Source of the DNA: Caminibacter mediatlanticus TB-2 | GTDB taxonomy: Bacteria; Campylobacterota; Campylobacteria; Campylobacterales; Nautiliaceae | Direction: 5' to 3' | NCBI RefSeq assembly: GCF_005843985.1 | Contig: NZ_CP040463.1 | Coordinates: 856,001-920,000 of the forward strand | DNA: 64,000 nucleotides | Shown: one piece after another, positions 1 to 64,000 of the stretch | How the letters are laid out: every line of letters begins with the position of its first letter | Numbering within the stretch: the first letter of the stretch is position 1 | The notes under the pieces: model-generated | Database searches by the model: none | Seen by the model: the letters and a program-made list of their open reading frames with translations, nothing else | What the model was told of the DNA's origin: nothing | Made by a program: the position numbers and the translations under genes

Positions 1-111
1 TATAATATAGTGTGTGATATTGTATCATTTTTTGTATATTTATGTTGAATTTTTAAGAATTTTTTTGATAAAATTCCTAATATTTAAAATTATATAGAGG
101 AGTAAGGATAT

Positions 112-375
112 ATGTTAAGAATATTAGAGATAATGAGTGAAGATAATTTAATTTCAGTATCAGTAACTAAGGATATAGCAAAAAAATTAGTTGATGAGAA
201 TTATGATTATAGTTTAGAAGATTATCGTAATATTCCAGATGTAATTAATCATTCTGCTGAAGTTATTGAACCAATGAAAGCTAATACTTTATTAAATAAA
301 AATAATAATATTAAAATTTCCTATGATTCTAAAACTTTTCCTATACCTGAACTTAATTCATTTTTTAATAGTTAG
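112..375 (+). CDS. Hypothetical protein, 87 aa
   Basis: I do not recognise this protein. It is a short acidic, Asn-rich polypeptide with no signal peptide, no membrane segment and no Cys. The ATG follows GAGGAG and AAGGA purine tracts, so translation is plausible. It lies 20 bases upstream of a second unknown gene on the same strand, and the two probably form a unit. Its codons are extremely AT-rich, with runs of AAT and ATT, even compared with this AT-rich genome. That, and its position just beyond the 3' end of ssrA, hints at an acquired segment. It could be the small partner of the next gene, but nothing in the sequence assigns a role. Confidence 0.5.
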   Translation: MLRILEIMSEDNLISVSVTKDIAKKLVDENYDYSLEDYRNIPDVINHSAEVIEPMKANTLLNKNNNIKISYDSKTFPIPELNSFFNS

Positions 376-395
376 TTTTTTCATTGAGGAACAAA

Positions 396-1322
396 ATGAT
401 AAATAGAGAAAGAAAAAATACGTTACTATATTATTTTAGTTATATTTTAATAAATGATATTTTACCTTTTGAAGCAAAGTATATTTCTCTTAGAAAATTC
501 AAGAATTTTACTTTTGTAAGATATATAATTAAGTTTTATTTAGAAGAAATTTTTAAATATTCATATAAGGAATTAACAATTGAAGAATTTAATGAAAATT
601 ATGGTAAAAAATTAGAAAAATCATTACAAAGTTATAAAATCGAGTATATTACATTATTAATTAAAAGTCATGAAGAGATACTCAAGCCATATAAGAGTAA
701 TATAGAGCAGTATTTTGAAAAAAATAACAATAATGTTTCTATTAAACTTGAATATATTGATTCTCTTATTGAGTTTTTGGAAACAAAATTAAATATAGAA
801 AATTCATTGATAAAAGAATATCAACTAAATATTCCAATGATAGATAAGCATGTTAATTCTAATATTTATTCATCTGATTTAAATCTTTTAAAAAATAAGA
901 TTAAAAAATTTCATAAATATTATAAAATTTTAGAAGAAATTTTATATAAAAAAGGTTTTATTCAGAAAATTGATAATAATATAGTAAAACCTGTTGATAA
1001 AATTAGTAATTTAGAATATTTATATTTTGTGGTAATGCATGAATTTTGGAATTTTTTATCCCATTTTAGTATGGGATTTGTATATTTTAACTCTCCTAAT
1101 AATTTTTTATCTAATCTAAATAAAAGTATAAGTCATTTGAAAAGAGCTATAATGGATTTATTAGATGGAATGATAATTGAGTATGATTGTACAAAAAAAT
1201 CTGAATATTTAAAACTAAGAGTTATGAAAGTTGCTAGTTTAGGTAATAAAAGTAAAATACAAGAATTAATTAAAAATTTAGAAGATTTGTTTGATTCTTG
1301 TATAAAACAAACTTCATTTTAA
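396..1322 (+). CDS. Hypothetical helical protein, 308 aa
   Basis: This is a predicted all-helical cytosolic protein of unknown function. I place the start at the ATG at 396, preceded by GAGGA five bases upstream; an in-frame TTG at 384 overlaps that ribosome site and is less likely. Around residues 215-265 there is a segment (HEFWNFLSHF, then SISHLKRAIMDLLDGM) resembling the Arg/Asn/His-Leu helix pairs of uncharacterised helical families found in bacterial accessory regions; this is an impression, not a family match. The gene follows the 87-aa unknown gene by 20 bases and converges on ssrA. Base composition is more AT-rich than the housekeeping genes, consistent with horizontal transfer into the ssrA locus. 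Confidence 0.6.
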   Translation: MINRERKNTLLYYFSYILINDILPFEAKYISLRKFKNFTFVRYIIKFYLEEIFKYSYKELTIEEFNENYGKKLEKSLQSYKIEYITLLIKSHEEILKPYKSNIEQYFEKNNNNVSIKLEYIDSLIEFLETKLNIENSLIKEYQLNIPMIDKHVNSNIYSSDLNLLKNKIKKFHKYYKILEEILYKKGFIQKIDNNIVKPVDKISNLEYLYFVVMHEFWNFLSHFSMGFVYFNSPNNFLSNLNKSISHLKRAIMDLLDGMIIEYDCTKKSEYLKLRVMKVASLGNKSKIQELIKNLEDLFDSCIKQTSF

Positions 1323-1404
1323 ACAAATAACAAATAAATTATATAAAGTTAAATTAGTAGTAATCGTTTAATATTTGTAAAAATCACTGACACTATATTT
1401 TAAT

Positions 1405-1777
1405 TGGTGGAGGTGTGGGGAATCGAACCCCAGTCCAGAAGTAGATTACCCTAAGCGTCTACACGCTTAGTTCGTTGGTTATACTGTTAGGAGGCCCAAC
1501 GAACAAGGCCTTTATCCTAACAGGGAAGGGTAAAGTTTCGGAAGTCTTAGCCCTTCCAACTAAGACTTCCTATCCGCACTTTACTCTCCACCCGAGGAGG
1601 CGGAAATCCTCAGTGGGTGGAGGCGCCCTCAATCCCTAATTATGCAGCAGCTGTTGCTACTGCTGGGCTATAAGATTTGTTATTTGCTGCGTTTATTTTT
1701 AGTGGGCCGTTTTAATGCTTGCCCAGGCATGCGTGCAGCTTAGGGCTTTCTACCCCTGTCGAAGCCGTGTCACCCCC
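1405..1777 (-). ncRNA. ssrA: tmRNA (SsrA), one-piece
   Basis: tmRNA rescues stalled ribosomes and tags the nascent peptide for proteolysis. Read on the minus strand, the 5' end GGGGGTG pairs with CACCTCC at the 3' end to form the 7-bp acceptor stem with one G-U pair. A discriminator A and an encoded CCA (1405-1407) follow. The T-arm sequence GGTTCGATTCCCC is clear next to the 3' end, and the GACACGGCTTCGAC 5' signature is present. A Gln/Asn-rich tag ORF and GC-rich pseudoknot stems fill the middle. The gene is unsplit, 373 nt. It occupies most of the gene-free stretch 1323-1913; bases 1323-1404 show no other feature, and 1778-1913 holds the promoter. It lies downstream of trpA on the same strand. 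Confidence 0.95.
1640..1690 (-). other. tmRNA tag-peptide reading frame
   Basis: Minus-strand codons within ssrA read A-A-N-N-K-S-Y-S-P-A-V-A-T-A-A-A then TAA. Resumption is at one of two adjacent GCA codons (1688-1690 or 1685-1687), giving a 15 or 16-residue tag. The ANN start and the central S-P-A resemble the ANNVKFAPAYAKAA-type tags of Campylobacter, but the C-terminus is a run of alanines. Confidence 0.8.
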
Positions 1778-1817
1778 AAACAAGATTTTTTGAATCCTCT
1801 TTGCGAGTGACATTGAA

Positions 1818-1846
1818 ATAATATCAAAATTTACTTAAAAAATCAA
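1818..1846 (-). promoter_or_regulatory. Probable ssrA promoter
   Basis: On the minus strand there is TTGATT (1841-1846), a 17-base spacer and TATTAT (1818-1823). Transcription would start about 30 bases before the mature 5' end, leaving a short leader for RNase P to remove. A further TATAAT on the same strand lies farther upstream near 1890 and is an alternative. Confidence 0.5.
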
Positions 1847-1913
1847 GGTGTTTTTAAGAAAACTTTAAGTTTTAGGTATGCTAAAAGAATTATAACAAAA
1901 AGAAAAGACAAAA

Positions 1914-2636
1914 TTAGTCGTTAATTGATTCTTTTATAATTTTTGCCTTTTGTGAGATTTTTTTAATTTTTTCAGTGTTACTTATATCTTCAAGTAAAAC
2001 TTTTACAAATGTACTTCCTACAATTACTCCATCAACATTTTTTGCTTTTTCTCTTGCTGTGTTTTCATTTACTCCAAATCCAATATAAAGGGGAGTTGAA
2101 ATTATCTCCTTTATGTATTTAATAATATTACTTAAATCTTCTTTTTTATCACTTCCTGTAATTCCTGCATATGCTACAAGATAGATAAACTCTTTTGGGT
2201 TTTGTAAAATAGTCTTTATTCTATCCAAACTATCAGTTGGGGCTACAAAAGAGATTAATGGGAATTTATTTTCATACTCTATTGCTTCTTCATATGGTAA
2301 ATCTGGGATAATAAATCCTTTTATATTATATTCTTTTGCTTTTTCTATCATAAAATCATAACCTTTATGATAAAAATTATTAAAATATCCCATCCAATAT
2401 GTATCAATTATATTTCCTGTTTTTTCACTCACATAAAAAGTATCATTAATTTTATAGCCATTTTGTAATGCTCTTTTGTTAACTTCTTGGATTATTTCTC
2501 CATCGGCTACTGGGTCAGAGAAAGGAATGCCAAGTTCTATTCCATCAACTCCATTTTCTTTTAGAGAGTGTATTAAATCAATTGTAAATTCTTTATCAGG
2601 ATAAGCAGTAGTTATATAAGCAATTAATTTTTTCAT
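1914..2636 (-). CDS. trpA: Tryptophan synthase alpha chain
   Basis: TrpA cleaves indole-3-glycerol phosphate to indole and glyceraldehyde 3-phosphate and channels indole to TrpB. The family core IELGIPFSDPVADG lies at residues 33-46 and supplies the catalytic acids Glu34 and Asp45. A Gly-rich phosphate-binding segment (GFGVNENTA, then GVIVGS) is near residues 190-210. At 240 aa it is slightly shorter than typical 260-270 aa homologues. The ATG start is preceded by AAAGG. No other trp gene is adjacent, so the pathway is dispersed here. It is transcribed divergently from panB across a 55-bp shared promoter region. Confidence 0.95.
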   Translation of the reverse strand: MKKLIAYITTAYPDKEFTIDLIHSLKENGVDGIELGIPFSDPVADGEIIQEVNKRALQNGYKINDTFYVSEKTGNIIDTYWMGYFNNFYHKGYDFMIEKAKEYNIKGFIIPDLPYEEAIEYENKFPLISFVAPTDSLDRIKTILQNPKEFIYLVAYAGITGSDKKEDLSNIIKYIKEIISTPLYIGFGVNENTAREKAKNVDGVIVGSTFVKVLLEDISNTEKIKKISQKAKIIKESIND

Positions 2637-2654
2637 TAAAAACCTTTAAGATGG

Positions 2655-2660
2655 TATAAT
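2655..2660 (+). promoter_or_regulatory. -10 box for panB-ruvB operon
   Basis: TATAAT 32 bases upstream of the panB ATG in the short panB/trpA divergent spacer. A second AT-rich hexamer on the other strand nearby could serve trpA. No convincing -35 element is seen, which is usual for vegetative promoters in Campylobacterota. Confidence 0.45.
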
Positions 2661-2691
2661 TATTATAGCGAAATTATATCAAAGGATGTAA

Positions 2692-3468
2692 ATGAAAAAA
2701 ACTTTAAATTATTTAAATAAACAAGAAAAACTTACAATGATTACTGCTTATGACGCACTTTTTGCAAAAATTTTCGATGATATAGTAGATATTATTTTAG
2801 TAGGTGATAGTTTAAATATGAGCTTTTTTGGAGAGAGTGATACACTTAGTGCAACATTAGACCAAATGATTTATCACACTAAGGCAGTATGTAATGGTGC
2901 AAAATCAGCTTATATAGTTTGTGATATGCCTTTTGGTAGTTATGAAACACCTAAAAAAGCACTTGAAAGTGCAATAAAAATATATAAAGAAACAAAAGCT
3001 GATGCAGTTAAACTTGAAGGTGGAGTTGAAAAGGCTGAGACTATAAAATTACTTACTCAAAATGCAATAGCAGTGGTGGGTCATATAGGACTTATGCCGC
3101 AATTTAGTAGAAGTGAGGGTGGATATATTGTAAAAGGAAAAGATGAGGAGTCTAAACAAAAATTAATTGAAGATGCAAAAGCAATTGAAGAGGCTGGGGC
3201 TATTATGCTTGTAATTGAGGGTGTAAAAGAAGAAGTAGCAAGAGAGATTACAGAAATTGTAAATATTCCAACAATTGGAATAGGGGCTGGAAGATATACA
3301 AAAGGGCAAGTATTAGTATGGTCAGATATGCTTGGATTTTTTGAAGAGTTTAAGCCAAAATTTGTTAGAAGATATTTAAATGGGGCTGAGATTGTAAGAA
3401 GTGCTGTTAATAAATATGTTGATGATGTAAAAATGGGAAAATTTCCAAGTGAAAAAGAGATTTATTAA
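2692..3468 (+). CDS. panB: 3-methyl-2-oxobutanoate hydroxymethyltransferase
   Basis: PanB transfers a hydroxymethyl group from methylene-tetrahydrofolate to 2-oxoisovalerate, the first committed step of pantothenate and CoA synthesis. Metal-binding acids are present at Asp39 (VGDS), Asp78 (CDMPFG) and Glu109 (KLEGG). The conserved [10 protein letters not shown] and [15 protein letters not shown] blocks are intact. The length of 258 aa matches the family. The start follows AAAGGATGTAA. It is followed by ruvB after 9 bases; panB-ruvB adjacency is known from Helicobacter and relatives. Confidence 0.96.
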
Positions 3469-3477
3469 GGAGAATTT

Positions 3478-4470
3478 TTGAGAATAGTTGAAATTGAAAA
3501 GGTAAGTTTTGAAGAAGGGTATGAGAAATCTCTTAGACCTCAAAACTTAGATGAATATATTGGGCAAGAGCAAATCAAAAAAAATTTAAAAGTATTTATT
3601 GAAGCTGCAAAAAAAAGAAATGAATCACTTGACCATATGCTTTTTTTTGGACCACCGGGGCTTGGAAAGACTACTCTTGCAAATATAATTGCAAATGAAA
3701 TGAATGCTAATATTAAGACAATTTCAGCTCCTATGCTTGAAAAAAGTGGAGATTTAGCGGCAATTCTTACAAATTTAGAAGAAGGGGATATATTATTTAT
3801 AGATGAAATACATCGGCTAAAAGCTGCAATAGAAGAAGTTTTATATTCAGCAATGGAAGATTTTAGACTTGATATAGTAATAGGAAGTGGTCCAGCAGCT
3901 CAAACAATAAAACTTGATGTAGCAAAATTTACTTTAATTGGTGCAACAACAAGGGCTGGTATGCTTTCAAATCCTCTAAGAGATAGATTTGGAATGAGTT
4001 TTAGACTTAATTTTTATAATGAAGAAGAATTAGCTTTAATTATAAAACTTGCAAGTAAAAAATTAAATTATGAAATAAAAAATGATGCTGCAAAAGAGAT
4101 AGCTAAACGCTCTCGTGGTACTCCAAGAATTGCTTTGAGATTACTAAAAAGAATTAGAGATTTTGCTGAGGTTGAGAATAAGAAAATAATAGACTTAAAA
4201 ATTGCTAAATATGGTCTTGATGAGCTTGGTATAAATGAATATGGATTTGACGAACTTGATATAAGATTTTTAAGATTATTAGTTGAAGCTAAAAAACCTC
4301 TTGGACTTTCAACAATTGCAGCTGCTTTAAGTGAAGATGAAGATACTATCGAAGAAGTGATTGAGCCATTTTTAATAGCTAATGGTTTTATAGAAAAGAC
4401 ACCAAAAGGTAGAATTGCAACAAGGAAAAGTTATGAAGTTTTGCAATTTTCTCCTGTTAGTCTATTTTAG
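3478..4470 (+). CDS. ruvB: Holliday junction branch-migration helicase RuvB
   Basis: RuvB is the hexameric AAA+ motor that, with RuvA, drives branch migration of Holliday junctions. Walker [10 protein letters not shown] is at residues 58-66, Walker B DEIH at 109-112, and the sensor/Arg-finger segment [10 protein letters not shown] follows. The C-terminal winged helix ends in the family sequence KSYEVLQF. The length of 330 aa is typical. The start is a TTG with AAGGAG seven bases upstream; no nearer ATG fits. It lies in an operon with panB and the following permease-like gene. Confidence 0.97.
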
Positions 4471-4479
4471 GAGAGTTGA

Positions 4480-5487
4480 ATGAGTTTTTTGCATATTTTA
4501 ACTATTATTAGTGCATATTTTGTTTATCTTACATATAAACCTTATCTTTTAGATATAGCCATAGCTTCACTTATGGCTATTGCTTTTGGAAAAATACAAT
4601 TTTTACTATCAAAGTATATTAAAAATAAATATTTACTTGCGAGTTTATTAACTGTGTTATTAGCAGTATTAATATTTGGCCCAATTTTATATTTTGTTGT
4701 AAAAGTTGGGAATTTTCTAACACATATAAACTTTGAAGATATAAAAATAATTTTACAAAAAGCTCAGGAACTATTATCTTATTTACCAGATGTAATTTCA
4801 AAAGAGATAAAGATGTTTTTAAGTGATGATAAACTACAAGAACTTTATGCAAAAGTAGTGCCAATTATAGGTAATGTTACTGCTAAGAGTGCTGTATTTT
4901 TTAAAGATACATTTTTAATTATTATTTTTTTCTTTTTTGCTGTTTTGTATGGAAGAGAAATATTAGAATATTTTAAAAAAGTTATTCCTCTTGAAAATGA
5001 GAAATTAGAAAAATTATTTTTTAATACAAGCGAAGTTATGAGTGTTGTGTTTTATTCTACATTACTTACAGCATTTTTAGAAGGAGTTTTATTTGGTTTT
5101 ATTGTAAGTTTATATGGACTTGATTTTTTCTTTTTTAGTATTATGTATGCTTTTGCTTCATTAATTCCCGTTGTGGGTGGAATTATGATGTGGGGGCCTG
5201 TAAGTTTATTTTTATATGCTAATGGTAATATACAAGGTGCAATTGTTGTTGCAATATATTCTATAATTGTTATTTCTATAATAGCTGATACTTTTATAAA
5301 ACCATTAATTATTGGTTTTGTCAAGAGAATTGTTGAGAGCGATACTGAACTTAATTCAATGCTTATTTTCTTCTCAATTGTAGCAGGTCTTTCTTCATTT
5401 GGTTTATGGGGAATTATAATTGGTCCTGCTATTACTTCTTTATTTATATCAATTCTACAATTTTATAATAAAGTCAATAAAGTTTAG
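4480..5487 (+). CDS. AI-2E family transporter (PerM-like membrane protein)
   Basis: This polytopic inner-membrane protein of 335 aa has about eight hydrophobic segments. It has the AI-2E/PerM arrangement: two N-terminal helices, an amphipathic cytosolic region around residues 95-135, then a C-terminal block with the PVVGG signature (SLIPVVGGIMMWGP) and a closing GPAI segment. Members are variously reported as autoinducer-2 exporters, ion antiporters or permeases, so the substrate cannot be stated. It follows ruvB by nine bases and ends inside a strong terminator hairpin. Confidence 0.85.
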   Translation: MSFLHILTIISAYFVYLTYKPYLLDIAIASLMAIAFGKIQFLLSKYIKNKYLLASLLTVLLAVLIFGPILYFVVKVGNFLTHINFEDIKIILQKAQELLSYLPDVISKEIKMFLSDDKLQELYAKVVPIIGNVTAKSAVFFKDTFLIIIFFFFAVLYGREILEYFKKVIPLENEKLEKLFFNTSEVMSVVFYSTLLTAFLEGVLFGFIVSLYGLDFFFFSIMYAFASLIPVVGGIMMWGPVSLFLYANGNIQGAIVVAIYSIIVISIIADTFIKPLIIGFVKRIVESDTELNSMLIFFSIVAGLSSFGLWGIIIGPAITSLFISILQFYNKVNKV

Positions 5488-5510
5488 TTAGATCAACTAA
5501 ACTTTTTTAA
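5479..5510 (+). terminator. Rho-independent terminator of the panB-ruvB operon
   Basis: A perfect 11-bp stem (AAAGTTTAGTT, 5479-5489, with AACTAAACTTT, 5495-5505), a five-base loop and a following T-run. The permease stop codon lies within the left arm. Confidence 0.85.
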
Positions 5511-5528
5511 AAAAAATCTTTAATTTTC

Positions 5529-5557
5529 TTGACAATTATTTATTAAGTTGTTATAAT
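5529..5557 (+). promoter_or_regulatory. Consensus sigma-70 promoter upstream of grpE-dnaK
   Basis: TTGACA (5529-5534), a spacer of exactly 17 bases, then TATAAT (5552-5557): a perfect textbook promoter. A second TATAAT at 5627-5632 lies closer to grpE and may be an additional start. Confidence 0.75.
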
Positions 5558-5567
5558 TACAACAACA

Positions 5568-5599
5568 AATTTAGCTAATCTTAATAAATAAGCTAAATT
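5568..5599 (+). promoter_or_regulatory. Inverted repeat, possible heat-shock operator
   Basis: Nine-base arms AATTTAGCT (5568-5576) and AGCTAAATT (5591-5599) are separated by 14 bases, just downstream of the consensus promoter. The TTAGC...GCTAA ends recall the CIRCE element bound by HrcA (TTAGCACTC-N9-GAGTGCTAA), but the inner bases do not match. The position, overlapping the start of the transcript, fits a repressor site. Confidence 0.5.
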
Positions 5600-5662
5600 G
5601 ATGTTTGAAAACTCAATGTTTTTTTATATAATATACATATGAAACTTAAAAGGAGGGGAAAG

Positions 5663-6205
5663 ATGGGTAAAAAACATAATAAACCCCAAAAAGAAGAAAA
5701 AAATAATCAGCAAAATCAAGAAAAAAGTGAAAATTTAGATATTGATATTGAAACTCTTCTTAAACAAAACGAAGAGTTAAAGCAAAAACTTGATGAAGCA
5801 CTTAGAGCGTATGCTAAGTGCGAGAATGATAAAAAAATCTTAAAAAAAGAGACAGATGCTTTAATTGATTATGCTTATGAGAAGTTTGCAAAAGATTTAT
5901 TGCCAGTAGTTGATTCACTTGAACTTGCAATTTCTCATGCAAAAGAGATTGAAAATAAAGAAGAAGCATTTGATAAATTAGTAGAAGGTGTAGAATTAAC
6001 ACTTAAAAAAATGCTTGATACATTCAAAAATCATGGCATTGAGCCAGTAGAACATGAAGAATTTAACCCAGAAATTCACCAAGCTGTTCAACATGTTCAA
6101 AGTGAAGAACATGAAGAAGGTGAAATTGTGGATGTGTATCAAAAAGGATACACACTAAAAGGCAAATTAATTAGACCATCAATGGTTACTATAAATAAAA
6201 AATAA
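5663..6205 (+). CDS. grpE: Nucleotide exchange factor GrpE
   Basis: GrpE releases ADP from DnaK in the DnaK-DnaJ cycle. The 180-aa product has a charged Gln/Lys-rich N-terminus, a long coiled-coil region (about residues 30-75), a DLLPVVDSLELA four-helix segment and a C-terminal beta-wing domain (HQAVQHV, VYQKGYTLKGKLIRPSMV). I chose the ATG at 5663, which sits seven bases after AAGGAGG; an upstream ATG at 5639 would swallow that ribosome site. It forms an operon with dnaK, 15 bases apart. hrcA, often first in this operon in Campylobacterota, is not present here. Confidence 0.95.
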   Translation: MGKKHNKPQKEEKNNQQNQEKSENLDIDIETLLKQNEELKQKLDEALRAYAKCENDKKILKKETDALIDYAYEKFAKDLLPVVDSLELAISHAKEIENKEEAFDKLVEGVELTLKKMLDTFKNHGIEPVEHEEFNPEIHQAVQHVQSEEHEEGEIVDVYQKGYTLKGKLIRPSMVTINKK

Positions 6206-6220
6206 TTTAAGGAGGTAAAA

Positions 6221-8095
6221 ATGGGAAGAGTAATAGGAATTGACTTAGGAACAACAAACTCAGCAATGGCTTACTATGATGGAAAAGATGCAAAAATTAT
6301 ACCTAATAAAGAAGGTAAAAACACAACTCCATCAGTAGTAGCATTTACAGATAAAGGTGTTTTAGTAGGAGAACCTGCTAAAAGACAAGCAATAACAAAC
6401 CCTGAGAGAACTATTTATTCAGTAAAAAGAATTATGGGTATGATGTGTAATGAACCAAAAGCACAAGAAGCTAAAAAACATGTTCAATATAAAATTGTAA
6501 GCAAAGATGGTGCGTGTGCTGTTGAAGTTGATGGTAAAGTTTATACACCACAAGAAATTAGTGCAAAAATTTTACAAAAATTAAAAAATGATGCAGAAGA
6601 ATTTTTTGGAGAAGAAGTAACAGAAGCTGTAATTACAGTACCAGCATATTTTAATGATGCTCAAAGAAAAGCAACTCAGGAAGCAGGAAAAATTGCAGGA
6701 CTTAATGTATTAAGAATTATAAATGAGCCAACAGCAGCAGCACTTGCATATGGTCTTGATAAAAAAGGTGAAGAAAAAGTATTAGTATATGACCTTGGTG
6801 GTGGTACATTTGACGTTACAGTACTTGAAATTGGTGATGGAACATTCCAAGTACTTGCAACTGATGGTAATGCATTCTTAGGTGGAGATGACTTTGATAA
6901 TAGAATTGTAGAGTGGTTAATTAATGAATTTAAAGCTGAAACAGGTATTGATTTAAGCCAAGATAAAATGGCTCTTCAAAGATTAAAAGATGCAGCAGAA
7001 CAAGCTAAAAAAGAATTATCAACAAAAGAAGAAACTGAAATCAATTTACCATTTATTACAGCAGATGCAAGTGGTCCAAAACACTTAGTGAAAAAATTAA
7101 CAAGAGCTAAATTTGAAGCAATGATTGATGATTTATTACAAGAAACTTTAAAACATATAGATACAGCACTTAATGATGCAGGTCTAAGTAAAGATGAAAT
7201 TGATGAAATTGTAATGGTAGGTGGGTCTACAAGAATACCAAAAGTACAACAACTTGTAAGTGATTACTTTAATGGTAAAAAACTTAATAAATCAGTAAAC
7301 CCTGATGAAGTAGTTGCACTTGGGGCTGCAATTCAAGCAGGTGTACTTAAAGGTGATGTAAAAGATGTATTATTACTTGATGTTACACCATTAAGTCTTG
7401 GAATAGAAACACTTGGTGGAGTAATGACAAAAATTATTGAAAAAGGTACAACAATACCTGTTAGAAAATCACAAATATTTAGTACAGCAGAAGATAACCA
7501 AACAGCAGTTACAATTCATGTTTTACAAGGTGAAGCAGAGTTAGCAAAAGATAATAAATCACTTGGTCAATTTAACCTTGAAGGAATTAGACCAGCACCA
7601 AGAGGAGTGCCTCAAATTGAAGTAACATTTGATATTGATGCAAATGGTATTTTAAATGTAAGTGCAGTAGATAAAGATACAGGTAAAGAACAAAAAATTA
7701 CAATAACTGGAAGTTCAACTCTAAGTGAAGAAGAAATTGAAAAAATGATTAAAGAAGCAGAAGAAGCAAACAGAAGAGAAAAAGCAAGAATTGAAGCAAT
7801 TAAAGCAAGAAATGAGCTTGATGCAGTTGCATATCAAGCAGAGAAATTTATTAAAGATAATAAAGATAAACTTGGAGATGTAAGTAACTTAGAAGCTAAA
7901 ATTAAAGAAGCAAAAGAGTTAATCGAACAACAAAGTGAAGATAAAGCAAAAATTGATAGTCTAAAAGCTGAAATTGAAGCAGAATTACAAAAAGCAGCTC
8001 AAAATATGGCAGCACAAGGTGGAGAGCAAAAAAGTCAAAACCAACAACAAAATAAAGGTGGTGATGACGATGTAATTGATGCAGAGGTTGAATAA
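6221..8095 (+). CDS. dnaK: Molecular chaperone DnaK (Hsp70)
   Basis: DnaK is the ATP-driven Hsp70 that binds unfolded polypeptides. The N-terminal actin-like ATPase carries GIDLGTTNS (residues 5-13), DLGGGTFDV and GGSTRIPKV. The substrate-binding domain begins after the [11 protein letters not shown] linker. A helical lid and an acidic tail ending in [10 protein letters not shown] complete it. The 624 aa are full length. AAGGAGG precedes the ATG. It is co-transcribed with grpE under the consensus promoter and its end is embedded in a terminator. Confidence 0.98.
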
Positions 8096-8115
8096 TCCTC
8101 TGCTCTTATTTTTTT
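8081..8115 (+). terminator. Terminator after grpE-dnaK
   Basis: GCAGAGG (8081-8087) pairs with CCTCTGC (8097-8103) across a nine-base loop that includes the dnaK stop codon, followed within four bases by a long T-run. Confidence 0.85.
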
Positions 8116-8236
8116 TGCATTACAAACAAGTGTCAGTGACAATATATCGTTTATAATTTAGATTAATTCAAAAGTAAAATTTAGATTTATAGATAGATTG
8201 AAAAAGTTAGAATTTAATTAAAAGAAAGATAAAAAA

Positions 8237-8611
8237 TTATTTAATAAGAAAATTAATAGTTTTAATTGTTTTATTTGTATCAAATATACTAACTCTCCAC
8301 TCACCTTTAAAAAATGGTCTAATTGTTATATATGAATAAGTCCTCCATCTAATTCCAGGATAGATAGGGAGTTTTATATCTGCATATAATTTCCAATCAT
8401 TATCTACTTTTTTCTCCCAAATAAAATCAATGTTTTTTATTATTTTTATATTTTTAAAATATGCAAATGCATAAACTCTTTTATCTTTCGTGCTAAAAGT
8501 AGTTGTAATGTTAATAGGAGTTAAGTTTTTTACATTTTTGCAAGTTACAAATTCTTTAATTTCATATCCAAAAAGGTATACAGTAATTAATAAAAGAATA
8601 ATTTTTTTCAT
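8237..8611 (-). CDS. Exported DUF2914-like protein
   Basis: A 124-aa secreted protein. Residues 1-15 form a signal peptide (MKKIILLLITVYLFG). The mature part has the DUF2914 pattern: an FAYFKN beta strand, an IDFIWEK segment, then RWRTYSYITIRPFFKGEWRVSIFD near the C-terminus. DUF2914 has no assigned biochemical role; these domains are small periplasmic or lipoprotein beta structures. It starts immediately after dtd, with a strong GGAGG inside the dtd end, so it is translated from the hemH-dtd transcript. It converges on dnaK. Confidence 0.75.
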   Translation of the reverse strand: MKKIILLLITVYLFGYEIKEFVTCKNVKNLTPINITTTFSTKDKRVYAFAYFKNIKIIKNIDFIWEKKVDNDWKLYADIKLPIYPGIRWRTYSYITIRPFFKGEWRVSIFDTNKTIKTINFLIK

Positions 8612-9037
8612 TTAAACCTCCAATATAATTGTTACAGGTCCATCATTTATAATTTCAACTTCCATATCTGCACCAAATATTCCTGCTTTTGTAGTGATAT
8701 TTTTTTGTAATATTGATTTTAACTTTTCAAAAAATATTTTAGCTTCATTAGGCGGCATAGAATTTTGAAAATTAGGTCGCGTACCTTTTTTAGTAATTGC
8801 TGGAATTGTAAAATTAGGAATTAAAAGAATTTCTCCATTTATTTCTAAAACATTTTTACTAAATTTTTCTTCAAATAATCTTAAATTTAAAATTTTTTTA
8901 GCCATTTTTTGGAGTTTTTCTTCTGTGTCTTCTTTTTCAAAGCCTATCAAAACAGTTAATCCTTTATTTATTTCTTCAATAATTTTTTTATTTACAATAA
9001 CTTTTGAAGATTTAACTCTTTGAATAACTGCTTTCAT
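8612..9037 (-). CDS. dtd: D-aminoacyl-tRNA deacylase
   Basis: Dtd hydrolyses D-aminoacyl-tRNAs (and Gly-tRNAAla), keeping D-residues out of protein. The start MKAVIQRV is the family N-terminus; the ATG at 9037 has GGAG eight bases upstream, better than the TTG at 9043. The signature GTRPNFQNSMPPNEA and the C-terminal GPVTI (the active-site Gly-cisPro motif) are intact. The product is 142 aa, family length. It overlaps the end of hemH by 26 bases. Confidence 0.95.
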   Translation of the reverse strand: MKAVIQRVKSSKVIVNKKIIEEINKGLTVLIGFEKEDTEEKLQKMAKKILNLRLFEEKFSKNVLEINGEILLIPNFTIPAITKKGTRPNFQNSMPPNEAKIFFEKLKSILQKNITTKAGIFGADMEVEIINDGPVTIILEV

Positions 9038-9908
9038 TTGCAAGCTCCACTAAAAATTTTGCAATTTTTTCATCATCATTAGGACATTTTACTACTTTAT
9101 AATTTTTAATTCCATATTCTTTTGCTAATTCTTTATATTCAATACTTAATTCTAAATCAGTTTCAGAGTTATCTATCATAAAAGAGAGAGGATAGACTAA
9201 GACATTTTCGTTTTTATATTTTTTTAATTCCTCATTTAAATAAGGTTTTAGCCACTCTAATGGACCAAATCTTGATTGGAATGCTAAATTGATTGATTTA
9301 AACTTAGATAATTTCTTTTTAAGAATTTCTACATGAGAGAGGATATGAGAATAGTATTTATCTCCTTTATTTATTAGTTTTTTTGGTATTCCATGAGCTG
9401 AGAAGATTAAATTCCATTCTTTTGGATTATCTACTTCTTTTAAAATGTTTTCTTTAATTATTTCGTTAAATTTTTCATTTTCAAAAAAAGGGTTTATAAT
9501 TTTTACTTTTCCTTTAAAGTTAGTATTTTTTAAATCATCTAAACAACTTTCAAATGTAGTAAAAGAGTAATGAGGGTATAAAGGTAAAAAGATAATTTCT
9601 TCATATTTGTGAATAATTTTATTTAGATAAGGTTTTGTATAACGCATAGCATATACTACTTCATAATTAGTATATTTTTGCATTTCATTACATAAATTTT
9701 CAGTAATTGTATATATTCTACTTCCTCCTATCTTTTTATAATTTTCCCATACTTTTTTATATCTTAAATTTGCAATAATTGGAGCAATAATTTTTCTAAA
9801 AGGAGAGTTTAAAATTCTTTTATCTTTAAACATATTTAATAAAAACTCTCTTAGTTCGTCTTTGTTTCTTGCTCCACCCATATTATGTAAAATAATTGCT
9901 CTTTTCAA
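9012..9908 (-). CDS. hemH: Ferrochelatase
   Basis: HemH inserts Fe(II) into protoporphyrin IX, the last step of haem b synthesis (or, in organisms using the coproporphyrin route, into coproporphyrin III). Visible blocks are AIILHNMGGARNKDEL at the N-terminus, the catalytic-His region FSAHGIPKKLI, and the FQSRFGPLEWLKPYL signature; the late acidic segment LVYPLSFMIDNSETDLEL is present. I chose a TTG start at 9908, with AAAGGAT just upstream; the reading frame is open for nine more codons to another TTG but without a ribosome site. First gene of a hemH-dtd-DUF2914 operon. Confidence 0.93.
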   Translation of the reverse strand: MKRAIILHNMGGARNKDELREFLLNMFKDKRILNSPFRKIIAPIIANLRYKKVWENYKKIGGSRIYTITENLCNEMQKYTNYEVVYAMRYTKPYLNKIIHKYEEIIFLPLYPHYSFTTFESCLDDLKNTNFKGKVKIINPFFENEKFNEIIKENILKEVDNPKEWNLIFSAHGIPKKLINKGDKYYSHILSHVEILKKKLSKFKSINLAFQSRFGPLEWLKPYLNEELKKYKNENVLVYPLSFMIDNSETDLELSIEYKELAKEYGIKNYKVVKCPNDDEKIAKFLVELANESSYSKS

Positions 9909-9969
9909 TTTAATCCTTTTTGAGAATTTTAACAAATTTAATATAATATAAAAAATTAAGGAGGTAAAA

Positions 9970-10218
9970 ATGAGTTTTAATGATTTAGCTTCAATTGACG
10001 ATTTATACGTTGTGTGTTATTGTGAGGATGTAAATTTTGGTGAAATTATGAAAGTTATAAAAAGTGGTGTTTGTGATTTAGATAAAATAATAGAAATTAC
10101 TGGTGCTGGGAAAGGATGTGGTAAATGTATTTCACCTGAGAATGACCCAGCTGGTGAGAGAGCAATTCATTTAACAGAAATAATTGAACTTGCAAAAGCA
10201 GAAGGTTATTGTAAATAG
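9970..10218 (+). CDS. BFD-type [2Fe-2S]-binding protein
   Basis: An 82-aa protein with the bacterioferritin-associated ferredoxin pattern: a Cys-x-Cys pair (VVCYCEDV, residues 16-20) and a later Cys-x2-Cys (KGCGKC, near residues 49-54) that together bind a [2Fe-2S] cluster, as in Bfd and the central domain of NifU. Two further Cys occur (GVCD and the penultimate C). It may handle iron release or electron transfer, which suits the neighbouring ferrochelatase on the other strand. A strong GGAGG precedes the start. It ends in a bidirectional hairpin. Confidence 0.8.
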   Translation: MSFNDLASIDDLYVVCYCEDVNFGEIMKVIKSGVCDLDKIIEITGAGKGCGKCISPENDPAGERAIHLTEIIELAKAEGYCK

Positions 10219-10247
10219 TGGAGATTTAAATCTCCACATATTTTTTT
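10218..10247. terminator. Bidirectional terminator between the BFD gene and ribB
   Basis: A perfect 10-bp inverted repeat (GTGGAGATTT, 10218-10227, and AAATCTCCAC, 10228-10237) with a T-run to the right. It contains the ribB stop codon and the last base of the BFD stop, so it can end both convergent transcripts. Confidence 0.8.
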
Positions 10248-11236
10248 ATGTTAATTCCAAATCCTTTTAAAGCATTTAGATTGCTTTTATGATTTGATAT
10301 TAAATTTAAATTTTTAATTCCAAGATTTTTGAGTATCTGAGCTCCAATGCCAAACTCTTTATTGTCTTTTGAATTTGAGTCAATAAAAATTATAACCCCA
10401 TTATTATACTTTATATATTCAATTGCTTTATTATATTCATTCAGCATTTTTTCGTTAAGTAAAAAATCTACATTTTTAGTGACTTTAAAAAATTTGACAT
10501 TTGAAGTATCTTTTGGATTGTTAGCCAAAACATAATGTCTATTTCCAAGATGGTCTTTGAAAGTTATTTTTTTAAATTCTACTCCATTTATTTTTATGTT
10601 TTCTTCTTTTTCTTTTTTTATTAGGCTTTCAAATTGAAGTTTGTATTCAACTATATCTGAGATATATACAATTGATAAGTTGTGTTTTTTTGCAAATTTT
10701 TTTAAATCATCTCTTCTTGCCATAGTTCCATCTTCGTTCATAATCTCACAAATGACTGCACTTGGATAAAGACCAGCTAATTTGCAAATATCAACACTTC
10801 CTTCTGTATGACCAGTCCTTACTAATACTCCACCATCTTTTGCGATTAAAGGAAAAATATGACCAGGTTTAACAAAATCATCTGGTTTACTTGTAGGAGT
10901 TGAAAGTTTTTTAATTGTTAAATCTCTCTCATACGCGCTAATTCCTGTTTTAGTTTCTTTTGCATCAACACTAATTGTAAATGCAGTAGAAAAACTCTCT
11001 TTATTTTCACTAATCATAGGCTTTAAATCAAGTTTATTCGCAATTTCTTTTGTTAAAGAAACACAAATTAATCCTCTGCCTTCTTTAGCTAAAAAATTTA
11101 CTTTCTCAGGAGTAGAAAACACTCCTGCATAGACTAAATCTCCTTCATTTTCTCTATCTTCATCATCAATCATTATAATCATTTTACCTTTTTGAATATC
11201 TTCTATTGCTTTTTTTACTCTATTTATTGATTCCAT
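10226..11236 (-). CDS. ribB: 3,4-dihydroxy-2-butanone 4-phosphate synthase with degenerate RibA-like domain
   Basis: Residues 1-200 are RibB, which makes the four-carbon unit of riboflavin from ribulose 5-phosphate. Visible are MIDDEDRENEGDL (acid-rich metal loop, residues 21-33), FSTAFTISVDA and the RTGHTEGSVD motif. Residues about 210-336 align in outline with GTP cyclohydrolase II but lack the zinc-binding Cys cluster and the catalytic Arg/Tyr block, so only the first activity is expected. Such RibB fusions with a decayed RibA tail are known in Campylobacter and Helicobacter. The start overlaps the cinA stop by one base (TAATG). Confidence 0.9.
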   Translation of the reverse strand: MESINRVKKAIEDIQKGKMIIMIDDEDRENEGDLVYAGVFSTPEKVNFLAKEGRGLICVSLTKEIANKLDLKPMISENKESFSTAFTISVDAKETKTGISAYERDLTIKKLSTPTSKPDDFVKPGHIFPLIAKDGGVLVRTGHTEGSVDICKLAGLYPSAVICEIMNEDGTMARRDDLKKFAKKHNLSIVYISDIVEYKLQFESLIKKEKEENIKINGVEFKKITFKDHLGNRHYVLANNPKDTSNVKFFKVTKNVDFLLNEKMLNEYNKAIEYIKYNNGVIIFIDSNSKDNKEFGIGAQILKNLGIKNLNLISNHKSNLNALKGFGINIKKYVEI

Positions 11237-12249
11237 TAATCTCCTTTATAATATAACTCAGCAAAATTTATAAACATTCTAATGCCATTCATCATAGCTT
11301 GATATTGAATATAGTTTCTACTACCTTTAAAATGGTAAAGTTCTACTTTTAAATTTTTTCTATCACAAACACCAATATAAACAGTCCCCACTGGTTTTTC
11401 GGGAGTGCTTCCACTTGGGCCTGCAATTCCACTAACTGCAATAGCATAGTCACTTTTTGCTATTTCAATTGCACCAAGTAACATCTCTTTTACAGTCTGT
11501 TCGCTAACTGCTCCATATTTTTCAAGAGTTGCATGACTGACTCCAAGCCACTCTTCTTTTATCCAGTTTGCATAACTTACAACACTTCCATCAAAACAGT
11601 TACTACTACCTGAGTGTTTTGTAAGGCTTGAAGCAATAAGTCCACCAGTGCAACTCTCAGCAAATGTTATTTTTTTAGGAGGTAAAGTTTTTATAATGTG
11701 TTCAAATATGTTTCCAAAAATTACATAAGGAATTGCTTTTGTTATCTCTTTTTTAATTTTTTCATCAAGAGGCTCTGTAAAAAACTGTAAAAAACCTCCT
11801 TCATTTTCTAATAAAGTAAAGTCTAATTTATGAGCATTTAAAATTGGTTCTAAAAACATTAATGTAGTTTCTTTATCAAACCTAAAAACATTTATGCACT
11901 CATACTCAGGAGTAATAATAAAAATTTCTGGAATTTCATCTTCAACTAAAATTACATTTATATTTTTCTGATTAATTTTTACTAAAAAGCTATTTTTACT
12001 AAATTTAGCCATTTCTGGGACTAAAAAGTCATTTTTAACAATTAAATTTTGGTTTGTAAGTCTTGCTATAATTCTTGCAACAAGTGGATATGTTTTTTTA
12101 TTAGTTACAATTAATGAGTCCTCTTTTGGAAGAAATTCTATATCAAAATTATTTAGGTAAACTATTTTATTATAATCAATTAATTTTAAAATATCTTCTT
12201 GTAATTCTTTTTTGAATTTCCACTCTTTACCAACAAAAATAACTTGCAT
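11236..12249 (-). CDS. CinA-like protein with nicotinamide-nucleotide amidase domain
   Basis: The C-terminal domain (from about residue 190) is a PncC/CinA_C amidase that turns NMN into nicotinate mononucleotide for NAD recycling. Family blocks FAESCTGGLIAS, GSVVSYANWIKEEWLGV, YGAVSEQTV and SGIAGPSGSTPEKPVGTVYIG are complete. The N-terminal 180 residues are shorter than and diverged from the usual MoaB-like ADP-ribose pyrophosphatase half of CinA, so that function is doubtful. AAGGAG lies upstream of the ATG. It is co-transcribed with ribB and divergent from ppk2. Confidence 0.85.
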   Translation of the reverse strand: MQVIFVGKEWKFKKELQEDILKLIDYNKIVYLNNFDIEFLPKEDSLIVTNKKTYPLVARIIARLTNQNLIVKNDFLVPEMAKFSKNSFLVKINQKNINVILVEDEIPEIFIITPEYECINVFRFDKETTLMFLEPILNAHKLDFTLLENEGGFLQFFTEPLDEKIKKEITKAIPYVIFGNIFEHIIKTLPPKKITFAESCTGGLIASSLTKHSGSSNCFDGSVVSYANWIKEEWLGVSHATLEKYGAVSEQTVKEMLLGAIEIAKSDYAIAVSGIAGPSGSTPEKPVGTVYIGVCDRKNLKVELYHFKGSRNYIQYQAMMNGIRMFINFAELYYKGD

Positions 12250-12266
12250 TTTTTACTCCTTAGCTT

Positions 12267-12280
12267 TATAATTGTATTAT
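12267..12280 (+). promoter_or_regulatory. -10 region for ppk2
   Basis: TATAAT (12267-12272) and TATTAT (12275-12280) lie 19-32 bases before the ppk2 ATG in the divergent cinA/ppk2 spacer. Confidence 0.4.
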
Positions 12281-12298
12281 AACATTAAAAGGATTAAT

Positions 12299-13087
12299 AT
12301 GAAATTACCTGAATATGAGTTACCAAAAGAGAAAGTATTTAAAGATAATGGAAAATTAAAAAAGAAGTTTTACAAAAAAGAAATTAAAAAGCTTCAAATT
12401 GAGTTTGTAAAACTACAAAGTTATATTGTTAATAATAGAAAAAGGCTTTTGTCTACTTTTGATGGAGTTGATACAGCAGGAAAAGATGGGACTATTAGAA
12501 GGATTTTAAGATATTTAAATCCAAGAATTGCAAGAAGTGTAGCACTTCCAAAACCAAGTGATAGAGAAAAAACTCAGTGGTATTTTCAGAGATATGTTCC
12601 TCATTTTCCAGCAGGTGGGGAATTAATCTTCTTTAATAGAAGTTGGTATAATAGAGCAACAGTTGAGAGAGTTTTTAATTTTTGCACTTATGAAGAATAT
12701 TTAAGATTTATTAGACAAGTTCCAAAATTTGAAGATTTGATAATTGATGAGGGTATTAAATTTTTTAAATTTTGGCTTGATATTAGTAAAGAAGAGATGA
12801 AAAAAAGACTTGAAGAGAGAGAAAAATGTATTTTAAAAAATTGGAAATTATCTTCTCTTGATTGGGAGAGTTACAAACATTATGATGATTATCAAAAATA
12901 CAAAAAAGAGATGTTTGATTTAACGGCAACACCTTATGCACCATGGATAGAAGTAGATGCTAATGATAAAAAAAGAGCCAGAATTAATGTTATGAGATAT
13001 ATCATCTCTAAGTTTGAATATCCCCAAAAAGATTATTTTTATGAAGCTGACCCAAGTATTGTAAAAATAATAACAAATGCAGGATAA
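12299..13087 (+). CDS. ppk2: Polyphosphate kinase 2 family protein
   Basis: PPK2 enzymes phosphorylate nucleoside mono- or diphosphates using polyphosphate. The P-loop FDGVDTAGKDGTI (GxDxxGK) lies near residues 54-66. The lid/catalytic segment FFNRSWYNRATVERVF and the downstream DEGIKFFKFWLDIS and DWESYKHYDDYQKYKKEM blocks fit the family. At 262 aa it is a single-domain form; whether it prefers ADP, GDP or AMP cannot be read off. I use the ATG at 12299, seven bases after AAAGG, rather than a TTG at 12272 that overlaps the -10 box. Confidence 0.9.
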   Translation: MKLPEYELPKEKVFKDNGKLKKKFYKKEIKKLQIEFVKLQSYIVNNRKRLLSTFDGVDTAGKDGTIRRILRYLNPRIARSVALPKPSDREKTQWYFQRYVPHFPAGGELIFFNRSWYNRATVERVFNFCTYEEYLRFIRQVPKFEDLIIDEGIKFFKFWLDISKEEMKKRLEEREKCILKNWKLSSLDWESYKHYDDYQKYKKEMFDLTATPYAPWIEVDANDKKRARINVMRYIISKFEYPQKDYFYEADPSIVKIITNAG

Positions 13088-13123
13088 TTTGATATAATAC
13101 ATTGCAAAAAAAGGAAAAATTAA

Positions 13124-15859
13124 ATGGATTATAAAGATACTCTTCTTCTTCCAAAAACTTCATTTCCAATGAGAGGAAATCTTCCACAAAATGAGCCTAA
13201 AAGATATAAAAAATGGTTTAGTGAAAATGTGTATGATAGAATGAAACAAAATAGAAAAGGTAACGATAGATTTAATCTTCACGATGGACCACCTTATGCT
13301 AATGGACATATTCATATAGGACATGCATTAAATAAAATATTAAAAGATATAATCAATAAATATTACTATTTTCAAGGTTTTGATATTAGATATGTACCAG
13401 GTTGGGATTGTCATGGTCTTCCAATCGAACAACAAGTAGAAAAAAAACTTGGAAAAGAAAAAAAAGAATCTCTTCCTAAAACAAAAATTAGAGAACTTTG
13501 CCGTGAGCATGCTTCAAAATTTATTGAAATTCAAAAAGAGGAATTTAAATCTCTTGGAGTTATAGGGGATTGGGAAAATCCTTATAAAACAATGGATTTT
13601 GAATTTGAAGCAGATATTTATAAAGCCCTAAGTGAAATTGCAAAAAAAGGTCTTTTAGTTGAGAGAAGCAAACCTGTATTTTGGTGTATGCACGATAAAA
13701 CTGCCTTAGCAGAAGCTGAGGTTGAGTATGAAAATAAAGAAGATTATTCTATTTATGTTGCTTTTCCTTTAAGTGAAGATGCTAATAAAAAATTAAATAT
13801 CAATAATGCAAAAATTATTATTTGGACAACAACTCCTTGGACACTTCCTGCTAATATGGGAATTGCTCTAAATCCAGAAGAGGCTTATGTATTAACAAGT
13901 GATAATTATATTGTTGCTAAAAAAAGGTATGAGGCTTTAAAAGAAGAGGGTGTTATAAAAGGTGATATTTTAAAAGAATTTAGTGCAGCTGAATTTGAGA
14001 ATTTAAAAGCTATTAATCCATTAAATAATAGAGAAAGTTTAATTATTTTAGGTGAGCATGTAACTATGGATGGTGGTAGTGGATGTGTTCATACAGCACC
14101 AGGTCATGGAGAAGAAGATTATAGAGTTTGGTTAAAATATGGAAATAGTGAAATTATTCAGCCTGTTGATGATGAAGGAAAATATAGTGAAATTATAAAA
14201 AAAGAAAATCTTCTTCCAGATGAGTTTGTTGGAGAGCATATATTTAAAGCAAATGAAAAAATTTTAGAGTTACTTGATAATAATTTAGTTAGTGTTTCTA
14301 AGTTTACTCATAGTTACCCTCATTGTTGGAGATGTCATAATCCTGTAATTTTTAGAGCAACAAAACAATTTTTTATTGCAATGGATAAAGAAGTTGAAGG
14401 AGATACTTTAAGAGATAGAGCATTAAATGAAATTGAAAAAGTTGAGTTTACTCCTGAGAGTGGAAAAAATAGATTAAAATCAATGGTTAGTAATAGACCT
14501 GATTGGTGTATTTCTCGTCAAAGAGACTGGGGAGTACCTATTGCATTTTTTAGAGACAAAACAACAGGTGAATTAATTATTGATGATGAAATTATTGAAA
14601 ATATTTATAATATATTTAAAAAAGAAGGTGCTGATGCTTGGTATGATAGAAGCATTGAAGAATTACTTCCTGAATCTAAAAAACATTTAGCTAAAAATTT
14701 AGAAAAAGTAGAGGATATTTTAGATGTTTGGTTTGATAGTGGCTCTACTTGGTTTGCAGTACTAAAATCAAATAGATATGATGCGGGAGAATATCCTGCA
14801 AGTATGTACCTTGAAGGAAGTGACCAACATAGAGGTTGGTTTCAAAGCTCACTTCTTGTATCAACAGCAATTGAGAAAAAAGCGCCTTATAAATCTATTT
14901 TAACTCATGGTTTCACCGTTGATGAAAAAGGTGAAAAAATGAGTAAAAGTAAGGGTAATGTTGTTGCCCCAAGTGAAGTTGCTAAAAAATTTGGGACAGA
15001 AATTCTTAGACTGTGGGTAGCTACAAGTGATTATTCAAGTGATATTAAACTTGGTGAGAATATTTTAAAACAAGTTGCAGAACAATATAGAAAAATAAGA
15101 AATACAATAAGATTTTTACTTGCTAATATTAATGACCTTGAAGAAATTAAGCTTGATAATCCAAGTATGATTGATAAATGGATTTTAGCAAGAAGTAAAG
15201 AAGTTTTTGATGAGGTTGTTTATCTATTTGGAAAATATGATTTTAGCAAAGCATTCCAAATTTTAAATAACTTTATTGTTACAGAACTTAGTGCAATTTA
15301 TTTAGATGTATGTAAAGATAGGTTATATTGTGAAGAATTGAATTCGACCAAAAGAAGAAATTCTCAAAGCACAATGGCTATAATTTTAAAAGAACTTTTA
15401 GCTTTACTTGCACCAGTCCTTACATATACAATGGATGAAGCAGTAGAAAATGCTCCACGAGTTATAAAAGAAGATAAAAAAGATATTTTTGATTTCGTAT
15501 ATACTCCACTTATGGCAGTTGAAAACCCTATTGATGATGAAGTGCTTGATATTAGAAGAAGATTTTATGAAATTGTTGATAGATTAAAAAAAGAAAAAGT
15601 TATAAAAGATACACTTGAACTTGCAATTGAGACTAATTATGATAAGTTACTAAAAGATGAAATGGCTGAATTTTTTAATGTAAGTTTAATAGGTGATGAT
15701 ATAGAAGATAAAGTTTTAGATGAGTTTCATATTGGAGAGAATCAATTCGTATTAAAAATTAAAAAATCTCCTCTTCATAAATGTCCAAGATGTTGGAGAT
15801 ATTTAGCAAAAGAAGAAAATAGTTTATGTGATAGATGTAGTAAGGTTTTAAATGGATAA
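13124..15859 (+). CDS. ileS: Isoleucyl-tRNA synthetase
   Basis: IleS charges tRNA-Ile and edits mischarged Val. The class I HIGH motif is at residues 64-67 (GHIHIGHA) and KMSKS at 605-609. The CP1 editing insert with the Thr-rich [11 protein letters not shown] and [14 protein letters not shown] segments is present. The C-terminal zinc finger (CPRCWRY, then CDRCSK) is complete. The 911 aa are full length. The end overlaps a newly noted 34-codon membrane ORF, and gatA and guaB follow, forming one long transcription unit. Confidence 0.97.
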
Positions 15860-15956
15860 GCCAATTCCTTTTTGGTTTATTTTACTTACAGTTATTTTAT
15901 TAGTAGGAAGTAGTTTTTTAATATATTTGTGGCTTAAAAATTTAAAAAAGGATTAG
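15852..15956 (+). CDS. Small single-pass membrane protein, 34 aa
   Basis: The ORF starts at an ATG overlapping the last eight bases of ileS and ends one base before the gatA ATG, so it fits exactly into the operon. The peptide begins MDKPIPFWF, has one hydrophobic helix of about 21 residues (from FWFILLTV to LIYLWL) and ends in a basic-acidic tail KNLKKD, giving an N-out/C-in prediction. No family was recognised. Its exact tiling between two translated genes, and its membrane-like codon pattern, are the evidence that it is real. Function unknown. Confidence 0.6.
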
Positions 15957-15957
15957 T

Positions 15958-18758
<2,801 letters not shown>

Positions 18759-18785
18759 TTTTTAATCTTCTTTTAATTTTTTTTG

Positions 18786-18809
18786 TTTTTGTTATTTTTT
18801 TGTTATAAT
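18786..18809 (+). promoter_or_regulatory. Promoter of the TAXI/TRAP operon
   Basis: TATAAT (18804-18809) lies 22 bases before the start codon. The 10-mer TTTTTGTTAT occurs twice with an 11-base period (18786-18795 and 18797-18806), the second copy running into the -10 box. Because the tract is T-rich the repeat may be fortuitous. Confidence 0.45.
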
Positions 18810-18831
18810 GTAAATAAAAAAGGAGAATAAA

Positions 18832-19791
18832 ATGAAAAAATTAGTATTAAGTACACTAACAGCAGCATTTTTATCAACAAGTGCATTTGCATATCAGTTT
18901 ATTACAATTGGTACAGGTAGTGTAACAGGAGTTTATTATCCAACAGGTGGTGCAATATGTAGACTTATGAATAAAGAAAAAAGAAAAACAGGAGTAAAAT
19001 GTACGGTTGAGAGTACAGGAGGAAGTGTATATAACATTAATGCAATAAAAAAAGGTGAGCTTGATTTTGGTATTGCACAAAGTGATGTTGTATATCAAGC
19101 ATATAATGGTGAAGGTAAGTTTAAAGGAAAGCCTTTTAAAGGTTTAAGAGTTGTTATGTCAATTCATCCAGAGTTATTAACTCTTGTTGTAAGAAAAGAT
19201 AGTGGAATTAAAAACTTTTTTGATTTAAAAGGTCATAGAATTAATATTGGAAATCCTGGAAGTGGTAATGAAGCAGCAGTAAAAACACTTTTTGATTATT
19301 GTAAAAAAATGAATTTAAAAGATATTAAAGTAGAACAATTAAAAGTAAGTGAATGTCCAAATGCTTTAAAAGATAAAAAAATTGATGGATATTTCTATAT
19401 GGTAGGACATCCAACTGCGAATATTAAAGATGCAGCAAACTCAACTCAAATTGATTTAATATCACTTGATAATGTACCAGCAGCACAAAAACTTGTAGCA
19501 GAAAAACCTTATTATGCTTGGGGAGTAATTCCAGCTGGAATGTATAAAGGTGTAAATCATCCAACTAAAACTTATGGTGTAAAAGCAATTTTAGTAACAT
19601 CAGATAAAATGGATGATAAAACTGTTTATTATTTAACAAAAGCAATTTTAGATAATTTTGACAAATTTAAAAGAATGCATCCGGCTTATAAAAACTTAAC
19701 TAAAAAAGATTTACTTAAAGGTTTTGATTTAAAAATGATGCATCCAGGTGCAAAAAAAGCTTTCGAGGAAGCTGGATTACTTCCTAAGTAA
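18832..19791 (+). CDS. TAXI-family TRAP transporter solute-binding protein
   Basis: This periplasmic binding protein feeds the neighbouring TRAP permease. Residues 1-20 are a Sec signal peptide ending in AFA. The mature N-terminus FITIGTGSVTGVYYPTGGAICRL is the hallmark of the TAXI (TRAP-associated extracytoplasmic immunogenic) family; a GNPGSGNEAAVKTLFD ligand-loop block follows. TAXI proteins are linked to amino or dicarboxylic acids such as glutamate, but the ligand here is not predictable. A hairpin over its stop codon may favour expression of the binding protein over the permease. Confidence 0.92.
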   Translation: MKKLVLSTLTAAFLSTSAFAYQFITIGTGSVTGVYYPTGGAICRLMNKEKRKTGVKCTVESTGGSVYNINAIKKGELDFGIAQSDVVYQAYNGEGKFKGKPFKGLRVVMSIHPELLTLVVRKDSGIKNFFDLKGHRINIGNPGSGNEAAVKTLFDYCKKMNLKDIKVEQLKVSECPNALKDKKIDGYFYMVGHPTANIKDAANSTQIDLISLDNVPAAQKLVAEKPYYAWGVIPAGMYKGVNHPTKTYGVKAILVTSDKMDDKTVYYLTKAILDNFDKFKRMHPAYKNLTKKDLLKGFDLKMMHPGAKKAFEEAGLLPK

Positions 19792-19800
19792 TCCTTTCTT
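19774..19800 (+). terminator. Intra-operon hairpin between binding protein and permease
   Basis: GGATTACTT (19774-19782) pairs with AAGTAATCC (19786-19794) over a three-base loop that precedes a short T-rich stretch. The weak T-run suggests partial termination or 3'-end protection of the binding-protein mRNA. Confidence 0.5.
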
Positions 19801-19857
19801 AGTTTTTATTCCAAATTTCAAGTTGTTGTTGTTTGTAATGAAAACTAAGGAGGTGTA

Positions 19858-21978
19858 ATGTCAAAGCCTGATATTTTAAAAATTGATAAAGACCTTGATA
19901 AAGAAATTGATGAAGTAGAAAAAGAAGCCATAAAAGGTAAAATTAATAAAGACCTTGAAGAAGAGATTTTAACCGAACTTGAAGGTCAAAGAAATTTTCT
20001 TCCTAATTCAATATATTATTGGCTAATTGCATTAATTGCTTTTTCGTGGTCATTATATCAACTTTATGTAAGTTATTTTCCCGTAAATTCTACAATAGTA
20101 AGAAGTATTCATTTAGCATTTGCAATGGTTTTAGCATTTTTAATCTATCCTATTGCAAAAAAACCTAAATTTTTAAAAAAAATTCCCTGGTATGATTATT
20201 TATTAGCAATCATTGGAGGGCTTGGTGCAGCATATATAGCGATTGATTATGTAGGTCTTTCTAATAGACCAGGTGATTATTTACTAAGAGATGTAGTAAT
20301 TGGAGTTATTTTTATAATAATTTTACTTGAAGCTGGAAGAAGAGTTATTGGTTTTGCATTAAGTATAGTAGCAATTATTTTTTTACTTTATGATAAATTT
20401 GGCCAATATTTACCTGATATTATATCCCATAAAGGGGCAAGTATTGAGAAGATTATTGCACAAATGTATTTAACAACTGAGGGAATTTTTGGTGTTCCAC
20501 TTGGAGTTAGTGCAGGGTTTGTATTCTTATTTGTATTATTTGGTAGTCTACTTGAAAGGGCTGGAGCAGGAGAGTATTTTATAAAGCTTGCTTATGCAAT
20601 GCTTGGAAAGTATAGTGGTGGACCTGCAAAAGCAAGTGTTGTTGCGAGTGGTCTTACAGGTATTATTAGTGGTAGTTCTACTGCAAATGTTGTGACAACA
20701 GGAGTTTTTACAATTCCACTTATGAAAAAAGCAGGATTTCCTCCTGAAAAAGCAGCAGCAATTGAGGTAGCAGCTTCTACTAATGGTCAACTTATGCCAC
20801 CAGTTATGGGAGCAGCAGCATTTATTATTGCTGAATTTTTAGGATTATCTTATACTGATGTAATTATTGCAGCAGCAATTCCAGCAATTACAAGTTATTT
20901 AGCTTTGTTTTATATTGTTCATTTAGAAGCAAAAAAACTTGGTCTTAAAGGGGAAGACCCATCAAAACTTCCTCCAAAATGGCAAACATTTATAAGTGGA
21001 CTTCATTATTTAATTCCTGTAATTTATTTAATGTATGTTTTAATAGTCCTTCGTCAATCGGCCCAAATGGCAGCATTTAGTGCTATTTGGCTTTTAATGG
21101 TAGTTATGATTATTCAATATCCTTTTAAAGCTATCTTTATTGAAAAAAGAAAAGTAAAAAAAGAAGATTTTTTCCAAGGCTTTATTGATATATTCCACGG
21201 AATGGTAAATGGTGCAAGAAATATGGTCCCAATTGCTCTTGCAACTGCGATTGCTGGTATTGTAGTTGGAAGTATTACTCTAACAGGTATTGGTCAAGTT
21301 TTACTTGATGTTATAGATACTTTATCAAATGGTAATATCTTAATAGTTTTACTTTTAACAGCTATAATTTCATTAATTCTTGGAATGGGACTTCCAACAA
21401 CTGCAAATTATATTGTTGTAGCTTCTCTTACAGCACCTGTTATGCTACAACTTGCGCAAGATAATGGATTTATAATTCCAGCTATTGCTGCTCATTTATT
21501 TGTGTTTTATTTTGGGATTTTAGCTGATGATACTCCTCCTGTTGGAATTGCTGCTTATGCAGCAGCAGGTATTGCAAAATCAGACCCTATAAAAACGGGT
21601 CTTCAAGGTTTTGCGTATGATATTAGGACCGCAATACTTCCTTTTATGTTTTTCTTTAATACTGAGCTTTTATTAATAAATAGTGTGAATGAATGGGATA
21701 TAAATGAATTTAGTTTTATTACAAATCCAATACAAATAGCAATTATATTCTTAACAGCAATTTTAGGAATGTTTGCATTTGCTTCTTCAACCCAAGGTTA
21801 TTTTATGGGAAGATTAAATATAATTCAGAGGGCATTATTTTTAGTAGCTGTGCCATTTTTTATGTTACCAAATTTGATGGTAAAATATTTACACATTCCT
21901 AATGAATATATTTCTTATTTAATAGGCTTATTAATCTGGGTAATTATATTTTTCTGGCAAAAAACTTCTAAAAAATAA
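19858..21978 (+). CDS. TRAP transporter fused permease (DctQM-type, TAXI class)
   Basis: A 706-aa inner-membrane protein in which the small (4TM) and large (12TM) TRAP subunits are fused, the usual form for TAXI systems. After a charged cytosolic N-terminus of about 50 residues come the Q-like helices. The M-like part carries VVASGLTGIISGSSTANVVTTG, AASTNGQLMPPVMGAAAFIIAE and ILGMGLPTTANYIVVA, the characteristic Gly/Ser/Thr-rich half-helix motifs of Na+-coupled ion-transporter folds. A strong GGAGG precedes the ATG. It pairs with the upstream binding protein for Na+-driven uptake of an organic acid or amino acid. Confidence 0.93.
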   Translation: MSKPDILKIDKDLDKEIDEVEKEAIKGKINKDLEEEILTELEGQRNFLPNSIYYWLIALIAFSWSLYQLYVSYFPVNSTIVRSIHLAFAMVLAFLIYPIAKKPKFLKKIPWYDYLLAIIGGLGAAYIAIDYVGLSNRPGDYLLRDVVIGVIFIIILLEAGRRVIGFALSIVAIIFLLYDKFGQYLPDIISHKGASIEKIIAQMYLTTEGIFGVPLGVSAGFVFLFVLFGSLLERAGAGEYFIKLAYAMLGKYSGGPAKASVVASGLTGIISGSSTANVVTTGVFTIPLMKKAGFPPEKAAAIEVAASTNGQLMPPVMGAAAFIIAEFLGLSYTDVIIAAAIPAITSYLALFYIVHLEAKKLGLKGEDPSKLPPKWQTFISGLHYLIPVIYLMYVLIVLRQSAQMAAFSAIWLLMVVMIIQYPFKAIFIEKRKVKKEDFFQGFIDIFHGMVNGARNMVPIALATAIAGIVVGSITLTGIGQVLLDVIDTLSNGNILIVLLLTAIISLILGMGLPTTANYIVVASLTAPVMLQLAQDNGFIIPAIAAHLFVFYFGILADDTPPVGIAAYAAAGIAKSDPIKTGLQGFAYDIRTAILPFMFFFNTELLLINSVNEWDINEFSFITNPIQIAIIFLTAILGMFAFASSTQGYFMGRLNIIQRALFLVAVPFFMLPNLMVKYLHIPNEYISYLIGLLIWVIIFFWQKTSKK

Positions 21979-22014
21979 TTTATTTACCTTTTATTTACCT
22001 TTCTTTTTTATAAT
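21979..22014 (+). promoter_or_regulatory. Tandem 11-bp operator and -10 box of the PqqD/ATP-grasp operon
   Basis: The 11-mer TTTATTTACCT occurs twice head to tail without a gap (21979-21989 and 21990-22000), followed eight bases later by TATAAT (22009-22014). The repeats occupy the -35 region. This is the architecture of promoters activated by PhoB/OmpR-family regulators, which bind direct repeats with an 11-bp period. The operon itself encodes an OmpR-type DNA-binding protein at 27174, a candidate ligand for the site. Confidence 0.65.
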
Positions 22015-22039
22015 TTTAAAAATCCTAAAAGGAGAAAAT

Positions 22040-22273
22040 ATGTTAGTTAAAGAAATGATTATTGATGAAAATAATATTGCAACTATACCTTCACTTGGTC
22101 TGACGTTTAAAGTGAATGATATGGCAAAAAAAATAATTGAATTAATAAAACAAGATAAAACAAAAGAAGAGATAGTTGAAATTATTTCAAAAGAAGAAAA
22201 TGTAAATTGGGGGCAGGTATATAAAGATATTGAAGATTTTTATATTAAATTAAAAGTATATGGATTATTATGA
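22040..22273 (+). CDS. PqqD-like protein
   Basis: A 77-aa protein resembling PqqD/RRE domains: a short beta region (ATIPSLGLTFKVND) followed by a helical part with two regularly spaced helices (AKKIIELIKQDKTKEEIVEIISKEENV) and a final helix ending YGLL. In known RiPP pathways such domains bind the leader peptide and present it to tailoring enzymes. The stop overlaps the ATP-grasp start (ATGA), indicating translational coupling, so it probably serves that ligase. No precursor peptide was recognised next to it. The family call is from pattern only. Confidence 0.65.
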   Translation: MLVKEMIIDENNIATIPSLGLTFKVNDMAKKIIELIKQDKTKEEIVEIISKEENVNWGQVYKDIEDFYIKLKVYGLL

Positions 22274-23274
22274 AAATAGCTATTAGTGGACTTAATAATA
22301 ATGAAAATCCTGCCCCAGGTATTGGTGTAGCAAGATCGTTGAGAAAATATAATTTAATTGGTCTAAGTTATGATGTAAATGAGAGTGGTATTTATGAAGG
22401 ATTGTTTGAAAAAGTTTATTTAATGCCTTTTCCATCTATTGGCTGGGAAGATATGAAAAATAGGCTTATTGAAATTAAGAAAAATGGCCTTGATATTTTA
22501 ATTCCAAATTTAGATGCAGAACTTCCAATGTTTATAAAATATCAAAAAGAATTAAAAGAAATGGGAATAAAAACTTATCTTCCAAGTTTAGAACAATTTG
22601 AAAAAAGAGATAAATCCAAGTTATCTAAACTTTGTGAAGAATTTGGAGTTAAATATCCAAAAACAAAAGAAGTTTTTAGTTTAGAAGAGTTATATAAAGC
22701 TGTAAAAGAGATAGGATTTCCTTGTATGATTAAAGGAAATTATTACAAAGCTTATAAAGCATTAAATATAGATGAGGCAATTGAATATTTTTATAAAATT
22801 TCTAATGAATGGGGATTTCCAATTTTAGTCCAAGAAGTAGTAAATGGAATTGAGATTAATTATGTAGGTTTTAGTGTAAATGGAGAGCTTAAAGGTGGAG
22901 TAGGTATTAAAAAACTTACAACTACTAATCTTGGAAAAGTTTGGAATGCTTTAAGTATAAAAAATGAAGCTTTATTAAACTTAGCAGATACTTTTTGTAA
23001 GGCAACTTCTTGGAGGGGCGGATTTGAGGTTGAAGCTATTAGTGATGGAAAAGATATTTATTTAATAGAGATTAATCCAAGATTTCCAGCGTGGGTTAAT
23101 TTTGCAACTAAGCTTGGAATTAATCTTCCAAAAATGCTTGTTGATACAATTTTAGGAAAAGAGATAAAAAGAGATTTAAATTATCCTTATGAAAAAATGT
23201 ATATAAGATATGTAGATGAAAATGTTGTAGATTTTGAAATGTATAAAAAACTTTTAGCAAAAAAGGAGCTATAA
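22270..23274 (+). CDS. ATP-grasp ligase, carbamoyl-phosphate-synthase-like
   Basis: A 334-aa ATP-grasp enzyme. The N-terminal pre-ATP-grasp domain (MKIAISGLNNN, then LIPNLDAELPMF) resembles biotin-carboxylase/CPSase-type folds. The ATP-binding part shows FPCMIKGNYYKAYKA, ILVQEVVNGIEINYVGF and the metal-site segment YLIEINPRFPAW (Glu267, Asn269). ATP-grasp ligases activate a carboxylate as acyl phosphate for attack by an amine; the substrate is unknown. Sandwiched between a PqqD-like protein and a PLP enzyme with start/stop contacts, it is probably the first catalytic step of a peptide or amino-acid modification pathway. Confidence 0.85.
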   Translation: MKIAISGLNNNENPAPGIGVARSLRKYNLIGLSYDVNESGIYEGLFEKVYLMPFPSIGWEDMKNRLIEIKKNGLDILIPNLDAELPMFIKYQKELKEMGIKTYLPSLEQFEKRDKSKLSKLCEEFGVKYPKTKEVFSLEELYKAVKEIGFPCMIKGNYYKAYKALNIDEAIEYFYKISNEWGFPILVQEVVNGIEINYVGFSVNGELKGGVGIKKLTTTNLGKVWNALSIKNEALLNLADTFCKATSWRGGFEVEAISDGKDIYLIEINPRFPAWVNFATKLGINLPKMLVDTILGKEIKRDLNYPYEKMYIRYVDENVVDFEMYKKLLAKKEL

Positions 23275-24606
23275 ATGTATAAAAAACCTGTAATTGAAAA
23301 AATTGATACTTTTGCATCAAAAGTTCCATCATCACCTTACAAAACTCAAAGAATAAAAAAAGAGATTGATGGGGTTGATGTTTATGACTTAGTTAAAGAA
23401 TTTGGAAGTCCATTATTTGTATTTAGCGAAAGAGATATAGAAAATAAATATTTAGAATTTAAAGAAGCGTTTAGTAGTAGGTATCCTGATGTTGAATTTT
23501 GGTGGAGTTATAAAACTAACTATTTAGGTGCTATTTGCAAAGTATTTCATAAACTTGGAAGTAAAGCTGAGGTTGTAAGTGAGTTTGAATATCAAAAAGC
23601 AAGACATTTAGGAATTGATGGAAAAGATATTATCTTTAATGGTCCATATAAAAGTAAAGAAGCATTAGAAGTTGCTGTAAAAGAAGGTGCAAAAATTCAT
23701 ATTGACCATTGGGATGAGATTAATGACTTAGAAGAGATTGCTGATAAACTTGGCGTTAATATTCCTGTTGCTATTAGATGTAATATGAATACAGGTGTAT
23801 ATCCATTATGGAGTAGATTTGGATTTAATATTGATAATAATGAAGCATATGATGCAATAAAAAGAATATATGAAGGAAAAAAATTATATCTAACTGGTCT
23901 TCATACTCATATTGGTACTTTTATGTTAAGCGCAGATGCTTATAGAGTTGCTGCTAAAAAATTAACAGAACTTAAAAATAGAGTTGAAGAAGAGTTTGGA
24001 TTTAATATTGAATATCTTGATTTAGGCGGAGGTTTTGCAAGCAAAAATAGATTAAAAGGAGTATATCAACCACCAGAAGTAATTGTACCAACTCCAGATG
24101 ATTATGCAATTGCAATTACTGATACAATTTATGCAACAAATAAGGGAAATTTACCAAAACTTTATCTTGAAACAGGTAGGGCTTTAATTGATGAAGCAGG
24201 GTATTTATTAACATCAGTTTTTGCAAGTAAAAGACTTCCAGATGGAAAAGTTAGTTATATTTTAGATGCTGGGGTTAATTTACTTTATACATCATTTTGG
24301 TATAACTTTGATATATTTTTGAGTAAAAAATATGATGATATTAGTGAGTTATCTATATTAAATGGACCATTGTGTATGAATATAGATGTAATTGCTGATA
24401 ATATTTACCTTCCTCCATTAAATAGAGGCGATGTTGTAACAATTGCGCCAGTTGGTGCATATAATGTAACTCAATGGATGCAATTTATTAGGTATAGACC
24501 AGCAGTTGTGTTAATTGATAAAAATTCTAATCCTCATTTAATTAGAGAAAAAGAGGATTTAGAAGATATTATAAAAAGAGAAATAATTCCAGAATATTTA
24601 AAATGA
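23275..24606 (+). CDS. LysA-like fold-III PLP enzyme
   Basis: A 443-aa member of the group IV decarboxylase/alanine-racemase-fold family. The PLP lysine is Lys80 in SYKTN. Later blocks are GLHTHIGT, YLDLGGGFAS (phosphate loop), LYLETGRALIDEAGYLL and NGPLCMNIDVI (the Cys-containing second-subunit site). These match diaminopimelate or arginine/ornithine-type decarboxylases in outline, with ETGR in place of the common EPGR. It starts directly after the ATP-grasp stop. It is probably not the housekeeping lysA because of this context; the substrate is likely an amino acid handled by the neighbouring ligase. Confidence 0.85.
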   Translation: MYKKPVIEKIDTFASKVPSSPYKTQRIKKEIDGVDVYDLVKEFGSPLFVFSERDIENKYLEFKEAFSSRYPDVEFWWSYKTNYLGAICKVFHKLGSKAEVVSEFEYQKARHLGIDGKDIIFNGPYKSKEALEVAVKEGAKIHIDHWDEINDLEEIADKLGVNIPVAIRCNMNTGVYPLWSRFGFNIDNNEAYDAIKRIYEGKKLYLTGLHTHIGTFMLSADAYRVAAKKLTELKNRVEEEFGFNIEYLDLGGGFASKNRLKGVYQPPEVIVPTPDDYAIAITDTIYATNKGNLPKLYLETGRALIDEAGYLLTSVFASKRLPDGKVSYILDAGVNLLYTSFWYNFDIFLSKKYDDISELSILNGPLCMNIDVIADNIYLPPLNRGDVVTIAPVGAYNVTQWMQFIRYRPAVVLIDKNSNPHLIREKEDLEDIIKREIIPEYLK

Positions 24607-26600
24607 AAAAGATAGAGTTAATATTAAAACCTTATGTCTCTATTATTTTTTTAAGAGATGTAAAGGTAGGAATAGTTTTATTTTTTCTTTCTTTTTTAAT
24701 TCCAAGTGTTGGGATATTAGGTTTAATAGGTCTTATATCTACTATCGTTTTTGCTAATTTTACAAATACAAAAGAAGAGTATTTAAAATATGGTTTTTAT
24801 TTATATAATTCTTTACTTGTTGGTATGGGAATTGGATATTTTTATGAAGTTAGTTTTCTTACAGTTATTCTAACTATATTTTTTTCAATTTTGACTTTTT
24901 TAATTTCATTTTCTTTAAACAAAGTTTTTTATAAATATGCATTACCTATTTTATCTTTACCTTTTGCATTTGTTAGTATGATTTTTTATCTCTCTTCAAT
25001 AAAATATACAACTCTTTTATCTAATATAATTAATAGATATTCAGTTTTTGATATTAATTTTCCTTTTAGCAATTTTTTTAAAAGTTTAGGTACAATAGTT
25101 TTTTTGCCTCTTAATTTAGCAGGAATAGTTATATTTTTAATTTTACTTTTTTATTCAAGAATAATGGCTTTTTTAAGTGTAATTGGATTTGTTGTAGGAG
25201 TTTATTTTCATTATTTATTTGTTGGAGAGTATGCGTTTAGTTCTCTTTTTAATTTTAATTTTATTCTAATTTCAATTGCGCTTGGGAGTATTTTTCTAAT
25301 ACCCCATATTAAAAGTTATTTAATTTCTTTAATTGCAGTAATTTTAAGTGTATTTTTAATTGATGCAATGGAAGTATTTTTTAATTTATATAATCTTCCC
25401 GTTTATACTCTTCCATTTAACATTGTAGTTTTGTTATTTCTTATGCTTTTATATTTTTCTAATTTTAAATATTATAACTTTTCGATTAAAGCTACTCCTG
25501 AGAGAAGTTTAGAATATTTTTTAAGTAATGTATTTAGATTTGGGGGTAATGCTATAAAAATAAATTTACCTTTTAATGGAAAATGGGTAGTTTATCAAGC
25601 TTTTGATGGAGAATGGACTCATAAGGGTAAATGGAAATATGCTTATGATTTTGTTAAAAAAATTAATGGAAAAAGTTATAAAAATGATGGGCTTTGTCTA
25701 AGTGATTACTATGCTTTTGGAGAAAATGTAGTCTCTCCAATTAATGGATATATTGTTAGTTTAAGAGCAGATTTACCTGATAATCCAATAGGAGTTGTAG
25801 ATAGAGAAAATAATTGGGGTAACTATGTAATTATTAAAAGTGATTTTGGATATTATGTAGAAATATCTCATTTAATGCAAAATTCTATGAAAGTGAAAGT
25901 AGGGGATTATGTAAAAGTTGGGGATATTATAGCTAAATGTGGGAATAGTGGGTATTCTCCTGAACCACACATTCACATACAAGTTCAAAAAGATGCATTT
26001 TTAGGAAGTGAAACTCTGTTTTTTAAATGGATAGAATATATAAAAGATGATAAATTATTTTACTACTATTTACCAAAAAAAGATGAAGAAATAGAAGCTC
26101 CTATTTTAGATAAATCTATGAAAAATAGATTAACATTTATTTTAGATGATGAATTTGTTTATGAAGATGATAAAAATAATAAAATAAAATGGACAGTGAA
26201 AATGAATGATAAGGGTGAGTTTTATCTATTTGACGGAGAAAATAGACTCTATTTTTATTTATATGATAAAATGTTTTATTTTTATAGCTATGATGGTAAA
26301 AATAGTTATTTAAAAGAGCTTTTTAAAATTATGCCAAGAATACCGTTAATTTCAAAAGATGTAGAGTATCAAGATATTTTACCTATTTATGTTTTATATA
26401 AGGGATTAAAAAAAATATTTTTAGAATTTATTTTGCCATTTAACATAGAGTTATTTAATAATTTTAAGGTCTATAAAAAAGAAAAATTAAAAATAAATTC
26501 AGAATTTGGAGAAGTGTATTTTAATTTTTATCATAAAGGATTTGATAAAATTGTAAGTAAAGATTTTATTTTGAGGAGAAAATATGAAAACCTTAATTAG
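24603..26600 (+). CDS. Urea-transporter-like membrane domain fused to M23 peptidase
   Basis: A 665-aa fusion. Residues 1-290 contain about ten hydrophobic segments laid out like the urea transporter family, including the short LPLNLAGIVIFL and LPFNIVVLLFL repeats in each half. Residues 320-470 are a LytM/M23 metallopeptidase: H340-x8-D349 (THKGKWKYAYDF), GNYVIIKSDFGYYVEISHL and the H456-x-H458 motif (EPHIHIQV), so the zinc site looks complete. M23 enzymes cut peptidoglycan cross-bridges or Gly-rich peptides. A 170-residue beta-rich tail follows. The start overlaps the PLP gene stop (ATGA), and the end overlaps the TPR gene by 17 bases. Confidence 0.8.
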   Translation: MKKIELILKPYVSIIFLRDVKVGIVLFFLSFLIPSVGILGLIGLISTIVFANFTNTKEEYLKYGFYLYNSLLVGMGIGYFYEVSFLTVILTIFFSILTFLISFSLNKVFYKYALPILSLPFAFVSMIFYLSSIKYTTLLSNIINRYSVFDINFPFSNFFKSLGTIVFLPLNLAGIVIFLILLFYSRIMAFLSVIGFVVGVYFHYLFVGEYAFSSLFNFNFILISIALGSIFLIPHIKSYLISLIAVILSVFLIDAMEVFFNLYNLPVYTLPFNIVVLLFLMLLYFSNFKYYNFSIKATPERSLEYFLSNVFRFGGNAIKINLPFNGKWVVYQAFDGEWTHKGKWKYAYDFVKKINGKSYKNDGLCLSDYYAFGENVVSPINGYIVSLRADLPDNPIGVVDRENNWGNYVIIKSDFGYYVEISHLMQNSMKVKVGDYVKVGDIIAKCGNSGYSPEPHIHIQVQKDAFLGSETLFFKWIEYIKDDKLFYYYLPKKDEEIEAPILDKSMKNRLTFILDDEFVYEDDKNNKIKWTVKMNDKGEFYLFDGENRLYFYLYDKMFYFYSYDGKNSYLKELFKIMPRIPLISKDVEYQDILPIYVLYKGLKKIFLEFILPFNIELFNNFKVYKKEKLKINSEFGEVYFNFYHKGFDKIVSKDFILRRKYENLN

Positions 26601-27177
26601 TTTATTACTTTTTTTTAGTTTTATTTTAGCTAATACTTTAAATATAAAAGAGGCTTATTATAAATCATATAATTATGAAAAAATGGGTGATTATAAAGAT
26701 GCGATTAAAGTTTTAATTCCAATATATGAGAAATACCCAAATGGGTATACTATTAATTTAAGACTTGCTTATCTATTTTTTTTAAATAAAAATTATCAAA
26801 ATGCAATAAAACATTATAAAAAAGCATCTACAATTTTACCTTATTCACTTGAACCAAAACTTGGACTTATGAGAGTATATTTAGCAATAGGCGATTATAA
26901 GAAATTATATGAGATAGGTGACATAGTTTTAAAGACAGATTATTATAATTATTATGGGAATTATTATTATGCATTAGGGCTATATTATGATAAAAAATAT
27001 AAAATTTCGTTAAATTTAGTTAATAAAATGCTAACAATTTATCCTACTGATATAATGTATTTAACTTTGCTTGGAGAAATTTATCTAAATATTGATAAAC
27101 AAAAAGCTATGAAAATTTTTGAAGATTTAATTATATTAGACCCTAATAATATTGTTGCAAGAAAATATATAAAATGA
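26584..27177 (+). CDS. Exported TPR-repeat protein
   Basis: A 197-aa protein with an N-terminal signal peptide (MKTLISLLLFFSFILA) and about four tetratricopeptide repeats, for example residues 20-53 (AYYKSYNYEKMGDYKDAIKV) and the later PKLGLMRVYLAIGDYKKLYE. TPR arrays are protein-binding scaffolds, here most likely periplasmic. It overlaps the M23 fusion upstream and the regulator gene downstream, so it belongs to the same envelope-related operon. AGGAG precedes the ATG. Confidence 0.8.
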   Translation: MKTLISLLLFFSFILANTLNIKEAYYKSYNYEKMGDYKDAIKVLIPIYEKYPNGYTINLRLAYLFFLNKNYQNAIKHYKKASTILPYSLEPKLGLMRVYLAIGDYKKLYEIGDIVLKTDYYNYYGNYYYALGLYYDKKYKISLNLVNKMLTIYPTDIMYLTLLGEIYLNIDKQKAMKIFEDLIILDPNNIVARKYIK

Positions 27178-27752
27178 TTTTAGTTTATGATTATACTGAT
27201 ATTTATGAATTTGATAAAAAAATTGTTTTTAGTCAAGATAATTTTTTTAATGAAGTTTTAAAGGAAAAATATAAAATTCTAATAATTAATTTTGATTTTT
27301 TAAAAGATTTTTTAGAAATTAAAAAGTTTTTTAATGGATATGTTATTTTTATTTATCACATTTATGGATTTGTAGAGTATAAAAAGGCATTGGAAATAGG
27401 AGATTTTTTTTATACATATGATGAGATTTGGAAAGTTAATTTAAGAATAGAATATTTAAAAAAGAAATTAAAAATTAAAGATATTTATAAAATTAAAGAT
27501 TTTATTATTGATATAAAAAATTATATAATTTTCAAAGACAATAAACCAATTAAAATTTCAAAAGCTGAATTTGAAATTTTAAAAACTTTATTATTAAATC
27601 AAAATAAATATATTTCAAAAGAATTTATTTTAAATAGTATTGATGAAATTAATAGTTATGATACAATTAAAGTATTAATTTCAAAGCTTAGAAATTTAGG
27701 TTTTAATATAGAAACAATTAAAAATTTAGGATATAAAATAAAGGAGGAATAA
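27174..27752 (+). CDS. Atypical OmpR-family response regulator
   Basis: A 192-aa protein. The C-terminal 90 residues are an OmpR/PhoB-type winged helix (KISKAEFEILKTLLLNQNKYISKEFILNSI, then DTIKVLISKLRNLGF and a terminal GYKIKEE wing). The N-terminal half resembles a receiver domain in length but lacks the usual acidic pair (VYDYTD instead of a VDDD-like motif), and Asn appears to align with the phosphoryl-accepting Asp (LIINFDF). No sensor kinase is adjacent. It may act without phosphorylation. The tandem 11-bp repeat at the head of this operon is a natural binding site for it (inference). Confidence 0.75.
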   Translation: MILVYDYTDIYEFDKKIVFSQDNFFNEVLKEKYKILIINFDFLKDFLEIKKFFNGYVIFIYHIYGFVEYKKALEIGDFFYTYDEIWKVNLRIEYLKKKLKIKDIYKIKDFIIDIKNYIIFKDNKPIKISKAEFEILKTLLLNQNKYISKEFILNSIDEINSYDTIKVLISKLRNLGFNIETIKNLGYKIKEE

Positions 27753-28570
27753 TGAAAAAGTTATTTTTAAGTGCAGTTGCAGTTATAGGATTAATGGGAG
27801 CAAACTATACAATAATGCCATATGGTGCATTTTTGAGTTATGATAATTCAGTTAAAGATAAAGGGTATATTGGTGGTATATATGGTACTATCTATAAATC
27901 ACCAATAAAATTTGAGTATGGAATTGAAAGAGATATAATTCAATATAAAGATACTACTCCTGATTGGAAACAGTGGAACTTTACAGGAGTTTTTAATTTT
28001 TTTAAAGGTTACAATTATGTATTCAGAGCAGGATTAAACCATCTAAAAGTATCCCAAGGAAATACAAAAGAGAATGATAATGTTTATATTTTAGGAACTT
28101 TATATTATAAATATTTGAATTACAATAGTGGGATTGATTTTTATCATAGTAAATATAAAGATTTTAAAGTAAATCAAGTAAGTTTAAAATATGGAAAGTA
28201 TTTTAAAAATTATGATGGAACTTTTTATTTTGAAATTAAACCAAATTTTATTTTTATTTCAGATAAAATAAAAGCAAATACTCCAAAGAAAAATTATACT
28301 GATGTAGATTTTAAACTAACAGCAACAAAGTGGCCTTGGATAACAACACTTAAAGCATCAGTTGGAAAAAATGCTTATAAAGTAGAAAATGGTGGTTTTG
28401 TTGTTTATAATTTAGGAGAAGAATATAAATATAATTACGGTATTAATGTAAGTAGATATTTTAAAAATATAGGTACTTTTAGTGTGGGATTTTCAAGAAG
28501 TAAGTTTAGTGAAAATAATCAAGATTCTTATTCAAATGTATATCTTTTAACTTATACAAGAGCTTTTTAA
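27752..28570 (+). CDS. Outer-membrane beta-barrel-like protein
   Basis: A 272-aa exported protein with signal peptide MKKLFLSAVAVIGLMGA. The rest is a chain of short alternating aromatic/polar strands (for example YNYVFRAGLNHLKVSQG, VYILGTLYYKYLNY, NYDGTFYFEIKPNFIFI) ending in the strand VYLLTYTRAF with a terminal Phe, the C-terminal signal for barrel insertion by BAM. I do not recognise a subfamily. It is the last gene of the PqqD/ATP-grasp operon, preceded by AAGGAGG, and ends in a terminator. It might be a pore for the product or substrate of the pathway. Confidence 0.75.
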   Translation: MKKLFLSAVAVIGLMGANYTIMPYGAFLSYDNSVKDKGYIGGIYGTIYKSPIKFEYGIERDIIQYKDTTPDWKQWNFTGVFNFFKGYNYVFRAGLNHLKVSQGNTKENDNVYILGTLYYKYLNYNSGIDFYHSKYKDFKVNQVSLKYGKYFKNYDGTFYFEIKPNFIFISDKIKANTPKKNYTDVDFKLTATKWPWITTLKASVGKNAYKVENGGFVVYNLGEEYKYNYGINVSRYFKNIGTFSVGFSRSKFSENNQDSYSNVYLLTYTRAF

Positions 28571-28582
28571 AAAAGCTCTTTT
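28558..28582. terminator. Bidirectional terminator between the barrel gene and metF-like gene
   Basis: AAGAGCTTTTT (28558-28568) and AAAAAGCTCTT (28570-28580) form an 11-bp stem that includes both convergent stop codons and has T-runs on each strand. Confidence 0.7.
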
Positions 28583-29457
28583 ACTATTTCAAATCTATTT
28601 GCTGTCATAATATGTATTTTAGGGTGTATTTTTTGAAGTTTTTCAAAAAGTGTTTTACTTAAATCAAGTCCAACTTTATATTCTTCATCTTCTGAGATTT
28701 TATGTGCCTTTATTAATTTTTCTATCCATTCATCTGGGACATAAATTCCTGGGACATGTGATTTTAAGAATTGAGCAGTTTTTAGCTTAGTTATTGGGAA
28801 AAATCCAAAAATTAAATCAAATTCTCTTGTATCTTTAAATTCAAATCTTATTTTATCTCTAATTGAGATTAATTTATTAGCAATATCTTCATCAAATACA
28901 GGTTGAGTTATAATTCCTTTTGCGTAATGTTTTACTTTTTTATACATCTTTTTTTCTATTGAAGAGAAATTTTTAGCAAAAGAATTGCTAACTGCAAAAG
29001 GAGTAATCGGTTTTGGCTTTATTTTAAATTCTTTTCCGCTATAATCCATTCCATTATTAAACGCTCTTATAATATCAAGAAGTAAAGTAGAATTCCCTTC
29101 TACAACAGCTTTTGTATTTGGTTGGTCTGACATACTGGCAGGGTCTCCTGTAATTGCTAAAATATTAGTTACATCTAAATCATTTGCTCCAAGTAAATCA
29201 CTTTGGAGAGCTATTTTATTTCTATCTCTCATTGTTATTGTAGCAATTACCGGTTTTTTGAAATTTTTTTGAAGTTTATATGCGGCAATTATTGAATTAT
29301 ATTTAAGTTTACTTAAAGGACAATCAGTTGTAGAAAATCCATCGATATATTTATAAGCTTCGCTTTTTTTTATTTTTTCAATCATTGGTTCAATTGTAGG
29401 TAGTTTTGGAGGTGTTGTTTCAAGAGTAATTAATCTATCTTTATTTATATCAATCAT
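28567..29457 (-). CDS. metF: Methylenetetrahydrofolate reductase family protein
   Basis: This is a TIM-barrel FAD enzyme of the MetF family that reduces 5,10-methylene-THF to 5-methyl-THF for methionine synthesis. Visible are an N-terminal LETTPPKLP strand, a PVIATITMRDRN segment (NADH/folate side), ILAITGDPASMSDQ (the family TGDPP-like loop) and the IITQPVFDED block with the folate-site Gln. At 296 aa it has the usual length but is diverged, resembling the short MetF forms of autotrophs; electron donor and partner are not predictable. It converges on the barrel gene. Confidence 0.8.
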   Translation of the reverse strand: MIDINKDRLITLETTPPKLPTIEPMIEKIKKSEAYKYIDGFSTTDCPLSKLKYNSIIAAYKLQKNFKKPVIATITMRDRNKIALQSDLLGANDLDVTNILAITGDPASMSDQPNTKAVVEGNSTLLLDIIRAFNNGMDYSGKEFKIKPKPITPFAVSNSFAKNFSSIEKKMYKKVKHYAKGIITQPVFDEDIANKLISIRDKIRFEFKDTREFDLIFGFFPITKLKTAQFLKSHVPGIYVPDEWIEKLIKAHKISEDEEYKVGLDLSKTLFEKLQKIHPKIHIMTANRFEIVKELF

Positions 29458-29499
29458 TAAGTACCTTTTTTGATAAAATTATACAAAAAAAGGTCTTTA

Positions 29500-30063
29500 A
29501 TGATTTTAATGATTGATAACTATGATAGTTTTACATATAATATTGTTCAATATTGTTTAGAACTTGGAGCTAATTTAAAAGTTATTAGAAATGATGAAAT
29601 GAGTATAGAAGAGATAAAAAAACTTAATCCTGAAAAGATAATAATATCTCCTGGACCTTCAACTCCAAAAGAGGCAGGAGTAAGTGTAGAGGTTGTTAAA
29701 AAAATCCAAAAGCCAATTCTTGGAGTTTGTCTTGGTCATCAATCAATTGCTTATGCTTTTGGAGGAGAAATAATAAGAGCTAAAAATTTAATGCATGGAA
29801 AAACGAGTAATATTGAAGTTACTTTAAAAGATGATATTTATAAAAATTTACCAAATAAATTTAGAGTTACAAGGTATCATTCATTAATTGTGAATAAAAA
29901 AAACCTTCCTAAAAATATAATTCCAACTTCATTTTCTATTGATGATGAAGAGATAATGAGTTTAAGAGTTAAAGATAAACCAATTTATGGAGTGCAGTTT
30001 CATCCTGAGTCAATTATGAGTGAATATGGAAAAGAAATTATCAATAACTTTTTAAAATTATGA
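29500..30063 (+). CDS. trpG: Glutamine amidotransferase of anthranilate/aminodeoxychorismate synthase
   Basis: This class I glutamine amidotransferase supplies ammonia to TrpE or PabB. MIDNYDSFTYNIVQY is the family start, the nucleophile Cys lies in GVCLGHQSIAYAFGG, and His/Glu of the triad lie in GVQFHPES. The length of 187 aa is typical. I start at the ATG at 29500, with AAGG seven bases upstream; the frame extends to 29470 without a ribosome site. Whether it serves tryptophan (TrpG), folate (PabA) or both cannot be told, as no partner subunit is adjacent. Confidence 0.9.
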   Translation: MILMIDNYDSFTYNIVQYCLELGANLKVIRNDEMSIEEIKKLNPEKIIISPGPSTPKEAGVSVEVVKKIQKPILGVCLGHQSIAYAFGGEIIRAKNLMHGKTSNIEVTLKDDIYKNLPNKFRVTRYHSLIVNKKNLPKNIIPTSFSIDDEEIMSLRVKDKPIYGVQFHPESIMSEYGKEIINNFLKL

Positions 30064-31208
30064 GATTAATATTATTTTTTTTACTTTATTATCTTTTTTT
30101 GTTTTGGTATGGTGTTAACTTTTTATCTTTTTCGATTGTTGAAGTAGAAAGTATTGAAAAATTTCCTTTATTAAATTTAATTTTAAATGTTAGTTTTTAT
30201 TTATTTGGTGTAAATGATTTTGCACTTAGAATACCAAGTTTAATAATAAGTGTTTTTAATGTGATGCTTTTTTTTAATATTGCTAAATATTATTTTAAAA
30301 AAGAAAACGATATTTTTTTTACTACTATTATTTTTGCTTTAATTCCAGGATTTATAATTTCATCTCTTATTATTAATAAATCTATTTATCTTCTGTTTTT
30401 TACACTTTTATTTGTTTTTCTCTATAAAAAAAACAGATTTTTTTCATATCTGTTATTAATGGCAGGAGTTTTTTTAGATAAAAGTTTAATAGTATTATAT
30501 TTAGGAATAGTTTTTTATTCAATTTATAAAAAAGATAATTTGTTATTAGTTTTATCTTTAATTTTATTAACATTTAATGCTAATTTTTTTAATTATAAAA
30601 TTGGAGGAAAACCGAAAGGATATTTTTTAAATGTATTAGGTACTTATTTTTTGATTTTTTCTCCATTGGTATTTGTTTATTTTTTATTTTCATTATATAA
30701 AGGATTTTTTTTAAAAAAAGATATTATTTTTTTTATTGCAATAACATCTTTTTTAGTTTCAATTCTTTTTTCATTTAGACAAAGAATTAAAATAGATGAC
30801 TATGCTCCTTATGTGCTTCCATATACAATTTATATGGTAAAAATTTTTTTAAAATCGTATAGGATTAGACTTCCAAGATTTAGAAATAGTTATAAACTAC
30901 TTTTTGTAATTTTATTTAGTTCGTTAATAATTTTTGATATAGCTTTATTTTTGAATAGTTATACCCCAGCAAGAAAATTAACAAATAGTTTTTATTTTAT
31001 AAAACCTTTAACTAAAAAATTAAAAAATAAAAATATAGATTTTGTTTATTGCAATAATACAAAATTATGTAAAAGTTTATATTTTTATGGAATAAAAAAA
31101 GGAAGTATATATTATTTAAAATATAATAAATCCTCTTTAAAAGTTTCAATATTTCACAAAAAAAATAAAATTTTAGAAATTGATGTTTCAAAACTAAACA
31201 CACTATAA
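30060..31208 (+). CDS. GT39/ArnT-like polytopic membrane protein
   Basis: A 382-aa membrane protein with about nine to ten hydrophobic helices and a small soluble C-terminal domain. After the first helix there is an acidic segment (VEVESIEKFPLL) and a helix-2 region ending ALRIPSLIISVFNVML. This is like the E-x-R-x-P pattern in GT-C glycosyltransferases of the dolichyl-phosphate-mannose/ArnT family, where the first periplasmic loop carries the catalytic acid. It overlaps the trpG stop by four bases. Lipid-linked sugar transfer at the envelope is the best guess; the sequence is diverged. Confidence 0.6.
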   Translation: MRLILFFLLYYLFLFWYGVNFLSFSIVEVESIEKFPLLNLILNVSFYLFGVNDFALRIPSLIISVFNVMLFFNIAKYYFKKENDIFFTTIIFALIPGFIISSLIINKSIYLLFFTLLFVFLYKKNRFFSYLLLMAGVFLDKSLIVLYLGIVFYSIYKKDNLLLVLSLILLTFNANFFNYKIGGKPKGYFLNVLGTYFLIFSPLVFVYFLFSLYKGFFLKKDIIFFIAITSFLVSILFSFRQRIKIDDYAPYVLPYTIYMVKIFLKSYRIRLPRFRNSYKLLFVILFSSLIIFDIALFLNSYTPARKLTNSFYFIKPLTKKLKNKNIDFVYCNNTKLCKSLYFYGIKKGSIYYLKYNKSSLKVSIFHKKNKILEIDVSKLNTL

Positions 31209-31293
31209 ATTTTTTTTATAAAGAAGTTAAAAAATTTTAATCTCTTATTTATTTAATGTTAAAATTTCTAAAATTAAAATCTAAGGAGTATTA

Positions 31294-32628
31294 ATGGCTC
31301 AAAAACCTATACGTGAATATGATGGTAAAAGACTATTTAATGAAAATTGGGATAAATATTTTAGTGGACTTGAATATCCATTTGAAAGTGTTTTAGTTAC
31401 AAGTGGAGAGGAATTAAAAGAAATAGCAAATAAACCTGGTTATGAGTGGCTCAAAGAAAAACCTCTTGTTGCAAAACCAGATATGCTTTTTGGTAAAAGA
31501 GGAAAAAATAATCTTGTATTATTTAAAGTAAATAAGCCTGGTGATGTTACACTTGAAGATGCAGCAAAATGGATTGATGAAAAAAGAGCAGGAAAAACTA
31601 AACTTTTAAGCGGACAAGAAGGTGTTTTAACTCACTTTATTGTAGAACCTTTTACACCACATAGTGAAGATGAAGAGTATTATATTGCTGCTACTACATT
31701 TGATGAAAATTATGATGTTTTATATATGTCAGCACATGGTGGTATGGAAGTAGAAGAAAATTGGGATAAAGTTACAGAAGTTAAAATTCCAATTGATGCT
31801 ACTGATGAAGAAATTGAAAAAATAATTAAAGAAAATATTCCAGCAGATATTCCAGAAGATAAAAAAGATACTTATGCAAACTTTGCAATTAATTTTTATA
31901 AGTTTTTTAGAGACTTAAATTTTGCATATCTTGAAATAAATCCAGTAGTAATTGTAGGAAATAAAGTATATTTACTTGATTTAGTTGCAAGACTTGATGA
32001 TACAGCTGGATTTTTAATGAAAGATAAATGGGGTGATATTGAATTTCCAACACCATTTGGTATGCCAGAAAAATCACCAGAAGAAAAAGCAATTGCAGAA
32101 GCTGATGCAAAAACAGGTGCATCACTTAAACTAACTGTACTTAATCCAAAAGGTAGAATTTGGACATTAGTTGCTGGTGGTGGGGCAAGTGTTGTTTATG
32201 CTGATACTATTGCTGACTTAGCTGGTGGAGTTGAAGATTTAGCAAATTATGGAGAATATTCAGGTGGTCCTACTACTGATGAAACAAGATTTTATACTGA
32301 AACAGTCCTTGATTTAATGACAAGAGAAAAAGATGAAAAAGGTAGAGATAAAATCTTAATTATTGGTGGGGCAATTGCAAACTTTACAGATGTTGCAAAA
32401 ACATTTACAGGAATTATCCAAGCATTTGAAAAGTATGCTGATAAAATGAAAGATGTTGGAGTTAGAATTTATGTAAGAAGAGGTGGGCCTAACTATGAAA
32501 AAGGTCTAAAAGATATTAAAGAAGCAGCTGAAAGACTTGGACTTCCAATTAAAGTTTATGGACCTGAAACTCACATTACTGATATTGTAAGAATGGCTCT
32601 TGAAGATGACAAAAAAGGAGAGAAATAA
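31294..32628 (+). CDS. aclB: ATP citrate lyase, beta (ATP-grasp) subunit
   Basis: With AclA this enzyme cleaves citrate with ATP and CoA into acetyl-CoA and oxaloacetate, the step that lets the TCA cycle run reductively for CO2 fixation. The 444-aa product has a succinyl-CoA-synthetase-beta-like ATP-grasp N-terminal half (KPLVAKPDMLFGKRGKNN, YLEINPVVIVGNKVYLLDLVARLDD) and a C-terminal citrate-binding domain (VAGGGASVVYADTIADLAGG, GEYSGGPTTDET). AAGGAG precedes the ATG. aclB-aclA order, one base apart, is the Campylobacterota arrangement. Confidence 0.95.
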   Translation: MAQKPIREYDGKRLFNENWDKYFSGLEYPFESVLVTSGEELKEIANKPGYEWLKEKPLVAKPDMLFGKRGKNNLVLFKVNKPGDVTLEDAAKWIDEKRAGKTKLLSGQEGVLTHFIVEPFTPHSEDEEYYIAATTFDENYDVLYMSAHGGMEVEENWDKVTEVKIPIDATDEEIEKIIKENIPADIPEDKKDTYANFAINFYKFFRDLNFAYLEINPVVIVGNKVYLLDLVARLDDTAGFLMKDKWGDIEFPTPFGMPEKSPEEKAIAEADAKTGASLKLTVLNPKGRIWTLVAGGGASVVYADTIADLAGGVEDLANYGEYSGGPTTDETRFYTETVLDLMTREKDEKGRDKILIIGGAIANFTDVAKTFTGIIQAFEKYADKMKDVGVRIYVRRGGPNYEKGLKDIKEAAERLGLPIKVYGPETHITDIVRMALEDDKKGEK

Positions 32629-34475
32629 TGGAAAATAGACTATTTACAAGAGATACACAAGCAATTTTCTGGAATAATAATAAATCTGCAATTCAAAGAA
32701 TGCTTGATTATGATTATGTTATTCAAAGAGAAAAACCATCAGTAGCAGCAATTGTTGCTCCTACTTCATCTAATAAATTTGAAAAATTCTTTTTTGGTAC
32801 TGATGAGGTTATGATTCCTATTTATAAATCAACTGCTGATGCTGTTAAAAATCATCCTAATGCTGATGTTTTACTTAACTTTGCTTCATTTAGGACTGCT
32901 TATGATGTAACAAATGAAGCACTTGATATGGACCAATTTAGAGTAATTATGATTACAGCTGAGGGAATTCCTGAAAGACTTGCAAGACTTATGAATAAAA
33001 AAGCAAGAGAAAAAGGTGTTACAATTATTGGTCCTGCAACTGTTGGTGCAATTAGTCCAGGTGCATTTAAAGTTGCAAATATTGGTGGTACTATTGAGAA
33101 TATAGTAAAATCAAAACTCCATAGAGCTGGAAGTGCAGGGCTTGTAACAAGAAGTGGTGGTTTATTTAACGAACTTTCAAATATTATTGCACTTAATGCA
33201 GATGGTATTGCTGAGGGTGTTGCAATTGGTGGTGATAGATTTGTAGGCTCTACATTTATTGACCATATGCTTAGAATGGAAAAAAATCCAGATGTAAAAT
33301 ATATGGTATTACTTGGTGAAGTTGGTGGAAGAGAAGAGTATAAAATTATCGAAGCAATTAAAGAAGGAAAAATTACAAAACCTGTTATTGCTTGGTGTAT
33401 TGGTACAATTGCTAAACATTTTAGCAGTGGTGTACAATTTGGGCATGCAGGAGCAAGTGCAAATGCAGAAGAAGAAACAGCAGAAGCTAAAAACAGAGCT
33501 ATGAGAGAAGCTGGAATTCATGTACCTGATAACTTTAATGATTTACCACATGTAATTAAAGGTGTATATGAACAATTAAAAGGTGAGGGTATTATTGGTG
33601 AGATTAAAGAACCAGAAGTACCAAATATTCCAGAAGATTATAATAAAGCTCTTGCAAAAGGAAAAATTAGAAAACCAAGAAACTTTGTATGTACAATCTC
33701 TGATGATAGAGGTGAAGAAGCTGTATATGCAGGTATTCCAATTAGTCAAGTGGCAACTCCTGATACAGGATATAGTATTGGTGATGTTATTACACTTTTA
33801 TGGTTCAAAAAAAGATATCCAAAATGGGCAACAGACTTTATTGAAACTGTAATTAAAACAGTAGCAGACCATGGACCAGCAGTTAGTGGAGCACATAATG
33901 CAAAAGTTACTGCAAGAGCTGGTAAAAGTGTTGTTGAAAGTCTTGTAACTGGACTTCTTACAATTGGTCCAAGATTTGGTGGTGCTATTGATGGTGCTGC
34001 TAAATATTTTAAATATGCACACGATAATGGGATGACTCCAAAAGAATTTTTAGCTTATATGAAAAAACAAGGTATTCCAATTCCAGGAATTGGACATAGA
34101 ATTAAATCTGTAAGAAATCCTGATAAAAGAGTTGAAGGACTTAAAAAATATGCAGCAGAGTTTTTCCCAGCAACACCATTACTTGATTATGCGTTAGAAG
34201 TTGAAAAAGAGACAACAGCAAAAAAAGAAAATTTAATCTTAAATGTTGATGGTACTATTGGTATTTTAATGGTTGACATGTGGAGAGCATTAGGATATAC
34301 TGAGAGAGAAATTGAAGAATTTATTGAAAGTGGTACACTTAATGCTTTCTTTATCTTAGGAAGAAGTATAGGATTTATTGGACATATCTTAGATGAAAAA
34401 AGACTTGGTATGCCAATGTATAGACATCCTTGGGATGATATTTTATATCAAGTGGATAAAGCAGAGGAGATTTAA
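32628..34475 (+). CDS. aclA: ATP citrate lyase, alpha (citrate-synthase-like) subunit
   Basis: The 615-aa AclA subunit has a CoA-binding and succinyl-CoA-synthetase-alpha-like N-terminal region, the phosphorylated His at about residue 273 in FGHAGASANAEEE, and a citrate-synthase-like C-terminal domain from about residue 370. The latter shows HGPAVSGAHNAKVTARAGK, IGPRFGGAIDGAAKYF and PGIGHRIKSVRNPDKR. It completes the enzyme begun by aclB and marks a chemolithoautotroph using the reductive TCA cycle. It ends in a strong terminator. Confidence 0.97.
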   Translation: MENRLFTRDTQAIFWNNNKSAIQRMLDYDYVIQREKPSVAAIVAPTSSNKFEKFFFGTDEVMIPIYKSTADAVKNHPNADVLLNFASFRTAYDVTNEALDMDQFRVIMITAEGIPERLARLMNKKAREKGVTIIGPATVGAISPGAFKVANIGGTIENIVKSKLHRAGSAGLVTRSGGLFNELSNIIALNADGIAEGVAIGGDRFVGSTFIDHMLRMEKNPDVKYMVLLGEVGGREEYKIIEAIKEGKITKPVIAWCIGTIAKHFSSGVQFGHAGASANAEEETAEAKNRAMREAGIHVPDNFNDLPHVIKGVYEQLKGEGIIGEIKEPEVPNIPEDYNKALAKGKIRKPRNFVCTISDDRGEEAVYAGIPISQVATPDTGYSIGDVITLLWFKKRYPKWATDFIETVIKTVADHGPAVSGAHNAKVTARAGKSVVESLVTGLLTIGPRFGGAIDGAAKYFKYAHDNGMTPKEFLAYMKKQGIPIPGIGHRIKSVRNPDKRVEGLKKYAAEFFPATPLLDYALEVEKETTAKKENLILNVDGTIGILMVDMWRALGYTEREIEEFIESGTLNAFFILGRSIGFIGHILDEKRLGMPMYRHPWDDILYQVDKAEEI

Positions 34476-34489
34476 TCTCCTCTTTTTTT
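34463..34489 (+). terminator. Terminator of aclBA
   Basis: AGAGGAGATT (34463-34472) and AATCTCCTCT (34474-34483) form a ten-bp stem around the aclA stop codon, followed by seven T residues. Confidence 0.85.
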
Positions 34490-34507
34490 AATATTAGAAA
34501 GGGTCAG

Positions 34508-35230
34508 ATGAAAAAATCTTTTACTCTAATTGAATTAATTATTGTATTAATAATCATTGGAATATTAGCCTTTTCTTTAAGTTTTAAATTTAATAATTCT
34601 CTTCAAGTAGCAGCAGATAAACTTATTAAAGATTTACGATATACACAATCACTTGCACTTAAAGAGGATAAATATCAGCCTTTTCCTGAAAATAATACTT
34701 CCATTGAGCAAAATAGAAGTAAATATTGGTTTAAACAGTGGTGGCAATTAAAATTTAAATTAAGTATTAATGGGGGTAATTATTATTATTCATATTCAAT
34801 ATTTAGTGATTCACCAACAAATTCTACTTCTACTAATTTTAATAAAATAGGAGGTCCTACATCAGAGTATGCTTTAAATTCACTAACAAACAAGTATGCT
34901 GCAACATCTTCAAGCTTGACTTATTCAAAAGAATATAATTTGTCTAAATATAATATTAAATTAATTATAAAACCAAATGGAAGTCCATATACTTCTTATA
35001 ATCCTTCTTTAAGATTTGTTTTTGATAATTTAGGAAATATATTTTTAGATGAGGGAGATGCAGGTGATGCAGGAGATATAAATCCTCTTGATAAGAATAA
35101 ACGTCCTCTGTTAACAAAAACTGCAAAGATAAAACTATGCCTTGATAATCCTTGTATTCAAAATAAAGATAGATGTGTTCAAATAAATATTTCTCCAAGT
35201 GGTGAAATATATAAATCTACATGTAATTAA
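34508..35230 (+). CDS. Type II secretion/type IV pilus pseudopilin-like protein
   Basis: A 240-aa protein starting MKKSFTLIELIIVLIIIGIL, a class III prepilin signal: a short basic leader, FTLIE with Glu+5, then a 20-residue hydrophobic helix. The leader peptidase would cut before Phe5 (after Ser4) and methylate it. The globular part is Ser/Asn/Tyr-rich, with a DEGDAGDAGD acidic loop near residues 180-190 and four Cys near the C-terminus (LCLDNPCIQNKDRCV and the final STCN). It stands alone between aclA and the M48 gene; no other pilus or secretion gene is nearby. Confidence 0.8.
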   Translation: MKKSFTLIELIIVLIIIGILAFSLSFKFNNSLQVAADKLIKDLRYTQSLALKEDKYQPFPENNTSIEQNRSKYWFKQWWQLKFKLSINGGNYYYSYSIFSDSPTNSTSTNFNKIGGPTSEYALNSLTNKYAATSSSLTYSKEYNLSKYNIKLIIKPNGSPYTSYNPSLRFVFDNLGNIFLDEGDAGDAGDINPLDKNKRPLLTKTAKIKLCLDNPCIQNKDRCVQINISPSGEIYKSTCN

Positions 35231-35263
35231 TTTTGATAAAATTACACTCTTAAAGGAGTGTAA

Positions 35264-36475
35264 ATGGTTAATTATTTAATTGGATTATATGGTGTTTATG
35301 TATTTATTAAAATACTACTTGAAATAAGAGAAGTTTTTTTTATTAAAAATGAGTTTGAAAAGGGGCCTATATTACTTAATTTAGAAGATTTTAAAACTTC
35401 TGCAATTTATTCAATATATAAACATACTTTTGAAATTTTTAATTCGTTGATTTCTCTATTTTTAGTTATTTTTTGGTTAAGCGGTGGGCTTTTTATATTA
35501 AATTTTTTATTTTACGATGGTAGTTTAATAGGCGAGCTTAAAATTTTAGGTGTGTTTTTTTTAGTAAATTATTTATTAACTCTTCCTATTCATATTTGGC
35601 AGAAGCATATTGATAAAAAATTTGGTTTTAATGTTGCACCTTGGAAGATATTTTTTATAGATGAGATTAAAAAGGTTGTTTTATTTATAGTTTTTGGTGG
35701 ATTGTTTTTTGCAGGACTTATTTATTTTATTGATAATTTTAAAAACTGGTGGTTTATTGGATTTATTTTTAGTTTTATAGTAATAATTTTAATAAATATT
35801 TTATATCCATTTTTTGCAGCTTGGTTTAATAAATTTGAGCCATTAAAAGATGAGGAGTTAAAATCTTCAATTGAAGAGATGATGCAAAAAGTTGGATTTA
35901 AAAGTAGTGGTATATTTGTAATGGATGCGAGTAAGAGAGATACAAGACTTAATGCTTATTTTGCAGGACTTGGTAAAAGTAAAAGAGTTGTTTTATTCGA
36001 TACTTTACTTAAAAAACTTAATAAAAATGAAATATTAGCTGTTTTAGGACATGAACTTGGACATTTTAAACATAAAGATATTATAAAAAATATTGCAGTG
36101 ATGGGATTTGTATTATTTATTATTTTTTATATTTTTGGACATTTACCTGATAAACTATTTGTAAGCCTTGGTATTCCAAAAGTTGGAGTAAATATTATCA
36201 TTTTAATGTTATTATTTAGTGATATGATTATGTTTATACTTCAACCTATAATTAATTTGATTAGCAGACATAATGAATTTGCAGCAGATGAGATGGGTAG
36301 TAATTTAGTTAGCAAAAAAGATTTACACTCAGCCTTAACAAAATTAGTAAAAGAAAACAAACATTTTCCAAAAGTTAGTAAGTTTTATTCATTTATTTAT
36401 TATTCTCATCCTCCAATTTTAGAGAGACTTGAAAGGTTAAAAGAAGATGAAAGTATTAATAACGGGAATAAGTAG
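35264..36475 (+). CDS. M48 family (Ste24/CAAX-protease-like) zinc metallopeptidase
   Basis: A 403-aa integral membrane protease. The zinc motif HELGH is at residues 263-267 (AVLGHELGHFKHKD), with the third ligand in NEFAADEMGS. At least seven hydrophobic helices surround it, as in Ste24 and HtpX relatives; the N-terminal topology fits Ste24. It probably degrades or processes membrane proteins. It opens a tightly packed operon: the next gene overlaps it by 29 bases. In Helicobacter pylori, from memory, the homologous protease gene sits next to prmC, which here lies about 10 kb downstream. Confidence 0.88.
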   Translation: MVNYLIGLYGVYVFIKILLEIREVFFIKNEFEKGPILLNLEDFKTSAIYSIYKHTFEIFNSLISLFLVIFWLSGGLFILNFLFYDGSLIGELKILGVFFLVNYLLTLPIHIWQKHIDKKFGFNVAPWKIFFIDEIKKVVLFIVFGGLFFAGLIYFIDNFKNWWFIGFIFSFIVIILINILYPFFAAWFNKFEPLKDEELKSSIEEMMQKVGFKSSGIFVMDASKRDTRLNAYFAGLGKSKRVVLFDTLLKKLNKNEILAVLGHELGHFKHKDIIKNIAVMGFVLFIIFYIFGHLPDKLFVSLGIPKVGVNIIILMLLFSDMIMFILQPIINLISRHNEFAADEMGSNLVSKKDLHSALTKLVKENKHFPKVSKFYSFIYYSHPPILERLERLKEDESINNGNK

Positions 36476-37106
36476 AGGAATTGGATATGGTTTAGTTAAG
36501 CATTATTTAGAAGAAGGTTATGAAGTTTATGGCCTTGGAAGAAGTAATCCTTTTGGAGATGAAATAAAATTTTATAAAATTGATTTAACAGCATTTGAAA
36601 AAATTCCTCATGCGATAGAGAGTTTAGAGATAGACTCTCTTGATTTAGCAATTTTAAATGCTGGTATATTAGGAGAAATTAAGTTATTTAAAAATTGGAG
36701 CGTAAAAGAACTTAATAATATTTTTGATGTAAATGTTTGGAGTAATAAAGTTTTGATTGATGAGATTTGTGAATTTACAAAAAAGATTGTTGTTATGAGT
36801 AGTGGAGCGGCTGTTAATGGAAATCCTGGGTGGGGAGGATATGCGTTAAGTAAATGTGCTGTTAATATGATGGTTAGTATCTACTCAAAAGAGATTGATT
36901 CTAAAATTTATGCATTAGCCCCAGGAGTTATTGATACAGATATGGTTAGAAAAGTAATAAGTGGTGATAAAAGTAGTTTTCCAAGTTTAAGTAGAGTTGA
37001 AGAGACAAAAGTTGATTTAGAAAGTGGGGTTTTAAGGATTGTTAAAGCAATTGAGAGATTAGATGAATTTAAGAGTGGAAGTTTTATTGATGTAAGGCTT
37101 ATTTAA
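36447..37106 (+). CDS. Short-chain dehydrogenase/reductase (SDR)
   Basis: A 219-aa NAD(P)-dependent oxidoreductase. The Rossmann motif TGISRGIGYGLV is at residues 6-17, NAG in LAILNAGILGE, the catalytic Ser in VMSSGAA and YALSK for the Tyr-x3-Lys pair. The length is slightly short but complete. The substrate is unknown. The start codon lies inside the M48 gene, and its stop shares a base with the next start, so it is translated with the downstream condensin-like genes. Confidence 0.9.
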   Translation: MKVLITGISRGIGYGLVKHYLEEGYEVYGLGRSNPFGDEIKFYKIDLTAFEKIPHAIESLEIDSLDLAILNAGILGEIKLFKNWSVKELNNIFDVNVWSNKVLIDEICEFTKKIVVMSSGAAVNGNPGWGGYALSKCAVNMMVSIYSKEIDSKIYALAPGVIDTDMVRKVISGDKSSFPSLSRVEETKVDLESGVLRIVKAIERLDEFKSGSFIDVRLI

Positions 37107-38161
37107 TGACACATATAGAAGTTTTAAATTTAATTTGTAAATATAGAAAAATAATTGATGAAGCTTATAGGAGTGAAAAAAAAGCTTTAATTTCAGTCCC
37201 AAATGAGCTTGTAGAAATTGGTCTTTTTAATAAAATAGGAAGTTTTTATTATTTAAATGAAGCGTATATAAATTTAGTAGATACTTTACTTGTTAGGGTT
37301 GATTATTCATATGTGGCAGAAGATTTTGAAAAAGAGTTAAAAAGGTTAGTTGAACTCAAAGAAGAGTATAAATTAAAAAAAGCAAATGCCCTAAAAGAGC
37401 TTATTTTAAAGCTAATAAATCAAATTTATCAAGGAATGTTAAATAGGGATAAAAAAGTTTTAGCATTAATAGAAAAGCTTGAAAATGATGAATTAAGCTC
37501 TCTTGATTTATTAATAAGTGAAGCAAAAAGAATTTTAGCTGATGTTGAAGATATAATGATTAAAAATGAGAAAATTGTTGAAGTGTTTAGGGCTTTAATG
37601 GAATTTAGTGAATTTAGTGAGTTTATTAAAGATATTTTTATAGATATTATTCATTTAAATGAAAATGTAGATAGCTTTTTAAAGCGTCTTAGAGAATTTA
37701 TCTCTCAAACTGAGAAGAAAAGAAAACTCAATCAAAAATTATTAAAAATTTCTCATATGATTTTAGAAGAAAATTCTAAAATAGAAAACTATTTAAAAAC
37801 AAAAAGATTTGTTTTAAAACAAAAGTTTGAATATGTCCCTGATAGTGCATATATAAATTATGAAAAAGTAAAAGAAATTGTAGGAAAATTTACAAAGAAA
37901 AAAGACGTTAAAAAATCTATTATAAAAAGAGATTTACAAGAAGTAATTGAGCTAATTAATATTAAAAAGTTGATTGAGTATGTAAAAGGTAGTGATGATA
38001 TTTTTTTAAGTATTATTGAATATATTGGAAAAATTGATAAAAAGTTATTAAATGAGAGTGTTAGAGTTTTTGTCTATATTTTAAATCATTATGATAAAAA
38101 GCTTGAATATAAAAATAGATTTAATAAGTTTAATGTAAAGGTTGTAAAGTGGAAAAAGTAA
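37106..38161 (+). CDS. MukF/MksF/JetA-like kleisin subunit (putative)
   Basis: A 351-aa, almost entirely helical and highly charged protein. The N-terminal 75 residues look like a winged helix (LISVPNELVEIGLFNKIGSFYYLNEAYINLV), the middle is helical bundle or coiled coil, and the C-terminal part carries two short basic helices and a small end domain. It is assigned mainly from context: first of three genes in the order kleisin, KITE, SMC that defines MukFEB, MksFEB and Wadjet JetABC. It is shorter than typical JetA or MksF. It would link the two heads of the SMC dimer encoded two genes downstream. Confidence 0.6.
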   Translation: MTHIEVLNLICKYRKIIDEAYRSEKKALISVPNELVEIGLFNKIGSFYYLNEAYINLVDTLLVRVDYSYVAEDFEKELKRLVELKEEYKLKKANALKELILKLINQIYQGMLNRDKKVLALIEKLENDELSSLDLLISEAKRILADVEDIMIKNEKIVEVFRALMEFSEFSEFIKDIFIDIIHLNENVDSFLKRLREFISQTEKKRKLNQKLLKISHMILEENSKIENYLKTKRFVLKQKFEYVPDSAYINYEKVKEIVGKFTKKKDVKKSIIKRDLQEVIELINIKKLIEYVKGSDDIFLSIIEYIGKIDKKLLNESVRVFVYILNHYDKKLEYKNRFNKFNVKVVKWKK

Positions 38162-38664
38162 TTTTTGAGATTTTAAGTAAGGGAATTATTATTTCAACTA
38201 ACTCTTCTAAATTTCATAAAGAAGCAACTTTTTTACTTGATGATGATAATTTTAATTCTTTAAATAGTACTTTAAATAAGATAGGTCTTTATTTAGTAGG
38301 TGAGTATGGGTATTTTTATTTAAGTAAAGATTTAAAAAGTGATGAAGAAGAGAAATATTTTAATTCTTATAAACATGTAATATTAGCTATTGCTCAGCTT
38401 AAAAAAGTGTTTGTTCATTTAGATAGAGGGCATAAAATAAAAAAGAGTGAGTTTATAAAAAGATTTGAAAATAAAAAAGATGAAAAAATAATAAAAGCTC
38501 TTTTTAATACAGATGATTTAATAGAAATTACAGATAAACTTTTTAATTTATTAGAGAGAAACTATGTGTTAGAAGCAAAGGGAAAAGATGAATATTTAGT
38601 TTTAAATTCAATAAATTATTATCTTGATATAGTAAATGCTATAAGTGAGGTGGAAGATGAATAA
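38149..38664 (+). CDS. MukE/MksE/JetB-like KITE subunit (putative)
   Basis: A 171-aa acidic protein with a two-winged-helix layout. The first part (ILSKGIIISTNSSKFHKEATFLL, then IGLYLVGEYGYFYLSK) matches the MukE-type N-terminal pattern, in which a wing ends in an aromatic YFYL strand; a second helical block follows. KITE proteins dimerise and bind the kleisin in MukB-like condensins. It starts at a GTG inside the preceding gene with AAAGG upstream, and its end overlaps the SMC start by eight bases, implying stoichiometric translation. Confidence 0.6.
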   Translation: MEKVIFEILSKGIIISTNSSKFHKEATFLLDDDNFNSLNSTLNKIGLYLVGEYGYFYLSKDLKSDEEEKYFNSYKHVILAIAQLKKVFVHLDRGHKIKKSEFIKRFENKKDEKIIKALFNTDDLIEITDKLFNLLERNYVLEAKGKDEYLVLNSINYYLDIVNAISEVEDE

Positions 38665-41600
38665 AATTTATTTTTTTAATGCGGCAAATTTTAATTTTGC
38701 TGAGATTGATTTAAGAAAGAAAAATGTTTTTTTTGTAGGAGATAATGGGAGTGGTAAAACAACTGCAATTAGGGCTATTCATTTTTATTACAATTCGGAT
38801 GTAAAAGCATTGGGAATAGATAGCAATAAGCAAAGTTTTAAAGATTTTTATTTTAAGTATGATAACTCTTTTATTGTGTATGAGTTTGAGGACTATTTTG
38901 TTTTGATGTATAAAAAAAGAGGAGATATAAAAAGAGTATTTAGCAAACAAAAATTTAATGTAAACAGATTAATAAAAGATAGCAAAATAGTAGATTTAAA
39001 TGAAGCAATATCTTACGCAAATGAAGCTTCTTTAAAATATAGACCTCAAACTAATGAAGAGTATAAAAAGATAATTTATGGGCTTGATAGAAAACATCTT
39101 GATTTTAAACTTACAACTATTAGAAATTACAATACTTTTATAAATCTTTATAATAAGATTTTTAATGTAAATAAAGCTGTTTTTGATGCAAAAAGTATCA
39201 AAGAGACTATTTTTACGACCCTTGATAGGGTTGAGGTTGGAGAGATAAATTATGAAGATTTTGCAAGCGAACTTAGTGAATATAGGCAATATTTTATTTT
39301 TTATCAAAGATTTAAATCTCAAAGCGAAAATATTGAAAAACTATATCTTTATAAGAATGCTTTAATTAATTTAAAAGAGGAATTAAATGAAATTTTAGAA
39401 AAAATCGCTTATAAAAAAGAGATTGAAGAAAAAGAAGTAGAAGAGTTAAAAGATAAATTAAAAAGCTTATTTGAAGTAAAAAAATTAAAGTTAAAACAAA
39501 TTGGATATTTTGATAAAAAAATAAAAAATATTATTAAGAATATCGAAACTAATTTATTAGAAATTGAAACAAAACTTAATGAAATTAAAAAGCTAAAAGA
39601 AAAGTTTTCTTTAAATAAACTCCAACAAGCAAGAGAAAAAGTAGCTAAAAAAGAGGAATTAGAAAAAAGAATAATTAGTATAAAAACATCTCTAAATGAG
39701 TTAATCAAAGGAATAAAAAATCAAGTAGAAGAGATAGAAGAAGAAATTAATAGATTAAAAAGAGAAAAAAGAGTTTTAAAAGATAGAATAAAAGAAGAAG
39801 AAATTAGAAAAAAAAGAGATTTAGAAGAGAAGTATTATGAGCTTTTAAATAATGAAAAAGAAAAGATTGAGTTAAAGGAAAAAGAGTTAAATGAAGAAAT
39901 TTCAAAGCTTTATAATGAAATATCTAAAATAGAAGATGAAAAAAATACTCTTAAAAAAGAATTAGATGAGGTTAAAAATAAGTTTTTACAAAAAGAAGAA
40001 GAGATAAAAAGTGAAGTAAAAAAATTAATAAATGATTTAAAAAATAAAAAAAGAGATTTAGAGTTAAAAAAAGATGAGTATTTAAATGAGATTATTTCTT
40101 TAAAAAAAGAGCTTAATAGATTAAAAATTAATTATAAAGACCAAATAGAAGATATTGCAATTTTTTATAAAAAAGAGTTTGATAAAATTGAAGAAAAGAT
40201 TAAATTTTATGAAAATATTTTAAAAACAAAACCAAATTCATTTAAAGAGTTTTTAAATCAAAATGTTGATGATTGGGAAGAAGTTTTATATCCTGTAATT
40301 GATGAGAGTTTATTGTCAAAAGATATTAATGAATTAAAGCCAAAAATAATATCAACTCCTGTATTTGGAATTTCTCTTGATACTTCAACATTAAAATCAA
40401 TTCCAACAATGAAAAAAGCAGAAGAAGAGATTGAGAGATTAAAACTATTAAAAGCATCACTAAATGAAGAAAAAAATCAAAAACTTTCTATTTTAGAAAA
40501 AGAATTTAAATCAAAAGAGATAGAGATAACTTCTAAAATTGAAGTAAATGAAGAAAAGATAAAAGAGATTGAGATTGAGAATAAAAATATAGAAAAAGAG
40601 ATTAAAAATTTAAATAAAAACTTGCAAAATAAATTAAAAGAGTTAGAAAATCTAAAAGAAGAAGAGATAAAACTTATAAAAATTAATATAAATAGGAAAA
40701 ATGAAATAATTAAAAAGTTATATATAAAAATTGATAAATTTAAAAATGAGATAAAAAAATTAAAAAAAGAGTTTGAAAATATTAAAAAGTCTCTTAATAT
40801 CGAAAAACAAAAAGAGTATGAAGAGATAAAAAAAGCATTAAATGAAAAATTACAAAAAGAAAGTCTAAAACTTGATGAAAAAATTAAAAATTTAGAAGAT
40901 AAAAAAGATAATATCTCAAAAGATGAAAGAATAATTGAGTTAAATGAAGAAATAGAAATTATTGAAAAAGAGTTAAAAGAGATAGAAAAAGAGGAGTTTT
41001 TCCTAAAAGAGTATGAGGAAAAAAGAAGCTTTTTAGAAAAAGAAGATGAGTTTAAAGAGAAAAAAGAGAAATTTTTAGATTATCAAAAAAGAATTAATGA
41101 ATTTTTCAATAAAATGGATAGATTGCTTAATGAAAAAATAATGAAAATAGAAAAAGAGATTAGAAAATTAGAAGATAAAATCGATTTAATTAATGAAGGA
41201 TTAAAAAAAGTTAAAAGTTTAAATTTACCTGAAAGTAAAAAAGAGAGTAATGAGTTTTTGAGTATTTTAATTGATGAATATTATAAAAAAGAGGGAGATT
41301 TTAAAGAAAAAAGAATTAATTTAAAAGATATAGCAAGTAATATCAAAACTTCATTAGAGAGATTTTCAATTGATGGACTTGATATTAATTTTAATATTGA
41401 AAATTTAGCAAATTTAGAAAAAAATGAGCTTGAAAGAGTAGAGGAGCTTTATATTTTTAAGGATAAAAAGTTTGAAGTTTTAAATAAAACAAGAGTTAAA
41501 GGACTTAAAAATTTAATTAATGGTATTTTAGAAAAAAGAATTGATAATTTTGAAGTAGCAAAAGAGGACTTTTTAGACCAAGTTAGAAAAATAAATAATA

Positions 41601-42208
41601 ATTTAAGCAAAGTTGATTTTGGAATAATTAAAGGAATAAAAATTGAAATTGAAGAGAGTAAAAAGAATATTTTAAAAATATTTGAAGAGATAAAAGAATT
41701 AATTCAAGATGTTGTAATACTCCTTGAAAATAAAGATTCTTTATTTTTTAATGAAAATGAGAGTGATAGGAAACTTAGAAAAATTGAAGATTTATTTAAT
41801 TACATAAGAAAAGAGATTCAAAAGAGTAGTTTTTCATTAATTGATGTTATTGATATTAATGTTAAGTTTATTGAAAATGAAAAAGAAAATACTTTAAAAC
41901 TTATTAAAAATGAAAGCTCAACTGGGGGGTCAATTTTACTTAAAATTGCAATTGCTGTGAGCTTACTTGAACTTTTCTTAAAAGAAAAAGCACCTTTATT
42001 TTTAATTTTAGATGAAGTAAGTGTCCTTTCAACTAAGAATCAAAAGTTACTTAAAAGTTATGTAAATGAAAGAGGCTTAGGAGTAATTTATGTTACACCT
42101 GATTTACCTCTTGTTGATGTAGATGAGATTGATATTTATAAATTTAGAAATATTAAAGGTGAGTTTGAGGTAGTAAGACTAATTGGAGAAGATGGGATTA
42201 AAATATAA
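38657..42208 (+). CDS. SMC-like ATPase, MukB/MksB/JetC type
   Basis: A 1183-aa SMC-class ATPase. Walker A GDNGSGKT is at residues 28-35. Two very long Lys/Glu-rich coiled coils (about 230-520 and 600-900) flank a short hinge-like region near 500-590. The C-terminal head has the signature SSTGGS (1087-1092) and Walker B FLILDEVSVLS with Asp1119-Glu1120. The short hinge and the bipartite head fit the MukB/MksB/JetC/Rad50-like clade. I use the ATG at 38657, with GAGG upstream, rather than a GTG at 38645. With the two preceding genes it should form a DNA-loop-extruding complex. No JetD/MksG nuclease gene follows. Confidence 0.85.
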   Translation: MNKIYFFNAANFNFAEIDLRKKNVFFVGDNGSGKTTAIRAIHFYYNSDVKALGIDSNKQSFKDFYFKYDNSFIVYEFEDYFVLMYKKRGDIKRVFSKQKFNVNRLIKDSKIVDLNEAISYANEASLKYRPQTNEEYKKIIYGLDRKHLDFKLTTIRNYNTFINLYNKIFNVNKAVFDAKSIKETIFTTLDRVEVGEINYEDFASELSEYRQYFIFYQRFKSQSENIEKLYLYKNALINLKEELNEILEKIAYKKEIEEKEVEELKDKLKSLFEVKKLKLKQIGYFDKKIKNIIKNIETNLLEIETKLNEIKKLKEKFSLNKLQQAREKVAKKEELEKRIISIKTSLNELIKGIKNQVEEIEEEINRLKREKRVLKDRIKEEEIRKKRDLEEKYYELLNNEKEKIELKEKELNEEISKLYNEISKIEDEKNTLKKELDEVKNKFLQKEEEIKSEVKKLINDLKNKKRDLELKKDEYLNEIISLKKELNRLKINYKDQIEDIAIFYKKEFDKIEEKIKFYENILKTKPNSFKEFLNQNVDDWEEVLYPVIDESLLSKDINELKPKIISTPVFGISLDTSTLKSIPTMKKAEEEIERLKLLKASLNEEKNQKLSILEKEFKSKEIEITSKIEVNEEKIKEIEIENKNIEKEIKNLNKNLQNKLKELENLKEEEIKLIKININRKNEIIKKLYIKIDKFKNEIKKLKKEFENIKKSLNIEKQKEYEEIKKALNEKLQKESLKLDEKIKNLEDKKDNISKDERIIELNEEIEIIEKELKEIEKEEFFLKEYEEKRSFLEKEDEFKEKKEKFLDYQKRINEFFNKMDRLLNEKIMKIEKEIRKLEDKIDLINEGLKKVKSLNLPESKKESNEFLSILIDEYYKKEGDFKEKRINLKDIASNIKTSLERFSIDGLDINFNIENLANLEKNELERVEELYIFKDKKFEVLNKTRVKGLKNLINGILEKRIDNFEVAKEDFLDQVRKINNNLSKVDFGIIKGIKIEIEESKKNILKIFEEIKELIQDVVILLENKDSLFFNENESDRKLRKIEDLFNYIRKEIQKSSFSLIDVIDINVKFIENEKENTLKLIKNESSTGGSILLKIAIAVSLLELFLKEKAPLFLILDEVSVLSTKNQKLLKSYVNERGLGVIYVTPDLPLVDVDEIDIYKFRNIKGEFEVVRLIGEDGIKI

Positions 42209-42217
42209 GGAGAAAGG

Positions 42218-44734
42218 ATGAGAAATTTATCTGAAATAGAAGATATTAGTTTTATTTACTCTTTCCAAAAAAATGGACATACTGGTTTTGTAAATTCAGT
42301 ATCGATATTAGGAGATTATATAGTAAGTGGAAGTAGTGATAGGACAGTAAAATTATGGTCAATAAAAGAAAAGAAGCTAATATATACATTTGAAGGTCAT
42401 AGTGGTTTTATAAATTCAGTATCGATATTAGGAGATTATATAGTAAGTGGAAGTAGTGATATGACAGTAAAATTATGGTCAATAAAAGAAAAGAAGCTAA
42501 TATATACATTTGAAGGCCATAGTGATTTTGTAAATTCAGTATCGATATTAGGAGATTATATAGTAAGTGGAAGTTATGATATGACAGTAAAATTATGGTC
42601 AATAAAAGAAAAGAAGCTAATATATACATTTGAAGGCCATAGTGATTTTGTAAATTCAGTATCGATATTAGGAGATTATATAGTAAGTGGAAGTTATGAT
42701 ATGACAGTAAAATTATGGTCAATAAAAGAAAAGAAGCTAATATATACATTTGAAGGTCATAGTGGTTTTATAAATTCAGTATCGATATTAGGAGATTATA
42801 TAGTAAGTGGAAGTAGTGATATGACAGTAAAATTATGGTCAATAAAAGAAAAGAAGCTAATATATACATTTGAAGGTCATAGTGGTTTTGTAAATTCAGT
42901 ATCGATATTAGGAGATTATATAGTAAGTGGAAGTAGTGATATGACAGTAAAATTATGGTCAATAAAAGAAAAGAAGCTAATATATACATTTGAAGGTCAT
43001 AGTGGTTTTGTAAATTCAGTATCGATATTAGGAGATTATATAGTAAGTGGAAGTAGTGATATGACAGTAAAATTATGGTCAATAAAAGAAAAGAAGCTAA
43101 TATATACATTTGAAGGCCATAGTGGTAGAGTAAATTCAGTATCGATATTAGGAGATTATATAGTAAGTGGAAGTTATGATATGACAGTAAAATTATGGTC
43201 AATAAAAGAAAAGAAGCTAATATATACATTTGAAGGCCATAGTGGTTTTGTAAATTCAGTATCGATATTAGGAGATTATATAGTAAGTGGAAGTAGTGAT
43301 ATGACAGTAAAATTATGGTCAATAAAAGAAAAGAAGCTAATATATACATTTGAAGGCCATAGTGGTAGAGTAAATTCAGTATCGATATTAGGAGATTATA
43401 TAGTAAGTGGAAGTAGTGATAGGACAGTAAAATTATGGTCAATAAAAGAAAAGAAGCTAATATATACATTTGAAGGCCATAGTGGTAGAGTAAATTCAGT
43501 ATCGATATTAGGAGATTATATAGTAAGTGGAAGTTATGATAGGACAGTAAAATTATGGTCAATAAAAGAAAAGAAGCTAATATATACATTTGAAGGCCAT
43601 AGTGATTTTATAAATTCAGTATCGATATTAGGAGATTATATAGTAAGTGGAAGTTATGATAGGACAGTAAAATTATGGTCAATAAAAGAAAAGAAGCTGC
43701 TTTTTGATTATGAGATAGGAGAAGTTGTTAATAGCGTTAAATTATATAATGAATATATTTTAATTGGACATAATAGGGGTATTAAAGATATTAAAATATT
43801 AAAAGAAAATAGTGAAATTAAAGTTAGTGAAGTATTAGATATTGTTAAATTATCAGGTATCAGAAGGTTAGATATAAATAATGACATTATAGTTGGTGTT
43901 AGTTTTAGTGGAGATTTGTTTTATTTTAATTTTAAAAGTGATAAAGATATTGAAGAAAAAGAGATAAATTTTTGGTTTATTAAATCTTTGATGCTTGGAG
44001 ATAGTGGAGTTGGGAAAACAACTATTGCTTGTAACTTAGAAAAGTATGTAATGAAATTGCCTTCAAGGAGATGTGAGTATATAAGTTCTACTGAGGCTAT
44101 GAGGATGTTTAGTTTTAATGTTAAAGATAAAGAAAATACATATTTGTATGAATTATGGGATTTTGGAGGTCAGCCTGGATATCAAATTTCGCATAAGCAG
44201 AGTTTTAATAGGAGTAAGGTTGTTTTTTTAGTAATAGATTTGAGTAGAAAATATATAGGAGCAAATTCGATAGAGTATTGGATGAACTCTTTTTTAGAGC
44301 ATTTAGAAGAGATGAGTGATGAAGTGTTTTTATTTGTAATTGGCACAAAAGAAAATAATAAAAAATATTTTGATGATATAATGAAGGATATAGAAAAAAT
44401 TTTAAAAGATAATGGAGGTAAAGGCAAAAATAATGTATATAAAATTAACGAAAAGAAGATAATTGTTGATAGTTATATTTTTGATACGATAAGTGATGAA
44501 AAAATTGAGAAATTATTAGAAAAATTACAAAAAGTTAAAAGTAAATATACTTTACCTGTTAGAAATGTAGAGTTGATAAAAAAAATTATGTGTTTGAAAA
44601 ATTATTATGCAGTTTTATCAAAAGATAAAATTAGAGAAATATTGAGAATTGAGAGTGATGATATTATTTATGATAATGTAATGAGTAAAGATGGGTATTT
44701 ATTTAGAGAAGGGTTTTTGGAGGAATTAGTATGA
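42218..44734 (+). CDS. WD40-repeat protein with C-terminal Roc-like GTPase
   Basis: An 838-aa protein. Residues 20-499 are twelve 40-residue WD40 repeats that are almost identical; two degenerate blades follow (about 500-585), giving 14 blades, enough for two seven-bladed propellers. A Ras/Roc-like GTPase comes next: P-loop GDSGVGKT (594-601), G3 DFGGQ (648-652) and G4 TKEN (710-713). The remaining 70 residues may begin a COR domain. The array senses a ligand and the GTPase switches, as in bacterial Roco proteins (inference). The start is 10 bases after the SMC gene with AAGGAGAAAGG, so it is co-expressed with the condensin. The stop overlaps the next gene (ATGA). Confidence 0.85.
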   Translation: MRNLSEIEDISFIYSFQKNGHTGFVNSVSILGDYIVSGSSDRTVKLWSIKEKKLIYTFEGHSGFINSVSILGDYIVSGSSDMTVKLWSIKEKKLIYTFEGHSDFVNSVSILGDYIVSGSYDMTVKLWSIKEKKLIYTFEGHSDFVNSVSILGDYIVSGSYDMTVKLWSIKEKKLIYTFEGHSGFINSVSILGDYIVSGSSDMTVKLWSIKEKKLIYTFEGHSGFVNSVSILGDYIVSGSSDMTVKLWSIKEKKLIYTFEGHSGFVNSVSILGDYIVSGSSDMTVKLWSIKEKKLIYTFEGHSGRVNSVSILGDYIVSGSYDMTVKLWSIKEKKLIYTFEGHSGFVNSVSILGDYIVSGSSDMTVKLWSIKEKKLIYTFEGHSGRVNSVSILGDYIVSGSSDRTVKLWSIKEKKLIYTFEGHSGRVNSVSILGDYIVSGSYDRTVKLWSIKEKKLIYTFEGHSDFINSVSILGDYIVSGSYDRTVKLWSIKEKKLLFDYEIGEVVNSVKLYNEYILIGHNRGIKDIKILKENSEIKVSEVLDIVKLSGIRRLDINNDIIVGVSFSGDLFYFNFKSDKDIEEKEINFWFIKSLMLGDSGVGKTTIACNLEKYVMKLPSRRCEYISSTEAMRMFSFNVKDKENTYLYELWDFGGQPGYQISHKQSFNRSKVVFLVIDLSRKYIGANSIEYWMNSFLEHLEEMSDEVFLFVIGTKENNKKYFDDIMKDIEKILKDNGGKGKNNVYKINEKKIIVDSYIFDTISDEKIEKLLEKLQKVKSKYTLPVRNVELIKKIMCLKNYYAVLSKDKIREILRIESDDIIYDNVMSKDGYLFREGFLEELV
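42275..43714 (+). repeat. Twelve tandem 120-bp repeats encoding WD40 blades
   Basis: Twelve contiguous 120-bp units start at 42275 and recur at exact 120-base steps. Across units only a few positions change: the third base of the first Gly codon (silent) and codons 3 (repeat 1 only), 4 (Gly/Asp), 5 (Phe/Arg), 6 (Val/Ile), 21 (Ser/Tyr) and 23 (Arg/Met). The last unit diverges at its end. Such homogeneity implies recent duplication or gene conversion. Confidence 0.97.
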
Positions 44735-46671
44735 TATTGCTAAGAAGTGAATGGAAAAATATAATAGCACAAAATATTTTAAGATTTGCAGAAAATAATC
44801 CTATTGTAAAAGGTTCTATAAGTGTAAAGAGAATAGTTTTATTAAAAGATGAAATAAGATTTGATAAATTTTTAGAAGGTGATGATGAGTTAAAATATGA
44901 TTTTTGTAAAGAGTTAAAATTAGGAGAAAAAAGAAAAGAAGATAAAGAGTTATTTAAAGAGTTAGATTTTGAGAGTAAAAAAGCTTTGTTCAAAAGTGTG
45001 ATATCAAAATTTTTTGATGATAAAGTTTGTTATTTTAGAAATAATATGATTGTTTTTCCTGCAAGGTTTAGTTATAAAAAAATGGATAAGAGAGATTATT
45101 TTAAAGTAAATACAATAAAACTTGTTGCAAAAAAAAATGCGGAATATACATTTGGGGTAGTTGTAAGTTATTTGTATTATTGGACTAAAATAGAAAATAA
45201 AAAATTTAGATTTATTAAACACTTAGAAAGTGGAGTGGTTTTGGAGGATGGTAAATGTTCTTATCTTATAGAGTTTGATAGACCTGATTTGATTGATGAA
45301 AGTGTTAATGTAAGTAGTACTAATATAAATATATATGCAAATAGTGCAGAAAATAGCGCTGATGAACTTATAAATTTTATTTATATTGTCATTGAAGAGA
45401 AACTTGAAAAGATTTTTAAAAATTATAATATTATAGTTAATAGATATGATAATAAAATTGCTGAAATTAAGATAGAAACAATTGATGAAAAAATCAAAGA
45501 TAAAATAAATAAATGTTTGGATAATGAAGAGATAATCACTCATTCAAATGAAACATTAGATAAAAGGTTTTTACATAAAATTAATGAGCAGTTTCAAAAA
45601 GATAAAAATAAGGTTTTAAAAAAATTAGATAGCTATTTTGATGAAATTAAAGAGAATAAACCTAAAAACAATTTTACTTTTTTGCATCTGAGTGATTTAC
45701 ATTTTGATTCATTAAATGTAGCTAATAAGGAATTTTGTATTTTAGAAAAAGATTTAGAACTTTTAAGTAATGAAGGAATTAAAGAAGAAGATGTTAAATT
45801 TACAGATATTGATTATATTGTAATAAGTGGCGATTTAAGTATTAAAGCTGATAAGAAAGAGTTTGAAACTTCAACTAAATTTATCGAAAAACTAATAGAA
45901 AAATATGATTTAACTCCTGAGAATATTTTAATAGTCCCTGGAAATCACGATTATAGTAGAAAAGTTACGCAAGAAGCCTATGAAGTTGCAAGTTTTAGCT
46001 TAAATGAGTTTAATCCTAATACAGATTATAAGATAAATGATAAACTTTTTTTAAAAAGAGATAAAAAAAGATGGGAAAGAAGATTTGATAGTTTTAGTGA
46101 TTATATTTATGAAAGAATTTATAATAGAGCATATCCAGATGATTTAAAAGATAGTATAGAAGATGAAAGATTTTATTTTTTATTGCTTAATAGTTCAAAA
46201 AAGCTTGACCAGTTTTTTAGTGATGAAGTTGAACTTGATAAAGATGATTTAATAAAATGTAATAAAGAAGAAAAAATTAAAATTTGTATTGCACATCATC
46301 CTATTAATTATTTTAAAAATAAAATTAAAGCAGATGATTTTTATAGAAATTTAAATGAATTTAATTTTTCTTTCTATCTTCACGGACATATTCACAACTC
46401 TTCACTTATTCAACTATCAAATTTTGCTTTTGCAGTTAATAGTACTATTTCAATTGGAGCAGGATTGTTTTATGCTTATAATGATAAAGCAAGAGTCCCT
46501 GGTGTTCCTTTGAGATATAATATTTTTACTTTGAAAATAAAAGATAATAAGTTAAATGAACTTATTTTGACGGTAAGAGAAAGAGAAAAAAATGGGACTA
46601 CTTGGATGGATGGTGTTGTTTTTTATGAAAATGGTGTTAGAAAAAAAGTTTTGAAGTATAAGTTTAAATAA
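44731..46671 (+). CDS. COR-like region fused to calcineurin-type metallophosphoesterase
   Basis: A 646-aa protein. The C-terminal half is a metallophosphoesterase with all five motifs: D322-x-H324 (HLSDLH), SGD with Asp368, GNHD (404-407), AHH (521-523) and HGHIH (551-555). The N-terminal 230 residues resemble the C-terminal COR region of Roco proteins: a FPARF strand, a long hydrophobic stretch, SGVVLEDGKCSYLIEFD (near 167-184), INIYANSAENSADELINFIY. This is a pattern judgement. The start overlaps the WD40-GTPase stop, so together they read as a Roco protein split in two with a phosphoesterase effector. The target (nucleic acid, nucleotide or protein) is unknown; Mre11/SbcD share the fold. 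Confidence 0.75.
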   Translation: MILLRSEWKNIIAQNILRFAENNPIVKGSISVKRIVLLKDEIRFDKFLEGDDELKYDFCKELKLGEKRKEDKELFKELDFESKKALFKSVISKFFDDKVCYFRNNMIVFPARFSYKKMDKRDYFKVNTIKLVAKKNAEYTFGVVVSYLYYWTKIENKKFRFIKHLESGVVLEDGKCSYLIEFDRPDLIDESVNVSSTNINIYANSAENSADELINFIYIVIEEKLEKIFKNYNIIVNRYDNKIAEIKIETIDEKIKDKINKCLDNEEIITHSNETLDKRFLHKINEQFQKDKNKVLKKLDSYFDEIKENKPKNNFTFLHLSDLHFDSLNVANKEFCILEKDLELLSNEGIKEEDVKFTDIDYIVISGDLSIKADKKEFETSTKFIEKLIEKYDLTPENILIVPGNHDYSRKVTQEAYEVASFSLNEFNPNTDYKINDKLFLKRDKKRWERRFDSFSDYIYERIYNRAYPDDLKDSIEDERFYFLLLNSSKKLDQFFSDEVELDKDDLIKCNKEEKIKICIAHHPINYFKNKIKADDFYRNLNEFNFSFYLHGHIHNSSLIQLSNFAFAVNSTISIGAGLFYAYNDKARVPGVPLRYNIFTLKIKDNKLNELILTVREREKNGTTWMDGVVFYENGVRKKVLKYKFK

Positions 46672-47492
46672 TGAAAATCAAAGAAGCTTTAAAACTAAAA
46701 AATGGAAGTTATATTTTAGAAAAACTGATAAATAAAGATAAAGCATGGCTTTTTTTAAATGATGAGTTAGAAGTACCAAGTGAGTTTTTTAAAATTTATG
46801 AAAAAGTAAAAAGAGGCTATCCTATTGAATATATTTTTAATGAAGTAGAGTTTTATGGGAAAAAATATTATGTTAAGGAAGGAGTTTTAATTCCAAGAGA
46901 TGATACGGAGGTAATTGTTGAAAGAGCTTTAAAATTATTGGATGAAGAGTTAAAAGTAAAAAGTAAAAAGTTTAAAATTAATGAGAAATTAAATGTCAAA
47001 AATGAAAAATTGGAAATTAACAATGAAAAATTAAAAATTGTTGATTGTTGCACTGGAAGTGGAGTTATTGCTATTACAATAAAACAATATTTTCCTGATA
47101 TTGAAGTGGTAGCTACTGATATTAGTGATAAAGCAATAGAAGTTGCTAAAAAAAATGCGAAGTTACATGATGTTGATATAAAATTTAAAAAATGTAATCT
47201 ATTTGATGAAAAAGGAGATATTTTAATATCTAATCCTCCTTATGTTGAAAACTCATATCCAAAGCCGAATGATTATGAACCAGATATTGCATTTTATGGA
47301 GGAGTTGATGGGCTTGATATTGTTAGAGAAATAATTTTAAGAGCTAAGAATTTAGAATATAAATATGCAATAATTGAAATAGGTTATAATCAAAAAGAGA
47401 ATTTAAGTAAGTTTTTAGAAGATAAAGTAAAAGAATATGAATTTTTTAAAGATTTAGCACGAAATATAAGAGGAGTTGAAATTAAATTTTAA
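46671..47492 (+). CDS. prmC: Peptide chain release factor N5-glutamine methyltransferase
   Basis: PrmC methylates the Gln of the GGQ motif in release factors RF1 and RF2. An N-terminal helical domain (residues 1-75) and [17 protein letters not shown] precede SAM motif I ([12 protein letters not shown]). The catalytic NPPY (SNPPYVENS) is intact. Between the two parts, residues about 97-123, lies a low-complexity Lys/Asn/Glu/Leu insertion of imperfect heptads absent from typical PrmC. It shares one base with the metallophosphoesterase gene stop and closes the operon begun by the M48 protease. Confidence 0.92.
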
Positions 47493-48226
47493 TGATGTAA
47501 AATTTCGCTTAAAAATTTTTTAGCTCTATTTGTTTTAGGATTATTGAAAAATTCATTAGGAATATTTTCTTCAACTATTTCTCCATTATCCATAAATACA
47601 ATTCTATCTCCAACTTCTCTTGCAAATCCCATTTCATGAGTTACACAAACAATTGTGTAATTTTCTTTTGCAAGTTCTTTCATAACATCCAAAACTTCTC
47701 CTATCATTTCAGGGTCTAAGGCGCTTGTAGGTTCATCAAATAGGATGATTTTTGGTTTCATTGCTAATGTTCTTGCAATAGCTACTCTTTGTTTTTGACC
47801 TCCACTAAGTTCACTTGGATATTTATTTGCTTGATGAGGTATTTTTACTCTTTCAAGCAGTTGCATTGCTAATTTTTCAGCTTCTTTTTTAGGCATTTTT
47901 TTAACTTTAATTGGAGCTATGGTAATATTTTCTAAAATATTTAAATGAGGGAAAAGATTGAAATGTTGAAATACCATTCCAACTTCTTGTCTTAACTTAT
48001 TAATATTTGTTTTTTTATCATACAAATCTTTATTATCTACTATAATTTTTCCACTATCAATATCTTCGAGTCTATTTATACACCTTATAAGAGTAGATTT
48101 ACCACTACCACTTGGACCACAAATTACAACAACTTCTCCTTTATTGACATTAAAATTTATATTTTTAAGTGCATGATAATTGCCATAATATTTATTTATA
48201 TTTTGCATTTGAATAATAGGCTCCAT
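47489..48226 (-). CDS. Polar amino-acid ABC transporter ATPase (GlnQ-like)
   Basis: A 245-aa ABC ATPase of the polar amino-acid uptake class: Walker [11 protein letters not shown]-loop [11 protein letters not shown], signature [17 protein letters not shown], Walker [14 protein letters not shown] and switch His in CVTHEMGFA. The [11 protein letters not shown] segment is typical of GlnQ/ArtP. No permease or binding-protein gene lies beside it in this window, so it must work with subunits encoded elsewhere. It converges with prmC (ends overlap by four bases) and follows a small secreted protein gene on the same strand. Confidence 0.9.
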
Positions 48227-48234
48227 TAATTCTC

Positions 48235-48510
48235 CTATTTCATTAATTGCTGATTTAGTTTAATATTTTGAGGATTAGTTTCAACACATTGCATTGCTGG
48301 GGCTGAGCGAGGGTCATCTCTAAAAATTACAACACAATGCATTCTTGGATATCCTTGTGTGTCAAATTCATAGACTCTTGGATTTATTCCTGCTGTTTCA
48401 ATAGTATAGCTTAGAGTGTTTACAGTTTTTTTAAACATTCCAACAATAGTGCTCCATTGAAAGGCAAAAATATTAGTTAAAAATATTGAAATAAAAAATA
48501 ATTTTTTCAT
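48235..48510 (-). CDS. Small exported hypothetical protein, 91 aa
   Basis: Residues 1-16 are a signal peptide ([16 protein letters not shown]). The mature protein has two Cys (MHCVV and MQCVE) that could form a disulfide in the periplasm, and a Pro/Arg-rich loop ([11 protein letters not shown]). No family is recognised. It lies eight bases upstream of the GlnQ-like ATPase and eight downstream of the broken MFS gene, all on the minus strand. Confidence 0.6.
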
Positions 48511-48518
48511 TTTGTTCC

Positions 48519-49656
48519 TTAAATTTTTAGTTTTCTTAAATTATATACAAAAATTAAAGATATTAATGTTAAAATTATAGTAACTTTAAACATTTTACTA
48601 AGTCCAAATTTTTGTGCAAATATCCCAGCAAAATAGATTGTAATTGAACTAATTCCAAAATTTATAGCCATATATATGCTATTTATAAAAGTAGGAGTAT
48701 TAGTTTTTATATCATGAACATAGGCTAAAATAATAGGAGAAGTTGTAAATACAAAAAATCCAAGTGGTGCTAAAAAAATAATATTACTTTGCCATAAGAA
48801 AAGAGCTAAAAAAATAGCAATTCCAATAGTTGTAATGTATAATGCATTGCTTCTTCCTATTTTATCTGAAATTCTACCAGCATAAAAAGCACCAAGAATC
48901 CCAAAAGCTTGAAAAATTCCAAAATAGATACTTGCCATTTCCACACTAAATCCCTTTTTTGTTAAAAATAGAGGTAAAAATAGACTTAAAGTATATTTTG
49001 AGGTATTATTTAAAAAAATGTAAAAAGCAATAATAGTAAAGAATTTTTTAACTCTTCTTAAAGTTGATTTTATATCTTTTATTTCTAATTTTTTTTGCTT
49101 TATATTTTGGAGTATAATCTTTAAGTTTATAATATAAAAAGATTGAAGAGAGTATACCAATAGGGGTTAATTTCCAAATACCTTCAAGTCCCCAAATAGA
49201 AATTACTCCTGCTGCAAGGATTGGACCAATAGTCCTTGCACTCTCTCCACCTACCATAAAATAACTCATTTCTTTGCCACTTTCATTGCCTGCGAATTCT
49301 TTGGTCATTGTAGGGGATGGAATATGAAAAAAAGCAGCACTAAGTCCTGCAATAAAGAGTAAAAACAAAGCAATATAAAATGATGAGGTTAAACTCAAAA
49401 GTCCCATAGAAATTGCAGTTATGCTTGGAGTTAAGATTACAAAATATTTTGCATTTGTTTTTTCAGCTAAAATTCCTAAAAATGGGTTAAATAGAGAAGG
49501 GGCTTTTCTTACAATATCAAGTAAACTTGCTTGTGTTAGAGTAATTCCAAGTTTATCAATTAAAAGTGGCAAAATCGGTGCAAGTAAAGATGAGAAAATA
49601 TCGTGTGTAAAATGTGCAAATGAGATTAATATTACTTTTGATTTATTAAATTTCAT
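48519..49656 (-). pseudogene. MFS permease interrupted by a frameshift in an A8 tract
   Basis: Two overlapping frames encode the two halves of one 12-helix major facilitator. The N-terminal half (49656 to about 49090) starts MKFNKSKVILISFAHFTHDI and carries the six first helices. The C-terminal half (about 49089 to 48519) resumes at LEIKDIKSTLRRVKKFF and holds helices 7-12. They join at a run of eight A on the coding strand (T-run 49089-49096). Seven A would restore one continuous protein of about 378 aa. The break may be a true mutation, a phase-variable or slippage site, or a sequencing error. The first half resembles the fosmidomycin-resistance-like MFS branch. Confidence 0.75.
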
Positions 49657-49681
49657 AATTCTCCTTATCTTTTAAATAAGA

Positions 49682-49687
49682 TATAAT
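49682..49687 (+). promoter_or_regulatory. -10 box upstream of mutS7
   Basis: TATAAT 20 bases before the mutS-like ATG in the divergent spacer with the MFS gene. Confidence 0.4.
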
Positions 49688-49707
49688 TATAAATAAAAAA
49701 GGCAAAT

Positions 49708-52449
49708 ATGGATATAAATAAATTACTCAATTCTAAAAAACTTTTAACAGAGGTATATTTTGAACTTCAAAAATATTATGATTCTATTTATCCAAATGCT
49801 GTTGTTTTAATGGAAGTTGGAACTTTTTTTGAGACATATGAAGCTGAGGGAGTTGGTAAAGCAAGAGAAATTGCAAATGTTTTAAATATTCAACTTACTA
49901 AAAAAAATAAATCTATAAATGAAATTAGCATAAAAAATCCACTAATGGCTGGATTTCCAACTCATGCCTTAGATAGATATTTACAAAAATTAATTGATGA
50001 AGATAGATATACTATTATTTTAATCAAACAAAAAGGTACTCCTCCAAAAGTAAAAAGATACTTAGCAGATATAATTTCTCCTGGTGTAAATCTTTTAAAA
50101 AATGATATTGAAAATTATGTAACAAGTATTATTATAGAAAAGTATAATGCATATCATATTGGTTATGCTACAATTGATGTAAATACAGGAAAAAGTTTTG
50201 TGTATGAAAGTTATTCTTCAAAAGAAGACCCAACTTATGCACTTGATGAGCTTTTTAGACTTCTTCAAACTTATAAATCAAGTGAGATTATTTTAACTTT
50301 AAGAGATGTTGAGTGTGATGAGGTTGTGAATTATCTCGAACTTAATGGAAAAAATATAATAATTAATAAAACAAGAATGAAAATTGATTATCAAAATGAA
50401 ATTTTTAAAAGAGTTTATAATATTCAAAGCTTACTAACTCCAATAGAGGTTATGAATTTAGAGAAATATCCCTTAATTACTGAATCACTTGGTATATTAC
50501 TTGAATTTATTATAGCGCATAATAAAGAGCTTTTAGAAAAAATAAAAGAACCAATTTTAATAGAAGATGAAAAATTTGTATATCTTGGAAATAATCCAAT
50601 AAAACAGCTTGAAATTGATAAAGTCTTAAAACTAATAGATAAAACAAAAACTCCAATGGGAAGAAGGTTAATAAAAGAGAGGCTTTATAATCCTATTTTT
50701 GATGAGGATGAGTTAAATAATAGATATAAAGCAGTTGAATATATGATTAAAAAATATAAAGAATTTAATTTAGATAATATTTATGATATTGAAAAACTTG
50801 ATAGAAAGATTAAAATAAAGAAACTTCATCCTTTTGAGGTTGGATTTTTATATGAATCTTTAAAATCAAGTAGTGAAATTTTTATAAAACTTCGAAAAAA
50901 AACAACTAAAATTGATAATTATATCTCTTATATTGAAGATATTTTTGAATTAGATAAATTAGGTTATAAGTTTGAAGATATAAAAGATACATTTTTTAAA
51001 GAAGGAGTTGATAAAGAGTTAGACGAACTTATAAAAGAGAAAAATTATTATACTAATGAGCTTATGAAGATAAAAAAAGCAATTGAGAATTTAGGAGATG
51101 TGAAAGTTGAAATTGGATTATTAGATAAAGAAGGGTACTATTTATCTCTTACAAAAAATAGATTTAATCTAATAAAAGAGAAATTTTTAAATACTTTTTT
51201 GGAAGTGGATAAAAAGACAATATTTTTTAAAGATTTTAAGATAAAAAGTTTAACAAATAGTGTAAAGATTACAGGAGATATAATTGATTATTTAAGTGAA
51301 AAAATATTAGCTTTAAATTCAAAAATAATTAGCCTAACTCAAAAAAAATACTTAGAAGTTTTAGAAGAGATGGATAAAAAATTTAACTTTTTAAATGAAC
51401 TTTCAAAAGAAATTGCAAAAATTGATGTTGCAATATCTTCTGCAAAAGTTGCTTTAAAATATAATTATTATAAGCCACAAATTTCTCAAAAAAAAGCAAA
51501 ATTTATTAACCTTAGACATCCGTTAATTGAAGTTAATGAAGAAAATGGGGTTTATATTCCAAATGATATAGATTTTAATGAGTATGATGGTATGCTTTTA
51601 TATGGAATTAATAGTTCAGGTAAAAGTAGTTTAATGAAAAGTGTTGGTATTGCTGTTTTTTTAGCACAAAGTGGTTTTTTTGTACCTGCTAAAATGGAAT
51701 TTAAGCCATATAAAGGTATTTTTACAAGAATTGAAGCAAAAGATAACTTGCAAAAAGGTCTCTCAACATTTGCAGTTGAGATGTTAGAGCTTAAAAATAT
51801 ATTCAATCGTGCAAATAAAGATAGTTTAGTGTTAGGTGATGAGATAGCACACGGGACTGAAACTCTTTCAGCTTTGAGTATTGTTGCAAGTGCTGTTATT
51901 AAATTAGCAAAAGAGAAAATTAATTTTGTATTTGCAACTCATCTTCATCAATTAATGAATTTAGATGAGATTAAAGAGTTAAAAAATGTAGTAGCAAAAC
52001 ATTTAGAAGTTTATTTTGATGGTGAAAAGCTTGTATATGATAGGAAATTAAAGAATGGGAGTGGAAGCAGTATATATGGGCTTGAATTTGCAAAGTCAAT
52101 TTATATGGATGAAGAGTTTTTAAAAAAAGCAGATGAGATTAGAAAAAAACTCTCAAAAGAGTATAGTGAGTTAGAACTCTTAATTAATAAAAAACGCTCT
52201 CGTTATAATAAAAAAGTTTTTGTTACAACTTGTACAATTTGTGGAGAAATTGTAGATGATGTCCATCATATAAAACCAAAAGAAGAAGCTAAAAATGGAT
52301 TTGTTGATGAGATAAGAGTTCATCATAAGTATAATTTAATTCCTTTATGTAAAAAGCATCATAAAATGGTTCATGAAGGAAAAATTAGAATTAATGGATT
52401 TATAACAACAAGTAAGGGAATTGAGCTTCATTATGAAATATTAGATTAG
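49708..52449 (+). CDS. MutS7-type mismatch recognition protein with C-terminal HNH nuclease
   Basis: A 913-aa MutS homologue. Domain I holds the mismatch-probing F-x-E motif (GTFFETYE, Phe40 and Glu42). Core and clamp helices fill the middle. The ATPase has Walker A GINSSGKSS (633-641) and Walker B LVLGDEIAHGTE. The C-terminus is an HNH-type zinc nuclease: C842-x2-C845, H853-H854 (DVHHIKP), and C881-x2-H884-H885. This architecture defines MutS7, found in some Campylobacterota, octocoral mitochondria and giant viruses, and proposed to do recognition and nicking in one protein. Canonical MutL is not seen nearby. Confidence 0.93.
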   Translation: MDINKLLNSKKLLTEVYFELQKYYDSIYPNAVVLMEVGTFFETYEAEGVGKAREIANVLNIQLTKKNKSINEISIKNPLMAGFPTHALDRYLQKLIDEDRYTIILIKQKGTPPKVKRYLADIISPGVNLLKNDIENYVTSIIIEKYNAYHIGYATIDVNTGKSFVYESYSSKEDPTYALDELFRLLQTYKSSEIILTLRDVECDEVVNYLELNGKNIIINKTRMKIDYQNEIFKRVYNIQSLLTPIEVMNLEKYPLITESLGILLEFIIAHNKELLEKIKEPILIEDEKFVYLGNNPIKQLEIDKVLKLIDKTKTPMGRRLIKERLYNPIFDEDELNNRYKAVEYMIKKYKEFNLDNIYDIEKLDRKIKIKKLHPFEVGFLYESLKSSSEIFIKLRKKTTKIDNYISYIEDIFELDKLGYKFEDIKDTFFKEGVDKELDELIKEKNYYTNELMKIKKAIENLGDVKVEIGLLDKEGYYLSLTKNRFNLIKEKFLNTFLEVDKKTIFFKDFKIKSLTNSVKITGDIIDYLSEKILALNSKIISLTQKKYLEVLEEMDKKFNFLNELSKEIAKIDVAISSAKVALKYNYYKPQISQKKAKFINLRHPLIEVNEENGVYIPNDIDFNEYDGMLLYGINSSGKSSLMKSVGIAVFLAQSGFFVPAKMEFKPYKGIFTRIEAKDNLQKGLSTFAVEMLELKNIFNRANKDSLVLGDEIAHGTETLSALSIVASAVIKLAKEKINFVFATHLHQLMNLDEIKELKNVVAKHLEVYFDGEKLVYDRKLKNGSGSSIYGLEFAKSIYMDEEFLKKADEIRKKLSKEYSELELLINKKRSRYNKKVFVTTCTICGEIVDDVHHIKPKEEAKNGFVDEIRVHHKYNLIPLCKKHHKMVHEGKIRINGFITTSKGIELHYEILD

Positions 52450-53060
52450 CTAAGAAGCAAATTTACAATATCAGGATTTATCAATTCTAATTTAAACGCA
52501 TTAGAAATTGGGCTATTTAAGATAGTATTAAAAGTTTCGAAATTTATAGGAGTAAAATTATAATTTTCATTAAATGGACTTAAATTACTTTCTAATACAC
52601 TTTTGATTAATTCTTCTTTTTCTAAAATAGATTTTTCAAAATTATCTAAATTTTCATAAGAAAATTTTGGTAGGTTTAGGTCTATTGTTTGATTATTAAT
52701 AGTTATTTTTTGATTAAATACATCAATATCATTAAAAGTAGTATTATTAATAATGTCATTAATTTCATTCTCAAAAGATTGAATAATTTCCTTAGTTGGG
52801 TTATTAATCTCTTTTAATGTATCTATTAAAGTGTAAATATTTTCTAATGATTTATATGCAGTTTGTAAGATACCTATATTTTGATTAAATTCATTTACTT
52901 GTGTAAAAAGTGGATTTCTTGTAAAAAGTAATGGTGAATAATTATCTAAAACTCCTAATGCTTCAAGGTTTTGTATATATGTACTATCAAAAGTAATAGG
53001 GGTTGTTGTATAATATGTTGGTAAAAATGTGATTGGTGGATAGTAGTTTGTAATAGTCAT
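52446..53060 (-). CDS. Flagellin-like small protein (hypothetical), 204 aa
   Basis: I place the start at the ATG at 53060 (MTITNYYPPI), with AAAAGG upstream. The central part (NEFNQNIGILQTAYKSLENI, then a Leu/Ile helix, then EINDIINNTTFNDIDVFNQ) follows the pattern of flagellin N-terminal D0/D1 helices: LQTA, an invariant-like Asn, and an NTTFN-G-type turn. It lacks the full flagellin length, and no signal peptide is present. It may be a flagellin-like exported protein or a decoy; no flagellar genes are adjacent. The end overlaps the mutS7 end by four bases; the gene diverges from mlaF. Confidence 0.5.
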   Translation of the reverse strand: MTITNYYPPITFLPTYYTTTPITFDSTYIQNLEALGVLDNYSPLLFTRNPLFTQVNEFNQNIGILQTAYKSLENIYTLIDTLKEINNPTKEIIQSFENEINDIINNTTFNDIDVFNQKITINNQTIDLNLPKFSYENLDNFEKSILEKEELIKSVLESNLSPFNENYNFTPINFETFNTILNSPISNAFKLELINPDIVNLLLS

Positions 53061-53138
53061 TTTTTTACCTTTTAAGGTATTATTAATAATATTATACAAC
53101 ATTTTTGGTAAAATGTGTAAAAAATTTTTAGGACTAAG

Positions 53139-53900
53139 ATGATAAAAATTAGACATCTTAAAAAAGTATTTGGAAAAAAAATAGTATTAAAAGATGTTAA
53201 TTTAGATATATATGATGGTAAAATTACTTATATTTTAGGAATGTCAGGACAAGGAAAATCAACTATAATTAAACATATAGTAGGTCTTTTGAAACCAACA
53301 AGTGGAGAGATATGGGTTGATGATGTAAATATAGCAAATGCAGATATTCAAACACTTTATAAAATTAGAAAAAAAGTTGGATTTACTTTTCAAGAAGGTG
53401 CACTTTTTGATAGTATGAATATTTTTGATAATGTTGCTTTTCCTTTAAAAGAGCATACTAAACTTAGTAAAGAAGAGATAAAAAAAAGAGTATTTGAGAC
53501 ATTAGAAATGGTAGGACTTGATGCAAATAGAGTTGCATATCTTTATCCTCACGAACTAAGTGGAGGTATGAGAAAAAGAGCTGCTACTGCGAGGGCTATT
53601 ATTTTAAAACCAAAGTATGTTTTATATGATGAGCCAACGAGTGGGCTTGACCCGATTATTAGTGATAAAATAACAAGAATGATTATAGATTTAAACAAAA
53701 ATCATAATATGACAAGTGTAGTAATTTCACATGATTTAAAAGAGACTTTTAAAAGTGCTGATTATATAGCAATGCTATATCAAGGAGAAATTATAGAGTT
53801 TGGAAGTGTAGAAGAATTTAAAAATTCAAAAAATCCAATAGTCCAAGCATTTATTAGAGGTGATAGTGAAATTTATGAAAAAATTGCAGAGGGAGTGTAA
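53139..53900 (+). CDS. MlaF-like ABC transporter ATPase
   Basis: A 253-aa ABC ATPase: Walker A GMSGQGKST, Q-loop TFQEGALFDSMNIFDNVAFPL (the GALFDS segment is characteristic of MlaF/Mkl), signature ELSGGMRKRAATARAI, Walker B VLYDEPTSGLDPI and VISHD. MlaF works with the MlaE permease and an MCE protein in lipid trafficking between membranes. Here neither is adjacent; instead a HlyD-like adaptor follows directly. It could power lipid transport with subunits elsewhere or form a different export complex. Confidence 0.88.
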   Translation: MIKIRHLKKVFGKKIVLKDVNLDIYDGKITYILGMSGQGKSTIIKHIVGLLKPTSGEIWVDDVNIANADIQTLYKIRKKVGFTFQEGALFDSMNIFDNVAFPLKEHTKLSKEEIKKRVFETLEMVGLDANRVAYLYPHELSGGMRKRAATARAIILKPKYVLYDEPTSGLDPIISDKITRMIIDLNKNHNMTSVVISHDLKETFKSADYIAMLYQGEIIEFGSVEEFKNSKNPIVQAFIRGDSEIYEKIAEGV

Positions 53901-54629
53901 ATGAAAAAAGTTTTATTTTTTGTTGTAGCAATGTATTTATTTGCTTTTGATGGAAAAGTTGAACCCTTTATGGAGTATGATATTAAATCAGCAGTAAGTG
54001 GAGAAGTCGTTTTTGCAAATAAAAATTTAGAAGCCAAAAATTTAAAAAATCAGATAATAATTAAAGTTGATGATTATCAAGATAAAATAAATTTAGAAAA
54101 TTTAAAGATAAATGCTAATTTACTAAAACAGCAAATTAAAAATCAAGAAGAAATTGTTAAGAGAAAAAAAGATATATATGAAAAATATAAAAACTTAAAA
54201 ACAAAGTCACAAACTGAGAAAGATTTGAAGTTTTTTGATTATATTGGAAGTTATAATCAACTTTTATCATTAAAAACGCAATATGAAAATACATTAGCTA
54301 ATATCAAAAAACTTCAAGACACAATCAATAAAAAATCAATTAAGGTAAGCGGATATCTTTATAAACTTTTTACACAAAAAGGTGATTATTTAGCCCCTGG
54401 AAAGTTAGTAGCAAAAGTATATGATGTTTCTAAACAAAAAATCGATATTTATGTCCCAATTGATTTTAAATTTGATAGAAAAGATGTATATATAAATGGT
54501 AAAAAAAGTAATTTTAAAATATATAAAAAATGGAAAGTTACAGATGAAAATTATGTAACAAGTTATAAGGTTGAATTAGTTGGCAATGGATTAAAATTTG
54601 GAGATATTGTAAAAGTTGATTTAAAATAA
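53901..54629 (+). CDS. HlyD-like periplasmic adaptor protein
   Basis: A 242-aa exported protein with signal peptide MKKVLFFVVAMYLFA. Residues 25-60 form half a biotinyl-lipoyl-like domain (YDIKSAVSGEVVFAN). A helical hairpin of about 90 residues follows (residues 65-145), then the second half of the lipoyl domain (IKVSGYLYKLFTQKGDYLAPGKLVAKVYD) and a beta-barrel end. This is the membrane-fusion or adaptor fold used by RND, MacA and ABC exporters. It starts directly after the mlaF-like stop, suggesting a joint complex. Confidence 0.8.
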   Translation: MKKVLFFVVAMYLFAFDGKVEPFMEYDIKSAVSGEVVFANKNLEAKNLKNQIIIKVDDYQDKINLENLKINANLLKQQIKNQEEIVKRKKDIYEKYKNLKTKSQTEKDLKFFDYIGSYNQLLSLKTQYENTLANIKKLQDTINKKSIKVSGYLYKLFTQKGDYLAPGKLVAKVYDVSKQKIDIYVPIDFKFDRKDVYINGKKSNFKIYKKWKVTDENYVTSYKVELVGNGLKFGDIVKVDLK

Positions 54630-54884
54630 AGAAGGAGTTGAGTCTTCTTCTTTATAATAGTAATATTCTTTAATAAATTCTCCAATCTCTTCTATATTTA
54701 AAAAGTCTGGATATTCAATTTCAATTCCAAAGCTTGTATAAAATATTGCTTTATCACCTCTAATTTCTTCAAACTCTAAAATTTCATCACCGCTTAATAT
54801 TTTATCTCCCTTTTTTAGTTCATATACTTTCAAGATAAGCCTTTGTGATGGAGTTAAAAAAATTATATCATTAAAAAATGACAT
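54621..54884 (-). CDS. Conserved-looking hypothetical protein, 87 aa
   Basis: A small acidic cytosolic protein, mostly beta (ILSGDEILEFEEIRGDKAIFYTSFGIEIEYP) with a C-terminal helix and a Tyr-rich end (FIKEYYYYKEED). No catalytic motif or known family is recognised. It sits 22 bases downstream of dapE on the same strand, probably in the same transcript, and converges with the HlyD-like gene with a nine-base overlap. Confidence 0.6.
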   Translation of the reverse strand: MSFFNDIIFLTPSQRLILKVYELKKGDKILSGDEILEFEEIRGDKAIFYTSFGIEIEYPDFLNIEEIGEFIKEYYYYKEEDSTPSLF

Positions 54885-54906
54885 TTAAAAATAAAATAAC
54901 AATTTG

Positions 54907-56004
54907 TTAACTCCAATTTTCAATAACCTCTTTAAAAATATGTGAAAGTTTAATTACCTCATCTTTATGAACTCTCTCATTTGGGGCATGTATTGTGTCG
55001 TTTTTTACACCAAATTCAACAACCTTAACCCCATATTTAGCGAAAAACCTTGCATCACTTGTTCCACCAGCAGTAGAATGTTTGGGAATAAGTCCTATCT
55101 CTTTTTGTATAGCACTATCTAAGTTTTTCACAACTTTACTATCTGGATTTGTGATAAATGGTTCTGCGCTTTGTTTTAGTTCAAGCGTATAATTCATATC
55201 TTTAAAATGTTTATGTATGAATTCTTTTATTTTTTCTTTGTTAGTGTGAGTATTGTTTCTGACATTAAACATCATTTTAAGTTCACCTGGTGTAACATTT
55301 GTAACTTCCATCCCAGCTCTAATATCTGTTACAACAAATTTACTTGGAGCAAAATATTCATCACCACTATCTAAATCAACTCCTGCAATTTTATGTAAAA
55401 CTTGTGCAACTTTATGTATTGGGTTGATTGATTTTTCTGGATATGCAGCATGACCTTGTTTTCCAATTTTTTTAAGTACTCCATTGATTGAGCCTCTTCT
55501 TCCAATTTTAATAGCATCTCCAAACTTTTCTTCACAAGTTGGCTCAGCAACGATTGTATAATCTGGAATTAAATTTTTTTCTTTTAACTTTTCAAGCATA
55601 AATTTTGTTCCATATATTGCTTCACCTTCTTCATCACTTGTAATTAAAGCTGATAGAGTTCCTTTAAAATTTTTAGCATTTTTCATAGCCCATAAAAATG
55701 CAGCTAAGCCACTTTTCATATCTTGTGTACCTCTTGCATATATAAATCCATCTTTTTCTACTGGTGTAAATGGGTCAGTGTTCCAACCAACACCAGGAGG
55801 CACTACATCAATATGTCCTCCAAAGCATAGATGGTCTCCTTCGCTAAATTTTTTGTAAATAAATAAATTTTTAACACCTTCTTTTTGGGTTTCAATTACA
55901 TCAAAATCACTAAGATAATTTTTTATAAATTCCATTGCTCCATCATCATTTGGAGTTATAGATTTAAAACTCAATAATTTTTTAAATAAACTAATCACAT
56001 CCAC
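54907..56004 (-). CDS. dapE: Succinyl-diaminopimelate desuccinylase
   Basis: DapE hydrolyses N-succinyl-LL-diaminopimelate in lysine and peptidoglycan synthesis. The M20 metal ligands are visible in [10 protein letters not shown] (His and catalytic Asp), [13 protein letters not shown] (bridging Asp), [12 protein letters not shown] (catalytic Glu-Glu) and, near the C-terminus, the His of [21 protein letters not shown] segment leads into the dimer domain. The 365 aa are typical. The start is GTG with TAGGAG six bases upstream; the ATG one base earlier is out of frame. It overlaps the methyltransferase gene by 14 bases. Confidence 0.95.
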
Positions 56005-56473
56005 ATTTTACTCCTACAAATTGAAATGGATTTTCGTTTAAGTGGATAATATCAAAACTTTTAAATATTTCAAAAAATTCATTCTTTGAAATTGAATATT
56101 TTGGAATTGTTTCAAAAATAAAATAACCATCTTTTTTTAAAGCATTAGCTGTTTGTTTTAATAAGTTTAAATTAAAATATTTAATTTTTATGATGACATC
56201 ATACTCATTTTGTGGTATAATATAATTATCTAAGTCTAAACAAAAGGTATTTATTTTAGGATGATTTATCTTAGAAATTGCAATATCAGAAATATCTATT
56301 AAATCAACAACATAGCCTTTTTTTACTAATTCATAAGCATTTCTACCAAGTCCTCCTGCTAAATCGAGGGCTTTTTTATTTATTGTGTTAGGGATATAAT
56401 TTAGAAGAGGTGATGGAGGTTTTAGTGTTAAAGTTTTATATTTTTCATTCCATTTTATTTTTTCTTTTAACAA
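55991..56473 (-). CDS. Class I SAM-dependent methyltransferase, short form
   Basis: A 160-aa Rossmann methyltransferase. SAM motif I is [20 protein letters not shown] (residues about 39-58), with the acidic motif II at [11 protein letters not shown]. The TehB-like short length and the [10 protein letters not shown] motif suggest a small-molecule or chalcogenite-type methyltransferase, but the substrate-binding end is diverged. It is first of a minus-strand run (methyltransferase, dapE, 87-aa protein) and diverges from the M20 amidohydrolase. Confidence 0.8.
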
Positions 56474-56496
56474 ATTAATCCTTTAAGGAGTTTTTT

Positions 56497-57660
56497 ATGA
56501 AAAAAATTGTAGCAGAAATAGATAATTTAAAAGATAAAATAATTGAAATTAGAAGACATATTCATATGTACCCAGACCTATCAGGAGAAGAAAAACCAAC
56601 AAGAGATTATGTAAAGACAATTATAGAAGGGGAAGGAATTAAAGATATAAAAATTTTTGATAATCATTATGGAATGGTTGTAGATTTAAAAATAGATGAA
56701 AATTTACCAACTATTGCATTTAGGGCTGATATGGATGCCTTACCTATTCAAGAAGAAAATAAAGTTCCTTATAAATCAAGAAAAGATGGAATAATGCATG
56801 CGTGTGGGCATGATGGACATACTGCAATACTTACAGGATTTTTAATTGCTTGTAATAGACATAAAGAGAAACTTCCATTTAATATTAGAGGAATTTTCCA
56901 ACACAAAGAAGAAGTAATGGATGGAGGAAGTGAAGATTTAATAAGAGATGGAGCATTAGATAAAGTTAGTGCTATATTTGGGCTTCATATGTATCCATAT
57001 TTGAAAACAGGTGAGATTGGATATAAATATGGTGAGATGATGGCAAGTGCTGATATGTTTGAGATTGAGATTTTTGGAAAAATTGCTCATGGTGCAAGAC
57101 CTCATGAAGGAGTTGATGCTATTTTAACAGCTTCAATGGTAGTAAATTCTATTAATCATATTGTAAGTAGAAAAATAGACCCTCTTCATCCAGCTGTTAT
57201 CTCTTTTGGGACTATTGAAGGAGGAAAGGCTGCTAATATTATTTGTGACCATGTAAAACTTAGTGGAACTGTTAGGACCCTAAATGATAAAGTTAGACAA
57301 AATATAAAAGAGATGATGGAAGAAGCAGTTGCTGGAATTTGCAGGTCTATGGGGGCAAGATATAATTTTAATTACTTTTTTGGAAATCCAGAGCTTGTGA
57401 ATGATAAAGATATGGTAGATGTTGTTATAAAGGCTGCTAAAAAAGTTGTAACTCCTGTTGATTTAAAACTTCCAGTAATGGGTGGAGAAGATTTTGCTAA
57501 TTATTTAAAAATAGTAAAAGGTGCTTTTTTTAGACTCGGATGTTGTAATGAGTTAAAAGAGACTTGTTATCCTCAACATCATCCAAGATTTGATATTGAT
57601 GAAGATAGTTTAATTATTGGAGCTAAAATTTTTGCAAATATATTAAAGGTACTTAAATGA
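56497..57660 (+). CDS. M20 family amidohydrolase (hippurate/IAA-amino-acid hydrolase-like)
   Basis: A 387-aa zinc/manganese amidohydrolase that cleaves N-acyl amino acids. Motifs are RRHIHMYPDLSGEE (N-terminal), RADMDALPIQE, HACGHDGHTAIL (metal Cys/His), a HKEE segment (FQHKEEVMDGG) and GEDFANYL. It resembles HipO, AmaA and N-acetyl-diaminopimelate deacetylase, so the natural substrate is uncertain; hippurate cleavage is a known Campylobacter trait. AAGGAG precedes the ATG. The next gene starts within its stop codon (ATGA), coupling it to a GNAT acetyltransferase. Confidence 0.85.
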   Translation: MKKIVAEIDNLKDKIIEIRRHIHMYPDLSGEEKPTRDYVKTIIEGEGIKDIKIFDNHYGMVVDLKIDENLPTIAFRADMDALPIQEENKVPYKSRKDGIMHACGHDGHTAILTGFLIACNRHKEKLPFNIRGIFQHKEEVMDGGSEDLIRDGALDKVSAIFGLHMYPYLKTGEIGYKYGEMMASADMFEIEIFGKIAHGARPHEGVDAILTASMVVNSINHIVSRKIDPLHPAVISFGTIEGGKAANIICDHVKLSGTVRTLNDKVRQNIKEMMEEAVAGICRSMGARYNFNYFFGNPELVNDKDMVDVVIKAAKKVVTPVDLKLPVMGGEDFANYLKIVKGAFFRLGCCNELKETCYPQHHPRFDIDEDSLIIGAKIFANILKVLK

Positions 57661-58673
57661 AAGGACACATTGGAATTTCATCTCCTTTTTTTATTGTAAA
57701 AGAAAAACTTCCAGCTTTAATTAGAGATATAAAAAAAGAAGATGCAAAAGATATTACAGAGCTTTTTAAGTTAAATTACGAAGATACTTACTATAAAAAA
57801 AGTTTTTATAATCCTTCTACATGGGAAGAGATGGTAGAGTCTAAAAAATATTATCCTGTTGTAGCTGAGGTTAATGGGAAGGTTATTGGTCAGTTTTTAT
57901 TAACAGTTAATGATAAATATAATGGAGAAATTGGTGCAGTTGTAGTTCATCCTAATTTTAAGGGAAGAGGACTTATGAACCAGATGTTTGATTATTTAAT
58001 ACAAAAAGCAAAAAGTTTAGGTCTTTATGCAATATATGGCGAAGCTATTATGTTTCATCCTTTTTCACAAAAAGCAAATTTAAAACATGGAATGATAGAG
58101 AGTGCTTTACAACTTGGAGAAGTTGCTTCATGGATAGCTCAAAAGGATATAAAATTTGAGAAACGTTCAGCAACTCTTGTGTCTTATCTTTTATTTAAAA
58201 AAGAGAAACGTTCATTATATTTGCCAGAAGTTTATAAAAAAGTTATTTTAGATAGATATAAAAAATTAAATATTCCCCTCTCAAAAACTGTAATTCGACC
58301 AGTTAAAAAATCTCTAAAACTTTGGGAAAATAGACTTCTTAAACTTTCAGGATTAATAATTGATGGAAAAATTAAAAATTTTGAAAATAGATTTAATACT
58401 CTTTTTGCAAAAGCAAAATTAAGAGGAGAGATGGTTTATGCTGATATTAATCTTCATACAAAAGAAATTGATGAAATTGTTAGTTTTTTAAATAAAAAAA
58501 GATTTTTTTATAGTGGAGTTTTGTTTTATAGATATAATGGATTTGACTATTTAAGACTTCAATATGAAAATACACATAATGTAGAGGAAAAATTGAATGT
58601 ATGTTTTAGTGATTATTGTAAATGGCTTAGTAAATTTGTTAGAGAAGATAAAAAAAGAGTTTATAGATTATAA
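57657..58673 (+). CDS. GNAT family acetyltransferase with C-terminal extension
   Basis: A 338-aa protein. Residues 20-150 are a GNAT fold: beta strand VVAEVNGKVIGQFLLTV, the acetyl-CoA motif IGAVVVHPNFKGRGLMNQM (Q/R-x-x-G-x-G/A type) and a helix. The remaining half (about 160-338) is a second, weaker GNAT-like or unknown domain rich in Lys and aromatic residues. Being translationally coupled to an M20 amidohydrolase suggests a paired acylation/deacylation role, but the substrate is not known. Confidence 0.75.
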   Translation: MKGHIGISSPFFIVKEKLPALIRDIKKEDAKDITELFKLNYEDTYYKKSFYNPSTWEEMVESKKYYPVVAEVNGKVIGQFLLTVNDKYNGEIGAVVVHPNFKGRGLMNQMFDYLIQKAKSLGLYAIYGEAIMFHPFSQKANLKHGMIESALQLGEVASWIAQKDIKFEKRSATLVSYLLFKKEKRSLYLPEVYKKVILDRYKKLNIPLSKTVIRPVKKSLKLWENRLLKLSGLIIDGKIKNFENRFNTLFAKAKLRGEMVYADINLHTKEIDEIVSFLNKKRFFYSGVLFYRYNGFDYLRLQYENTHNVEEKLNVCFSDYCKWLSKFVREDKKRVYRL

Positions 58674-59200
58674 AATTTTTCAATCATAGATAAATAATCA
58701 TCAATATTTTCAAATCTATGATTGCCTCCATACTCTACAATCACTTTTGCATTTGGACGATTTTTAAATTTTTTAAGAGTTTTTTTATAGTCTAAAATTT
58801 CATCTTTACTTTGAAGTAGGACTAAATATTTGCCTCTTATGGGTTTAGTTTTTAATTTTTTAAGCTCTTTTAAATATTTTTTTTTCCATTTAAAAGGTTT
58901 ATTATCGCAATATCTATATTGAATTCCGATATAATGTTTTAAAGTTTTATATGGTTTTAAAGAAGGATTTATTAAAACGGCTTTTAAATTATATTTTACA
59001 GCAAAATATATTGCATAATATCCTCCAAGCGATGAGCCAATAAGCATTGTTTTTGGATTAATTAAACTTTCTATTTTGCTAATAGTTTCTTTTGGATTTT
59101 CTGGAAGCCCAGGGGCATAAAAGTCTAAAAAATGTGATTTTAGTATTTTTGTTTTATTAGAATTAGCACAACTTCCAAAACCGTGTAAATATAAAATCAT
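58661..59200 (-). CDS. YqiA-like alpha/beta-hydrolase esterase
   Basis: A 179-aa alpha/beta hydrolase of the UPF0227/YqiA type: MILYLHGFGSC (oxyanion strand), GSSLGGYYAIY with the nucleophile Ser, a GKYLVLLQSKDEILDY acid strand and the His of YGGNHRFEN. It probably hydrolyses short acyl or thioester substrates. It overlaps the lipoprotein gene upstream by four bases and converges with the GNAT gene. Confidence 0.8.
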   Translation of the reverse strand: MILYLHGFGSCANSNKTKILKSHFLDFYAPGLPENPKETISKIESLINPKTMLIGSSLGGYYAIYFAVKYNLKAVLINPSLKPYKTLKHYIGIQYRYCDNKPFKWKKKYLKELKKLKTKPIRGKYLVLLQSKDEILDYKKTLKKFKNRPNAKVIVEYGGNHRFENIDDYLSMIEKFYNL

Positions 59201-59535
59201 TGTTCAGGATTTTCGTAAAAAATCATTGTTGAAAAAGTTGTAACTTGAAAATATAGCTTTTTCTTTTCATCTGGGTCTACTTTGTAATTAAAATTTTTAT
59301 CTAAATAGCCATATCCATATTGATAAGGTTTAATTTTATTATCAGCAGTATATCCTGTTGTAAGTTTGTCTACTTTTAACCATCTTTGCACTAATTTTCC
59401 ACCACTATATATATCTACAACTCCATTAATTCCTGTTATATTTTGAACTGAACGAGATATTTTATTTTGTTGTTCTTGGGTACATGATGTAAAAATTAAT
59501 GCAATTATTGGAGTTAAAATAAAAAATTTTTTCAT
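59197..59535 (-). CDS. Small lipoprotein, hypothetical
   Basis: A 112-aa exported protein with a lipobox (LIFTSC, Cys18), so it is lipid-anchored. The mature region begins Gln/Asn-rich and continues with short beta segments (GVVDIYSGGKLVQRWLKVDKL, KPYQYGYGYLDKNFN). I do not recognise a family. Its stop overlaps the esterase start. AAAGGATATAA precedes the ATG, and a minus-strand -10-like TATAAT lies at 59569-59574. Confidence 0.65.
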   Translation of the reverse strand: MKKFFILTPIIALIFTSCTQEQQNKISRSVQNITGINGVVDIYSGGKLVQRWLKVDKLTTGYTADNKIKPYQYGYGYLDKNFNYKVDPDEKKKLYFQVTTFSTMIFYENPEQ

Positions 59536-59651
59536 TTATATCCTTTTTCTTTTAATTTTAACATAAAAATTATAAAGTTTTAAGTGAAAATTTCATATCA
59601 ATAAAGTTTAGTCTTTTAATATAAAAATTTGATTTTTTTTATTAATTTTGA

Positions 59652-59691
59652 TATAATCAAATTACTACGCCGGCTACAAATATGCTACAAT
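59652..59691 (+). promoter_or_regulatory. Promoter region of ligA-clpS-clpA
   Basis: TATAAT at 59652-59657 and an extended -10-like TATGCTACAAT ending at 59691. The heptamer GCTACAA repeats with an 11-base step (59673-59679 and 59684-59690). Upstream, 59536-59651 shows no gene or hairpin. Confidence 0.4.
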
Positions 59692-59693
59692 AA

Positions 59694-62037
<2,344 letters not shown>

Positions 62038-64000
62038 ATGCAAATTACTGAAAGTTTAAGAAAAATATTAAATAAAATTATTAATGAAGCAAAAAGAAGA
62101 AGGCATGAGTATATTACAGTAGACCATGCTTTTTATATTTTGCTTGAAAATAGAAATGTTCGAACAATTTTAGAAGATGTTGGAGTAGATATTGATTATA
62201 TAAAAAGGGGACTTGATTATTATCTTGATACATATATTGAAAAAGTCCCAGTTGAGACAACTCCAACAGAAACTTTAAATTTTCATAGAGCAACTGAGAG
62301 AATGTTTAACCATATTCAAGGGATTAATAAACCATATGCGGATGAAATTGACTTTTTTATTGCTCTTTTAGAGGATGAGACAAGTTATGCATCTCAGCTT
62401 TTAAGAGAATTTGGAATTGAAAAAGTTGAAATTGTTGAGTATGTGACTGATATTAAAGAACTTAATAATGAAATTGATAAGTTGAATAATAAAAAAGAAA
62501 AAAGTGTATTAGAAGAGTTTGCAATTGAGCTAACTTCTATTGCAAAAGATTTTGATGATGTTATTGGAAGAGAAAAAGAGATTAATAGAGTTATGCAAGT
62601 TTTAGCAAGAAGAAAGAAAAATAATCCAATATTAGTAGGCGAACCAGGTGTTGGTAAAACAGCAGTAGTAGAAGGACTTGCTAAAAAAATAGCTAAAAAT
62701 GAAGTCCCAGATGTATTAAAAGGTAAAAAAATCTATTCTCTTGATATGGGAAGCTTAGTAGCTGGGACAAAATATAGAGGTGAGTTTGAAAAAAGAATGA
62801 AGGCTATTTTAAATGAGCTTAAAAAAGAGAATGAACCTATTTTATTTATAGATGAAATTCATATGATAGTAGGAGCTGGTGCGGCTGGTGATAGTAAAAT
62901 GGATGTAGCAAATCTATTAAAACCAGCTCTTGCAAAAGGTGAAATTAGATGTATTGGTGCTACAACGTATGAAGAGTATAAAAATCATTTTGAAAAAGAT
63001 AAGGCTTTAAATAGAAGATTTCAAAAAATAGATATAAAAGAGCCTTCAATAGAAGATACAATAAAAATTTTAGAAGGATTAAAACCAAAATATGAAGAAT
63101 TTCATAATGTTAGATATTCAAAAGAGGCAATAAAAAGTGCAGCAATTTTAGCTAAGAAATATTTAAGAGAAAAATTTTTGCCAGATAGTGCTATTGATTT
63201 AATCGATGAAGCAGGAGCTAAATACAAACTTAGAGGAAAAAAACTTATTACAAAAAGCGATATTGAAAGTATAGTAGCAAATATTGCAAATATTCCAAAA
63301 GAGTCAGCATCTCAAAATGAAGTTGAAAAATTAAAAAATTTAGAAGATAATCTAAAAGCAAAAGTATTTGGACAAGATGAAGCAATAAAAGAGTTAGTAA
63401 AAGTTATAAAAAGAAAAAAAGCTGGACTAACTCGTGAAGATAAGCCAATTGGAAGCTTTTTATTTGTAGGACCAACAGGTGTTGGTAAAACAGAAATTGC
63501 AAAACAGCTTGCAAATATATTAGGGATTAACTTTTTAAGATTTGATATGAGTGAATATCAAGAAAAACACTCAGTTGCAAAATTAATTGGTTCACCTCCT
63601 GGATATGTGGGATATGAAAAAGGAGGATTATTAACAGAAGCAATTAGAAAAAATCCTCATACAGTTTTATTGTTAGATGAGATAGAAAAAGCTCATCCTG
63701 ATATTGTGCAAATATTACTTCAAGTTATGGATAATGCGACATTAACTGATAGTGATGGAAGAAAAGCTGATTTTAGAAATGTTGTTTTAATTATGACAAG
63801 TAACTTAGGAGTTGGAGAAGGAAATGCACCAGGATTTATGCAAGAGATGAGTGAATTTAAAGAAGAGGCAATTCATAGATTTTTTGCACCAGAATTTTTA
63901 AATAGACTTGATGCAATAGTTAGATTTAAGCCTTTAAGCAAAGAGTCGATATTACTTGTAGTTGATAAATTTATAGATGAATTGCAAGATAAATTAAATA
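62038..64000 (+). CDS. clpA: ATP-dependent Clp protease ATP-binding subunit ClpA (5' part)
   Basis: ClpA is the AAA+ unfoldase that feeds ClpP, partnered by ClpS. The gene starts with ATG immediately after the clpS stop (GAGGAGG upstream) and runs off the window end after 654 codons. The N-domain repeats, the first Walker A GEPGVGKT (from residue 201), Walker B LFIDEIHMIVGAGA, and the second Walker A GPTGVGKTEIAK (from residue 478) with LLLDEIEKAHPD are present. The C-terminal part lies beyond the window. It forms an operon with ligA and clpS. Confidence 0.96.
   Translation, partial: MQITESLRKILNKIINEAKRRRHEYITVDHAFYILLENRNVRTILEDVGVDIDYIKRGLDYYLDTYIEKVPVETTPTETLNFHRATERMFNHIQGINKPYADEIDFFIALLEDETSYASQLLREFGIEKVEIVEYVTDIKELNNEIDKLNNKKEKSVLEEFAIELTSIAKDFDDVIGREKEINRVMQVLARRKKNNPILVGEPGVGKTAVVEGLAKKIAKNEVPDVLKGKKIYSLDMGSLVAGTKYRGEFEKRMKAILNELKKENEPILFIDEIHMIVGAGAAGDSKMDVANLLKPALAKGEIRCIGATTYEEYKNHFEKDKALNRRFQKIDIKEPSIEDTIKILEGLKPKYEEFHNVRYSKEAIKSAAILAKKYLREKFLPDSAIDLIDEAGAKYKLRGKKLITKSDIESIVANIANIPKESASQNEVEKLKNLEDNLKAKVFGQDEAIKELVKVIKRKKAGLTREDKPIGSFLFVGPTGVGKTEIAKQLANILGINFLRFDMSEYQEKHSVAKLIGSPPGYVGYEKGGLLTEAIRKNPHTVLLLDEIEKAHPDIVQILLQVMDNATLTDSDGRKADFRNVVLIMTSNLGVGEGNAPGFMQEMSEFKEEAIHRFFAPEFLNRLDAIVRFKPLSKESILLVVDKFIDELQDKLN

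Follow-up and report, generated by a model that had tools for sequence, protein, structure and literature searches.

A conserved operon of vent Campylobacterota that may couple ATP-grasp ligation and amino-acid decarboxylation to a urea-transporter-fold channel carrying an M23 domain

BtrI, BtrJ and BtrK take part in the butirosin pathway. They comprise an ATP-grasp ligase, a decarboxylase of the LysA fold and a small protein, which in this case is the acyl-carrier protein BtrI (for context see PMC11405602). In the synthesis of Francisella rhizoferrin by FigA/FigC (FslA/FslC), an ATP-dependent ligase, the NIS synthetase FigA, conjugates an amino acid, and a PLP enzyme, FigC, decarboxylates the amino acid that is already joined to its partner (PMC7857480). 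FigC has Met355 in place of the acidic residue that follows the catalytic cysteine, and its specificity helix no longer has the Arg/Asp by which diaminopimelate (DAP) or basic amino acids are bound (PMC7857480). The small RRE proteins of lasso-peptide and PQQ systems (TbiB1, PqqD) and the bacterial urea transporters dvUT and Yut are further points of reference for the locus described here, which shares features with each of these systems. We consider it about evenly poised between right and wrong that its seven genes, A to G, form a self-contained unit that makes a small conjugate of a decarboxylated amino acid and passes it through the membranes.

The seven open reading frames lie at positions 22040-28570 of the window, that is, of the whole 64,000-nucleotide stretch that was analysed, which is part of a complete genome of 1,685,887 bp (Table 1). 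All of them abut or overlap: A with B, C with D and E with F overlap by 4 bp, D with E by 17 bp and F with G by 1 bp, and B and C abut. ORF positions and Pfam matches agree with the genes and domains listed in the initial annotation, including the pairing of an ATP-grasp ligase with a PLP enzyme. The single promoter that it placed in front of the operon found no support, as the 56 promoter-like sites are matched by 57 in shuffled sequence and TRAP-transporter genes on the same strand lie directly upstream, 61 bp from A. These genes encode a TAXI-type binding protein and a fused TRAP permease (18832-21978) and are kept beside the operon in some Nautiliaceae (L032, L033, L010) and absent there in others. 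No RNA elements were found between 18000 and 30000.

Table 1. Features of the operon and their positions in the window.
Feature	Position	Strand	Basis
A, 77-aa PqqD/RRE-fold protein	22040-22273	+	Pfam PqqD 29.1 bits (cut-off 23.4)
B, ATP-grasp carboxylate-amine ligase	22270-23274	+	carbamoyl-phosphate-synthase-like ATP-grasp closest
C, PLP-dependent fold-III decarboxylase, FigC-like	23275-24606	+	Orn/DAP/Arg decarboxylase family match
D, UT-fold channel (residues ~1-285), M23 (~315-480), C-terminal beta domain (~475-665)	24603-26600	+	Pfam, AlphaFold, Foldseek
E, secreted TPR protein	26584-27177	+	TPR matches; N-terminal signal-peptide-like sequence, read directly
F, OmpR-type winged-helix regulator	27174-27752	+	Pfam Trans_reg_C only
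G, 14-strand outer-membrane barrel, OmpG-like	27752-28570	+	AlphaFold pLDDT 94.2
Terminator-like hairpin covering the end of G and of the operon	28558-28580	+	consensus match only

C is the most conserved protein of the operon. Its best solved relative is the N-citrylornithine decarboxylase FigC (7kh2; E 9e-60 with the single sequence, 6e-71 with the profile), and BtrK is a further relative in the PDB. The YKTN lysine and the GPLCMNID loop are invariant, and C and its aligned operon homologues share a T-x-x-W-Y helix and a CMNID loop where LysA, which the host genome encodes separately, has IRPSLY and CESGD. The specificity-helix arginine and the Cys-Glu/Asp loop with which LysA binds DAP are thus both missing from C, which, judged by these residues, is not a diaminopimelate decarboxylase. 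Like FigC, SbnH and BtrK it has a non-acidic residue after the catalytic cysteine, in the form of a FigC-like Cys-Met loop, and a helix without Arg or Asp; of the decarboxylation or racemisation proposed initially, the former is supported by this loop and the latter is not. The residues that define an N-citrylornithine decarboxylase are replaced as well: H357, R387 and N389 of FigC, which contact the citryl group, align with I370, Q400 and M402 of C in the register of the HMMER alignment. Since these contacts are not kept, the partner is probably not citrate, and we infer that C would decarboxylate an amino acid whose side chain already carries some other group. The earlier expectation of an amino-acid-derived product is supported. 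In B the motif EINPRFPAW is invariant. By analogy the B/C pair may work like FigA/FigC and BtrJ/BtrK, although by the features tested it is a member of neither: FigA is a NIS synthetase whereas B is an ATP-grasp protein, and in place of the acyl-carrier protein BtrI, with its phosphopantetheine serine, the operon has A, which is of the PqqD fold. Two known pathways were considered and rejected. A siderophore function would call for a receptor, a NIS synthetase and ABC uptake, none of which the unit contains, in addition to the citryl-binding residues that C lacks. Polyamine or lysine synthesis does not account for A, B and C either, as the genome has its own lysA and C lacks the residues that would suit DAP or basic amino acids. 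Homologues of A, B and C lie outside any polyamine or lysine pathway, so that the outcome named initially as a refutation did not arise.

When GTDB genomes were scanned with B, 40 loci came up, of which 39 are true and nearly all belong to Campylobacterota from vents or comparable environments (Nautiliaceae, Sulfurimonas, Sulfurovum); the close named relatives are mostly Nautiliaceae MAGs. The arrangement A-B-C-D is found again as a unit, together with E and G, at 39 loci in Campylobacterota and at about 20 in Pseudomonadota, the name of the latter phylum and of its classes being taken from the title of one genome, Mariprofundaceae. At Campylobacterota loci with an available flank, A is next to B in 36/36 and C in 35/35, and D follows in 29/29; the respective figures for Pseudomonadota are 19/20, 19/19 and 18/19, and of the 20 loci that were read in these genomes most have A-B-C-D with E and G. 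Such recurrence is far beyond chance. In the high-quality set of 397 Campylobacterota genomes B and D are distributed identically, both occurring in the same 18 (Fisher p ~1.6e-31, shared ancestry being ignored). The profile of B finds matches in 36 of 399 Pseudomonadota genomes; B is present in 20 of the 78 genomes of the class that contains the Mariprofundaceae-titled genome and D in 14 of the 48 genomes of the class of genome G465. Because the genes flanking the operon vary between loci, the unit is self-contained. Vent Campylobacterota and at least two classes of Pseudomonadota would share a widespread metabolite pathway that is unstudied; among the bacteria that carry it are some from the deep sea and some associated with iron or sulfur. 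Two further observations concern individual copies. A Campylobacterota-like copy of B-C-D on a contig of a Mariprofundaceae-titled MAG (L067, JALWPO010000298.1) is probably due to mis-binning. Decaying copies of the operon occur in two Campylobacterota genomes that are complete in other respects (L148 in G011, 4493-10473, and L144 in G080, 6214-12433): A and B are open, and C, D and some others are broken by stops or frameshifts.

The most telling loci are those in which the enzymes have been exchanged. Genomes G465 and G493 contain D, E and G and lack A, B and C, which are replaced by an Orn/Lys/Arg (OKR-type) decarboxylase, whose fold is unrelated, and by another ATP-grasp protein, one of the PRK06524 family; loci L151 (3425-10542) and L152 (8483-17736) show this combination of D-E-G with the alternative pair. 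That two unrelated ligase/decarboxylase pairs go with one channel set points to ATP-driven joining plus decarboxylation as the chemistry, and these loci are strong evidence that this is what D, E and G serve. The variants predict a product of the same type. As G465 and G493 belong to one class, the replacement may have been a single event. The alternative pair is also found, adjacent or close, on Roseobacter and Rhizobium plasmids; a search for D on plasmids with the G465 protein as query gave no match. A homologue of the OKR-type decarboxylase adjoins AspT antiporters on a Rhodobacter plasmid, and PLP decarboxylases paired with exchangers act in acid or proton-motive metabolism in other systems. 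By that analogy C would consume a cytoplasmic proton and D would swap product for substrate, a proposal that we hold to be very improbable here because a cycle that gains energy is unlikely when the same unit includes a ligase that consumes ATP, and because D has the fold of a channel and not of an exchanger. In a different setting, a plasmid of Streptomyces zaomyceticus (NZ_CP108525; L071, 11995-14271) encodes a B-like ATP-grasp and a C-like decarboxylase in a single protein. This fusion adjoins a fatty-acid-desaturase-like gene, and its surroundings are possibly an uncharacterised metabolite cluster. Partial UT domains fused to TPRs occur at L130 (2572-4143) and at L128, where an asparagine synthase lies in the same locus; the two L128 features cover 4030-5535 and 2397-4319.

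The channel protein D departs from known urea transporters in several respects. Both of its parts are recognised by Pfam (urea transporter, E 7e-57; peptidase M23, E 1e-12) and by Foldseek (the urea transporter 3k3g and M23 structures), and the model is of high confidence (pLDDT 91.6). D has the fold of dvUT and Yut and the duplicated LPxxT/S-x-PF motif common to bacterial urea transporters. Different from these it is fused to an M23 domain, and the urea-contacting Gln and Glu of dvUT align with Ser/Ala and Thr/Ser. To the C-terminal beta domain of D no match could be assigned. No urease alpha subunit was found in the host genome, and urea does not support the growth of Nautilia profundicola (PMC2628731). 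Urea uptake was rejected for these reasons, and the assignment of D as a urea channel is supported for the fold and not for the function.

The M23 domain of D has the zinc ligands and catalytic histidine of a metallopeptidase (H340, D349, H423, H456 and H458), all invariant in 42 sequences. D has ten membrane helices, and since this number is even the M23 domain lies on the same side of the membrane as the N terminus. The loops on the N- and C-terminal side contain 0.099 Lys+Arg per residue as compared to 0.024 on the opposite side, with the N-terminal side the richer in 41 of the 42 sequences. By the positive-inside rule and the predicted model, the M23 domain would thus be cytoplasmic. This placement is at variance with the peptidoglycan-type peptidase in the envelope that had been proposed for D, and with the extracytoplasmic location expected of a peptidoglycan hydrolase; placed in the cytoplasm by charge, the domain is probably not a wall hydrolase. 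D would then put a peptidase domain that normally acts on cell walls at the cytoplasmic side of a UT fold. The complete set of catalytic residues and the Foldseek matches to wall hydrolases, together with the periplasmic or outer-membrane nature of E and G, are what one would expect if A to C made an amino-acid-derived group that is installed on or near peptidoglycan and the M23 domain were periplasmic. We regard such an envelope modification as improbable, because both the charge distribution and the even number of helices argue for the opposite location and the operon encodes neither a transferase nor a wall-binding domain.

The proposal of ribosomal-peptide (RiPP) tailoring goes back to A, which is a genuine member of the PqqD/RRE fold, as assumed initially: it scores above the Pfam cut-off, TbiB1, an RRE of a lasso-peptide system (5v1u), is matched at E 2.6e-7 by a profile built from 31 relatives, and no acyl-carrier family is among the matches of A. 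RRE domains are the usual markers of RiPP loci (PMC12710340), the lasso-peptide RREs are the closest to A, and the L128 locus includes an asparagine-synthase gene. In such a system A would bind the leader of a precursor whose gene lies elsewhere and B would form an amide on this peptide; C would decarboxylate an added residue, in the way of MccE on microcin C, and trimming of the leader would fall to the M23 domain. A precursor encoded in cis was rejected: near 69 loci no short ORF is common beyond close relatives, a search confined to the loci themselves, and the interior of the operon offers no space for one. Different from lasso-peptide and PQQ systems, the operon also has no radical SAM enzyme and no protease B2, and in some loci A carries a TetR fusion. 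Moreover, A is missing from the locus in G465 and G493, which have retained the channel module, and from the Streptomyces fusion of B and C, and a peptide would be too large for the narrow pore of a UT fold. Because of the lack of a conserved precursor ORF and the existence of variants without A, a RiPP pathway is disfavoured, and we consider it unlikely, if somewhat less so than an envelope modification. Of the original proposal the PqqD/RRE domain has stood, and A is the one component that suggests such tailoring.

G has no Pfam match; its top Foldseek hit is OmpG (2f1c), followed by CymA, and a C-terminal aromatic residue is present in 40 of 40 aligned relatives. No receiver domain was detected in F by Pfam. 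F is near 10 of the 21 Campylobacterota operons with enough flank and near none of 17 Pseudomonadota loci; it is an addition of the Campylobacterota. At several Pseudomonadota loci a TetR-like N-terminus is fused to A instead, which suggests that the regulation is interchangeable.

How, then, would a unit for a small decarboxylated conjugate work? We infer an order in which B, in the cytoplasm and possibly positioned or regulated by A through its RRE fold, would couple an amino acid with a carboxylate or an amine at the expense of ATP, after which C would strip the coupled amino acid of its alpha-carboxylate in a PLP-dependent reaction. The small product would cross the inner membrane through the UT-fold channel of D, whose cytoplasmic M23 domain would probably hydrolyse an amide in the substrate, the product or an intermediate, E would connect the inner and outer membranes, and G would provide the pore in the outer membrane. 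In favour of this model are the conserved gene order, the shared distribution of B and D, the closeness of C to FigC beside a separate LysA, the Streptomyces fusion, the exchanged enzyme pair and the positively charged M23 side of D; in addition, D and G are predicted with high confidence to be a channel and a porin-like barrel. Then again, UT pores are narrow and a large conjugate might therefore not pass, A lacks a clear task here and some of the variants do without it, and the cytoplasmic location of the M23 domain is derived from charge statistics and a predicted structure. Passive channels are, in addition, equally compatible with import and with export.

The initial annotation saw no counterpart of the set among named pathways, and this view finds support. 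None of the open-licence papers searched links PqqD, ATP-grasp and a urea transporter, and none describes a UT-M23 fusion; the combination of the enzyme pair with a UT-M23 channel, a TPR protein and a barrel is likewise absent from them. We propose, tentatively and with less confidence than we have in the conjugate itself, a hitherto undescribed small-molecule system in which an ATP-grasp/decarboxylase pair supplies a route of its own, made up of UT-M23 channel, periplasmic TPR protein and porin, and in which the pair can be exchanged for an unrelated one while the chemistry is kept.

Two observations were made elsewhere in the window. The region 37106-46671 contains an MksE-like gene (38149-38664), a gene for a 1187-aa SMC/DUF3584-like ATPase, and then genes for a WD40-type protein and a metallophosphoesterase; models of a defence library match here, and the region is possibly a Wadjet-like or other defence island. 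In the gene for the WD40-type protein (42218-44734) a 120-bp unit is repeated 11.8 times in tandem with 97% identity, followed by a GTPase-like region; the repeat may have expanded recently or may vary in length.
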